Below are positions 1-64,000 of a DNA stretch of 64,000 nt, piece after piece; position 1 is the first letter of the stretch; each line of letters starts with the position of its first letter. The notes under the pieces are model-generated. The model did not search any database. It had not been told where the DNA came from and worked only from the letters and a program-made list of their open reading frames with translations. The position numbers were made by a program, and so were the translations under genes. The stretch lies in contig NC_012876.2 in assembly GCF_000003195.3 (NCBI RefSeq), forward strand, positions 64,226,407 to 64,290,406, written 5' to 3'. Origin of the DNA: Sorghum bicolor (Eukaryota > Streptophyta > Magnoliopsida > Poales > Poaceae).

Positions 1-1320
1 AGCAACAAATCTTTTGGAAATTGTATGTCCTTCTAAGCTTCAATTGAGATTATCTATATATGCGGAAACAAAGAGCACAAAACAACTTTCATGTCACAAT
101 ATTTACTGGATCTATCCTTGGGTCGATGTGTGGGATTTCAACGGTTTAGCACTCAAGACACAAAAGGTTTATCCTCGTTCAAGCCTTGATATGCCCTATG
201 TCCATCCGCGATTTCTCCATGCTAGAATGCTCAAGTCAATTTCTTATAATGAGAGAGAGATGGTAGGAAAGCATAAGCTAGTTCTGATCTAGGGTTTGCT
301 AGGATCTATCCTTGGGTCACGTGCACATGCACATCCACGTGCATGTATGCACACATAGACACGTGCGCACACACACACATCTTACTTGTCCATACCAATT
401 AGGCGTAGTTTTATCACAGCTAATACCGACACATCTACAACTATTGGTGTTGCTTATGCATATATTTTACAACTCATTTTGGTGGCATTATTGACCATAT
501 TCAAACACTAGCATGCCACTTGCCTCTTGAAATAGTTCCATATTCGATATTTTGGGGTTTATTGAAAAGTGACATGAAATTTGAGGCCAATGGGACAATC
601 TTGGAAATGGTATACATGGCCACATGGGCATGGACTTAGGACGATCCAATAAGAAAGAATGAGAAAGACGAACTCGATCCGGCCCAAAGTCCCACATGAA
701 CAACAGATTTCTATGGGCCATATCTCCCTCGTCCATAGTCTGAGATGGACGAATTTGGTATGCAAATTTCTCAACTTAGGAAGATCTACAATTTTTCATT
801 GTCACCTCAGCCATTTGAGTCCAATTTAGTGTGGTCCAACAGCCCCTAAGGCCCAAGGTGTGTTAGACCAAGCACAAAAAAGCCCAGCTGTCACCGATGT
901 CGTCAGTTTGACAGTATATATATTATGCAATGCAATGAAGAGTGTTGTAAAAGAAAAGGTACAATGGAAGAGTGCATATCAGTTTGAAGCGCCGCAAGGA
1001 GGAAGCACAGAAACTGTCTGAACGAAGCTCACAAAACGACTCCGTGAATATATAAGCTTGATTGATGTAGGGTACCCTACATACCGATTATGGGGGCATG
1101 GACCCTAACCCAAGTTTGGAAGAGCATCATTTCCTTGCTTTCCTTGGCAGACCCAATTACCCAACCTAGCTTGCACTTGCAGCCATGTGCATGATACACA
1201 TCAGAGCATGTACCCTTGCATGGCTTATTCGATCTCTCCTCTCATACATAACAATCCTTTCCTTGCGAGCCCGACATGCATCGCCTGCTCGACAAAACTC
1301 CAAGACCAACACTCTCGGGC
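1..1320. other. Left-edge intergenic DNA, no gene recognised
   Basis: No ORF here matches a family I recognise. A 92-codon ORF at 14-292 has no visible domain and is probably chance. Two direct copies of a 17 bp word (GGATCTATCCTTGGGTC) lie at 108-124 and 302-318. A CA/TG-rich tract occupies about 318-382. The right part is the upstream region of the gene that starts at 1402. Confidence 0.5.
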
Positions 1321-1323
1321 ACG

Positions 1324-1329
1324 TATAAG
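1324..1329 (+). promoter_or_regulatory. Putative TATA box of the NTF2-like gene
   Basis: TATAAG lies 73 bp upstream of the chosen ATG (1402). That spacing leaves a 5' UTR of roughly 45 bases if transcription starts about 30 bp downstream of the box. It favours the ATG at 1402 over the in-frame ATG at 1276, which lies upstream of the box. Confidence 0.45.
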
Positions 1330-1401
1330 ACGCCTGAAAGCTGCAGCACGTCCATTTCACATTCACATTCAGACGAGACCCTTTTCAGTTCACCTGTCTC
1401 C

Positions 1402-2704
1402 ATGGACTCATCAACCCTGCCGCGTCTTCTTCCTCCTCTCCCATCGCTTCATCGCCAGCAGCACTACCGTCCGCACCATCCCAAAACCGTTCCAAGACAT
1501 GGCAATGGCAGGATGCCGCCAGCGGCAGCGCGTGTCAAGACGGGGCGTGGAGGACGAGACGCCGGAAAGTTCCGCGCCCAGGGGCTGTTCGGCGATGGCG
1601 GCGGAGACGGGCTCCGGACCGTGATGAGGATGGTGAAGCTCAACTCCGCCATCCAGAACCGGAGCGTCCGGGAGCTCCTCGAGCTGCTCGGCGACGAGTG
1701 CCTCTACTTCTTCGGTAACCTCCGGTCCGTTGATGTTCCGCAGCTGGGCAAGGTAAAACGAGCTGATGGTCCTGCATTTTTGACCAAGTTGTTGCAATCC
1801 TGAACGATACAACATGTATGCCTGCAATCCTGCATTTTTGACCTGGCCGTGACGACGTTGTTGCAGGACATGTTCCTGCTTCTCCATGCGCTGATGGTCC
1901 GGCACCATGTGTCGTTCGTGCTCAAACCGTCTCCAGACGAAGCAGGCTTCGACCTGGGCGTGAAGTGGTCTCTAGGTCAGTCAAAACAACACCTGTTGGT
2001 CAGATTATCAGTTTCAGCATGGACTGTAGGAAACTGAATCCCTGTGCAACCGTTTGCTCTGCAGAATGGAAGGGGAAGAAGCTGCCTTGGGACCTCGACT
2101 GCAACGTCTCCACTAGCCACGTCTATCGGGGCCTCCTGCTCGTCAGGTAACAGTTCTACCGTCTGGTTTTACTGGAACTCGGTAGATTAGGGAAATTTGT
2201 TGGTGTTTTACCGACCATTTTTGCCCCGTAAAGACCGTGTTTCGCATACTTGCATACTGCGTATGTGCAGCAATGTCGCGTCTAGGGATTAGGGTCGTTG
2301 CAGGGATAAAGAATCGACTGAATCGCGTTGTTTTCCTGTCCTTGCAGCCAAGTGAACAAGACCTGCGTGCCACTGCTTCAGAGGATTCTTGGGACCATCC
2401 AGCAGGCAAGCATCCTGCATGACAAACAGATAAACAGATTCTGAAACAAAGTTACCACAGAAACAAAGTGTCAACTATTTTGGGACCGAGAGGGAGTAGC
2501 AATGACAACCTTGTTTCCAAAAGGCTAAACAGTTTTTAATTTTTATCATGACTGCAGAATCTGGACGCGGTAATTTTGACCATCGTGCACAACGTGCTGC
2601 CAGAAGGTACACTTGACGAGAAGAAGAGGAGCACGATCGTTTTCTGCGTCATTATCGGCCTCCTGGTCATGATACTGTTCTACGCACTGTTCAAGAACTT
2701 GTAG
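1402..2704 (+). CDS. NTF2/SnoaL-like protein with C-terminal membrane anchor (5 exons)
   Basis: Exons read from phase and splice consensus: 1402-1752, 1867-1975, 2065-2146, 2348-2405 and 2558-2704. All phases join, giving 248 residues ending at TAG. The fourth intron has a GC-AG border (CAG|GCAAGC); the others are GT-AG. The N-terminal ~60 residues are rich in Arg, Pro and His and poor in acid, as in a plastid transit peptide. The middle (RSVRELLELLGDECLYFFG, then GVKWSLEWKGKKLPW across exons 2-3) resembles plant NTF2-like/SnoaL-fold proteins, where a strand carrying LEWKGK is typical. The last ~24 residues form one hydrophobic helix ending FKNL, so the protein is probably anchored by its C-terminus. 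Ligand and reaction are unknown. The gene is convergent with the SWIB gene. Gene structure is fairly sure; family assignment is moderate. Confidence 0.7.
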
Positions 2705-3327
2705 GGTTCATCATCACACCAGAACAAGAAACGAGCATCATGTACAGTTGCAGGATCTTGTAAATGGTCTGCATCATTGCAGGAACAGAAATACCAAATT
2801 CTGGAACATGGCCAGCCACGATGCACAGTAGTTGTTTGCTGTAAACAACTACTGTCCATAAGATCGATATGATGATACAGGGGTTGAAGAAAAGGATGAA
2901 CATTCAGGATAACGATCTAAACTGTATAAGTTAGGTATCACCTACAACATAACATTGGGGGGGTACAGATGTCTCGAGTCAACTTAGGACACTAGCAATG
3001 TAAGAGGCTTCCAGGTTAGCTAACGAGAAAGCGACTTCTTACCAGAAAACGCACCTACGGTTGCTGAATTTACATCAGCCAAAGTACATCAGCTCTCGCT
3101 GTCCTTTTAACTTAGCAACCAAGCTGCTCCCTATTTAACAAACTAGAAAGTCAGATGGACTACTATGTCTCACTAGATAATATGCCACAACTGCCATTTC
3201 CTTTTCCTTGCTACTGTAAATCAGTCTTGACCAATATGGAAGATACAATGCTTTGAGCGGATTTCTTGTCCTTTCATCAGTGCCTACTACCAGGATGTTA
3301 GCCCAACTGAATCCAGAAAATGTATCA
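2705..3327. other. Convergent intergenic/3' UTR zone
   Basis: This holds the 3' UTR of the NTF2-like gene (+) and probably a terminal 3' UTR exon of the SWIB gene (-). On the minus strand an acceptor GGCTGCAG ends at 3329, and a donor CTG|GTTAGT follows the SWIB stop at 3635/3634, so a 3' UTR intron of about 306 bp (3329-3634) is likely. No independent gene is seen. Confidence 0.4.
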
Positions 3328-3637
3328 CCTGCAGCCAACAGCTAAACAATCACATATTCCTGCATTACCATATGACATCGAAACTGCATAATGTAAGAAA
3401 TCTACAAAGTGAAAATAAAATGATTAAATTTTGTTAAGTCAAAACTTTACAGTACCAATTTGACTGTTGTCAGTAGACTCCTTTTACTAGTGCAACATAT
3501 TTAAAAGGGGGGCAAACAAGGACCCCAAAAGCAAACAACTGAAAGAGGACGAATGTTCTCCAACAAGTACTAGGCAAGGAAATATATTTGACTTAATGTT
3601 ACATAAGCATGCTATAAAGAGTCTGATAACTAACCAG

Positions 3638-6600
3638 TCAGATCTTGGTAGATTGCTGCTTGTAAAGGTGGTCTGAAAGCAACTCTGAGACACCATGAGC
3701 AGCAAGACTTTCACATCCAAAGAGTTGTTTAAGTTTGGAGTCACACAGTATCACTGTAGGATTCTCTGGATCCTGTAACCATAACAAGACAAGAAAAACC
3801 AATTACACTACAAACCTGTTTGCTTTTATGCAGACACCAGATGGTTATACAAGGATCTATAATATGTTTTTACAGAAAATATACCCCAGAAAAATAGTTA
3901 ACTAATGAAGCCAACCACAAATATGAACGGAGGCAATTCACATGGCAGCAAAACAGAAAAGGAAAACAGAAAGGGCAGGCAAAAATAGAAGGAAAAATGC
4001 ATTATACTACACCATAGACAAAAGTAGATTTCTGCGGTACAGTAGACAATAATATAAGTCACCTATTGCTTATGTTCAGATTTATCATTACTGAAATGTT
4101 AGGTGGCAAAATCATTACTGGTAAATTACGTATGAAAACACCAAAGGAAAAGATGGGCTTATATGGAACATGCTTTGCTTATGCTCCACTCTTGTCATAG
4201 GTCAAAAGGGTAGGCAAAAAACCAACTTGCAAAAAAATAATGATTCCCATAATATCGTCATGGTGTTATGGTATATTGAAAAGTACACTGACCCCATTTA
4301 ATAGTTCAAGTTCAAAACTTAAACCACATTTGAAATATATACACTCGGTAACATGTATCTAGAAAGAACCACTGTACGCATCTAGTTGATCAACCAACAA
4401 CTACCATGCCACCAACCAAACTCAAATCCGATAGAAAATAGAAAGCAAGAGATCTACCAAGTAAAAAAAAACAGATATTGGCCAGGCAGGGTGTCCAACG
4501 GTTCAACTAACAAAAATCGTCATGAATTAGACAAGTTTTCATGTATGACATCAGTTTAAAGCACAGCGAATGCAGTTACAAGTTACCAATATTGATGCAT
4601 TTACATTTTCATAGCAAAAGAAATAGTAATCCAATGTTCTGAAATCAAACATTATGCCCCTTTTTTTGTACAAAGATATTCTGGTACTGTAAAACAGATA
4701 TAGACATTTCCTTTGACCTTATGTAGTTTCCCAAGGTTGGACAAAATTACTTGCAAAGCCCACTAGGAGTTTAAAACTTTAACATTGGACCCAACATTTC
4801 AAAAAGGCACAGTAGCACATAACAGTTTTGATAGTAATCATCCAAACCTCTAAATTATTGCTTTTAATGTGCTCCCAGACACGCTTAACAGCCTCAGAAT
4901 GGACCATTTCTCTTTCTCCCGTACCAAAAAAGGTAGCAAGAGCATCAGAAACCGTAAGGGGAAGTTGGTTAACATCAGTTTCAACTTTAGGAATTTGTTC
5001 ACCACCCTCTGGCTTCAATTTTTTTGCTTCTCGTTTTGAATCATCTGCTAGAATTTGGACCACAGGTTCAGTAAACAAAAGATATGATTGTTTTGTAAAA
5101 AAAAATAGACATGGTGTGTTAGGAGAAACACCTACTTTTACTCTCCAGAGGACGTATATGCTTAGACAGAAGCTTATTCATCTGGAACATGTCTGTGCTA
5201 TCAGTCTCAAAAACTAATCGGAGCTCATCATTGCATATAATCTTTCTCTTATTGTTAGGATCTTGCAAATTGTTCCTGCGAATGTACGCCCAAAGCTGCT
5301 TAACAATCTGCATTGATTAACAGCATCAGTTTCCTTGCCATGATGTAAACAATCTTTCTAGTAGCATTGATTAGAAAGATGTGCTAGAAAAACTGGACCT
5401 CAGTTCTAGCCATGGCTGGTTCACCAACAATAGCTTGCAGCTCTGGAGACACACCGCAGACTTTGTTTAACCCTCCAGGACCACCTCTTCGTTTTGCTCC
5501 AGCACTAGCACTGCTACATTGCCACAACAAGAACAGTGAGTTCAGTGAACAGGCTGAACATCAGCAAATGACAGCCGACGGTGACAATTGAGAACAGGGG
5601 ACATATCCATATCACGCTGAAGAGAGTGTCAGGAACATTGTCACATGCAGAAGAGTTTGATGTTTGCAGAATAGTAGTACGGATTTAGTACATATAAAGT
5701 GCGATAAATTCCTTTCAAGTGAATCCACATAGCAAACAGAAAGGCTCCTTTCTAGTTCGAGCAAGTTGTACCTAAACGTAGAGCCCACTCTGCAAGTCAA
5801 ATTGGCAGTTATGGATAAGCTCGTTTGTTTGAAGCCGGTTGCTTGAAAAACAAACATTTTGATGGGATTGAGCCGTTGAGGGAATCCATTTCTACGTTAA
5901 TGACCTTAGGGGATTTAATTCTGCATGAATGGTTGACATGACTACGGGAGCATTAAAAGCTTTTCACAGGTACACACGCAAGCAAGACGATTGCCTCCCC
6001 TAAGCTTGGAACCAGGGGGCATTAAATTTCTAGTACAAGTAGAAATGGCACCACAAAATTCTCAAATGAACCAACTGGAGCGCTTGAAAACAAGTTCCTT
6101 CCACTTCACCCAACCCCACTAATCATATCCTGATATAAAATATTTCTGTCCACCAGAAACAATCAAGCCCAAATCCGTGCACTACAAACCGTGAGACCAA
6201 CAAAAAGAAAAAAACTTGTAAGCTTTTCCGGTAAATCCCACCTCAAATCACCAAACAAATCTGGAAAGGGGAAAATTTTCGATCGTAGAGGTTTAGCTTC
6301 GCGTAGAAGCTACTCTACCTAACTAAATGTGGCCGCACGAGACACGCGCATCTACTGTAGCATCTGTGTGGATACTGCAAACCCTAACTCGAAGGGGGGA
6401 AATGAAGAGGAACTAAAAGAGTGCAGGAAGTGTCACCTGTCCTTCTTGGAGCCAGCCGGCGCCGTTGCCGGCGCCCGCGCACGGGGGCTCTCCGCCGGAG
6501 TGGGTGCCGCTGCAGCCGCAGCTCTCGCCGCGGCAGCCAACTGCTGTTGCTGCTGATGCTGCTGTAGCTGGACGAGCCTCTGCAGCTGGGCCTGGTCAGC

Positions 6601-7101
6601 CTGGGCGAAGGGCTGGTGCCCGTAGCGGTACGACGCGGGGACGTCGAACGGAGAGGGAGGCCCGCCGGCGCGTTGCTGCTGCTGGTGCTGGTACTGCTGC
6701 GGGGCGGAGAGGAAAGACTGCATCTGGTGCTGGTGCTGCTGCGGGAAGAAGTGGGGAACGGCGGGCGCCGGGGCGGGGGCCGACGACGCGGCGGCGGTGG
6801 AGGTGGAGAAGGGCAGCTGCTGCTGCGCAGGAGCCTCGGCGCGGGCGCCCCCGCCGGCGGCGGTCGCGGGGTCGAAATGGTCCTTCCGCGAGGCGGCGGG
6901 GTCCGGCGCCGGCGCGGCAGCGGGGCCTAGGAGCGCGACGAGGACGCTGCGGATGAGGTGCGCCTTGGGGGAGAGGTCGACGCCGAGCTGCGCCCCGAGC
7001 TGGCGCACCACGGCATCCGCCGATATCCCGGTGCCGCCCTGCGCGGCGGTGTGCTGCACGAAGGACTCCACGTACTGGGCCAGCTCCTGGTCGGACAACA
7101 T
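3638..7101 (-). CDS. SWIB/MDM2 domain protein, UAF30-like (5 exons)
   Basis: Exons on the minus strand: 7101-6437, 5510-5399, 5307-5142, 5047-4848 and 3772-3638. All phases join, giving 425 residues ending at TGA. Residues 1-60 form a DEK-C-like helical module (begins MLSDQELAQYVESF). Residues ~60-221 are a low-complexity linker rich in Gln, Ala and Pro with several poly-Gln runs. Two SWIB/MDM2 folds follow, at about 231-315 (VCGVSPELQ, KQLWAYIRRNNLQDP, HIRPLE) and 335-420 (DALATFFGTGERE, RVWEHIKSNNLEDP, CDSKLKQLFG). This is the architecture of plant homologues of UAF30/SWIB proteins, nuclear factors tied to chromatin remodelling and rRNA or stress transcription. The ATG at 7101 is chosen because the family N-terminus begins there, although the frame stays open upstream. 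Two introns end in NAGNAG acceptors. A spliced 3' UTR is likely. Confidence 0.88.
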
Positions 7102-8436
7102 CGGGCTGGTTCGGGGAGGGGACGGGGGGAAATAAGGACTGGCGTTTCCTCCCTCGTCGGTGGCGGCGGCGGCGGCGGTGCGGCGCCTGCGCCTCCACGC
7201 CCTTTTGAATGAAAATTGAAACGGGTAGGGGGGGATGCGGGATCCCTCGCTGGGGAGGGAGGCGCGTTTGGGTTTCGTGGGGTGGTGGGCGGGGCGGGGC
7301 GGGGCACCGGGCGCCTTCACGCTCGGCTTGGTGGTTTTGTGGTTTCCGCCGCTGGGCTTGCGGCTTCCGGTCCGGGTGGAGGTGGGGATGGGGATAGACG
7401 AAACGAGGGGCGCTTTTACGATCCAGCACCTCGGATCTTTTATGGCTTCAGGATTGGATGCCCTTGCTGTACCTGTTGGAAAATTGGGTTTGATATAATC
7501 TCTCATCCCTCTGTCCATCGTACAGAATCGCAAAGACTCCAATGTGCATCTATATTCACTGGTTTAGAATAACCTAAGAGTAGACTTGAGTATAACTTTA
7601 AATCATTAAGGCTCTAACTGTATCCACTAGTTTAGAATAACTCACTAAGAGTGAACTTGAGTATAGCGTAAGAGTGAACCTGCGTATAAACTCAAATGAC
7701 AATTCAATGAGTCTCTAGTGTGTATCCACTAATTTAGTTTTACGTAGTGGGTTTGTGTCTTGTCAATGGTAGAGTTTAACTCATGATTAAATTCATAAGG
7801 CGTCTAAGAAATATTTATGTCGCATCGAGGGTTAGACATCGGCAAGTAGAGATAGATATATGATTTTGGAGGGGAGTATGCAATCGAGAAAGGAGGGATA
7901 TCGTATGGTTAGGTAGATATGTAGAGACGATAGGGAAGGCGGGACGATGCATGGCTTCTAAGCCATATAGAAACGGCTCCATGCACAAAGTAACGCCAAC
8001 GATGCTCATACTTGCACTAAGAAGAAAAAAAACCAGAAACAGTCCCATGCACAAAGTAACGCCAACGATGCTCATACTTGCACGAACAGAAAAAAAAATA
8101 TTCAGGGGCGGTCATGTTACGTTGTAAGGTTACATATGATTGGAACAAAAAAACTAAATAGATTTTATTAAAGGATGGTTATAATTTAGTAGAATATTAA
8201 CAACTAAATTGTAGACAACAAAATGGTAAAAAAAAAACGACCGCTAGCACATAATTATTGATGTTAACATCGTTGGCCATCATCAACGCTACTACAATGG
8301 TATTATATTAAAAAAAAATGTAACATAATGTGGCATTAAAGCTTAACATATCAAGTAATTAAAAACAGTACGTAATACAATATGTTAATAAAACTTAATG
8401 TATGAACTTGCATCCCGTGGTTAGAAAAGGTAGTAA
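7102..8436. other. Upstream region of the SWIB gene
   Basis: The first ~300 bp are GC-rich, probably 5' UTR and core promoter of the minus-strand SWIB gene. Beyond ~7500 the DNA is AT-rich with loosely repeated words (e.g. ACTAGTTTAGAATAAC near 7558 and 7625). No gene is seen. Confidence 0.4.
7979..8083. repeat. Direct repeat, two 39 bp copies
   Basis: The words CCATGCACAAAGTAACGCC and AACGATGCTCATACTTGCAC run on as one 39 bp unit, found at 7979-8017 and again at 8045-8083 with no difference noticed. The copies are 66 bp apart start to start and separated by A-rich DNA. They lie ~0.9 kb upstream of the SWIB start codon. Confidence 0.85.
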
Positions 8437-8655
8437 GGCCTTGTTTAGTTTCGAAAAGTAAAAAGTTTTCGGTACTGTAGCACTTTCGTTTGTTTGTGAC
8501 AAATATTATTCAATCATAAACTAACTAGGATCAAAAGATTCATCTCGTAATTTACAGCTAAACTGTGTAATTAGTTTTTGTTTTCGTCTATATTTAATGT
8601 TTTATATATGTGACATAAGATTCGATGTGACGGGGAATTTTGAACTGAACAGGCC
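8437..8655 (+). mobile_element. MITE, GGCCTTGTTTAG family, TSD TAA
   Basis: It begins GGCCTTGTTTAGTTTCG, ends in an inverted version (CTGAACAGGCC), and is flanked by TAA at 8434-8436 and 8656-8658. The internal words TACTGTAGCACTTTCGTTTG and GATTCGATGTGACGG recur in the other copies in this window. The 3 bp TSD fits PIF/Harbinger. The last 17 bp are duplicated just outside the end. Confidence 0.8.
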
Positions 8656-8839
8656 TAACTACTGAACAGGCCTAACTAAAAAGCACCATGGACTGCCCCG
8701 TGCGTTAGCCAACGCAGCATGTCCGGTGCTGTGGTGCATGGTTGGAAAAAAGGAGGATGGCTGGGGTAGTATGGCCGGTGCTGTGGTGGATTTGATGTGC
8801 CACGAAACCCCAGCGCCTAAGCCAGAAAAAAGGCCAGAA

Positions 8840-9960
8840 ACCCCCCCCCCCCAACCGATCAAAAATGAATAATAACACTCAAGTCCAAGGTGGAAACCGG
8901 AAAAGCACAGGCCACCACCGCGCGCGCGCACAAGACACATGTGTGCCCGTGCCGCTCCCCAAGTCGGCAGAGGCGCACCGAGCGGAACGAGCCCGGAGCC
9001 CCGGACGCAACGCAACGCAACCCCTCCGATCCCCCTGCGCGCGGTCCTCGTGCGCCACCCCCCACCGCGGTGGTTGCCCGACCCGTGCCAAACGACCCAG
9101 CAGGGGCCCCACGCGGCAGCCGAAGCGCGCGGCGTGCCACGCTGGGGTTGGCGCTGGCCGCTCACCTGCTGCTGCTGCACGCCGCCTCCGCATCCGCAGA
9201 GCACGCGCGCGGTGGCGAGCCCGCGCAGGCGCAGCGCTTTTCGCCTGGGGTTTTTTCGTTTTCGGTGCTGGGCGGGCTGGGCGTGGCGGCGCAGTGCCTG
9301 CCTGCCTGCGTGCCTGGGTTGGACGCTGCGCGGCGTCAAACTCTGACCGACCGGTTACATCACACTGCTGTGCCACTGCGGTCTGCGAAGCACGCTACTG
9401 AGAATGTGTCAGCGTGCGGAGTAGGGCATCCAATGCAGGCATTGCAGATGCAGCCAAAGCCGAGCCGGAGGCGGGCGGGCGGGCGGGCGCGGGCGTGACG
9501 TCGCAGCCTCCCCAGTCGTCTCCTCCTGTCGAGTACGCAGAGCGTAGCCGGTGGTCGCTGCTGACGGCAGGCAGTTGGCGCACACGCCCCCGGTTATTCT
9601 CCAGTACGTACAGCAAAACGGAAGCAGAAGCAGCATGCCGATATTCGTTTTCCCTGCACGGGGGTAGGCTAGGCTGGCTCCTCTCCTCTCCTCTCCTCTG
9701 CCTGCAGCCTGCCACGGCACTCGCGTCGCGCGTGCCGACGAACAGCCGGCCACGGTCTTTGCCTGCTGACTGGACTGCTGCGCGCTGTGCCTCCCCGCCC
9801 CCGCCCCCGCCCCTTTTGCTGCTTTCTCGTCCTTTCCTCCCGTCTCTTTTCGCGTGTTCCGAGGCCACCCCCGGAGCCGGAGGCCCAACCCTGCAGCTGG
9901 AGACGTCGGGACAGGACACGTCGACGCAATCATTGTGAAGCCCCAACCCCAACCCCAATC
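8840..9960. other. GC-rich island with many overlapping open frames
   Basis: This stretch is very GC-rich and CpG-rich, so long frames are open on both strands by composition alone. One plus frame contains a hydrophobic signal-like segment (near 9145-9205), but I see no conserved domain, no convincing splice pattern and no codon signature. It may be a CpG island or promoter with a non-coding transcript. I call no gene. Confidence 0.4.
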
Positions 9961-10238
9961 CGCAGCGCCGTTTGGCCAGTCACCTCCATCCACCACTGTC
10001 CACAGCACAGATTAAAACCGGTCGCCGTGAAGGCTGGAGGTGCCAAACGTGGAGTCCGACCGCGCTCGACAGATGGGATGGGTGGTAGACTACCGACAAG
10101 GCGAGGCGAGGCGAGGCGCGACGACCATGACAATTGGCATTGGGGTTGTGCTCGTGGTTGGCCAACACGGACGGAGCGAGTAGTCTGCCCGCCTGTAGGC
10201 AGAGAGATAGGGTAGGGTAGGGTAGGGTAGGGTAGGGG
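9678..10238. repeat. Cluster of short G- or C-rich microsatellites
   Basis: Within ~560 bp there are (CTCCT)4 at 9678-9699, CCCCCG units at 9793-9813, CCCCAA units near 9940-9958, GGCGA units near 10100-10117 and (GGTAG)5 at about 10210-10236. Each strand carries several G-runs of three or more. Confidence 0.8.
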
Positions 10239-10280
10239 GCGTTAAGGATGTTGCGCTTTTTTCTGTGTTTGTGGATTCTA

Positions 10281-10355
10281 GGCCTTGTTTAGTTCCCAAA
10301 AAATTTTATAAAATTTTTTAGATTCTCTATCACATCGAATCTTTAGACACATGCG
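10281..10355 (+). mobile_element. Truncated MITE end (GGCCTTGTTTAG family)
   Basis: GGCCTTGTTTAGTTCCC is followed by the subterminal AT block and ATCACATCGAATCTTTAG, then homology stops. The other end is missing. Confidence 0.6.
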
Positions 10356-10458
10356 CGGCAGGGCTATTGGCCTATTGCATTGGCAATGCACTACGAGTAC
10401 TACTGTAGTAGGAGTGTGCTACTAGGCACATTTCAGTGGATCATTCTTTTTTAACTCA

Positions 10459-10695
10459 AGACTTGGTTAGTTCCAAAAGTTTTTGCAAAATCGTCACCGT
10501 AGCACTTTCGTTTGTATTTGACAAATATTATTTAATCATAGACTAACTACACCTAAAAGATTCATCTCGTAAATTATAGGTAAACTGTGTAATTTATTAT
10601 TTTTTAATCTATATTTAATGTTCCATGCATGCGACATTCGATGTGACGAAGAATCTGAAAAATTTTGTAATTTTTTTTCGAAACTAAACAAGACC
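10459..10695 (+). mobile_element. MITE, same family, TSD TCA
   Basis: The ends are AGACTTGGTTAGTTCC and CTAAACAAGACC, slightly diverged from the GGCCTTG consensus. Flanks are TCA at 10456-10458 and 10696-10698. The internal block with GTAGCACTTTCGTTTG and ATTCATCTCGTAAATTA matches the other copies. Confidence 0.8.
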
Positions 10696-10757
10696 TCAAG
10701 TTAATACTAGGAGTGATCTGATTAGAATCACCGGATCAGGCTTATCTGTCAGTACTA

Positions 10758-10968
10758 AGGGGGTGTTTGGGACTGCTCTGCTTTACGTTTTTCAGCTTCG
10801 CTCCACGTTTTTTAGCCAAACGGTTTCAGCTCCACGCACTCAGTTCGAAAAAAAAATGTGGAGTTGTGAGAGCACCGAAAAAGGTACTCCACAAACTCCA
10901 ATTTTTTGTGGAGCTGCTTTATGGTAGAGTTTGTGGAGTAGAGTTTGTAGAGCTGTCTCAAACACCCT
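10758..10968. mobile_element. Tourist-like MITE
   Basis: Terminal inverted repeats are AGGGGGTGTTTGGGA on the left and the inverse of AGGGTGTTTGAGACA on the right. Flanks are CTA at 10755-10757 and 10969-10971. The interior has inverted GTGGAG/CTCCAC words. Termini and 3 bp TSD are typical of Tourist (PIF/Harbinger). Confidence 0.75.
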
Positions 10969-11724
10969 CTATGTTTTCAGAGTAGTAGGATCCAAGTTTT
11001 GTTTGTTTGTTTTTGGCCCCAAAACTCGTTCCTTTGTTGTTGGCTTCCAACCACGCCTAGGATGATGGGCTGACCCACATTTTCTTTTGCAAAAACTCAC
11101 CGTTGTCCGGGCCGGATTGGCAGCCCAAACTGCTGCTCCGCCCGTCTTGGCCCAAGTTCATGCTTGAGCCCGCCTTGTTCGCGATCGCGATCGATCACTG
11201 GTGGAAGAGACCTGCTCTGCTCCGATCAACGAAACATCCAAGTCTCGCTCTTGCTGAAGAACATTGAGCTGTGTTCAGCGCGTAGCAATAACTAATATAA
11301 CTATACTGTGTAACTTGTTTGGAAATTTTTTGACAGAAGATACATGACCAACATGAATGCTTTTAGCAGTAATATATGTTGCATCCATGCTAGTTGTATC
11401 TCATATTTTTATCATGAATACATTTATGAAAATGTTTGGGATTTTTTTAGTTTTTCAAGGTATTTTCTTAATTTTATAGAGTTAAGTCTATTTTTTAAAA
11501 GCTTCGAGAAATTTTTTTGCGAGTTCTAAACATTTTTATTTGGATACATCACATCCCAATTCATATCTAGGATTTTTATCGAAGTTTTTAGAAGCCTAGC
11601 GACATTTTTTGTGGTTTACAAACCTCATCAAATATTTTTCCGATTATTTTTAACTAAAAAGACAACCACTTCAAACCAAGGTAAAGAGGTAATTTGACGG
11701 ATTGAGAGTTCAAGGGTAAAATGT
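10969..11724. other. Intergenic DNA left of the retrotransposon
   Basis: No gene is recognised. The sequence is AT-rich and ends with AATGT (11720-11724), the target site copied on the far side of the element at 25572-25576. Confidence 0.5.
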
Positions 11725-14700
11725 TGTAACACTCTCGTGTTAAGCGAACTAAAAATGGGACATGTCATCATGAGCATTGCATCAAAAATATGTTAAGCAC
11801 ACATTAATGCATTAACCTAAAATAAGTTTATTTTGGATGAATGTGTTTAGGAATTTGAGTGTGTTTATTTTATGTATGGATGCTTGTTTGGAGTTTAAAA
11901 CGTTGGGTGAGAGTTTTTCCGAGAGCTTAAGGGGGGAAACCCTAGTTTCCAAAACCCTAGATTTGCCCCCTTTTGTGCAATTCAAAAACCAAGCAGAATT
12001 TGAAGTTGAGTTTAAAAGCAAAGTTGTAGATCTGGTCAAGATGTACAACTTTGGTGTTTTGAGTTTTTGAAGTTTCAGTACAAAATTCAAAGTAATTTTG
12101 AAAATACAGATTTCCGGAAAGTGTCCCCTTTTCAAACTTAAATCTCCAATTCAAAATCTGTTTGGAATTTTGAAAAATGGTCAACATGAGAGTTGTAGGG
12201 CTTGAAAAGTTGAACAACTTTCATGTTGGGAGTTTTTCAAGTTGTTTTACAAAATCAAAAGTAATTTTGGAAATTCTGTTTTGCCCCAATTCAAAAATTT
12301 GGAATTGAGCTTGAATTTCAAAACTGTTTGGCAAATTTAGCTAATTTTCACTCAGAATTAGTTCTGGCCACCAAAAGATGTTTTGTAGCTCACAAATTTT
12401 TGTACAACTTTTATTTTGGCATATTTTCATCTTCTATTCAAAATCCCAGAGTAATTTTATGTTTTCAGAAAGGGTATTTTGGGGAAAAGGGGGATAAGCT
12501 CGACCCTGTTCATGGCGGTGTGCCGCCGAGCGTCGATCGGCGTTTGCCGACTCGTGAACCGCCGTTTCACCCCGTCATAGCGCGTGTCCGCATCCGTGGC
12601 AAAGTGGAGCAGCTGCTGGCGAAGTGGAGCGCGACGTGCCCTTCTCTACTGCGCTCACCGACGTCGATTGCCACCGGAGCACCGACGGACAGCTCTCCAC
12701 TCCAATCCAAAATTCACCGCCACGGTTGATCCATATCCAAATTCACCGCGGGCATATCTTCATCACTTCCTTGCGCATCTCCAGAACCCACCCTTCTTTC
12801 CTCGTTCGCACCAGATCACCGGAGCTCTTCGTTTTCCTCTCCGCCGGCGACAGAGCGCCACCGTGGTCAAGCTCGTCGTGGTCAGCCCATCTGGGCAACT
12901 TCCTGCTCTCTCTTTCTCTCGTCTTTGCTTCGCCATGACCTTGTGATGCTCATCGGCTCGCTCTTTTCTTCTTTGCTTCACAGCTGCCGCCGGAACATCG
13001 TCTTCTTCGTCGGAGCTCGCCGCCGGAGTCTCTGGTCGCGTGGACAAGCAACACCCGACTGTTCTCCGCTCCTTCTCTCTGCGTCAGCACACCCAGGGTG
13101 AGACGCTGATGCTTCCTGACCTCTCCATTCTTTCTCTACTAGCCTAGAGCCACCGGCGTAAGCACCGCCGCGGCCATGTCCGCCGCCGCTCGTGGCCAGA
13201 CCTCGCTAGAGCAGTAGAGTACGGGTTTGCTAGCTTGTTCGGTTGCGGGTTGCTTGCTGGTGCTTGTGCGCGTCTCAGTTTGGCTCGGGGTGACCGGAGT
13301 TGGCCGGCGTAAACCCTGCCACCGCGTTCTGCCGCGCTCTGGACGGCCGGAGCGTCGGGGACCTTGCTGTTGTAAAGATGAGAAAGGGGAAGGGTTCGTT
13401 TGCAAAGCCGTAGACTCATGTGAATAGTAGCCTGGTCTGCGGGTTGGTTGCTAAGAAAGCCGAGGGCTTTTCTGCAAATCTACCAGCGCGCGCGGGGGAG
13501 GGCCGGCTGGGCCAAGTTTCACGCGGGCTTGGGCCGAGCTCCTGGCCGCAGAAGCACAGTGTTGCTTTTCTTTTTCTTTTTGTTTACAAATGAGTGATGT
13601 TTGAATTTATGCTATGATTTATCTGCTGATCCAAAATTTATGAAAATTTTTGTATGGCTTCCTTAAAATGAGTAGAACACATGAAAAATGTTAGACTTTA
13701 TTTTCTGGTAGTTTGCATGTATGTAAAAATTTGCCTTTGTTTATTAATGAATAAACCTTCCATGATTTTTAGTAAGTTATGGGTATATCCAAAAATCATG
13801 AAATTTAATATGTGAGCTTGTGTTAATGTTATTTAGCTTCATGATTAATTTCAGCTCTGTTTGATTAAGTATGCTCCATTTCTTAATAAAGCTATTTAAA
13901 ATGCTTATAAAAGAAATAGAAATAATTAATCCCTTTAGGTTTTGGGTGATATTTTGGATTGTTTGATAACCATGGTTACTTAGCAATGATATGCTCCCTG
14001 GTTATGGTTTATTACATGTAACTAATCCTTGTGATATGTTGAGTCCATAACCTTGTTTAATAAAAATAATAAAATGGATTTAGCAATAAACCATGTTTTG
14101 ATAGCTAGATTACTTTGTTTCTTTACCATGAAGGAAAATTGTACTCAAGGTAGTCATATTTATTGTTGTCATCCAAGAACATGTAACCTGTCTTTATCAT
14201 GCCATGAGTATATCATAATCATGCATATGCACTTTTACGTATAGAATACGCTCCGGAAGAATCTGATCCTCAGTGGATTTCTTCCGAGTTTGTGGATCCT
14301 TCGGGTGTTGTTGAATTGCCGAACGTCTCCTCCGACCAAGGCAAGCCCCGGACATTAAACCCTATCCTTGTATTTTCATAAAGTTATTTATATCACTTGA
14401 GTTAATATGATGCATTAGGTGAATAGGAGTTGAGTGAATCCTATTTGCTGCATTATCTACTTTGATGATTTCCATATTAACCTTGATTCTTGCTTTATGA
14501 AAATACGTAGTATGCTTAGCCCTGCTTATTAGATAAGTTTTCAAATGAAAAAGTTTGAAGGGTTGTTGTGGCATACTTTTACGGTTAAAGATGTTTAACT
14601 TGAGACCGGTCGGTGGACTTGCTTTAAGAATGGAGTCTTAAAGTAGTGTCTCCAACTGTGTCGATTAAGGACCGTACCGTTGTTGGCCTGTTGTGATTGA

Positions 14701-15749
14701 GACCTTTGAGTACAGCCCACATGCGCTGGTAAGCCTTACCTATAGCTATTCCGATACTTGAGAACGGCTAACCGCGTACTGGGAGTGGAGAGATGGCGAG
14801 AGTAGCGTGTACCCACCTTACGGATCTGAGATGACCGGGAAACATCTAGATTGGCTGTAGGATGGTGGTGTACTGTACTCTCGGGTGACGCTGGACCCGT
14901 TCTTGTATGGGAGGATCTATAGAAAAGGTTGACATATGCAAGATTAAGTTCTACATATGTCGTGTGGTACTGAATCCCCAGCTGGGTTTAATCGATTCGA
15001 ATCGCCGTGTTTCCTCGGATATGGAGCCTCAATCCTCGTACCATCATCGTAGTAATAAGTGAATCTTTGGTATAAGAAAGAGATGAGTTGTTTATGCAAG
15101 TTGGATAATGATCTTGGCTAGTTATAAGTGATAATCTTGAGTTAAAACTTGAAAGTAGGCTTTAATCTTAGTAAGCTTTTATGCAAAAGAAATGCTTGAT
15201 CTTGTTAAAGCTTTACCTTGAATCCCCATAGCCTGCATACTTGAGTCTTCACCTCTTTTATAGTCGGTTAAGTCTTGTTGAGTACTTTTGTACTCAGGGT
15301 TTTATTAACCCATGTTGCAGGTGAACCTCTTGATTATCCTTTTGATGGTCATGGTTACTTTACTCTTGTGGAGGAAAGTGACGATGAGGTTTCTGATGTG
15401 TGACCTTGGGCAAGTAAAAGTTGTTGTGTGAATCTATGGTTTATGTAATAATAAAGTTCCGAAGCTTTTATGTATTAAATACTTATGGTTTGTAAACCTT
15501 GAACTTGAGTTTCAATCTATGTTATGTAACCTTTCCGCTTTTACTCTGATTTCTCTTATCTATAAAATGTTATAATACTGTGATACTTGATGAGGGAATT
15601 CCTGAAAAGATTGTTACGTGGATGATTCGGGTTTCCCGAGGACACCCGACAGACTTCTTGAGTCATTTGGAACTCGTGCACGTCGATCAGAAGTCTTTGG
15701 GACAATGATGTGTGCATGTGGGCCACTTAATTCAGGAGGTTCTGCCACA
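11725..15749 (+). repeat. 5' LTR of the Tekay-type element
   Basis: It begins TGTAACACTCTCGTG and ends GGTTCTGCCACA. An AT-rich left part (11725-12490) is followed by a GC-rich, stop-poor section (12490-13560), then AT-rich DNA. AATAATAAAG near 15448-15457 could serve as polyadenylation signal. The promoter position is not clear. Two exon-like segments lie at 14245-14340 and 15321-15403. Confidence 0.95.
14245..15403 (+). CDS. Possible spliced ORF inside the LTR (two last exons)
   Basis: Segment 14245-14340 is preceded by an acceptor-like TTTTACGTATAG and ends DPQWISSEFVDPSGVVELP... up to CCAAG|GCAAGC, a GC-type donor. Segment 15321-15403 follows CATGTTGCAG. Joined in phase it continues GEPLDYPFDGHGYF and ends EESDDEVSDV then TGA. 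The two segments give about 59 codons with an acidic C-terminus. The upstream start is unresolved: an exon-like open stretch near 12983-13097 ends at a GTGAGA donor and is phase-compatible, but I found no ATG for it. The same structure is repeated in the 3' LTR at 24067-25225. It could also be leader sequence. No family is recognised. Confidence 0.35.
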
Positions 15750-15751
15750 GC

Positions 15752-15763
15752 TGGTATCAGAGC
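15752..15763 (+). other. Primer binding site, initiator-Met tRNA
   Basis: TGGTATCAGAGC starts two bases after the 5' LTR. It is the standard complement of the 3' end of plant tRNA-iMet, used by most Ty3/gypsy elements to prime minus-strand synthesis. Confidence 0.95.
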
Positions 15764-16240
15764 AGGTTTCCCTTAGAAAGTATAGCAGTATTCGATTTTG
15801 AAAACTTCAAAAGCTTTTGAGTCAAACTAAATTCCAAATTAGTTTGAGTCCAAATTGCTTCTAAGCTTGTCTTATGCTTCTAACTTGTCTCAATTCATTC
15901 TTTAGACTTATCCTTCTATCCAACTGGATATGTTCTTAGTATAATTATGGTGATATTTATATACAAGGAACGATGCTTATGATATTATAATATTGCCCTA
16001 TTTATGAAAAGAACGTTTATGCACTTTTATATTAAGTGACTAATTTAAAGTTAATTATTTGTTTGATGTATGCTTTGTTCGTAAGTACGATTCATGCATC
16101 ATTAATGATAACATGTAATTAACTTTCCTCCTTAAAGTTGTTAATAATTAGAGGTAATATGTCCATCTAATTGTAAAACTCTATCCTTTAACCTTGGAAC
16201 ATATATAGTTCTAATATTCAAAATAAAACTATTTTGGCAG

Positions 16241-16708
16241 ATGGCACGTACCCGCCTAACCGCTCGCAAGTCCACCGGAGGTCGTGTTCCCAGGCACCAG
16301 TTGGCATCAAGGGATCCGCCACCCTCCGATAGCAGCGACAGCAGCACTGACAACTCCAGCGACGGGAACGGGAGTGACACCAGCGGAGGTCCTCCTTCGC
16401 CAAGGACCTACAGGCTTATGAAGAATGATCTGCGCCTGATGCTCACTGACAACATCAACATGGAAGTTCAGCTGTACCATATGGCAGGGTATGTGGTCAC
16501 TCTTGAGGCTTATGCCAACACCCTCCATGAGGAAGTGCACCAGCTGCAGGATGCCCTCAATCCACCCGAGGCTCCTGAAGCAGCAGAGGAAGGACCAGTT
16601 GTCATCCAAGTGGATAGTGATACTTCTGAGGATGAAGCAGAGGAGCCAGGAACTCCCACTCCAGATGAGGGTGTTACCACCAGTGACTCGGAGATGGATG
16701 ACGACTAG
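16241..16708 (+). CDS. Extra ORF before gag: histone H3 tail-like N-terminus, acidic C-terminus
   Basis: A 155-residue protein. Without the Met, residues 1-23 align with the histone H3 tail without gaps and are identical at 16 of 23 positions, including TARKSTGG and PR-QLA. K9-S10 in ARKS is kept, but K4, K14 and K23 are Arg and K18 is His. Residues ~27-50 are rich in Ser and Asp. Residues ~58-108 look helical and amphipathic (RLMKNDLRLMLTDN, LEAYANTLHEEVHQLQDAL), possibly a coiled coil. The end is strongly acidic (SDTSEDEAEEP, SEMDDD). There is no histone fold. An extra ORF upstream of gag is, as I recall, known in rice Tekay-type elements as orf0; I do not know whether the H3 resemblance has been reported. 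The start codon has a good context (GCAGATGGC) and sits directly after an acceptor-like TTTTGGCAG. Function is unknown; chromatin-reader or chaperone binding is an inference. Confidence 0.85.
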   Translation: MARTRLTARKSTGGRVPRHQLASRDPPPSDSSDSSTDNSSDGNGSDTSGGPPSPRTYRLMKNDLRLMLTDNINMEVQLYHMAGYVVTLEAYANTLHEEVHQLQDALNPPEAPEAAEEGPVVIQVDSDTSEDEAEEPGTPTPDEGVTTSDSEMDDD

Positions 16709-16933
16709 GTGTTGAGGAGGCAAGAAGTATGACCGAGTGTGATCTTCTGACTTTGTAACTTAGTTAGTCAGAAAACCCCTAGTATGGGAAGTTGTGTAAG
16801 ATAGTGGTTTCAAGTAGTCCTGCCCGGGAGCGGACTTGTATGATAAATAAGATGAACTGTTTGTGCTATGTAAGCCATGATGTATGATGGTTAAGTGTGT
16901 ATGTTAATTAAAGTGTGATGTGTTTTTAAACAG

Positions 16934-19900
16934 ATGTCTGCTAACAACCATGGAGCTAGTTCTTCCCAGGGTGGGGATGATTTTCCTAATGCACCACCAG
17001 TTCCACCCTCTTTGGCTGATGCAATTGCAGCATTGGTCAATGCAACAACTGTGTTAGCACAAAATCAGAATGCTGGTCAGCGTGGCCGTGGTCGCCATAA
17101 CAGAGAAGAAACCACATATGTTGACTTCACAGATACTCGTCCCCCAGTATTCACGAAAGCTGATGAACCTCTTGAAGCTAAGGATTGGCTTCGCACTATG
17201 GAGCAAAAGTTCAGTCTCATCAACTGTACTGAAACTCAGAAGCCAGCTTTTGCCGCTCAGCAGTTAAGAGGAGCAGCAGGAGTTTGGTGGGAAAACTTAT
17301 TGGCTGTTCAACCAGCCCGCCACCGAATCACTTGGGGGGAATTCAAGGAAGCCTTTAGGGCTCATTACATTCCCAAGGGAGTTATGAAAATGAAGCTCGA
17401 AGAGTTCTTAGCTCTCCGTCAGGGGGATGACTCAGTTATACAGTATATTGGAAAGTTTAATCATCTGTCCCAATATGCAATTGAGCAAGTCAACACTGAT
17501 GAAAAGAAGAAGGATTGTTTCATGAGAGGCTTGAATACAAAGCTTCAGCTGATGATGGCATCGTGTGGCAATATATCTTATCATGAGGCAGTGAACATTG
17601 CTATCTCCAGTGAAGAAAAGAACCGCAAACATAAGGAGGCTAAGAAGAAGAAGGGGTTTGTCTCAGGGTCTGGATCATCTGGCGGCAACAAGAAGCGTCA
17701 GAGGCTTGTATATCATCCAGCTCAGCAGTTCCGCCCATCTTATCGCCCTCCTTATCAGCCACCTCAGCAGCAGAATATGCAGAGGAATTTTGCAAGGCCG
17801 ACAATGCCATTCAATGTTCAACGTCAGCCAAATGTTCCTGCCATTCGTCCGCCAATGCCACAAGCTGCAAACAACCCTTGTTACAATTGTGGGAAGAGTG
17901 GACATTTTTCTCGTGAATGTCCATATCCAAGGCAAAATATTCCAAATGCCAATGCACCAAGACTAGTTGGAAATCAGCAAGCAAATTCCAACAAGGGTAA
18001 TGCCCAGAATCAGCAGAAGGGTAAGGGTACTCAGAAAACAGGAAGGGTTTTCCATACTCAAGTTGAAGCTATACCTGAGGGAGAACCAGTGATGCTTGGT
18101 ATGTTCCCTGTTGCCCAACACCCAGCACTTACACTTTTTGATTCTGGAGCATCACATACTTTCATGAATAGAGCATTTGCGGAAAAGCATAATATACCTA
18201 TTGGTGCAACCAAAGATGAGTTCTTTATACAGTCACCTGGGGGTCGACTATGCACTAAGGAAATGGTACGTCAGGTGCCAATAGACTTGGGTGGATATAT
18301 ATTTCCAACATCCATGATAGTGTTAAAAGATCCAAGTATAGATGTGATCTTGGGTATGAACTGGATGAGTCAGAGAGGTGCAGTTATAGACACCCTAAAT
18401 AGAACCATCAAGGTCAACTTACCTAATAGCAAATCTCAACTTCTTATCCATCTTCCTACCCTTAAGAGAGCAGTTGAGCAAGTGTGTGCTATCTCTGTTA
18501 AGGAAATCAAGGATATTCCAGTGGTCTGTGAGTTTCCTGATGTGTTTCCAGAAGATTTACCTGGTTTGCCACCGGATCGTGATGTGGAGTTTGAAATAGA
18601 GCTCAAGCCAGGGACAGCACCAATATCTAGAAGAGCCTATAGAATGCCACCAAAAGAGTTAGCAGAATTGAAAACTCAGTTGCAAGAATTGATGGATAAA
18701 GGTTTTATTCGACCTAGTTCATCACCATGGGGTTGTCCGGCAATCTTTGTGAAGAAAAAGGACCATACCTTGAGGCTATGTGTAGACTATCGTCCTTTAA
18801 ATGAAGTAACAATCAAGAATAAGTATCCTTTGCCCCGTATTGATCTTCTCTTTGATCAACTAACTGGTGCTAAGGTATTTTCAAAGATAGACTTGAGATC
18901 GGGGTATCATCAAATTAAGATCAAGCCAAAAGATGTTCCGAAAACAGCATTCACTACCAGATATGGTTTGTATGAATATCTGGTCATGTCTTTCGGTCTG
19001 ACAAATGCCCCAGCACATTTTATGTATCTGATGAATTCAGTGTTTATGCCAGAGTTAGATAAGTTCGTGGTGGTATTCATTGATGACATTCTCATCTATT
19101 CCAAAACTAAAGAAGAGCATGAAGAGCATCTCAGGATAGTGCTGACTCGCCTGAGAGAACATCAGTTATATGCTAAGTTTAGCAAGTGTGAATTTTGGAT
19201 AGATGAAGTCCAATTTTTGGGTCATGTTTTGTCAGCTGAAGGTGTTGCAGTAGATCCAAGCAAAGTTCAAGAAGTTCTTGACTGGAAGTCACCAACTTCA
19301 GTACATCAAGTTCGGAGTTTCTTAGGATTAGCAGGGTATTATCGCAGGTTTATCCCTGACTTCTCCAAGATCTCTAAACCAATGACAACACTGCTAAAGA
19401 ATGATACCAAGTTTGTGTGGTCATCCGAGTGTGAAGAAGCTTTTCGGACCTTGAAAAAGTTATTGACCACTGCACCAGTGCTAGCTCAACCTGATATTGA
19501 AAAATCTTTTGATGTGTATTGTGATGCTTCAGGCAAAGGCATTGGGTGCGTACTAATGCAAGAAGGAAGAGTCATTGCATATGCTTCACGACAACTTAAG
19601 CGTCATGAAGAGCATTATCCAACCCATGATTTAGAGTTGGCAGCTGTAGTCCATGCTCTGAAGATCTGGCGACATTATCTATTGGGCAATACTTGTCACA
19701 TATATACTGATCATAAGAGTTTGAAATACATCTTTACTCAGTCAGAGTTGAATATGCGTCAGAGGAGATGGTTAGAACTGATAAAAGATTATGATATTGA
19801 GGTACACTATCACCCAGGCAAGGCCAATGTAGTGGCAGATGCACTCAGTCGAAAGAGTCATTGCAATTGTCTGGAAGTCAAGCCTATAGACCTTACCTTG

Positions 19901-21418
19901 TGTTATGAATTTGAAAAGTTAGGTCTTGAGATGATTCCACAAGGGAGTTTGACAAATATGACAGTTCAATCATCTATCAAAGATCAGATTATTACAGCCC
20001 AGCAAGAAAATAAGGGTATAATCTTTTTGAAAAGAAAGGTTCAGTCTGAACCAAATTCCAGGTTCAGGATAGATGAAGCTGGAGTAGTTTGGTTCAAGGA
20101 TCGTTTAGTGGTTCCAAAAGTTCCTGAACTTAGAAAACAAATTCTTGATGAAGCTCATGCAACAAGACTTTCAATCCATCCAGGCAGTAATAAGATGTAT
20201 CATGATTTGAAACAAAGATTCTGGTGGACTAAGATGAAACTTGAAATTGCTAGTTATGTGGCTAGATGTGATACTTGCCAAAAAGTAAAAGCAGTTCATC
20301 TTAGGTCTGCTGGAGAATTGCAACCGTTGCCAATTCCATCTTGGAAATGGGAGGACATTAGTATGGACTTCATAGTGGGTTTACCCAGAACCTCGAGAGG
20401 GTTTGATTCCATATGGGTCATTGTTGATCGTCTGACCAAATCAGCTCATTTCATTCCAGTAAGAAAAGATTATCGAGCTTCTGACTATGCTAAGATATAC
20501 TTTAACAGAATTGTGAGTCTACATGGTGTTCCAAAGACTATTGTATCTGATAGAGGGACACAATTTGTGAATGCTTTCTGGAAGCATCTGCATAAGTCCT
20601 TGGGTACTAAACTTCTGCATAGTACAGCTTATCATCCACAGACTGGAGGTCAGACTGAAAGAGTCAATCAGATCTTAGAAGATATGTTAAGATCTTGTGT
20701 GCTCAGTTATTCAGAGAAGTGGCACGAATGTTTGCCTTTAGCAGAGTTCTCTTATAATAATAGTTATCAAGAGAGCATTAAGATGGCACCATTCGAAGCT
20801 CTGTATGGTAGAAGGTGTAGGACACCTTTGAATTGGTCAGAACCTGGAGAACATAGTCTCTTCGGGGTTGACTTAGTCAAAGAAACCGAAGAAAAAGTCA
20901 GGCTCATTCGAGAAAACATGAAGGTAGCACAGTCCAGGCAAAAGAGTTATGCTGATAAGAGACGTCGATCTCTTAGCTTTGAGGTTGGTGATTATGTATA
21001 CCTCAGAGTGTCACCTATAAAAGGAGTCACTCGTTTTGGAGTAAAAGGAAAGTTGGCACCTCGATATATAGGTCCATATCAAATCCTTGAAAGATGTGGA
21101 AAGGTGGCATATCGTCTAGATTTACCACCACAGTTGTTATCAGTTCACAATGTGTTCCATGTCTCTCAGTTAAAGAAATGTCTTAGAGTGCCTGATCATA
21201 TCATTCATGTTGAAAAAATTGAGTTAAAGCCTGATCTGACATATTCAGAGTATCCTATCAAGATTCTGGATCAAAAAGATCGAGTCACTCGCAGAAGAAC
21301 TATCAAATATTACAAGGTGCAATGGAATCAACATACCGAAGATGAAGCCACATGGGAATCCGAAGAGTTTCTCTTAGGAAGTTTTCCTGAGTTTCTTTCT
21401 TCTGTCTTATCCTTGTAA
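16934..21418 (+). CDS. Gag-Pol polyprotein with C-terminal chromodomain
   Basis: A single 1494-residue frame without internal stops. Gag capsid region ~80-220 (WWENLL, FRAHYIP); CCHC zinc knuckle 316-329 ([14 protein letters not shown]); aspartic protease with DSGAS at 403; reverse transcriptase ~590-770 with catalytic FIDD (D717, D718); RNase H ~855-975 ([15 protein letters not shown]); integrase with an HHCC finger from ~1075 and a D1144, D1205, E1241-type triad with 35-residue D-E spacing; GPY/F-type motif ([12 protein letters not shown]); chromodomain ~1437-1485 ([14 protein letters not shown]). Together these package the RNA, copy it and integrate it; chromodomains of this class are known to steer insertion to heterochromatin. 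One residue is unusual: [11 protein letters not shown] has Gly where QTDGQ is common. The ATG directly follows TTTTTAAACAG. Encoded proteins appear functional. Confidence 0.97.
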
Positions 21419-21532
21419 TCTGTAGTGTAATGATCTACCCCTGTTTTTGTAAAGGTTGGTTTTGGAAATGCTTGACAAATTTCCTTTTCCATTAGTTAGC
21501 CTTTAAGGTAAATCTCGGGACGAGATTTCTTT

Positions 21533-21546
21533 AAGGGGGAAAGAGC
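21533..21546 (+). other. Polypurine tract
   Basis: AAGGGGGAAAGAGC directly precedes the 3' LTR and would prime plus-strand synthesis. Confidence 0.9.
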
Positions 21547-24500
21547 TGTAACACTCTCGTGTTAAGCGAACTAAAAATGGGACATGTCATCATGAGCATT
21601 GCATCAAAAATATGTTAAGCACACATTAATGCATTAACCTAAAATAAGTTTATTTTGGATGAATGTGTTTAGGAATTTGAGTGTGTTTATTTTATGTATG
21701 GATGCTTGTTTGGAGTTTAAAACGTTGGGTGAGAGTTTTTCCGAGAGCTTAAGGGGGGAAACCCTAGTTTCCAAAACCCTAGATTTGCCCCCTTTTGTGC
21801 AATTCAAAAACCAAGCAGAATTTGAAGTTGAGTTTAAAAGCAAAGTTGTAGATCTGGTCAAGATGTACAACTTTGGTGTTTTGAGTTTTTGAAGTTTCAG
21901 TACAAAATTCAAAGTAATTTTGAAAATACAGATTTCCGGAAAGTGTCCCCTTTTCAAACTTAAATCTCCAATTCAAAATCTGTTTGGAATTTTGAAAAAT
22001 GGTCAACATGAGAGTTGTAGGGCTTGAAAAGTTGAACAACTTTCATGTTGGGAGTTTTTCAAGTTGTTTTACAAAATCAAAAGTAATTTTGGAAATTCTG
22101 TTTTGCCCCAATTCAAAAATTTGGAATTGAGCTTGAATTTCAAAACTGTTTGGCAAATTTAGCTAATTTTCACTCAGAATTAGTTCTGGCCACCAAAAGA
22201 TGTTTTGTAGCTCACAAATTTTTGTACAACTTTTATTTTGGCATATTTTCATCTTCTATTCAAAATCCCAGAGTAATTTTATGTTTTCAGAAAGGGTATT
22301 TTGGGGAAAAGGGGGATAAGCTCGACCCTGTTCATGGCGGTGTGCCGCCGAGCGTCGATCGGCGTTTGCCGACTCGTGAACCGCCGTTTCACCCCGTCAT
22401 AGCGCGTGTCCGCATCCGTGGCAAAGTGGAGCAGCTGCTGGCGAAGTGGAGCGCGACGTGCCCTTCTCTACTGCGCTCACCGACGTCGATTGCCACCGGA
22501 GCACCGACGGACAGCTCTCCACTCCAATCCAAAATTCACCGCCACGGTTGATCCATATCCAAATTCACCGCGGGCATATCTTCATCACTTCCTTGCGCAT
22601 CTCCAGAACCCACCCTTCTTTCCTCGTTCGCACCAGATCACCGGAGCTCTTCGTTTTCCTCTCCGCCGGCGACAGAGCGCCACCGTGGTCAAGCTCGTCG
22701 TGGTCAGCCCATCTGGGCAACTTCCTGCTCTCTCTTTCTCTCGTCTTTGCTTCGCCATGACCTTGTGATGCTCATCGGCTCGCTCTTTTCTTCTTTGCTT
22801 CACAGCTGCCGCCGGAACATCGTCTTCTTCGTCGGAGCTCGCCGCCGGAGTCTCTGGTCGCGTGGACAAGCAACACCCGACTGTTCTCCGCTCCTTCTCT
22901 CTGCGTCAGCACACCCAGGGTGAGACGCCGATGCTTCCTGACCTCTCCATTCTTTCTCTACTAGCCTAGAGCCACCGGCGTAAGCACCGCCGCGGCCATG
23001 TCCGCCGCCGCTCGTGGCCAGACCTCGCTAGAGCAGTAGAGTACGGGTTTGCTAGCTTGTTCGGTTGCGGGTTGCTTGCTGGTGCTTGTGCGCGTCTCAG
23101 TTTGGCTCGGGGTGACCGGAGTTGGCCGGCGTAAACCCTGCCACCGCGTTCTGCCGCGCTCTGGACGGCCGGAGCGTCGGGGACCTTGCTGTTGTAAAGA
23201 TGAGAAAGGGGAAGGGTTCGTTTGCAAAGCCGTAGACTCATGTGAATAGTAGCCTGGTCTGCGGGTTGGTTGCTAAGAAAGCCGAGGGCTTTTCTGCAAA
23301 TCTACCAGCGCGCGCGGGGGAGGGCCGGCTGGGCCAAGTTTCACGCGGGCTTGGGCCGAGCTCCTGGCCGCAGAAGCACAGTGTTGCTTTTCTTTTTCTT
23401 TTTGTTTACAAATGAGTGATGTTTGAATTTATGCTATGATTTATCTGCTGATCCAAAATTTATGAAAATTTTTGTATGGCTTCCTTAAAATGAGTAGAAC
23501 ACATGAAAAATGTTAGACTTTATTTTCTGGTAGTTTGCATGTATGTAAAAATTTGCCTTTGTTTATTAATGAATAAACCTTCCATGATTTTTAGTAAGTT
23601 ATGGGTATATCCAAAAATCATGAAATTTAATATGTGAGCTTGTGTTAATGTTATTTAGCTTCATGATTAATTTCAGCTCTGTTTGATTAAGTATGCTCCA
23701 TTTCTTAATAAAGCTATTTAAAATGCTTATAAAAGAAATAGAAATAATTAATCCCTTTAGGTTTTGGGTGATATTTTGGATTGTTTGATAACCATGGTTA
23801 CTTAGCAATGATATGCTCCCTGGTTATGGTTTATTACATGTAACTAATCCTTGTGATATGTTGAGTCCATAACCTTGTTTAATAAAAATAATAAAATGGA
23901 TTTAGCAATAAACCATGTTTTGATAGCTAGATTACTTTGTTTCTTTACCATGAAGGAAAATTGTACTCAAGGTAGTCATATTTATTGTTGTCATCCAAGA
24001 ACATGTAACCTGTCTTTATCATGCCATGAGTATATCATAATCATGCATATGCACTTTTACGTATAGAATACGCTCCGGAAGAATCTGATCCTCAGTGGAT
24101 TTCTTCCGAGTTTGTGGATCCTTCGGGTGTTGTTGAATTGCCGAACGTCTCCTCCGACCAAGGCAAGCCCCGGACATTAAACCCTATCCTTGTATTTTCA
24201 TAAAGTTATTTATATCACTTGAGTTAATATGATGCATTAGGTGAATAGGAGTTGAGTGAATCCTATTTGCTGCATTATCTACTTTGATGATTTCCATATT
24301 AACCTTGATTCTTGCTTTATGAAAATACGTAGTATGCTTAGCCCTGCTTATTAGATAAGTTTTCAAATGAAAAAGTTTGAAGGGTTGTTGTGGCATACTT
24401 TTACGGTTAAAGATGTTTAACTTGAGACCGGTCGGTGGACTTGCTTTAAGAATGGAGTCTTAAAGTAGTGTCTCCAACTGTGTCGATTAAGGACCGTACC

Positions 24501-25571
24501 GTTGTTGGCCTGTTGTGATTGAGACCTTTGAGTACAGCCCACATGCGCTGGTAAGCCTTACCTATAGCTATTCCGATACTTGAGAACGGCTAACCGCGTA
24601 CTGGGAGTGGAGAGATGGCGAGAGTAGCGTGTACCCACCTTACGGATCTGAGATGACCGGGAAACATCTAGATTGGCTGTAGGATGGTGGTGTACTGTAC
24701 TCTCGGGTGACGCTGGACCCGTTCTTGTATGGGAGGATCTATAGAAAAGGTTGACATATGCAAGATTAAGTTCTACATATGTCGTGTGGTACTGAATCCC
24801 CAGCTGGGTTTAATCGATTCGAATCGCCGTGTTTCCTCGGATATGGAGCCTCAATCCTCGTACCATCATCGTAGTAATAAGTGAATCTTTGGTATAAGAA
24901 AGAGATGAGTTGTTTATGCAAGTTGGATAATGATCTTGGCTAGTTATAAGTGATAATCTTGAGTTAAAACTTGAAAGTAGGCTTTAATCTTAGTAAGCTT
25001 TTATGCAAAAGAAATGCTTGATCTTGTTAAAGCTTTACCTTGAATCCCCATAGCCTGCATACTTGAGTCTTCACCTCTTTTATAGTCGGTTAAGTCTTGT
25101 TGAGTACTTTTGTACTCAGGGTTTTATTAACCCATGTTGCAGGTGAACCTCTTGATTATCCTTTTGATGGTCATGGTTACTTTACTCTTGTGGAGGAAAG
25201 TGACGATGAGGTTTCTGATGTGTGACCTTGGGCAAGTAAAAGTTGTTGTGTGAATCTATGGTTTATGTAATAATAAAGTTCCGAAGCTTTTATGTATTAA
25301 ATACTTATGGTTTGTAAACCTTGAACTTGAGTTTCAATCTATGTTATGTAACCTTTCCGCTTTTACTCTGATTTCTCTTATCTATAAAATGTTGTAATAC
25401 TGTGATACTTGATGAGGGAATTCCTGAAAAGATTGTTACGTGGATGATTCGGGTTTCCCGAGGACACCCGACAGACTTCTTGAGTCATTTGGAACTCGTG
25501 CACGTCGATCAGAAGTCTTTGGGACAATGATGTGTGCATGTGGGCCACTTAATTCAGGAGGTTCTGCCACA
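21547..25571 (+). repeat. 3' LTR of the Tekay-type element
   Basis: Same length (4025 bp) as the 5' LTR. I noticed two substitutions between them: CGCCG here for CGCTG near 22928, and TTGTA here for TTATA near 25392. AATGT follows at 25572-25576. Confidence 0.95.
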
Positions 25572-25994
25572 AATGTTTTGGAAGAAGGAAATCAGATTAT
25601 GGCGATGGTTAGGAACATAAAAGTAAAATTGACTTTTTCTTTGAGACAAACCATAAAAGCTCAAGTAATTATGGATTGTAGTAGGCTATAGCATTCTACG
25701 GCAGGGAAGCACCTGATGCTGATTTGTTGTGGCTGATAAGCTCGGCAAATTAATGTGTATATTGAGCCAAGATATTTGTAAGATGGAAAGTGATGAGTGA
25801 CTTGTGACTCGTGGTGTACAAACTCTGAAACATCACGGTCTCTTGGTCGTGGTCGCAAAGAAAGAGGAGCACTCAAGTGTATGCAGCGTGTAGCAAATCA
25901 AAAGTATATTTGGCTTGGTTGGAGGCTTGGAGCTGAGGCAGACAAGGGGCAGCATGGGATGCTTCCAACCACGTTCTCTTCATCACTCGATCCA

Positions 25995-27170
25995 TCAGCA
26001 GTTCCAGCACAGGTCGCCCGGCCTAGCTATCACCTCCCCCGTCATTTTTTTCTCTTCCAATTCCGCTCCGAATTTGTTTTTCAGCCTTGCTGATTTCATT
26101 TTGTCTGTTATAGTATTATTTGAGTCCTTTACAATCCGATTGCAGACAACGCTGCAAGAAGCTAGGAGGAGTAAACCAAATAAAATTCTGTATAGAAGCC
26201 GATGATGCATGTTGAGTAGAAAGGTGACCTTTAAAGTTTGCCATCTTTTTTTTTTGTATGAAGAATTCTGGGGCGAGTGAAGGCTATTAGCATGCACCAA
26301 CTCCCTGTATTCTTCCAACGTTGTCAATGATTTTTTTTGAGTGAAAACGTTGTCAATGATTGCAGTGACTTCCGAACGATGCCTCCCTGTACTCTTCCAC
26401 AACGAGACCAACTCCAGCGAATCAGTCTTAACCGCGATATGTTCTCTAGTGCCCTCTGGGATTAATCGAATGCCATCCATGAGGATGAGGGACTCTTCTT
26501 CCGCCAGTAGGCCTACCCAAGCTGACGCCGCCTGGAAATTGCCATCACTGCCAGTCTGCCACGCACCACAACCTCGGTCGCTCCCGTGCATGTCTCATGC
26601 AAGAAGGCCTTGTCTATATCCATCACGCAGTTTGCTGAATTCCACTCTCAATGCTACCGAAGCTGGTGGTATAGAGAGCTGAAAAGTGAAAACAGGCCTC
26701 CAGTGCCCCCTTCCACCGCTGCTCCTGGGTCGATTATGGGTGTCTTGCCATGCCATGCCGACGATCATTTCCGCTGAACCATAAAGACTACATGCCACAT
26801 ATATAGTATTACACCTCTATCTTCCTCCTTGCAATAGAAATTCTCTAGCGGCCGGGTCCCTTGTCTAGGATCTGACATAGTCGGGGAAGCTTGATCTCTA
26901 TGAGGGTCCTAAGCTTATCATAGAAACATACAGTGTAGTAGACTATGTGAGGGCGTGATATGTAGTTTCGTCCTCTATCCCACCGAAACCACACGTCCCT
27001 ATTGGATCTATATGCATGCGGTGTAGATTTGCTCGGCAAGGAATGAAATCACGGGAAACTCTCCACCAGAAAACCCTGGCCTTATTCGGGAGCCGGGACC
27101 TTGCGTCTCCAAAGCTTGTGCCAATGTGGATCATTGTTGGCCGCTGAATGTGATGTTTGTTCTTTACCAT
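25995..27170 (-). pseudogene. LINE-type relic: zf-RVT and RNase H-like segments
   Basis: Reading minus from 27170, NKARVFWWRVSRDFIPCRANL and EDETTYHAL match the zinc-binding region found after plant non-LTR reverse transcriptases (zf-RVT). A stop then intervenes. Further on (about 26590-26300) GNFQAASAW, LILMDGIRL, VKTDSLELVSLW and HRSEVTAIIDNV match the RNase H-like RVT_3 domain, with several expected residues lost. The order fits the 3' part of a LINE or a derived RNase H gene. Frame changes and stops between the parts indicate decay. No reverse transcriptase core is seen in the window. The 420 bp between the LTR and this relic hold nothing recognisable. Confidence 0.65.
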
Positions 27171-27242
27171 GGTCTCTCCCTTGAGTTTTCTCCACTAGCA
27201 TTTAATGATCTTCTTCTTTTATGAAGTTAATTACCATTATAA

Positions 27243-27484
27243 GGCCTTGTTTAGTTCACCCAAAAACAAAAAACTTTTCAAGATTTACTGTCACATCGAA
27301 TCTTGCGGCCCATGCACGGAGCATTAAATATAAATGGAAACAGAAATTAATTGCACAGTTTGTCTATAAATCACGAGACGAATCTTTTAAGCCTAGTTAC
27401 TCTATGATTGGATAATGTTTGTCAAATAAAAACGAAAATGCTACAGTGTCAAAATCCAAAAACTTTTCGAATCTAAACAAGGCC
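27243..27484 (-). mobile_element. MITE, GGCCTTGTTTAG family, TSD TAA
   Basis: Ends GGCCTTGTTTAGTTCACC and CTAAACAAGGCC are flanked by TAA at 27240-27242 and 27485-27487. The interior is in opposite orientation to most other copies (AATGCTACAGTGTC near the right end). Confidence 0.85.
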
Positions 27485-27731
27485 TAAGTTTAGCTCAACA
27501 TGCAAGTCATCTACATCATCTTTCACTAACTATTCACGGCATCATTCACTAAACAGCCATAAGTCATGTTATTCCACTAACTTCTAACATATTAACTGCA
27601 AGCTTTCATATCATCTATACTTTAATTTTATTCTAAATTCTTGGCAATGGCCGCAGAGGGGACGCAGAAGAAGAAAGGAGGGGAAAAAAAACGTGCTGGA
27701 TTTCCACGGACACCCGAGAGCCAAGCGGAAG

Positions 27732-27763
27732 GGATAACCTTCCCGCGCGGGGGCGTGACGTGG
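27732..27763 (+). promoter_or_regulatory. Putative light-response module (GATAAC plus ACGT box)
   Basis: GGATAAC at 27732-27738 and TGACGTGG at 27756-27763 lie ~540 bp upstream of the AGT1 TATA box. Paired I-box and G-box-type motifs are common in promoters of light-induced leaf genes. A chance match is possible. Confidence 0.3.
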
Positions 27764-28225
27764 CTGCGTCGGCGCCCCTGGTCTGCAGATTGGCACCCGC
27801 TCGCTGGAGGAGCCGAGATATGCTACTCTGTCAGTTTATCCTGCACCGGGAGCGCCGGCGTCTCATCTGAATTTCACACGAGCAACACTACCAAAAAGCA
27901 GCATCGCCTATTGCTGACTGCATTTCGCAGAACTTTGCACGATTCCTGGACATGACACACATCTTTTTTTTTTTTTTGGAAAAGGACTGACGAACGTGAA
28001 CTGAAGCTGAATCTTTATACGAGAAGCGCCGAGCTCTGTCAATATTCTCTGTGCACTTGTAGCCGTCAGTTGAGTGTTGGATACTTGCATTGGATGCGAG
28101 CTATAGGATATCAGAGGCAGAGTTGGCAGCAGCGCCGTCGTCCACAGAAGCTGGAGGAGGAGCGTCGCAAGCCACTCCAGTCCAGGATGCTCTGATGAGG
28201 GCCTCTCCCTCCATCCAGGATGTGG

Positions 28226-28231
28226 CTTATC
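28226..28231 (-). promoter_or_regulatory. I-box-like motif of AGT1
   Basis: GATAAG on the minus strand sits ~70 bp upstream of the TATA box, inside a small inverted repeat (GTGGC...GCCAC at 28222-28236). Confidence 0.3.
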
Positions 28232-28297
28232 TGCCACGCCGGACGTCGGCGGGGCCCGCGAAAGGACCGTCCTTTGGACGCCATTGCCTCCTGATCC

Positions 28298-28303
28298 TAT
28301 ATA
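28298..28303 (+). promoter_or_regulatory. Putative TATA box of AGT1
   Basis: CCTATATAGCC lies ~150 bp upstream of the 5' UTR donor at 28452. Transcription would start near 28330. Confidence 0.5.
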
Positions 28304-28451
28304 GCCGTCGTCGTCATCATCCTATCCCCCCGCCAGCCTCCCGTATTTGACATGCGTGAGTGCCTCGGCTTCCTCCAGTAGTCCAGTGTCCAGCCCCTCA
28401 TCCCTCCGCTCCGGTCCGCACAGCACAAGGGAGCAGCCGGCAGCAGCACAG

Positions 28452-29255
28452 GTAAGCTTGTCTTCGTCTCCGATCCAGTGTAATCTTTTGTTTTTGTTTG
28501 GATTTGTGATGATGACGACGAACGATGGTTATGCGGTCTGTCGGAATATATACGCAGTTAGCATGAATTGCTCGAAACAAGGATGCTTGTCTTTTATAAA
28601 GATATATACTGGAAAAGCTTGTTCTCGTTGCTTCAGATGGCCTGTCTCTGAATATTGTCCTTATTATTTACTTATATATGTTGAACGAATTTGTATGTAT
28701 ATCTGAATATTTGTCCTACACACATGTAGTAGAAAGTGTTTGCGTGGTTCACTGACATGTAGCCTAAAGGCGTATTGGCCTAAGGATAAGTATAGCTTTG
28801 GTTGCCAAGTTCAGTGCACTATGCTGACAGGAAAAGATCTTATCTGTTGCTTGCCTTGGATAAAGAAGTATTAGTGCATATTATGTTAGTGTTTAAGTCA
28901 TTGCCAATGCACAAGTAAATTAGGGAACAAGTAACTAGCTAGCACTAGCAGGCTGTACACGCAAGCACAATTCAGGAAAGCTGGAAAGAAATGGACTACT
29001 AGTCTGCTACGTAACAGTTTTTTTTTTGAAAGCACGTCGGACGACGTGTGCTACGTAACAGTTTCAGAAGAATTTAGTTAACAAGTTTTCAGCTAATAGG
29101 TGGGCCTGTATGGATCCAGGCCCATTAGCAAGCCCACGCAAGCTTGCAATTTGTTATTAATCAAAAAAATAAAAAGAGAGAGAGAGAACACGTCAGCAGA
29201 GCTGCTGCTTGAGAATTGAGCTTGACTGACTGACTGACTCCTCTCCCTGCACCAG
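28452..29255 (+). other. 5' UTR intron of AGT1 (804 bp)
   Basis: Donor CACAG|GTAAGC at 28451/28452; acceptor after a pyrimidine-rich CTCCTCTCCCTGCACCAG at 29255. The coding exon follows 18 bases later. Long first introns in the 5' UTR often raise expression of plant housekeeping and photosynthetic genes. Small ORFs inside are chance. Confidence 0.65.
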
Positions 29256-29273
29256 TGCTGCGGCAAAGCTAAG

Positions 29274-30687
29274 ATGGCAGACTACGTGTATGGCCCCGGG
29301 CGGAACCACCTGTTCGTTCCGGGCCCGGTGAACATCCCGGACCCCGTGATCCGCGCCATGAACCGGCAGAACGAGGACTACCGCTCGCCGGCGATCCCGG
29401 CGCTCACCAAGGTCCTCCTCGAGGACGTGAAGAGGATCTTCAAAACCACCACCGGCACGCCGTTCCTGATCCCGACCACCGGCACCGGCGCGTGGGAGAG
29501 CGCGCTGACCAACACGCTGTCCCCGGGCGACCGCATCGTCTCGTTCCTCATCGGGCAGTTCAGCCTGCTGTGGATCGACCAGCAGCAGCGCCTGGGCTTC
29601 GACGTGGACGTGGTGGAGAGCGACTGGGGCCACGGCGCCGACCTCGACGCGCTGGAGCGGAAGCTCCGCGACGACACCCTCCACACCATCAAGGCCGTCG
29701 CCATCGTGCACAACGAGACGGCCACGGGCGTCACCAACGACCTCGCCGCCGTGCGCACGCTGCTGGACGCGTACGCCCACCCGGCGCTGCTGCTGGTGGA
29801 CGGCGTGTCGTCCATCTGCGCGCTGGACTTCCGCATGGACGAGTGGGGCGTCGACGTCGCGCTCACGGGGTCGCAGAAGGCGCTGTCGATGCCGACAGGG
29901 ATGGGCATCGTGTGCGCTAGCTCCAAGGCGCTGGAGGCCAGCAAGGCGGCGAGGTCCGTGCGCGTCTTCTTCGACTGGAAGGACTACCTCAGGTTCTACG
30001 AGATGGGCACGTACTGGCCATACACGCCATCCATCCAGCTCCTCTACGGACTCCGCACCGCGCTCGACCTCATCTTCGAGGAAGGGCTCGACAATGTCGT
30101 CAAGAGGCACAATCGTCTTGGAACAGCCACCAGGTACGGTACGGTTCACGGTTGGGTGGTGTTTTCTTGCATGCATGCCCACCAGGTGTTCGATCGACTC
30201 ATATGGTCATGGATTGGATTGGTTCATTGCATGAATATGAAATGAAATGCAGGTTCGCCGTGGAGGCGTGGGGGCTCAAGAACTGCTGCCAGAAGGAGGA
30301 GTGTTTCAGTGACACGGTCACCGCCGTCGTCGTGCCGCCATACATCGACAGCGCCGAGATCGTCAAGCACGCGTGGAAGCGGTACAACCTCAGCCTTGGC
30401 CTCGGCCTTAACAAGGTCGCCGGGAAGGTCTTCAGGATCGGCCATCTCGGCAACCTCAACGAGGTACTTATGATTAGCTGTGCTCTGCACTGCAATTTGC
30501 AACATTGGCAATTGCTAACCAATCAACGAAACATATACTTTGTTGCCAGCTGCAACTCCTGGGATGCCTGAGCGGTGTGGAGATGGTGCTCAAGGACGTG
30601 GGGTACCCGGTGAAGCTCGGCAGTGGAGTGGCGGCCGCGGCGGCGTACCTGTCGAATTCCACGCCTCTGATCCCGTCCAGGATCTGA
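29274..30687 (+). CDS. AGT1: Serine-glyoxylate aminotransferase, peroxisomal (3 coding exons)
   Basis: Coding exons 29274-30133, 30253-30463 and 30550-30687 join in phase to 402 residues, the usual family length. It is a class V PLP aminotransferase; the start (YVYGPGRNHLFVPGPVNIPD) is the conserved plant AGT1 N-terminus. The PLP-binding lysine is K202 in TGSQKALSMPTG, and the upstream pocket TTGTGAWESAL is intact. The C-terminus SRI is a type 1 peroxisomal targeting signal. In photorespiration the enzyme moves the amino group of serine to glyoxylate, making hydroxypyruvate and glycine; plant AGT1 also handles asparagine and alanine. A long 5' UTR intron and light-type boxes upstream fit leaf expression. 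GC-rich third positions are typical of grass photosynthetic genes. Convergent with the EF-hand gene. Confidence 0.96.
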
Positions 30688-31304
30688 AAACAAGGCACGA
30701 CAGCACAAAGAAGGCCGGCGGCCGGCGACGACGACTACGACGACGAATGGACTGCGGACAGACAAATAAACGAACAAAATGTGCAGACATCTCCGCCTCT
30801 GCTGCCTTTGCAGAGCATCTGCTTGCCTGCAGTAACGAACTAGTATTGGCTATACTCTCTGTATGTACAGTTAATTTCCACACTCAGCTGTTGGTCTGTT
30901 GCTACCGGGTATAATTTTGTGAAGTACAGCTTTAATTAAACTTCGAAGTAGTCTCCATGTATAGCCCTGCCCAGATTTAACTATATTTGATCATAGTAGC
31001 AATCAACTCTGCTTCTTGCCATCACGTAGTTTTTTTTCTTGAGTCTGAACTGAAATAGGACGTGCTGTTCTTACTAGTTACTAACAACAAAAAATATATA
31101 CTACTAATAGAAATTAGTATATTTGCTCGTATTAAATCTTTGCGTGATCATAGAACAAGCAGTATGCAGTACTTACTACATGAATAAGTCTTACAAATAC
31201 TGTAACTCAATGTAAAAATGGTGCTAATGAAAAGCACGAAAGACAATCAAAACTTAGTACATAATGGAACTCCAAGCAGCAAGTGGCAGTTGCGATGAAG
31301 AGCT
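30688..31304. other. 3' intergenic between AGT1 and the EF-hand gene
   Basis: Holds the 3' UTRs of two convergent genes in AT-rich DNA. No further gene is seen. Confidence 0.5.
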
Positions 31305-31727
31305 TCAGGCAGCTTTGGCAAGCTGGCCGAGCTCCCTGTCGACGGCGACCTTGAGGAAGCTGCCTTCCTCGACGACCATCTGCACGGGGAGGAAGCCGAG
31401 CCCGTTGGCCACTGCGAGCATCACCTCCTTCATCTCCGCCCGGAACTCATGGCGGTCCACCATCCCGCTGCCGTCCCTGTCGAACCGCGCGAAGAGACTG
31501 CGGTACAGCCCTGCGAGCTCGTCGGGCGCCACCGCGGCCTCGTCCACGCCGAAATGCTTCTCCAGCACACGCAGGCTCATGAGCTCCCCTGCCATCTCGG
31601 CGTAGGTGAGCAGGCCGTCGTGGTCGGCGTCCAGCGCGGCGAACCGGCCGTCCACCGAGGAGTTGAAGGCGCCTTCGTCCTCGACGAAGCTCCGCACCGT
31701 GCTCCCGTCTAGGATCTCCACGCTCAT
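31305..31727 (-). CDS. EF-hand calcium-binding protein (intronless)
   Basis: 140 residues, starting MSVEILDGSTVRSFVEDE. Two canonical EF loops are seen: D33-x-D35-x-D37-G38...E44 (DADHDGLLTYAE) and D83-x-D85-x-S87-G88...E94 (DRDGSGMVDRHE). All calcium-coordinating positions are filled. There is no transmembrane segment or signal peptide. The C-terminal part (MVVEEGSFLKVAVDREL) is typical of a plant group of short two-EF-hand proteins of unknown target. It is probably a cytosolic or nuclear calcium sensor. A TATA box lies ~95 bp upstream. GC-rich codon use, intronless. Confidence 0.9.
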   Translation of the reverse strand: MSVEILDGSTVRSFVEDEGAFNSSVDGRFAALDADHDGLLTYAEMAGELMSLRVLEKHFGVDEAAVAPDELAGLYRSLFARFDRDGSGMVDRHEFRAEMKEVMLAVANGLGFLPVQMVVEEGSFLKVAVDRELGQLAKAA

Positions 31728-31817
31728 CTTCGGATTCTCTCGGTGTTCTTGGGATTGTGTTGGTGTGAGAGTTTGCTCTGATCTGGGCTGTGGCTGGTGA
31801 GATGGTATCGTTCTGGT

Positions 31818-31825
31818 TTTTTATA
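31818..31825 (-). promoter_or_regulatory. TATA box of the EF-hand gene
   Basis: TATAAAAA on the minus strand, 91-98 bp upstream of the ATG at 31727, in the context CCCTATAAAAAACC. Confidence 0.6.
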
Positions 31826-33277
31826 GGGTCGCGAGCGGGGTCATACGATTGGCCACTCTACCGTGCCTGGAAGGCGCGTTTGGCCCGACGGTTTTTGCTG
31901 ATGGGTTAGATTGGGCCGGTGGGTTTTGACGCAGGTCAGATGCGCGTTTCGGCGACGCGAAGATTTCAGTTCTTTGGGCCATGCAGGTGTGGCCGTTGTT
32001 TCATCGTGGCACCGTTGGACCTGTGGAGAAAACGTGTGCCAGGTCGGTGGCGGTTGTCGGTTGGGCAGTCCGACAACGAAGACTAGACTTTCAACAGGTG
32101 AGGTGAGCGCGTGCCAGCCGACTAGCAAACACGGGTGGATCCCGGAACAGAATTTCTAGCGCCTCTCAAGTCTCAAACTTGTAGCTCAGTCATGTCTTTT
32201 AACAAAGAAAACAATACGGTTTTAAGCAAAAGGAATCTACACTGAAGTTTAGTAGCACGCATAATAACCAATTCTACACAAAAAAACAATCCTAGCATCA
32301 TTTGTCATCCAAAAGGAGCAAATTGCTGTCGAATTGGAAGAATGTGTTTCTTAGTGTCCACGTATATTTGCAACCGTGTTTAATGTCGTAGCAAGTTGTT
32401 CTACTTGTGTTGATGTGGTTTTGTGCTTCGGGAGGACATGAAGTTCCGTTACTTTTGATAATACACTAGTACCAAAAGGCCAATTATTATTGGTTTTAAG
32501 AGCCTGTCAGTGCCAAACTTTGGCGCCAACAGTGCGTAGTCGATAGTGATATATATATGGTGAGGGGTTACCATTATTGATGCTACAACTGATAGTAATC
32601 TCCTACACAGTGGCGAATCTAGGATTTTACCCAAGGGTATGTTGTCCAAAAAAATTTTATGTATAATTTAGTAAATATATTTTAGCCATTCGATAACAAT
32701 GGTAGAATTTGCAACGTGATTTGGTATAAACGCACTAATATTACATGATAAGGCTTAAATTCAAGAATGAAGGTAAAATCATTCACTAAATACAATAAAA
32801 GGACTTCAAAAAGCTATACCGATAGTTCAAATAAATGCATAAAAGAGTTTTAAAGAATTATAGGCATAAAAGAGTAACAGTATAATGTTATTTTTCTAAA
32901 CACTTTCAAAGGAATATGAATATCTTGATTATATTATCTTTATCAACTTTAAAAATCCCAGTTAATAAAAATGACTAGTAGACAACTATTCAAAAGGCTA
33001 TCCCCATCTTATTTCTACGCAAAGATGAAGATGAGAAGAGACCGAAGAGTAAAGGTTGAATTTTACCTAAACGAAGTAGCAAATCAAGATGATAAGCCTC
33101 CGTGCCTGTCTTGATTGGTGCGGCCGTGTCGAACGCGTAGACCGCAAACGTATGAAATAATGAATCAAGATGGACAGACGGCGAGCCTCAGATCTGGCAT
33201 CCAGAGCAGAGTAGAGGCGGCAGGATCACCATCACCGCATCACGCCACCACGGCGTCAGGCGGCATGCGTTGACTCA
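31826..33277. other. Upstream region of the EF-hand gene and AT-rich intergenic DNA
   Basis: No gene is recognised. The palindrome TTGGCGCCAA lies near 32520, and the word CAGTGGCGAATCTAGGATTT near 32608 looks like a dispersed-repeat end. The rest is AT-rich. Confidence 0.4.
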
Positions 33278-33520
33278 GGCCTTGTTTAGTTCCGAAAAGT
33301 GAAAAGTTTTCAGTACTGTAGCATTTTCGTTTGTTTGTGACAAATATTATCCAATTATGGACTATCTAGGATTAAAAGATTCGTCTCGTGATTTACAGCT
33401 AACCTGTATAATTAGTTTTTGTTTTCGTCTATATTTAATGTTTCATGTATGTGCCACAAGATTCGATGTGACGGAAAATCTTGAAAACTTTTTGGTTTTC
33501 AAGGTGAACTAAACAAGGCC
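33278..33520 (+). mobile_element. MITE, GGCCTTGTTTAG family, TSD TCA
   Basis: Ends GGCCTTGTTTAGTTCC and GAACTAAACAAGGCC are flanked by TCA (33275-33277, 33521-33523). The family interior is present. Confidence 0.88.
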
Positions 33521-33660
33521 TCAGAAAAAGCCGAAAAGGAAAGTACGAAACGTTGGTGCCTAGGTGTACGTATTGCCCTATTCTTTCTTACCTACAGAAT
33601 CCGGCGGATTCGACCACTAGAAGCAGCATCCACGTCACCTCAATTAATTTCCTCCATTGG

Positions 33661-33903
33661 GGCCGTGTTTAGTTCCCGAACCAAAAAATTTCGCGACACT
33701 GTAGCACTTTCGTTTGTTTGTGGTAATTATTGTCCAACTATAGACTAACTAGGCTCAAAAGATTCGTCTCGTAAATTTCGACCAAACTGTGTAATTAATT
33801 TTTATTTTCATCTATATTTAATATTCCATACATGCGTCTAAAGATTCGATGTGATGGAGAATCTTGAAAAATTTTGGGTTTTTATGTGGAAGTAAACAAG
33901 GCC
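33661..33903 (+). mobile_element. MITE, same family, TSD TGG
   Basis: Ends GGCCGTGTTTAGTTCCC and GTAAACAAGGCC are flanked by TGG (33658-33660, 33904-33906). It lies only 140 bp from the previous copy. Confidence 0.85.
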
Positions 33904-34127
33904 TGGATGTTTGATCGTCGGGTCGTCGTTGCTTGGAGCGGCTTCTTTCCGGAGCAGCTTCCCGCGCTTCTTGTGAACTTCTCTGCTCTGTTTTTGTTTG
34001 GCTTTCTTCGGCTTCTCACGAATCCACACAGATAAATATATACTCCAGCTTCTGCTTTTACCTCTCTTCTCCATCCGGATGCTTCCCGACCCCGACGCCT
34101 CTCTTCCCACGGGCATCGCCTCCACCA

Positions 34128-34820
34128 GGTATATATAACTTTTTACCATTATTAAGTTTAGCATCTCTCCAAATACCAACTTAAAATGGTAAATACATTT
34201 TTACCATCAGAACCACGAATTCGATACAAATATACCATATTTGCCTTGGTGGCAGTCCACATCACCTGGCCAACATGGAGACTGAAGGGGAAAAGACCTC
34301 CCTGCCCCTGGCGCCTTGCTCTCCCTTTCTCTCAGCTCAGGACACACATAATCAGCACTGCACTATATTTTTTTATATTTTCAGCAAACACAAGATCAGA
34401 TAAATGATCACACATAATGAATAAATTAACACATATAAATAATCACATATTATATTCACCACTGCAGTGCTGATTGTGCGATCATTTATCTGATAATATT
34501 CACATATAATATTCAGCAAACACAAGATCCGATATATGTGCGATCATTTATCTGAACTTGTGTTTGCTGAAAATATGAAAAAAAAAACACACTGCAGTGC
34601 TGCGTCCTAAGCTGAGAGAAAAGGAAAGCAAAGCGCTAGGGGTAGGAATGTCTTTTCCCCTTCACTTTCCACGCTGGCCAGCTGATGTGGACTGCCACCA
34701 AAGCAAATATGGTATATTTGTATCGAATTCGTAGTTCTGGTGGTAAAAATGTATTTACCATTTTAAAGTTGGTATTTGGAGAGGTGCCATACTTAATAAT
34801 GGTAAAAAGTTATATATCCC
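34128..34820. mobile_element. MULE-type foldback MITE with 9 bp TSD
   Basis: Two inverted arms of about 280 bp (34128-34410 and 34538-34820) surround a ~130 bp AT-rich centre. The outer ends read GGTATATATAACTTTTTACC and, inverted, GGGATATATAACTTTTTACC. CCTCCACCA occurs exactly at 34119-34127 and 34821-34829. A perfect 9 bp duplication with long terminal inverted repeats is the hallmark of Mutator-like elements. No transposase frame is present. Confidence 0.88.
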
Positions 34821-34828
34821 CCTCCACC

Positions 34829-35314
34829 ACGTCCCCCCACCTTCTCATCCTCCCTCTCCCTCTCTGCCTCCTCTCCCCCAGTCCCCCGACGTCAACGACG
34901 GCAGCACAGCGGCCTCGATGCGGCAGCCTCGGCGTGCGCGGCCCCTAGCGCGGCGACCGTACAGCCCGACGCAGTGGGTGGCCGCACCTGGCCGTGGGTG
35001 CGAACGCCCCCTCCTCGGCGACGCGACCGAGCCCCGCCGGTGGCTGCCGGCGTGGCTGGCTCCCCAACACCGCTTCCTCCCCCTACTCCACGTGCGGTCT
35101 TGTGCTACAGGAAACCCTAGAGGTCGCGAGCGCCCAACGGCGACCCTGCCCCTAGCTCCTCTCTCTCCCTCTGTGTGCCCCTATGGCTGGAACCGTTGTC
35201 TCCTCGCCGGATCCAGCCCCATAACAGAGAGACGCGGACACGCTCCTCATCCAGGTCTGTGCCTTGCTTTTTGTTTGTTGATATTGATCCGAAGGTCATC
35301 GCTGCCCCAATGTG
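34829..35314. other. GC-rich stretch between two elements
   Basis: Pyrimidine-rich, then coding-like GC-rich DNA with CTCATCCAG|GTCTGT, a possible donor, near 35253. With the DNA left of the foldback (34070-34127) it might be the first exon of a gene, but no domain is recognised. Confidence 0.3.
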
Positions 35315-35774
35315 AATTTTTTTATTTTTAGTCCAAATTTGAAACAAATTTTGAATTTAACCCGCTTTAGAAAGTATTTTCAGAAATAGGCCGTTTGGCC
35401 CCGCCACCATACATGGCGGGACAAATTTACAGTACCCCGCCATGGCGGCGGGGTAGGGCAGCCACGTGGCACCCGGCTGGCGGGGCTGGCTTACGTGGAC
35501 CCCGCCACCGGACATGGCGGGTTAGGACAACCCCGCCGCGCATCATGGCGAGGTGCCCGAGAAAAGGACCCGCCCTTTCTGTCGAACCCCCAGCCCCCGC
35601 CCTTCCTGTCTAATTTCAAATAAATTTATTAAAAATTTAAATTTAAATATCTATTTAATGATATTAATTTTATATTATACATATTAATATTTTAAATATA
35701 TATGTAATGAAAGTTATTTTTCGAGAAGTAAAAATAATAGATTTAGAAACAGAAACACAGCACAGATGATATGA

Positions 35775-36111
35775 GGCCCTGTTTAGTTCCCTACCCAAAA
35801 TTTTTTCATCCATCCCATCAAATCTTTAGACACATGTATAGAACATTAAATGTAGATAAAAAAATAAACTAATTACACAGTTTAGTTAAGAATCGCGAGA
35901 CGAATCTTTTAAACCTAATTACTCCATAATTAGCCTTAAGTGCTACAGTAACCCACATATGCTAATGACAGATTAATTATGCTTAATAAATTTGTCTTGC
36001 AGTTTCCTGACGAGCTATGTAATTTGTTTTTTTATTAGTTTCTAAAAACCCCTCCCGACATCCTTCCGACATATCCGATGTGACACCCACGTTCCCAATC
36101 TAAACAGGCCC
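35775..36111. mobile_element. MITE nested in the long-TIR element
   Basis: The ends GGCCCTGTTTAGTTCCC and CTAAACAGGCC(CC) are inverted. The interior has ATTACACAGTTTAGTTAAG and GCGAGACGAATCTTTTAA in common with the GGCCTTG family, but it is longer (~337 bp). TSD is not clear. Confidence 0.65.
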
Positions 36112-36112
36112 C

Positions 36113-36300
36113 GAGTGCTGCGCGGAGCCTGCACACTGCGCCGTACAGTGCTGCACAGTGTACGGCTGCAGAGTGCACAGTGCCACTGCACAGTGTGCTG
36201 CACAGTGCCGCTGCACAGTGCTGCACAGTGTGCTGCCGCAGAGTGCACAGTGTGCTGCACAGTGCCGCTGCACAGTGCTGCCGCACACTGCTGCACAGTT
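36113..36300. repeat. Degenerate tandem array of GCTGCACAGTG
   Basis: Roughly 12 variants of the ~10-12 bp unit CTGCACAGTG(TG) occur with occasional GCCGCAGAGTG units. It starts directly at the end of the nested MITE. Open frames across it on both strands are repeats, not genes. Confidence 0.8.
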
Positions 36301-36555
36301 TTCTATGCTACCTCTTCATTCTTAAATATTTATTATTTTCGCTTCTAAAAAAACTTTGATTAAATATTTATTAAAAATATTAATATATATAGTATAAAAT
36401 TAGTATAATTAGATAGATATTTATATTTAATTATTTAATAAATTTATTTGAAGTTAGAAATATTGTACATATCTTTTGTAAATCAAGTTAAAGTTAGTAT
36501 TTTGAAAAATTTTAGAGTTTTTAAAGAAACTAAAGAAGGCTTAGAGCACAGTGAG

Positions 36556-36602
36556 GTAGGCATGCATAGCGGCAGCAGGAGTAGGCATGCATAGCGGCAG
36601 CT
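36556..36602. repeat. Short direct repeat
   Basis: GTAGGCATGCATAGCGGCAG occurs twice, starting near 36556 and 36583, separated by 7 bp. Confidence 0.8.
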
Positions 36603-36664
36603 TTCCTAGACGTGACAGGAGAGCATAGTGAACCGCCGCGCCGGTCGCATCCAACAGCAATTGA

Positions 36665-36901
36665 AGAAGTCTTTCCAAAATATTTTAGGAAATCGATATT
36701 TTAGCATTTTTGTTTATAATTGACAAATATTGTCTAATCATAGACTAACTAGGTTTAAAAGATTCGTCTCGTCAATTCCAACCAAACTGCGCAATTAGTT
36801 TTTATTTTCGTCTATATTTAATACTTCATGCATATGTTTAAAGATTTGATATGATAAAAATCTAAAAAATTTTGTAAAATCTTTTAGGAATAAAACAAGC
36901 C
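36665..36901 (+). mobile_element. Diverged MITE, GGCCTTGTTTAG family, TSD TGA
   Basis: The interior (GACTAACTAGG, AAAGATTCGTCTCGTCAATT, CGTCTATATTTAATACTTC) is clear and the ends are diverged (AGAAGTCTTTCC, AAAACAAGCC). TGA lies on both sides (36662-36664, 36902-36904). Confidence 0.65.
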
Positions 36902-36975
36902 TGACATCGCTTGCTGAGTATGTGCCTGGGCGTTGCGTGCTGCAGGTGGGTCAGTATAGGCTGCTGGTCTACAGC

Positions 36976-37198
36976 CTTAAACCTAAATTTTTTCAAAATT
37001 TTTTATCACATCCAATATTTGAACATATATATGAAATATTAAATATATATAAAAATAAAAACTAATTGCTCAGTTTATCTGTAATTTGTAAGACAAATCT
37101 TTTAAGCCTAATTAGTTTATAATTAAATAATATTTATCACATACAAACGAAAAGTGGTACAGTAACTGTTTCTCAAAAATTTTTGGAACTAAATAAGA
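36976..37198 (-). mobile_element. Diverged MITE, same family, minus orientation
   Basis: AACTAATTGCTCAGTTTATC, AAGCCTAATTAGTTTATAAT and GGTACAGTAACTG match the family interior in reverse. The ends are eroded; no TSD is seen. Confidence 0.5.
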
Positions 37199-37480
37199 TT
37201 GTACATCGCTTGCAGGTGCTGCTCCATGCGCCGCCATGGATGGCGGGGTTGCCTAACCCGCCATGATGGGTGGCGGGGTATACTTTGCCACGTACCCCGC
37301 CACGTCAGCAGACCCCGGAAGGCGCCAGGCCAGGTGGCACCTTGACCCCGCCGCATGGCGGGGTTCAGTGTTTTTGCCCTACCATGGTGGCGGGGCCAAA
37401 CGGCATAGTTTTGAAAAAACTTTACAAACCGGCCTAAATTTGAAATTTATTTTAAATTTGGGCTAAAAATAAAAAAAAAT

Positions 37481-39710
37481 CCCCAGTGTATGGTTTCAAT
37501 TGTTTTAAGTTGATTAGACCTTTATTCTACTACCGATCTAAATTAGCAAGAAACCACTATATTGTAGAATAAAAAGGAAAAACAAAATTACTGTGTACAC
37601 ATGCAACTGACAGATGTTTATTTTTAATGTGAACTTCCCACTGCGAGGAAATAGTAGAATGGGAGTTCAAGTCCCACTGCTTTAGTCTCTAACGAACAAT
37701 CTCAAGGTACTTTTTGGACCATTTTCAGGCCCGCTTTTGTGAGACACATTTTTTGTACTTCATTTACAGTTCTAAAACTATAGTTATAAGGTGAAAACGT
37801 GCAGCTGTCTTCCACTATAGTTATAAGGTGAAAACGTGCAGCTGTCTTCCACTTGCTTGGTTATATAACCATGATTCTAGAGGAAAGTTACAGTGAACCT
37901 CTTCACCATGAATCGAAATGTTCATACTGCTTTGGCCTAGGAAATTTATTTATAATAGGTGGTTACGACGATTACTCTCTAATAATCTTCGTTTACTATT
38001 CCTTTCAAGCTGCACTGTAACCAGGCAAATACTTTCGCTAGCAATGTTTCCAATATAAACATATACAATTACTTCAGTTGTTTTCTCACATAATCGAGGC
38101 TTCTCATGTTCTTCATAGACCATACGCTACAGAAGTAAGATAGTCCATTTTATTTCTTTTATGTACTCCCCCTGTAATAAATAATGTTATGATAGTTCCT
38201 ACGATTAATTGGTTCAGAACCTTTTGAAATCAGTTTCTCTGATAGCCTGGTACTTTTCCTTTTTTTTTTTCAATTCTGACTGACCTTCCTCCTGAATGTC
38301 TCTGGAGCTTCATTATTACACGTGTAATTCCATGGCCAACCTTTTATATTTCCTATACCTGTCTGGTGATTACTATTCCTTCCTGGACTTGACTTTGGAT
38401 TGGTAAATTTTTTTTGTAATAAATAGTCTCATGGTCTAATTAATTTTTTCTGCAAAGAATGGCACATGCTCTCTTTTATTTGTCTGTGACTTGATTCAGA
38501 ATGCTCATGACAAAGGACCGATATGGGACTCATGATGGTGGAAAATGGCTGCAGAGCTCAAACTGTTTGCCATTAACCAATGGGAGGTAGACTGAAAGCA
38601 ACCATTCTCTATATTATCTGTTGTTAAATGTCCTTTCATCTTTAGCAAAGAATATTATCGAAGAAAAGGCATTGCCTGGAAATTCACATGTCATAGGAAC
38701 TAATTAACTATTTCAAATATTGACATTTAACGTTTAATGACGCGTGAATTAGCTTAAGAGACAGCTAATAATCTTATGCAATTGAAAGGATGTTAGATAC
38801 CATGAACCTATGTATTTAAAAAAAGCTAAAATGTCTTACAATTTGGAACGGAGAGTAGCTTACAAGGTGGATAGGATGATGTGTGTAGAACCATGCTACT
38901 GGTAGGTATCTTTTGAATCAAAGTAACACATTATATATATATATTTTTATAGTTATACAAGTTTCCTAGCATCTCATCTATGACTATGAGAGAAGCCATT
39001 TTAGTTTGTGTAATACGGGGTTCTATGGCTACCAGTAGAATCAAGATTGGTAGCTATCATAGCTTTACAAGGTCGCATTTCATCTAAAGGTCGCCTACAT
39101 CATTTTCTAAGGCATCTTAGTAGGCAACCATATTTACAGTTACCAATGGTGGTATAGCAATTCTGCTCTGCTTATCGGACAGAGTCTTTGTGTCTCTCAC
39201 ACACTATTAATCATATATAACTGGCTAATTTATTTTTCTACATAATCAAAGTTTGGTCCTAGGATGTTAGTGTGTCCTGAGTAGAAGAGAAAGAAGGATT
39301 CCATATATTAGTGTGTTCTTGACAAAATTCATGGTGTATACTAGGTTCATAAGATTGCCAACCTGAATTATTCTTTTTTGGAAGCAAAAGCCTTGCTGCT
39401 TTTGTCACATGGTCTTTTTATATCTTTTTTTGCTTCTTGATCTGCCACAGAGTGTGAACTATGATATTAGTTTTATAATGTTTTCCATCATTAGATGGAT
39501 GCAAAATATAGAAGCAATTCAGTTGAGAGATATATGTGTGTGCTTTTACCTTTTTTCTCTTTTGTTCTGTTCAATTGAATTTTATTCTCACCACATTTCC
39601 TCTGTTGCATATATTTTACATTGTCAATAATGTCATCCTCATGGCTCATTGGCCCAGCCTAACTTTAGTTCTTAGATGTTAATGCATTATGATCTTAGAG
39701 TTCATGCTAG
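37481..39710. other. Intergenic DNA, no gene recognised
   Basis: AT-rich. An exon-like segment near 38500-38588 (after ATTCAG, before GAG|GTAGAC) could belong to an untranslated or non-coding transcript, but its frames are short and match no known domain. Confidence 0.4.
37777..37850. repeat. Tandem duplication, period 37 bp
   Basis: Two identical 37 bp copies beginning ACTATAGTTATAAGGTG start at 37777 and 37814. Confidence 0.88.
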
Positions 39711-39943
39711 GGCCTTGTTTACTTCCAAAAAGTTTTGCAAAATAGGAATAGTAGCAATTTCGTTTGTATTTGACAAATATTATTTAATTATAGACTAACT
39801 AGGCTCAAAAGATTCGTCTCGTCAATTCCGACCAAACTGTACAATTAGTTTTAATTTTCATCTATATTTAACACTCCATGCATACGTCTAAAGATTCGAT
39901 GTGACGGAGAATCTGCAAAATTTTTCAGGAACTAAACAAGCCC
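39711..39943 (+). mobile_element. MITE, GGCCTTGTTTAG family, TSD TAG
   Basis: Ends GGCCTTGTTTACTTCC and GAACTAAACAAGCCC are flanked by TAG (39708-39710, 39944-39946). The full family interior is present. Confidence 0.85.
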
Positions 39944-42900
39944 TAGATATTGAGGTTATACATTGCATTTATTCTACGTTTTTTTCCTAGGAGTATTCTT
40001 TTTTTGGTGTTTCAAAATTCATGAGACAATGAAAGGGCTTCTACCAAAGTTATTCGTGAGAACATATATTTGGACAGTAGTCATCTATTGTAAAAAGTGC
40101 TTGGCTGCTGGTAAACATGAGAGCATAAAAGTATCAATATAATATATCCTTAAAATACTCGGGGAACTTACTAAACATAGTTTAACCTTGCCAATAAATA
40201 TAGTCAGGTCAGTCTTTTATGAAAATATTAGATTTTGCAAAGCACTGAAACCTTATTGCCTCTTCTTTAGTCTCTGATGCTACTCAAGTGGGCTCATGGA
40301 TTAGCTTTATTTTAATTTCTGTCCCTCCGCTAGATAGTTTTATTTTACGTGTTGATTTGGCTGCTACAGTCTACAGATTCACAATCCTTATGTTATACAC
40401 TATTAGGTTATAACATCAAGTCATTGTCTAGGTCTCACAAACCCTGTTCTCTCTAATACACAATCGACCTAGGATCCAGACTTGCCCAGGCTACAGCTTC
40501 ACCAAACAGCCTAGCTTACAGACTCTGACGACAAAGTTACAAGTTGAGGCTCTCCCTCTCAGCCACCACGTAAATTCCACTCCATAGCTAAGCGCTACAA
40601 ATATTTATATTAGTCCCAATGCTACGATCTTTATTGTTGTTACAATACATTCATATATCATTGTACGTGAGATAACAATACTTTTCCCCCTGATTACTAT
40701 ATTGTAACTGGACTGTGGTATATCCAAAATAACATCTACCATGTTCACCTCGATAGGCTTTTGACAAACTTGATGATGTGAATCTGATGATGCTATGCTG
40801 GCCTATGCATCCAGAGTACCAAGGAGCATCACCACTCAAAAAGCATCCTGTCCAAGGGACACGTGATCGTTTCTTCATGTGCTAGCTAATGAGACTATGC
40901 ATGTATAATGCGATATGTTTTTCTGTTCTAATCTACAGACTTTTCATGACTAACCTTCTTAATTATTGGTCTGTTACATTCAACCTTTGTGTTGGTTATC
41001 CTAATTTGCCTACCCCCTTGCTAGATGTATAAATGACACATCCTCTTCATGTTTGTTGTTAAACTGATGGTCCATGTATATCGTGTTTCCTATTCTCTGT
41101 CTTTAGGTAAAATCAAACTACACTGTTACCAAAAATCTTGACAACCCGCGCACATAATTAATGGCACTAAATTAACATCCTTTTTTTTTGTTTCCTGGTA
41201 TAATCACAGAAGGTCGTAATGTTAAAGGGTACTCCAAGTATTTTGTCTTCCCTTTTGTTAGGATTTGTCCCTTGGCTGATCTTCATCTATGTTGCACTAT
41301 AGTAATCAACATCAAACCATGTATGCCTTGCTGCGGCTTGACACCGGAGGCACCAATGCCATGTTCCTAACGAATAATCATGGTTCATGGAAAGCGAGAC
41401 TTTTTTTTTCTGAAAAAAAGGTTTTTCGAAGTATTTGGTTCCTCTTTCGCTTTCCTCCCGTGCGATGGCGGGCGGGTTTCACTAGTTGGACATCTAGACT
41501 TGCCAGCTTTGCTGCGTGGACGTTGGGCCGTATCTGCGCATCACATGGGCCTCCCATCTGGCTATACCCTGTGAATCTGTGATGGCGTGAGCGTCGTTTG
41601 GTAAGCCCCTTTTTCCATGACTAGTTAAGTGCCCGTGCGTTTCTATGGGTATACAAAGAATCCCATTGTATAAGCTACACGAGTAAAACATATATAAAAT
41701 CCCATAACATTTAGTAACTGTAGAAATTGAATCATATTGAATAATTTTGTTAGCAACTTTAGCCGCTATTGGACATTGCCTTGAACGAAAATCTATTGCA
41801 AATTTGAGTGCAGAACCCTTGTCTCTCTGATTTTCAGTTGGTGAATCATTGTTCTAAGTTTTGGAGATGCCATGCAAGAATTACATAAATTACTTATACT
41901 CAAATGTACACTCAGGTTTGACAACATTTCAAACGGAGAACAATGTTACACAATTCCAAACAAGGTAGAATAGAAACCAATTGCAAAGAAAGTCAATATA
42001 TAACCTTAATAGATCTCCAAGAAACTGAGCTATTGTAAGGTGAGGGTGAGATCTGTCTTTCCTTTATTACTTGGTGGTGTAAGATAATTGGGATGACCTC
42101 TAACAACTAAATTAGGACAACATATAGAACAATCAGTAGTTATTGTAGGGAAAACTTTGGTGTCAAATTGTCAGCCTCAACTCCATGACTCAAAGCTCTG
42201 AATTCTCGCTTTTGGGACTCATGACAGAAGCTGAGATCTGTGCTCCGACAAACTTTTACAATTTCAATCGGTGAAGAACCAATGTCGTGCACCTAGAATG
42301 CCAGTAAAAGCACAATATATGAGAAAACAACAAACCAAACAAAAAAAGAAAAGATTATTATTGTATTGCTTAAGCACCGCACAATATGACTATAAGGGGG
42401 AGAGTGAGAGAGGTTAGGATGTATTAATCAATTTTTAAAACCACAACATAATTTAGAAAACTATTACTCATCTACAAGCATATTTTAATATTAAAAGCAT
42501 ATAGACAGGATTCACAACACATAGAAATAACAAAGGCAATAGGATTAGTAGGTGTCTACCAACATGTTCTGTACAGATAAGTAATCGTGAGTTGGTATTG
42601 CACAGTTTAGTCATTCTTACATTGGATGATGGAACAATATCAGGCCTCCAAGATGTATGAGGCTCAATCAGTTGGGTAGGTGTTGAAAATGATGTTTTTT
42701 CAAAACCTTTTTCGGTAGATATTGGAGGTCTCTAGTCTTCAACACTAAAATCAAGAATTCTTAACCACATGATCTCTTCAAGATATTCTGTCCTATCCCT
42801 GTAAGACCAAAAAGGATCACATGCATATGAAGTTCTAAACCTAAATGCATAATAAATTCAAGAAAAACCGGGCAACCACAACTATTATCTGATATAGAAA

Positions 42901-44737
42901 CAAATCTGGCCGACTCCGTTATGGAAGGTGTGACAGCACACGCTAGCTTGTCGATGATGCACAACAGCTTACAATGGGATCCGTCTGTCTCACGCGGATG
43001 ACGGCGATGGAATTGACACCGAGAAGGAGAAGGTAGTAGCCAGGTCAACCGGCGCTGCCCACCTGTGGAAGCGGAGATCCACTCGGCGTTGTCCGCATAG
43101 CTGGTCATCGTGTGCCATTTTTAGTTACAAGCCTGCATAGGCTGTTGGGTGCCATTATCGTCCTTATTTTCAGAAGGGATTAATATTAAAAATAACTGCA
43201 CAAGTTAAAAAAAGGACATAGTAGTAAGAAATTAATGAAACAAATAAAAGCTAATGAAAAGAAAGTTAGATACATAATAGTGAATATGAAGGTTAGCACA
43301 TCTGTATTACTCTCAGCATGTTAATCTCAGCATGTTAAGGAGCTGCAGTTTTTCAGTAAGGAAATTAATATATACCCTCTCCAAAGGAACCAATTACATA
43401 TAGATCTCTGTGCAACCTTATTTTGCACAGCCAAACCATCCAATTTAGTGAGGAGAAAAGTCCTACTAACACATCCATTCCAATGAAACTTGAAGGCTCT
43501 CTAAAATCATTATTAGCTGTGTCAAAAATATGAAGGTACATTCATTTATCAGTGATCCAAATTTCCTTTTCATTTGACGTATAACAAATAAAATTGGGGA
43601 TGGTGCTCCTAAATTTTCACAATCATGCACTTATGGATCAACAAAAATAGATAAAAGCTCCTTCTGCAGTTTCGAACCAGAAGCATGAAGGCATCAAGGA
43701 CAATATCATACATGTTTCCAACACCCTCCAGGGACACACCAAGACCCTGCAGATGTTCATGCCAATATGTCATCAACGAGGAACTGCTGTTACTGATCCT
43801 TCAGGTCTTGTTTTAGAAATTTCAGTCATTTATTAGCCCAAACATCAGTACCAATTGCAAAAATGCAAGAAAAAATATGCTATAGAACCAGATGGCTGTG
43901 CTTTATGAGTCTCAGCCTAAAATTAGCGCTGTTGGACGAGCAATTGCCACCATTTCTAAGTTTATATGTTTAATGAGCTCTATACAACACTAAGATTTTA
44001 GAGCCATCACATTACATTGGCCTAAAATTCGAAATTTATATGGGTCAGCTAGGCAACTGCATATGCACCTCGACGCCTCGACACCGCCGGACGTGTCACA
44101 GCCCTGCCGAGTGGCAGGTATTGTCAATGTCCAAGCCGCTGTCTGGTGAGCGATGAATCCCTCGCCTATCTCGACATAGCTGACACCAGTTGGTGTGCAA
44201 GTTGTACTTGCCGTTGTTGATCTCTGATCCATCCCTACGTGCCAACTGATCGATAGGCAGCTTAGCTGTTGAATTGGGCAACAAATTCACAGGCCTCTTT
44301 TTCAAAAAAAAAACAAATTCACGGGTTTCTTCTTTAAGGTCAGTGGCGAGTGCCCCCTCTTTACTGATTCGGTTTAAAGTAATAATGCAAAATATTAGGC
44401 AACTGCTGACATCTAGAATTGCTATACAGAACTAATCATCTTGAGATACTGCTGGCTATTATCACTCTCTCACATGTATTTGCTGACATCTAGAATTATT
44501 TTGATTTACTGGTAGAGTGAATGTGTTTGTATAAAGCACACAATAAACCATATAGTGTCTCCAAGCGTAAACAACTACATCAGGCAAGGGCAGGGATTGT
44601 GCCGAGCAAGTTACATGCACAAAGCAACAATTTTTGAAACCCAGGCATCAAAAAATTTAGAAACTAAGTATATAGCAAGAACAATCGCAAGAGAAAACCT
44701 CATGCATTGGATGGAAAGTGAAGGTATATTACCTACC
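39944..44737. other. Intergenic DNA, no gene recognised
   Basis: AT-rich with scattered ORFs. The longest with a true ATG is a 115-codon minus frame at 42761-43108 without recognisable domain; it might be part of a non-coding or lineage-specific transcript. A terminus-like word CTAGTTAAGTGCCCGTGCG lies at about 41624. A 14 bp word TCTCAGCATGTTAA is duplicated near 43311-43338. Confidence 0.4.
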
Positions 44738-45250
44738 TTGTGAGCTTGGGCCGGGCAGGCAGCCTGGGTGGCTTCCTTGACGCTTGCAGTGGGTCCTTGA
44801 CAGTAAGAGGAAGAACGGGAGGAGATCCGTTCGGGTCAGAGGAAGAGTAGAGAGGGAAAATCATGGCGTCATCGATCTCTGGGTAGCCACCGCCGGTGAC
44901 CCCAAACCCTAGCTCGGCAAGGCACAGCGAGACGATGAGCGCGACAACGGCGGAGACGTCAGCCCCGGCGTGCGCAACCGTGATGGCAACGTTGAGGGCC
45001 ACGACGCAGGGAGCGATGGAGGGTGCGGCGGTGACCTATGCGCAGGGATGCGGAGCGAGGCGGTGGCCAATCGAGCAGGCAGTTGTGGAGCTGGCGGCGT
45101 GGGGGAGTTGCGTGAGGAGGAAGACCGTCTCGTTCGCAGAGGCCGTGGGTGCGTTCTTTTTTTTCTCGGGAGTCCGATGTTTTTTCCCCGAGCGACGGAG
45201 GCAGGCCGATGGCTCGGTATGACGATATCATTCGGATCTTTTTTGTTGTA
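44738..45250 (-). other. GC-rich exon-like segment of unknown nature
   Basis: On the minus strand an open stretch (about 45002-44742) with a hydrophobic start ends at CTCACAAG|GTAGGT, a strong donor. The frame has no ATG before an upstream stop, and no family is recognised. It may be the first exon of a non-coding or decayed gene. Confidence 0.3.
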
Positions 45251-46284
45251 GAGATTACGTATATACATATGCCATGCTTGTCGGTCTCGCATACCCTGTG
45301 GCTCCGCCACCGCTCCTACAACTAAAAAAACAAAACATGAACACTTTTTGGTGTGATATGTGTTTTAATCACCATGCCCTTCCATGCGATTCCGTGCCAC
45401 ATCACACCATCACACCAAAAATCACCCCCAATCACCGGCACGCGGGAATCACCGCGACCATTCCCCATCGCATGTGGGACTCTCCTTTCTCTGCGCACGC
45501 ATGCTACCACGCCAGCACGCCTCACCCACGTCACCACGCCAGCTCGCCCCCCCCCCCCACACACTGCCGCCGCGACCGCACACCACTCCCCACACTTGCC
45601 CACTTAGGTCACGGGCCGTGCCTAGGTGGCCGCTCGCAGACGAAGCGAAGAGAGGCTGATCGAGAGAAGCCCACACCAGCATCACCTCCAACCGGTGAGG
45701 GCAGAGCTCCTCCAGCCGTCGGCGATGGTGGCTTTCTCATGTGGCACCCATCGCATGGCGGCGTAGCTATAGAGGCACAACGAGCCTTCATCACGACGAC
45801 GGCCCAGGCAGAAGCAGCGACCAGGCCAGATCTCTTGCAGCGGCGCACATAGGTGGATGTCGGCGGCACGTCAGACGTGCTTGGGAGGGGAACCTCCTGG
45901 CAGCGGCGGCGCGGAATCACTAATACCGGAGTAGGTACTAATTCGCTGATTCATGTCTCAGTTCAGGATTTAGGGTTCCAAATTTGTGGAGAAGTTTTGA
46001 TTGACCAAATTTGGGTTTCGGGAACTTGGGGAAAGTTGATATTTGATTGAGATTTGCAAAATCCCATCCTTCCAAGTGCTAACCTGAACCCTAGCTCCTT
46101 CTAGAGCTCAGCCTTTCTGATTCCTTCTCTTTGTTTCCCTTTCTGAATCTAGCCCTTACATTATGGACCTCTTAGCTCTTACAAATTTTGCCTTTAGATT
46201 GCTAGATTATTTTGCTCACTTTTGTAGAGATTTACTTACTATAATTATTTTTGCAAGATATTATCTTGGAGAAATGTGGCACAG
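45251..46284. other. Intergenic DNA
   Basis: Contains a C-rich stretch (45546-45558) and pyrimidine-rich DNA; small frames on both strands, none recognised. The right part may be intron sequence of the enolase fragment. Confidence 0.35.
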
Positions 46285-46561
46285 ACAACTGCAACATTGG
46301 AGATCTTGGTGGATTTGCTCCAAATATTTGCAGGCAAGTGAGAAACTAATTTACTATTTTCTGATCACACATTTCTTGTTTTCACATTTGAGGACCTACA
46401 TATGGATTTCACTATGCTATATGTATGTTTTTGTATTACTGTTGTTCAACATGTCTGGATTCTCAGGCCTGGATCTTATCAGTGCGGCAAAAGAGAGTGT
46501 TGGATATAATAGAAGAATAAAATTTGCAATTGATGTTGCCACTACTGATTTTTATGTAGGT
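46285..46561 (+). pseudogene. Enolase gene fragment (two exon-derived pieces)
   Basis: After an acceptor GTGGCACAG (46284) comes NCNIGDLGGFAPNI, the enolase signature CN(V/I)GDEGGFAPNI with Glu replaced by Leu; it ends at 46333 before GCAAGTGAG. After ~130 bp of intron-like DNA, 46467-46560 encodes GLDLISAAKESVGYNRRIKF followed by AIDVATTDFYV, the next enolase exon, ending at TAG|GTAAGT. The pieces do not join in frame at the visible sites, and no other enolase exons are found nearby. The GDEGG Glu lies in the catalytic region, so the product would be inactive. Probably a captured or stranded fragment. Confidence 0.7.
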
Positions 46562-47468
46562 AAGTAAAAGAGCAGTGCATTTCCTGTGCAGGGACTATGT
46601 AGATGTTCAAAAATTAACTCTCTGAATATGTAATAGTGACATCTCGATTTCTTTAAAAAATCTAGTAATTCTGAAAATCTTGATAGCAACTCAGTTTCAA
46701 CATTTCAGTGGTTATTATTTTTTAAACAAGTTGTGGTCATGGTCTTGCTTTGCTATGTATGATTGCAAAAAGATATTATAGTATTTGCACATGGAAAGGG
46801 AATTCTTTTGGTTATTTCTAGATCTTGTCAGTTAAAGAATTCGACTTATGAATATGGACATCCAGAAATTTTTCCTCATGCAACTTCTGCAATGTTTGTT
46901 ATAGGCTTGTTCTGTTACATCCTTTTTTAAAATTATTGCATATCAACGGCCACTAAAAACAGCCCTTTTGCTATATTGCATATTTCCTATTTTAGATGGA
47001 ACATATAAGTGCTTGGTTAAGATTTGCATTTTAGGTGTACTTTTATACTTCTAGATTGATTGGCTGACACTAGCTTCTACTTGGTATGATGGTTTATGCA
47101 GTCACAAGTTTTAGAAGGATAGTGAGGCATACTTTATCTCCTAAAAGCAGAAGAGATTAAGATGTGTTCAACGACTTGGCTATAAAGGGAACACGATGCT
47201 TGTGTGGTAATTCCTGTTAGCTACATGTTTTATTCAAGAACAGTCGACAATTGCAAGCCGCATAAGTAATTTCTGTAACACTACTTTGACTGAACTGCAT
47301 TCATATACAAGAAATTGCATTTTTGCTTTCAGTTCTATCTAGGAAGGCGTGTTTATTTAAAGATATTTGATTGTTGCTCCGCAGGGCTTGTTTGAACATA
47401 CGTGCAAAGTTGAATTATCATGATCAGATTTTGAAACTTGTCCTCAGTTTTTTCATTACTCTCGTTGC
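46562..47468. other. Intergenic/intron-like DNA
   Basis: No coding signal is recognised. GTTGC at 47464-47468 is the target site of the copia insertion that follows. Confidence 0.4.
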
Positions 47469-47751
47469 TGTTAGAAATCGTTCACTGGGTGCTCACGAAT
47501 TTTACTTGTGGACACAGACAAAGAGATGAGGAGAATGAGAGGCTTTTGTATTTCACTCTTTCTTTTTCACTTCCTGGTTTTGATTGTTTTACAAGGGTGA
47601 AAGTGACCCCCTATTTATAGAGGGATGTAGTGAATGAATACAAACTCTCTACAGGATTTGAACCCTTTGAAATTCATCTCCCTCCTTCATTAATTTGGCC
47701 ACATTCAAAGTCTCATTTTCATACACTGTTTGAAGACTTTGATTCACAACA
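47469..47751 (-). repeat. 3' LTR of the copia element
   Basis: TGTTAGAAATCG...GATTCACAACA on the plus strand, 283 bp. Contains CCCTATTTATAGAG. Confidence 0.93.
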
Positions 47752-47762
47752 CTCCCCCTTGG
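47752..47762 (-). other. Polypurine tract of the copia element
   Basis: CCAAGGGGGAG on the minus strand immediately before the 3' LTR. Confidence 0.8.
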
Positions 47763-48854
47763 CCAAATTTATGCTATGTGTATGCCTCGTTAAAAACTCC
47801 CCCAAAAACCCTGTGGGAAAAAAAGGGTAGTAGAAAAGAGTACATCACACCATCGCTTTATGCTGCACCTGTTGCCTCGTTAAAAACCTTGCATGAGAAA
47901 ACCCAGTGGGAAAAACTCATCAAGGGAAAAAGAGTACAACAGTTGATGTTTAGGTCGGTCTTCAGGACCGACTCGTGATCTTCAGGACCACGGTCATAGA
48001 TTATGTCTTTAGGGCTGGTCTCCCCCTAAACCCTGCAACTCTCTAAGCCGCCTCATACCAATTCCATGGATGCACTTATAGAAGCTAGAGGCGGGTAGAG
48101 ATTTCGTGAAAAGATCTGCAAGGTTATCACACGATCTTGCTTGCAGGATATTTATCTCCCCGCTCTTCTAGAGCTCATGGGGATAAAAGAACTTTGGAGC
48201 AATATGCTTCGTGAGATTGCTCTTGACATAACCCATGTGCATCTAGGCAACACAAGCCGCATTATCCTCATAGATAATGGTGGGGGTGTCGGCGACGTTC
48301 AAACCACATGACTTCTGGATGTGATTAATCATTCGTCGCAACCAAACACACTCTCGTGCAGCCTCGTATAGAGCGATTATCTCTGAGTGGTTGGTCGATG
48401 TGGCAACTAGGGTCTGCTTTACAGACCGCCAGGAAATGGTTGCACCACCACAGAGAAAGACAAAACCAGTCTGTGATCTGGCATTATGCGGGTCAGACAT
48501 ATAGCCAGCATCCACATGTCCCACCATGGTTGGAGCTTGGTTCTTCGGGAACCATAGACTAAGGTCTTGTGTACCTTGTAGGTACCTCAAGGTGGTTTTG
48601 ACGCCAACCCAATGTCTCCTGGTTGGGGCAGCACTGTACCTTGCCAATAGATTTACTGCAAACGCAATGTCAGGTCTAGTGTAGTTTGCAAGGTACATCA
48701 GTGCTCTAATGGCGCTTAAGTATGGAACTTTGGGTCCAAATACTTCCTCATCATCGCCCTTGGGTCTAAATGGGTCCTTATCCGCTTCTAGGGATCGGAC
48801 CACCATGGGGGTCATAAGAGGGTGGCACTTGCTCATATTGAATTTTTCAAGTAC

Positions 48855-50782
48855 CTGAAAGGTCCTAATATGGCTAGAGGGGGGGTGAATAGCCTATTTA
48901 AAAATTCTACAAACTCACTAGAGCAAGAGGTTAGTAAATAACAAAGCGAAGCTTTTTGCTCTAGCTCTAATAGGGTGTTTGCAAGCCACCTATCCAACAA
49001 TTCTAGTTGATATAATCACTAGGCACACAAGAGCTATGTCACTACTTACACTAGAAAGCTACCTAAAGTTTCTATACAAGTAAGTAAGCTACTCTAGTTT
49101 GCGGGAATGTAAAAGAGATGGTTTGAACTTTATACCGCCGCGTAGAGGGGATGAACCAATTAATAAAATGAAGTCCAATCACCGGGAGAAATCCAATGAA
49201 CAATCACAATGGAGACACACAATTTTTCTCCTGAGGTTCACGTGCTTGCCGGCACGCTACATCCCCGTTGTGTCGACCAACACTTGGTGGTTCGGTGGCT
49301 AAGAGGTGTAGCACGAACCTCGTCCTCACTAGGACACCACAAGAACCTACCCACAAGTGAGGTAACTCAATGACACGAGCAATCCACTAATGTTGCCTTT
49401 GGCTCTCCGCCGAGGTAGGCACAAACCTCTCACAATCACCGAGAGATGGCCACGAACAATCACCAACTCGTGCCAATTCTCCTCCGCTGCTCCAAGCCGT
49501 CTAGGTGGCGGCAACCACCAAGAGTAACAAGAAAACCGCAGCCAAATCGATCCACAAGTGCCACTAGATGCAATCACTCAAGCAAATGCACTTGGAATCA
49601 CTCTCAATCTCACAAAGATGTTTAATCTATGAAGGAGATGAGTGGGAGGAGTTTGCTTAGGCTCACAAGGATGTCAAGTATGTTAGAATGCCAAGAGTGT
49701 GAGCCCCAAGCCGGCCAAACACGTATATATAGCCCCTCAAACAAATAGAGCCGTTGGCTCTTTCACTGGGCAAAAACTCGGGGTCACCGGACGCTCTTAA
49801 AGGGGCACCGGACGCTCAACACCAGCGTCCGGTGCTCCAACAACAGCCGCGTGTCAGAGCCTAACGGTAACCTGCAGAGCATCGGACGCTGAGCAGGTTG
49901 GCACCGGACTCATGCGCAGAGAGTTCCGCAAACCTGCGGGTCACCGGACGCTAAGCCACCGGACCGTCCGGTGCTCACCGGACTCACACCCAGAGAGGTC
50001 TGTGAAACGGACCTCACACCGGACACGGACCACCGGACGCACAGGCCAGCGTCCGGTGCCTATCGTCCGGTGCCTTACCCTAGCTGGGCCAGGCAGCCTG
50101 CACACCGAACGCTCAGACACAGCGTCCGGTGCCTCTGAGCCAGCGTCCGGTGAGTGTTCCTCAGCGAGAAACACTCCCGTGACTTCTCCAAATATTGCCA
50201 CCGGCGCAATAGAAAATATACACTTCATTTTCTCGAAAAGCGCCGAATCCCACCTCGCAAGCTCGGCAGGAAGGAGAGAGGAACCCATCCTCTCTCTACC
50301 CTCCAAACTCCACCTCCTTCTCAAAGTGTGCCAACACCACAACGTGTAAACCAACATGTGCACGTGTGTTAGCATTTTCACAATCATTTTCTTTGAAGGA
50401 GTTAAGTTAGCTCACTAGGTTCTAAATGCATGCACATGAACAATGACACCTAGTGGCACTTGATAACCGCTTAGCCAAAGAATTCCTCTCTTTATAGTAC
50501 GGCTATCTATCCTAAATGTGATCACACCCTCTATGATGTCTTGATCACCAAAACCAAAACCCTAAGCAATACCTTTGCCTTGATCTCCATAGGGTTTTGT
50601 TTTTCTCTTTCTTCTTTTCCAAGTTGAGCACTTGATCATCTTGTGGTCATCACCATCATCACCATGATCATCACTTGCTCCGTCATTTGGCATGTACCAA
50701 CCTCATTAAATCTACACACACTTAGTATAGAGGTTAGTACTAGGGTTTCATCAATTATCCAAAACCAAACTAGGGCTTTCAG
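48855..50782. mobile_element. Nested DNA element with CTGAAAG termini, TSD TAC
   Basis: It begins CTGAAAGGTCCTAATATGG and ends CTAGGGCTTTCAG, inverted at the tips. TAC lies on both sides (48852-48854, 50783-50785). 1928 bp. No transposase frame is seen. A dense array of ACCGGACGCT words in both orientations lies at 49790-50160, like the subterminal transposase-binding repeats of CACTA elements, but the tips are not CACTA. Superfamily is open. Confidence 0.75.
49790..50160. repeat. Array of CACCGGACGCT / AGCGTCCGGTG words
   Basis: About 14 copies or near copies in both orientations in ~370 bp, e.g. near 49793, 49804, 49824, 49941, 49958, 50030, 50048, 50119 and 50139. The copy at about 49958 forms a near-palindrome CACCGGACCGTCCGGTG. 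Confidence 0.8.
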
Positions 50783-53708
50783 TACCCTCTTAGTATAAGT
50801 GGACTGGTGTACAAACACTCCTTCAGGGAGGTGTTCGAGCTGCAGGCCCAAACAAAACTTGGTCTTGCCCAAGTCTTTCATCTCAAACTCCGCCTTGAGG
50901 TAAGCCATTGCCTCCTCAATGTCCCTTGTAGTGCCGATGATGTTCAAATCATCGACATAGACGGAGATTATGCAAAATCCATCATTAGATTTCTTTATGA
51001 AAACACAGGGACAATCATCATTATTGATGTAACCTCTCTACAGGAGAAAGTTACTCAACCGGTTGAACCACATCCTTCCAGATTGTTTCAACCCATACAA
51101 CGACCGCTGCAGGTGGACGATGAACATGTTGCGGTTTTGATTCGGTCTAGGGATCTTGAGCCCTTCAGGGACTCTCATGTATATTTCTGAATAAAGTGAC
51201 CCATATAAGTATGCGGTCACAACATCCATCAACTGCATTTTCAAATTCAAGTTAGCTGCCATAGATATAAGGTATCGGAACATTATGCCACTCATGACAG
51301 GAGAGTAAGTTTCATCGTAATCGATGCCAGGTCTCTGCGTGAACCCTTGTGCCACTAGCCTCGCTTTGTATCTTACCACCTCGCCATGTTCATTCCTCTT
51401 CCGGAGGAAGATCCATTTGCATCCTATAGGGATGACCTTTGGAGGTGTTGGGACTGCAGGCCAAAAAACCTTTCTTTGGCAAAGCGAGCGCAGCTCAGCC
51501 TCAATTGCTGCTTTCCATTTATCCCAGTCCGAGCGCTTCCGGCACTCTATCATGAACTTTGGTTCTGGATCCGGATCCATTGAGTCAGCAATTTTCGAGG
51601 CAAAATATATGTCGACAATAGTGGTCTTTCTATGATATGACTCTCCTGATTCCACATAATTAGTGGTGATCTCCTCATGATTGTCCTCCCACTCATCGTG
51701 ATTTCCCATAACGATTGAGTTGGGGCGTTCCGATCTTCCAATGCGATGATGTGCACGCGACGCATTAGGATTTCCATCTTCCGGATGGTGTCCTTCAGGG
51801 ACCTCCTCAACTTCAGGTTGAGTTGCCACTTCTGGGGCATTCTCGACTTCAGGTCGGGCTTCTTCAGCTGATTCTTTGAGTGGTGCAAGTGTCTCAGACC
51901 GTCGCCTCTGCGGACGTCTCCGCGGGACCTTGTCATGAGCACCCGGAGGTCTCCCCCTCTTCCTAGGATTAGGGGAGACTATAGAGTTGGTAGCCTTCAG
52001 GGGTACCTGGACTCTCTCCGGCGCATTTACTGCAGGTATATGCAACCTTGTCACCCTTTTGTGATCAGTGAAGGCATCTGGCAGCTCATTTGCAAGACCT
52101 TGCAAATGAATAATTCTCCAAACTTCCAGTTCAGATTCGCTAGTGCGTGGGTCTAAGGATTGCATCCCCGAATGCCTATCTCCCCCTAATGCTGGGAAAT
52201 GGTCTTCATCGAAGACACAATCAGCGTACCGAGCCGTATGAAGATCCCCAGTCATAGGCTCTAAATATTTGATTATGGACGGAGTCACATAACCAACATA
52301 TATCCCCAACTTCCGGTGGGGTCCCATTGCGGTACGCTGGGGTGGTGGTATTGGCACGTACACTGCGCAGCCAAATATTCGCAGATGGGAAATACTTGGT
52401 TCTTTCCCACGCACTAACTATAAGGGGGATGTATCATGGTATGCAGTTGGCCTGAGTTGGATCAGTGCTGCAGCATGCAACACCGCATGGCCCCAACAAC
52501 AGGTTGGCAGCTTACAATTCTGCAGCAACGGCCTCGCAATCCACTTGATCCTCTTGATCAAGGACTCAGCTAGACCATTTTGTGTGTGGACATGTGGTAC
52601 TGAATGGTCTACCTTAATGCCCAGGGCTAAGCAATAATCATCAAAAGCTTTCGACCTGAACTCACCAGCATTATCCATCCGAATGGACTGGATGCGGTTA
52701 TGTGGGAAACTTGCTTTTAGCCTAATTATCTGGGCAATGAGCTTGGAGAAAGCATGGTTTCTAGTGGACAACAGGTCCACATGGCTCCATCTGGTAGATG
52801 CATCAATCAGTACCATAAAATACCTGAATGGGCCCGATAGGGGCTGGATAGGTCCACATATGTCACCTTGTATCCTTTGCAGGAACACAGGTGACTCATC
52901 CCTAATCTTGAGGAGGGATGGTCTAGTGATTAGCTTCCCTTTTGCACATGCGGTGCAAACAAAATCTTCAGGATTTGGGAAGCCTCTGACATCATGGCCA
53001 ACAAAATTGTTGATGATTCTTCTCATCATTCCCAACCCAGGATGACCTAAGCGGTCATGCCATATTCGAAATGATTCTGTGTTTCTGAATATGGTCTTCA
53101 TCGCAACATACTCATCTGTGGGCTTTATGTACGTGTAGTACAAACCCATTGGCGATGAAGGGAACCTTTCCACCACTCGCTTTTGGTACCCGTCGAATTT
53201 AGTGATCAGCAGGTATTCAGCACCTTGCTCGATCTCGGTTTCGATGTGGAAACCATTCGCACTGACATCTTTGAAGCTCAAAAGCGTGCGCTTTGAGTCA
53301 GGATACAACAGTGCATCTTTTACAAAGATTTGAGTACCCATATGGAGAACTAGTGTGGCACTTCCGGTGCCCACAATATGAGCATTGCTTCCGGCAATGG
53401 TCATAATATTTCCACTTTTCTTTGTTAATGTTTGGAAATATCTAGTATCCCTCAATATCGTATTGGTGGTACCACTGTCTACAAGACAGAGTTCCGCTTC
53501 CGCCATCGGGTCCCCACAGATTCTGTTAAATACCATAAAATAAAAACAGGAATTTAACACAAACATATATTATCATAAAGACAACATTACATGATTCCTG
53601 GGAAAACATTACAACAGTTTGGACCATCTACTACATTACAAATGCTCTTCAGGAGCATACATGACCAAACTAGTACATGTGGGCATCGCTAACATGACTC
53701 TTTGGAGA

Positions 53709-54733
53709 TTACTGCAGGTCTCCAAATATATCAAAGTCATCAAGATGGTTGTCCTCACTCTCGTCCATTCGGACGTCTCCACTTGCACCGACGACCCCGT
53801 CGTCGTGCTTCTCAGGTCGAGCTTCAGGCTCAGTGAGGAAGTGGGACTCATGTTGACCTTTACTCTTGTTTTTGCTCTGCTGGTAAAGGTCAACGAGGTG
53901 TTTGGGGGTGCGGCAATTACGGGACCAATGCCCCTTTGCTCCACATCTATAGCAATCGCCTTGCTCTTCCCCACTGTGGTCACCTCTTTCCTTCTTAGGG
54001 TCGAACCTACCCTTGGGCTTTCCCTTTCCTTTGACCTTGAACATGGCACCCTTCTTCCCCTTCCACTTTCCCCTTCCTCGGCTCCTTTTGCGGTTGCGAG
54101 AACTCTTAGCAACATTAGCATGTGCTTCAGGCACAACTATGGAACCAGTAGGGTGGGCAGAATGATTGTTCATGAGGACCTCATTCTGTTGCTCGGCAAC
54201 TGATAGTACTTCACTCAACTCAGAGTACTTGGTGTACCTTGAGTTTCTATACTGTTGTTGAAGTACAATGTTGCCGGGGTTGGAAGGTGGACAAGGTCTT
54301 CTCGATCATATCAGCGTCAATGATCTTCTGGCCACATAGACGCAGTTTGGTCACAATCCTGTGCAATGCGGAGTTGTACGCTGCCACAGACTTGAAGTCT
54401 TGGAAGCGTAGGTTGATCCAGTCTTGTTGTGCTCTGGGGAGCACAATGGTCAGCTGCTGGCTGAAGCGGTCCTTCAGGGACTGCCACAAGACTAGCGGGT
54501 CCTTCTCCGTCATGTACTCGCACTTCAAGTCAGGATGAAGGTGGTGTCGCAGGTAATGCAACGCTTTTGCCTTGTCCTGCATTTGTGCGCTCATCCTTGC
54601 CAGCTTCAGGCTGGACAATGGTATGATCGAGGCCCATGCCATCGAGTCTGATCTCGATGTCGGTCGCCCAAGTGAGGTAGTTGCTGCCATCCACGGCGAG
54701 CATCTCGAAATCCCTCTTTGCGATGTCTGACAT
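53709..54733 (-). pseudogene. Copia gag, frameshifted
   Basis: Starts MSDIAKRDFEMLAVDGSNYL at 54733, with the capsid-type sequence YLTWATDIEIRLDGMGLD. The matching continuation (DPLVLWQSLKDRF, DFKSVAAYNSALHRI) is in another frame from about 54600, and the third part (VAEQQNEVL and the zinc knuckle CYRCGAKGHWSRNC) in a third frame from about 54250, ending 53709. Basic KGKGKPKGRFD-type stretches precede the knuckle. Two indels therefore break it. The order and motifs match the copia gag family with a UBN2-type capsid. Confidence 0.85.
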
Positions 54734-54741
54734 GCCTGCAC

Positions 54742-55720
54742 AATTAATACGTAGGGTTAGTAGATGTTGGTGCGTAATCTTTAGGATTACGACTTAATAT
54801 AGTCTTCAGGACTATATATTTTCCCAGGTGTAATCTTCAGGATTACTTCGCAATTAAATATAGAAAATAAATATACGGAATTAGATGCAATAATTAATTG
54901 TAATAAAGTAAATATACGGAATTAGATGCAATAATTAATTGTAGAAAATAAATAATGGCAGTAATAATAATAATAATAATAAATAAATATGGCGGACTTC
55001 GGGCCGTACATAATTCACGGGCTTCGGGCCGTGTGTTTTTATTATTATAGTGGACTTTGGGCCACTATTTTGCGCAAAAAAAAGAAATATGCGCTGCCCA
55101 TTTTAAATGGGCCGCTTGGGCCAAAATCATCCTCCATGGGCTGAACTGATCGGCCGAATCAACCGTGGCCGTCCATCACGATGGACGGCTCAGATTTGCC
55201 CGGAGTTCATATAAATAGGGTGGGTGAAAACCCTAACCCTATTTCCTCTTCTTCCTCTTTTTTCTCTCTTTCTTATCTTCTTCTTCTTCAGGAAGGCTCA
55301 GCCAGGAGAGAAGAGCATGGAGGAAGGTGGCAGCGCCGTGCCAGGCCGCGCCCACGCCGGGTCGCGCCGCGCTGGCCGCGCCCGCGGCGGACGTACCCGC
55401 GCCGGGGTCGTGCCGCGCTGGCCACCGCGCTGGGGCTGCGCCGGGTCGCGCCTGGCCGCGCCGCGCCCGTTCCGGGGCCGCGCCTTGCCGCGCTATGCCG
55501 GGACACGTCGCGCCGGCGTCTGCTCGTCTTCTGGACGGCAGTGACTGGATCTGCTCATCTTCAGGACAGCGGTGATTTTATTTTGCTCGCACATCTTCAG
55601 GATGGCGGCCGGTAATCGTGCATGTATTTGTTCAAGAACAAGAGAGTACTAGAGTGAGTACCAAATGAATCGATTTCTCACCTATTACCTTTTAGCTCGG
55701 TAGGGCTCGTGCTGATAACG
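54742..55720 (-). other. Copia 5' leader, hairpin-rich, with unusual PBS
   Basis: Lies between the 5' LTR and gag. The bases next to the LTR read CGTTATCAGCACGAGC on the minus strand; this shares ATCAG with the iMet PBS but is not the standard TGGTATCAGAGC. A 34 bp tandem duplication lies at 54869-54943 (period 41). Hairpins with TTCAG or TTCGG loops are frequent. The plus strand carries a promoter-like module at 55210-55236. Confidence 0.6.
55210..55236 (+). promoter_or_regulatory. Promoter-like module antisense to the copia element
   Basis: TATAAATA (55210-55217) is followed by AAACCCTAA (55228-55236), a telo-box common in grass ribosomal-protein promoters, a pyrimidine-rich stretch ending CTTCTTCTTCAG, and an ATG at 55317 opening a 75-codon GC-rich frame without known domain. 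Confidence 0.35.
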
Positions 55721-56003
55721 TGTTAGAAATCGTTCACTGGGTGCTCACGAATTTTACTTGTGGACACAGACAAAGAGATGAGGAGAATGAGAAGCTTTTA
55801 TATTTCACTCTTTCTTTTTCACTTCCTGGTTTTGATTGCTTTACAAGGGTGAAAGTGACCCCCTATTTATAGAGGGGTGTAGTGAATGAATACAAACTCT
55901 CTACAGGATTTGAACCCTTTGAAATTCATCTCCCTCCTTCATTAATTTGGCCACATTCAAAGTCTCATTTTCATACACTGTTTGAAGACTTTGATTCACA
56001 ACA
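55721..56003 (-). repeat. 5' LTR of the copia element
   Basis: 283 bp, differing from the 3' LTR at four sites seen (GAGG/GAAG, TGTA/TATA, GTTT/GCTT, GGATG/GGGTG). GTTGC follows. Confidence 0.93.
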
Positions 56004-57134
56004 GTTGCACCACGCGTTTGAGTTTTTGAATTCCATGGTATAATTTTTGTTCCGATTTCTCTCCACCTTTGTAGCGACCTTAATGTAATCGATAGAGAAT
56101 TTATTATTTTCTTTTAGAAACGATAGAGGATTATGGTGAGGGAGTGAAGGGCCAACACGATATATAATAGAGTTGGTGAGCTCGCAACACAACATTCTCT
56201 ATGATTGTGTTAATTTCATAAATTGCTTTTTTATTAAATGTTACTTTAACATTGATATTTAATTTTATATTGTTGTTATCTATGTGTTTTTAGTAAAAAA
56301 ATTAGTTATCCTATAGCAACACACGGGCATGCTATCTAGTGAGCTTTAAAAAACAAAAAAAAAAAGAAAGAAAACAACTCGGGTTTGGATGCATTGCTTG
56401 CCGCCGCTACTCCTTAAACGCTCGTTGGGCCACTGGTGGCCCCTGCCTCCATGCCTAGGCCTTCCACCAGCGAGGAGGAGAACTGAGGGGAGAAGACCAC
56501 CGTGCCAATGCCCACCAAAGCCCATGCCATTTTTAACCATCCAAACCCGCGTTGTGAGGAGAAGCTGGCAGGAAGAGACAGATAGAGAGAGAAGTGTTGG
56601 AGCCTGCACCACCCATTGAGCCCACACATACCATGCATGATGGCTTTAATGGAATACAACCTGGGTCTAGATCAATTTTATTACAATACAATTCCAAAAT
56701 TTATTGAATCCTAAAAAAAGTTTTAACTTTTAAGTCTCAAATCTCAACTGTATTAGAAATATATCTCATGCTGGATTTTATCTATGATACTAATTAAATG
56801 CACTATGAGAACATATGTCATGGTGGATTTAATAGAATAATTTGATGTTATAGATGTTTGTGTATTTTTCTATGAACTTAGTCAAAGTTAGAGAAGTCTA
56901 ATTTAGGACAAAACTAAAACAAACTCTGTTATGAAACATTGGGAGTAGCGTACATGCAACACAATATGGTATATATATATATATGAGTAATATGGTCTAG
57001 AATACATAGTATGCATATACATAGACAATGCAACCATGTGATATAATCTTATGAGAAGAGAACAAAATATACCATTGTTCCTCACAAAAAAAATATATGG
57101 CTACCTTAGCTGTGTCCAACGTCCAATGCCTAAG
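56004..57134. other. Intergenic DNA right of the copia element
   Basis: No gene is recognised. Near 56300-56336 a terminus-like word (inverse of CTAGATAGCATGCCCGTG) mirrors the one at 41624. The right part is the 3' flank of the kinase gene. Confidence 0.4.
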
Positions 57135-60100
57135 TTAGCGAGGCATACTAGATGTCGCCACAAATTCTTGCTCCAAACTATAGCACCCGGAGGCCATCGG
57201 TAGTGGTAACTGTGTAGCATTGACAAGATCAATATGTTCATGCAGGTTCTGAGCTCCTGGGCACATGAAAGATTCCATCTCTCCATCTTTTTCAACTAAA
57301 ATATATGCCTTCCTTAGCCTATTTGTTCTTAGTAGTTGTAGTCTCATATCTACTTCTTTCATACTTGGTCTATGTCCTCCTTTAGACCTCAAGCATGATT
57401 CTATAAGTGTGGCAATATCATGAATCTCTTCTTGGTTGGCCTCTTCCACAACTTGTGGATCCATTATTTCCATGAGAGCCCCTTCTTGAAGTCCTTCAAT
57501 GAAGTAATGAGATAGGCTTTGCTTTGCACCTATGTCATTTATAAAAATTGGTTTCTTCCTTGTCAAAAGTTCAACAAGTATCACCCCAAAACTATACACA
57601 TCACTCTTCTCAGTTAGTTGACCAGTATGATAATACTCTGGATCCAAATAACCAAATGTTCCTTGGACAATTGTCACCACATGTGTTTCGTCAAGTGAAA
57701 GAGATCTTGAAGCACCAAAATCTGAGACCTTTGTGGTGAAGTTGTTATCTAAGAGTATATTGGAAGACTTTACATCTCTATGGAAAATTGGTATTGCAGC
57801 AGCTGAGTGTAGATAAGCAAGTGCCCCTGCTGCTTCCATTGCAATCCTAATGCGATCGTCCCATGATAGCAAGCATTTTTCTGCAATGTTTGCATGAAGA
57901 AGACCATACAGTGTGCCATTTGATATGAACTCATAGACTAACAAGGGCACCTCATCTTCTAGGCAACAACCATAAAGTTTTACTACATTTCGATGAATGA
58001 TCTGAGACAAAATAGCAACCTCATTGATAAATTGGTCAATTTCTGTTTGCTCTACAATTTTAGATTTTTTTATGGCCACAATGCGTTGGTCCGATAGAAT
58101 CCCTTTATAAACTGTGCCATGCCCTCCATGACCTAGAACACGAGTAGTGTCAAAGTTGTTGGTTGCCTCTTCTAGTTCCTCTAAAGTGAATATCTTTGTT
58201 TTATTTGCAACACTTTCGTTTGAGATTAGTTGCTCCAAGAGTAGACCTTGGTTTTTCTTGAAGTATGCTCTTCGTATTCTCCTTTGGATATCTTTCTTCC
58301 ACTTACCGATGAGTACAAAGGCACCTAGTGTAAAACTTATGAAGCCAAGGCCACAAGCAAGCCCAATTGCAATTCCTACATTCATTAAATGCGAACATGA
58401 GTACTTGGAAAATTTAATTTTGATGGACAAATACATGACTCACCAAGAATTAAATTACGCTGCTTAGCTGACATGACACATTTTTGTTTCTTTGTATCAT
58501 ATTGTTTTCCATGAGAGCAACTTGTACAATTGAAACCTCCTTCAAAATTGTGGCATATCCCATTGCATTTATTTGGAATAGAGCACTCGTCAATATCTGT
58601 ATCAGTAAGTTGGTTGTATGTTGGTAGAAAGTCAAATCATGCACACATGTAATGATATTTCATAGAAAAAGTAAAGTGATGTGTGATCATGTAGAACCAC
58701 TAGTGGTGCAAATAGTAGCATGACCTTTCAAAGAGATAGAGTAGTATAAAATTGTAATTTACACAGATAAGATGAATGATATTGTGTTTTTGTTGCATTA
58801 TGAAGTTAAGATAATCTTAAAACTATTAGAGAATCTTTTTCCTTTTAATTAGATAGACTTAATTTCATCACTGTTGAGACATATAGTTAGTCTATATCTT
58901 ATACCCACATCTTGAAATATAATTTAAACTAACCTCTAAATTTGCATATAAACTACACACCTCCACATTATGTAAGATATCATAAATTAACCTCTTAACT
59001 TTTTGTCTTGATTACCCATGTATGTTATTATTACAAATAAACTAAATGAACCCTCAATGTGCTTTAAATTACCCATTTAGTATATAAGAAAATACTACTC
59101 AAAGCAAACATAACATTATGTGCTACAATACAAACCAAATATGTATCCATGCGTAAGCTATATATAATTACACATTTCTTAGTTTAGCAGTTATGAAAAT
59201 TGTTTCCTTAACAAGTCACATACAAATGACACAATGGATTTTAAATTGTATTAATAGTCAAAGAAAATAAATTAGCTAAGTTGCTACTTTAGATAAGTTT
59301 CGATAGTGTTTCATACTACCAACGAGTAATGTTGGTGTCACGGGTAGGGAATTAGAGGGCTAACACGTGAAACAATGAGAATTTATATTGCAGTTGGGTG
59401 CCCTATGCCTAGTGAATGGAAAGTATTTGTATTGCTTATGCACCAAGCCCTTACGCTTGATATCAAGTTAGGTGGGATGAATCATGAGAATTTATATTCC
59501 TACATTTTGAGCCACCATGCCTTATACAACAACGGGGTGGGGGTACATACCAACGACATGCTGGTGGTCAACAACACTATCGTCCTACTATTTACAATTG
59601 TGTCTGATTGACTATTGTTGTTGTAATTATGCGCCATCTTTTGTACTTCTATAGAATTTTCTACCAAAGTCTGGTACAAATATCTAGTGGGTACTATGTT
59701 AGCCGTGCTGCTTAGGTGGAATACCTAGGATCCACTACTCTAGGGAAGCAAATTTTTGAGACAGCTGTCAAGAGCACTTAGTGAAGGCTAATGCATGCGT
59801 TTGAAAATTGTGGACTCATCACAGATGGGCATACCATGGATTACAAAATCAGAGATGGTTTGTTATTTCACCTATCCAAATATTTGTTTTGTGATGGGTT
59901 CTAATAGCCATCTCTGAAGTACTCGTCATCTTTGTTGAACTCTACAGTAGTGATCCATGTACTCATCAATAGCACTTGGGTTCTTCATACTTGAGCTTCT
60001 TTCTCACTTCTTCTAGCTTGACTTGTTTGGGTGCTTTGATGCTCGAGTGCTTCGTGTTCCTTTAGTGCACAAATGTTCTGGGTCATCAAGCCTCAGTGCC

Positions 60101-63100
60101 CAACCTCAAGGCCTTGTTTAACTAAACAAACATCTTCTCGCCCTGTTTAACTAAACACATTGGAGGTAGCCCTCGAGCCTCTTCTCAGTTTGAAGAATTG
60201 AGTGGAGGGTTAATACATCCGAAGGGTATATGAACACTCTATGATAATGATTTGTTGTGTATCTCGATGTAAGCATATTTTGGGCAATAGTTCCACCTAC
60301 CCCAATGACCACTTATATAAATAGGGCTCCTATTTTGGTGAATCCTCATCCATTCATCTTTAGCCATATCCATTCAATCGAATAAGAGATAGCATGGCCA
60401 AATCTGCTCGCTAGAGTGGTGGTGACAAGGACAACCCCCTCATCTTAGGGCCCCAAACCCTACCACCACATGTTGAGTCAATTTCCATGTACTCCCTCCA
60501 TATAGGATTTAGAAGTCCTTTTGGACAAGGTTTGGGTCAAACATTAGGAATATAAATCATCAGTAACTTTTAAATTATTGACTTTGCAAATATGAAAATT
60601 ATATGAATAGATTTGTCTTGAAAAATACTTTCATAAAAGTATACATATATTATTTTTTTCCTAAATATTTTTATAAAAATAAGATGTCAAAGTTGTGTTT
60701 GGAGACCGTGTCGCTGTCCTAAAGGACTTCTAAATCCTATACGGAGGGAGTACATCTTCTATGCCTTGTCTACTAATTTGGTGAGGTACCCCATGTCGGT
60801 TTCACCCTTGACCAATAGGTCTAGCCTACCCCTTTCATGAGGAGCCATTGATGACTCTGGTGAGGGTTACCCAAGGCCAATATAATCGTTAGGTACAATT
60901 AATGTAGACCATGTTGGTTATGTGGATTAGGCCATCCTCAATCGGAGTTTCATGTCACAGTTACCAACACATCAATATTTTGGAAACAGTGCATATGAGT
61001 TTCATGGGGATGAAACTATCTCTACTCCCATGAAACTCTTATCATCTCTCTCTTCATTAATATAGCGCCACATCAGCTTATTTAATGTGCATGAAACTCT
61101 AATGAAACCCCATTGAGACTGGCCTTAGTACCACAACAGTGTCTATCATGACCTAAAATGCACCTAGTTGCTATACTATGTATGTATGGCTAGCACTATA
61201 TCTGCCCTTACAAAGTATTCAAATTTTTGATGCACTTCTCATCCTATGAAGTGGCTATTCACAATGCCTAGGATAACGTGTCTCACTTGGGCTCCTAATC
61301 GGCCAATGCACCGAGTTGGTGCGACGCTCCCAGGTTCGGTCGGCCCTTGCCTAGGAGTGTCGGCCACATGGCCATGGTGAGGATATCCGTGAGTCAGGAC
61401 CCATATACTCATCAGATTTATACATCTTGATGGAACTACCATAACATATCTACATTATGAGTTTAACTGTAAGCACTTTATTTTATTAGAAATGTACTAC
61501 TAAAGACATAATTATTTGATAGAGGAAATTTGACATCTTGAGCACTGAAGTGTAGGCTAATCAACTGGGTTACTGCTAAGAGTTTAGTTTAGGACCTTCA
61601 GTCCATAATTAACAAAATACAAAAAGAGCTACTGAATAGAAAGCCACAATAAGCACTGTATATAGTTTCAACTTATCAAATGGATAAAAAGTTTCACAAC
61701 AACTAACCGAAGATTGGTGTGCACTAAGTCACGCCACATGGGCTACAACTACAACAAGCATAAATCAAGTTAACACGGTAACTAAACACAACCTATGAAT
61801 ATTGACGGACACTACATAGTGGTTGATAAGTAAAGTGTATCACAAATTCACAATCAGTAGACTGCAGATTGTGTACACATATTGTGTTACAAAAAAATAG
61901 AGACAGAGAGTACATGTATAATTTATTGTGATTGGCTGTTGGTCCAAAATTTATATCTAGGACTTGGAATAAATGTACTAATGTGTGTCTCTTAAAATTT
62001 GAGCATATGTAGTAGCACATATTGATAGAATAGTATTAGATAAATAAGAAACTTAGTGAAAATACATTTAAGAGAGAAATATGACCTGTACAGTTATTTT
62101 GAAGGTACGGATTTCCTTGGAAGCCATCAGAACACTTGCAGCGGTATCCATCAAGTGCTTTCTCTCGCGTGACATTTTCACAGAAGCTGTTGTCACTGAT
62201 GCAGGCATATGTAGCATTATTTTGCCTAGCTTCATGGCAAGTTAAGTTTGCTACAACCCATTTTATTATTATATCCTCCTGAGAGAAATCAAAATTACCA
62301 TCCACAACCTCCTCCTCGTAACCGTTCAGGTGACCATCATAGTTAGTGATGACTACCCTCTCCATATTGTTAAAGCTTGTGTCATTGAGCATGTTTGTAA
62401 CCGTCAGAAGTCCATCATCAAGTGATAAATTGGTCACACGATACTGTGCGTACCCTCGATCAAGAAGAGTAGTGCCATTACTTGTACAGTTGAGTCGTAG
62501 GTTATCATTTGCAAAACAACCTTTTTCAATCCCAAAAGGGAATGGAATTTTCATTTTTCCACACGATCTTGTACAGCTCGCTTTGGTCGCGTTTGGATTG
62601 TAATCTGCTTCATGGCACAAAGTGAGGAATTAGCTAGGACTAATGTAAGGAAGCTACTCCTTTTGTTTTTTATACGTGGTATTAATTTTGTCTAAATAAT
62701 TTTTTTTTTCCTTTGAGCACCAGTTTTTTAGAAAAAATCTATAGGTTAATAGCATAAAATTTATGTGCTTTAGATTCACTATAAAAATATTTTTATAATA
62801 TACAGTTCATATGTTCTGAAATTACATAGATTTAATTACAAAATTAATGGTCAAAGTTAAAAATATTTGACTTAAGACAAACCGTATATGATATGGAAAA
62901 AAAAAGATAGAAGAAGAAACTACTGGTCAGTTTAGTTCAACGTTAATAAAGGCATTTGATACTGCAAGTGTAGGGATCAAAACATTATTTTTCATCTTGT
63001 TGAATAAATAACACATCAATCCACATGCATGTATGACAAAATTTATGATTCGTGGGTGCTTTCAGATTGGTAATAGTATGAACCGACAATGCAATATTCA

Positions 63101-64000
63101 AATCTAGAAAATGGCTCAAAGCACTTTAAAAACTACGTCATGCGAAAAAGAAGCAGAGAGGCGTGACCTAACCTTGGATGCAGCCACCTGCAACATAGGG
63201 GTTGCCGACCATTTGACCAGGGCAGTAGCAATTGTAACCTCCTCGAGATGTTGGAAGATCGTAGCAGATGCTTTCACTATTACAAGCATAGGTATCTTTA
63301 TTCGCGTGGGATTGGGCACTTGCACAGCTTGGTTGGTCCGTGATTGCAAGATCAAGTTCCATACCGAGAACATTGCTTGTATTCACCCAACTTGCATAAA
63401 GATCATCTATAACAAATTTATATTGCCTCGAAAGGATGACCTTGATACTAGGGAGCACTTCATCTAATTCTGCAAACGTACTATTACGGCGGCCAAGTTT
63501 TAAAGTAAACGCTTGGCCGCCCCTTGACCATATGGCGCAACAGCCAAACCCTGTACAGAAACTGCCACCCAGGTTTGCCCTCTCCATGATCTCTCTGTTA
63601 TCTGTGCAAATACTCATGCAAGAACCAATAGGATCTGTCATATTATCACCGAACATGTAGACGTCCAAACCACAGCCAACAATGTACAAACTATTATATT
63701 CATCAATAATGGCACCAGTAGGGGCCTCCAAGGACTGAGTGTAGGTGTCCACATCTAAGCCCATGGTGATGTTGTACCCAACAGCAGAAGCATAAACATA
63801 ATTGTTGCCGACATAAGTCACCTGAGTCGAGTTGTTTCCCAGGAAGAGCAGCCTGGGGGAACCAGTTGTGTTGTCGCAGGTGAGCTCAAAGCCTCGCCGG
63901 AAGCAGTCCGGCCCTATCCCAAACGGGTACGAGATTTCGACATCCCCGCAGTGGGAGGGGCAGTGCGCCAGGGCGGTGTTGGTAGGGACACCAAGAAGCC
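57135..64000 (-). CDS. Wall-associated receptor-like kinase, 5' end beyond the window
   Basis: Minus exons: >64000-63173, 62604-62086, 58596-58444 and 58375-57135, each joining at phase 1. Exon 1 (partial) has a GUB_WAK wall-binding module ([17 protein letters not shown]) and ends [13 protein letters not shown]. Exon 2 has a second such module ([17 protein letters not shown]) plus the EGF-like [15 protein letters not shown]. Exon 3 is an EGF module ([18 protein letters not shown]). Exon 4 has the membrane helix ([20 protein letters not shown]) and a kinase with [32 protein letters not shown] and [11 protein letters not shown]; all catalytic residues are present and the HRD Arg is kept. It ends [17 protein letters not shown], typical of the rice WAK group. 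The protein spans the plasma membrane, binds cell wall pectin or fragments and signals in defence or growth. The third intron is 3.5 kb. The signal peptide is outside. Confidence 0.9.
58597..62085 (-). other. Large intron of the kinase gene
   Basis: Donor CAG|GTCATA at 62086/62085; acceptor TACTGATACAG at 58597. It is AT-rich and holds a Stowaway element. Small ORFs inside show no domain. Confidence 0.7.
60492..60750. mobile_element. Stowaway-type MITE (Tc1/mariner)
   Basis: Terminal repeats CTCCCTCCATATAGGATTT and, inverted, CTCCCTCCGTATAGGATTT, extending into AGAAGTCCTTT; TA on both sides (60490-60491, 60751-60752). Located in the kinase intron. Confidence 0.9.
62605..63172 (-). other. Intron between the two wall-binding modules
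   Basis: Donor CCAAG|GTTAGG at 63173/63172; acceptor CATGAAGCAG at 62605. AT-rich, nothing else seen. Confidence 0.7.

Follow-up and report, generated by a model that had tools for sequence, protein, structure and literature searches.

Why should a grass retrotransposon encode the tail of a histone? In Sorghum bicolor, the segment 16241-16315 on the forward strand of the 64,000-nucleotide stretch of DNA analysed here (the window) encodes MARTRLTARKSTGGRVPRHQLASRD, the start of a 155-residue ORF0, and an initial annotation made from the sequence had read it as a retrotransposon protein with a histone H3 tail mimic that keeps only K9. As that annotation had noted, an extra ORF at this place is known in related elements: ORF0 (5' additional ORF) is described for Retrosat2, RIRE3, RIRE8, FRetro3, Sorsat2 and ZMsat2 (PMC3485330) as well as for maize Tekay and sorghum Sb7 (PMC11728184), and ORF0 and its position are also covered by PMC7264820. 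Hydrolase, acyltransferase and transporter functions have been assigned to it (PMC3485330), and a DRBM-like fold, nuclear localisation and a modulation of RNA silencing have been proposed (PMC11728184). The word "histone" does not occur in the main texts of these three papers.

The element harboring ORF0 is a Tekay-type chromovirus

Positions 11725-25571 hold a Tekay-type chromovirus of the Ty3/gypsy group that is both young and intact (Table 1). Its LTRs are 99.85% identical over a 4036-bp self-match (11714-15749 / 21536-25571) and its primer binding site is presumably of the initiator tRNA-Met type. The claimed membership among retrotransposons is borne out by the Pfam domains of a Ty3/gypsy gag-pol with a C-terminal chromodomain (RVT_1, integrase and Chromo PF00385, the last at 26.8 bits with a cut-off of 25.1) and by the motifs RVTRRR and DEATWESE (the latter with D for the first E) at the pol C-terminus, which place it in the Tekay/Del type, whose chromodomain motifs are (K/R)X(L/T)RX(k/r) and EEXTWEXE (PMC3350952). 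As in Tekay/Del elements of grasses, a 5' ORF, here ORF0, lies upstream of gag-pol; by their published descriptions, the ORF0s of the elements named above occupy the same site in long-LTR chromoviruses of grasses. The gag ATG also directly follows an acceptor-like CAG (16931-16933), as does the ATG of ORF0, and with a CAG before both start codons, alternative splicing might supply separate mRNAs for ORF0 and gag.

Table 1. Features of the chromovirus and of its ORF0 (window coordinates).
Feature	Position	Strand	Basis
5' target site duplication AATGT	11720..11724	.	sequence read; 5 bases recur at 25572-25576
5' LTR	11725..15749	+	ends fixed by target site duplication and TG...CA
primer binding site TGGTATCAGAGC	15752..15763	+	sequence read
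acceptor-like CAG abutting ORF0 ATG	16238..16240	+	sequence; putative splice role
H3-tail module, ATG + H3 1-23 match (24 codons, 72 nt)	16241..16312	+	H3 comparison, conservation
ORF0, 155 aa, short form	16241..16708	+	ORF; between 5' LTR and gag
ORF0 second conserved motif YANTLHEEVHQLQDALNP	16511..16564	+	LHEEVH invariant, 9-sequence alignment
gag-pol, 1494 aa: gag, zinc knuckle, protease, RT, RNase H, integrase, chromodomain	16934..21418	+	Pfam
integrase C-terminal chromodomain, residues 1444-1488	21263..21397	+	PF00385
polypurine tract	21533..21545	+	sequence read
3' LTR	21547..25571	+	LTR self-match, target site duplication
3' target site duplication AATGT	25572..25576	.	sequence read

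The chromodomain of the window element has His where Clr4 and MPP8 carry the third aromatic residue of the cage, and chromodomains of seed-plant Tekay elements are described as having no cage and a partner that was not identified (PMC6317226). Because Tekay chromodomains have no full cage and position three is His here, the element's own chromodomain is judged unlikely as a reader of the tail.

Elsewhere in the window, copies of a dispersed repeat (about 200 bp, 73-90% alike) occupy no fewer than 7 places in both orientations (8436-8644, 10462-10666, 27242-27489, 33277-33904, 35774-35931, 36673-37197, 39711-39951), with inverted self-matches at 34128-34820 and 36673-37188, which by its sequence looks like a MITE or TIR element. 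A direct repeat of 283 bp, 98.6% identical, is located at 47469-47751 and 55721-56003.

The N-terminus of ORF0 matches residues 1-23 of histone H3

After the initiator Met, 16 of 23 residues of ORF0 equal H3 1-23 with no gap, the departures being K4R, Q5L, K14R, A15V, K18H, T22S and K23R. The likeness to the H3 tail is real: the best phmmer match of ORF0 among solved structures is an H3 chain (E=5.2e-5), the best runner-up in a six-frame ungapped scan of the window reaches 9/23, and under the composition of ORF0 itself the probability of at least 16 matches is about 5e-16. The reverse strand of 16241-16315 contains two stops. Changes fall preferentially on lysines, as 4 of 5 lysines but 3 of 18 other residues were lost in the window copy (Fisher p=0.017), and the bias is stronger in the relatives L055 (p=0.008) and L034 (p=0.003), the latter having Q5 as the sole change among its 18 non-lysine residues.

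Identity to H3 does not extend past residue 23, and the collapse of ungapped identity after residues 21-23 rules out that the likeness reaches K27. Ser is found at position 28 in 184 of 223 sequences, but inside a Ser-rich stretch, and RHKS in subfamily 2 matches as a counterpart of RKS only with a gap and was not relied on. No histone fold was detected in ORF0 by Pfam.

When the whole genome was queried with H3, the first 33 of the 150 best-scored matches (of 1066 candidates) were H3 or H3-like genes or their pieces. Among the remaining 117, 113 start at H3 residue 1 and lie away from H3 or H3-like genes, 4 are pieces near such genes or do not start at residue 1, and 37 coincide with matches of the ORF0 search. 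In the viral contigs scanned, relatives of the tail were absent.

K9 and a second block are nearly invariant among ORF0 relatives

Relatives were collected by a protein search (37 among 119 candidates), by a further search with the long form as query (41) and by profile scoring (1970 of 7997, with 120 of them listed). ORF0 belongs to a cluster of 27 members at 97% identity, and about 100 near full-length copies are present in the genome among the matches listed. From 183 proteins of at least 100 aa, the tail could be mapped in 153, a sample dominated by few subfamilies; as the mapping was anchored on TARKSTG with up to 3 and PRHQLA with up to 2 substitutions, strongly decayed tails are missed. 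Many of the other 30 are N-truncated gene models or internal-Met starts, among them P0148, which is 98% identical to the tail-bearing L041; some may truly be tail-less. The Miscanthus record P0187 matches ORF0 in its C-terminal part only.

Among the 153 tails, K9 is present in 152, K23 in 3, and K14 and K18 in none, position 18 being His throughout, whereas K4 is kept in 26 and replaced by Arg in 127. The expectation that K9 is invariant across copies while the other lysines are gone thus holds at K9, K14, K18 and nearly at K23 but not at K4, and the phrase "keeps only K9" is right for the window element but not for the family, in which 117 tails also have a new lysine at position 5. Flanking K9, T6 (150), A7 (113), R8 (141), S10 (151), T11 (140) and G12 (136) are conserved, and so is the PRHQLA block with P16 (152), R17 (138), Q19 (138), L20 (151) and A21 (152). 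A1 occurs in 60 tails and Pro takes its place in 80, while position 14 is non-basic in most relatives (IG, FG and similar). Changes of R8 to C or H resemble methyl-CpG decay. In the sorghum subfamily of L031-L050 the tail is mostly MARTRLTARKSTGGR[AV]PRH[QP]LA[ATSP]R, and the older window-subfamily copies L054, L055 and L057-L060 carry Q5, as H3 does. A general avoidance of lysine as the cause of the changes to Arg and His was considered, the window ORF0 having 2 lysines, but it fails for the family because the 347-residue ORF0 of L041 contains many.

The tail is under purifying selection

Comparison of the window with 16 of the 20 copies L051-L070 (L051, L053, L056 and L057 were excluded for a lost start, altered length or stops) gave dN/dS of 0-0.27 for tail codons 2-24 and 0.20-0.59 for the rest of ORF0, the tail being lower in 16/16 copies, values that indicate a direction and are not a precise test because the copies are interrelated and synonymous sites number about 20 per tail. 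When the window was compared with four copies of subfamily 2, tail dS was 1.75-2.3 and dN about 0.1, with a ratio of 0.05-0.07, whereas gag, seen in 17 of 20 loci, shares only 34-46% identity over its best stretch. ORF0 is under purifying selection, which is strongest in the tail. The initial annotation had named an unconserved or neutrally evolving ARKS segment as grounds for giving up its reading; ARKS was found to be conserved and the tail constrained. Copies of ORF0 broken by stops are common, as is expected in a repeat family.

Two subfamilies differ in chromosomal distribution

Counted on the ten large contigs only, the best 60 of 95 window-subfamily matches have a median distance of 12.1 Mb from the nearest chromosome end, with 38/60 within 15 Mb, and the 41 tail-only matches (L031-L050 subfamily) one of 26.4 Mb, with 2/41 within 15 Mb; 17.2 Mb is expected at random. 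The 35 less similar window-subfamily matches have a median of 19.7 Mb, so age may account for part of the contrast between subfamilies. Among the matches listed, young window-type copies are distal and tail-only matches interior.

The tail probably derives from the first coding exon of an H3.3-type gene

Eight H3.1-type genes of sorghum (L071-L078) encode the full protein in a single uninterrupted frame. In the intact H3.3-type genes L079, L080 and L081 and the decayed L082, the first coding exon ends exactly after K23 in phase 0 and is followed by GT. The first exon of the three intact genes thus consists of Met and H3 1-23 and ends where the identity of ORF0 ends, whereas ORF0 does not continue into a histone fold. 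This coincidence suggests exon capture, and that the N-terminus of ORF0 is the captured first coding exon of a host H3.3-type gene is, from these comparisons, probable rather than proven. The ATG of L081 is directly preceded by the acceptor-like atgcag. In ORF0 the ATG follows ggcag in the window-subfamily copies inspected and gcagcag, tcagcag or tagtag in the four inspected from subfamily 2, an arrangement that the capture of a single exon would produce. Codon agreement between ORF0s and sorghum H3 genes exceeded the null expectation at P<0.05 (uncorrected) in 10 of 24 pairs, at synonymous sites near saturation. The best pair was the window with L081 (11/16, P=0.0002); for L034 and L032 it was the H3.1-type L071, and H3.3 is not singled out. 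Divergent H3-type genes with altered tails also exist in sorghum (L083 and L085; MARTKCTARKSTGG and MARTKSTARNSTGG, the latter with Asn in place of K9), and their first exon ends at a place different from that of the H3.3-type genes.

Long forms of ORF0 are predicted to have a dsRNA-binding-like fold

Beyond the tail, ORF0s run into acidic, coiled-coil or dsRNA-binding-like sequence. Long ORF0s add a coiled coil and, as structural modelling suggests, a dsRNA-binding-like fold, and the best structural matches of the L041 model were DRB7.2 and the second dsRBD of DCL4; this search employed a second model, the first (pLDDT 59) being too weak. No Pfam dsRBD match was detected up to E=5 in the 8 ORF0s scanned, and the short ORF0 of the window does not contain the domain. 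Such a domain in long ORF0s would be in keeping with a function against silencing.

Discussion

At the level of sequence, ORF0 qualifies as a K9-type histone mimic, with a likeness beyond chance that selection has conserved. Known mimics likewise present a short H3-like sequence in a non-histone protein, as in G9a/GLP and ATF7IP, whose H3K9-type site undergoes methylation and is recognised by chromodomain proteins (PMC9768651), and in influenza NS1, described as a viral histone mimic (PMC12937675). In contrast to these, ORF0 is a retrotransposon product whose match covers H3 1-23, sits at the true N-terminus and looks as if descended from an H3 gene. In the open-licence literature searched, no paper was recognised that reports an H3 tail for a plant retrotransposon, and within that literature the H3 tail, its end at the boundary of the H3.3-type first exon and the dsRNA-binding-like fold beside the tail appear to be new, ORF0 and the fold themselves being known.

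What might the tail be kept for? TARKSTG is the core handled by H3K9 methyltransferases and by readers of methylated K9. It may be, although we hold this with some reserve, that a captured H3 first exon is maintained as a K9-type ligand or substrate for silencing factors of the plant, as a bait rather than a tether. Removal of the Met, expected before Ala, would present TARKSTG with lysines 14, 18 and 23 (here also 4) replaced, and as most other lysines are replaced, the tail could be methylated at K9 yet would accept few other marks. It would then engage H3K9 methyltransferases or H3K9me readers, with SUVH4-6, CMT3/ZMET2 and SHH1 as candidates, displayed on a coiled-coil protein that in long forms also has the dsRNA-binding-like fold beside it. 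Such a bait could blunt or misdirect silencing, which is rated likelier than a tether for integration. Plant readers of methylated K9 include CMT3/ZMET2 and SHH1, and SHH1 needs unmethylated K4 (PMC7617993). Arg at position 4 cannot take the lysine mark of K4, and together with the kept K9 core and the replacement of the other lysines this favors a tail that serves the H3K9 arm of silencing as bait or substrate.

Several observations speak against a K9 ligand. A7, which packs in the pockets of HP1-type chromodomains, is changed in 40 of the 153 tails, and A1 is not Ala in 93; some tails keep K4 and most have the new lysine at position 5. The PRHQLA block matches the K9 core in its degree of conservation, so the tail may serve for more than K9. 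Plain titration would be up against a vast excess of nucleosomal H3 and would have to rely on high affinity or, by way of the coiled coil, on acting locally or multivalently.

A wider version of the bait reading, which we regard as possible but tentative, is that the ancestor of these grass chromoviruses combined a captured H3.3 exon 1 and a DRB-like fold on a coiled-coil protein, forming a two-armed counter-silencing factor. Its H3 arm would take or sequester the K9 methyl signal, its dsRNA arm would engage small-RNA production, and short forms would keep the H3 arm only. VANC of the Arabidopsis VANDAL elements is likewise an extra protein encoded by an element and counteracts silencing, in a sequence-specific manner and with loss of DNA methylation (PMC5735166), whereas for ORF0 counter-silencing is a proposal.

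Other roles were weighed against the bait. The tail could act as a chromatin tether if ORF0 methylated at K9 were bound by heterochromatin readers and steered the integration complex, complementing an integrase chromodomain deficient in its cage. The missing cage of seed-plant Tekay chromodomains and the His at the third cage position agree with this, but the tail is nearly the same in two sorghum subfamilies whose distributions are opposite (12.1 versus 26.4 Mb), a contrast confounded by age, and we consider a tether unlikely.

Karyopherins import H3 via its tail, and H3 importins might recognise the ORF0 tail as a nuclear localisation signal of the H3 type, in which a change from Lys to Arg keeps the charge and avoids acetylation. 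Basic residues and PR-QLA are kept, K4, K14 and K23 are Arg in the window copy, and a nuclear localisation was predicted for every Poaceae 5'aORF that PMC11728184 analysed. Nevertheless, with position 14 non-basic in most relatives, K18 changed to His in 153/153 and the near-invariance of K9 and S10 left unexplained by import alone, this role is rather improbable.

Still less probable is that the tail recruits readers specific for an unmodified H3 N-terminus, of the MSI1/RBBP4 type or PHD fingers. Host peptides of FOG1 and BCL11A recruit such readers, and R2 (138/153), T3 (143/153) and a Lys or Arg always at position 4 agree with it, but A1 is mostly replaced, in 80/153 tails by Pro, and the most constant block is K9-S10 with P16-H18-L20-A21, not the first four residues. 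A chance likeness, or a captured H3 fragment that persists as a dead relic, to which the many stop-broken copies and the decay-like changes at R8 might point, is regarded as ruled out by the composition-based P, the six-frame scan, the low dN/dS of the tail and its conservation between subfamilies far beyond that of gag.

The extra ORF of Tekay/Retrosat2-type elements has so far been without an established function, and a conserved tail centred on K9 makes this function concretely testable, by methylation and by binding partner. If the bait reading is true, a transposable element carries a histone tail within the genome that it parasitises, likely by capture of an exon from a histone gene, and its copies would constitute a natural series of lysine-substituted H3 tails. 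The finding bears on what the chromoviruses of seed plants engage since their integrase chromodomain lost the methyl-lysine cage.
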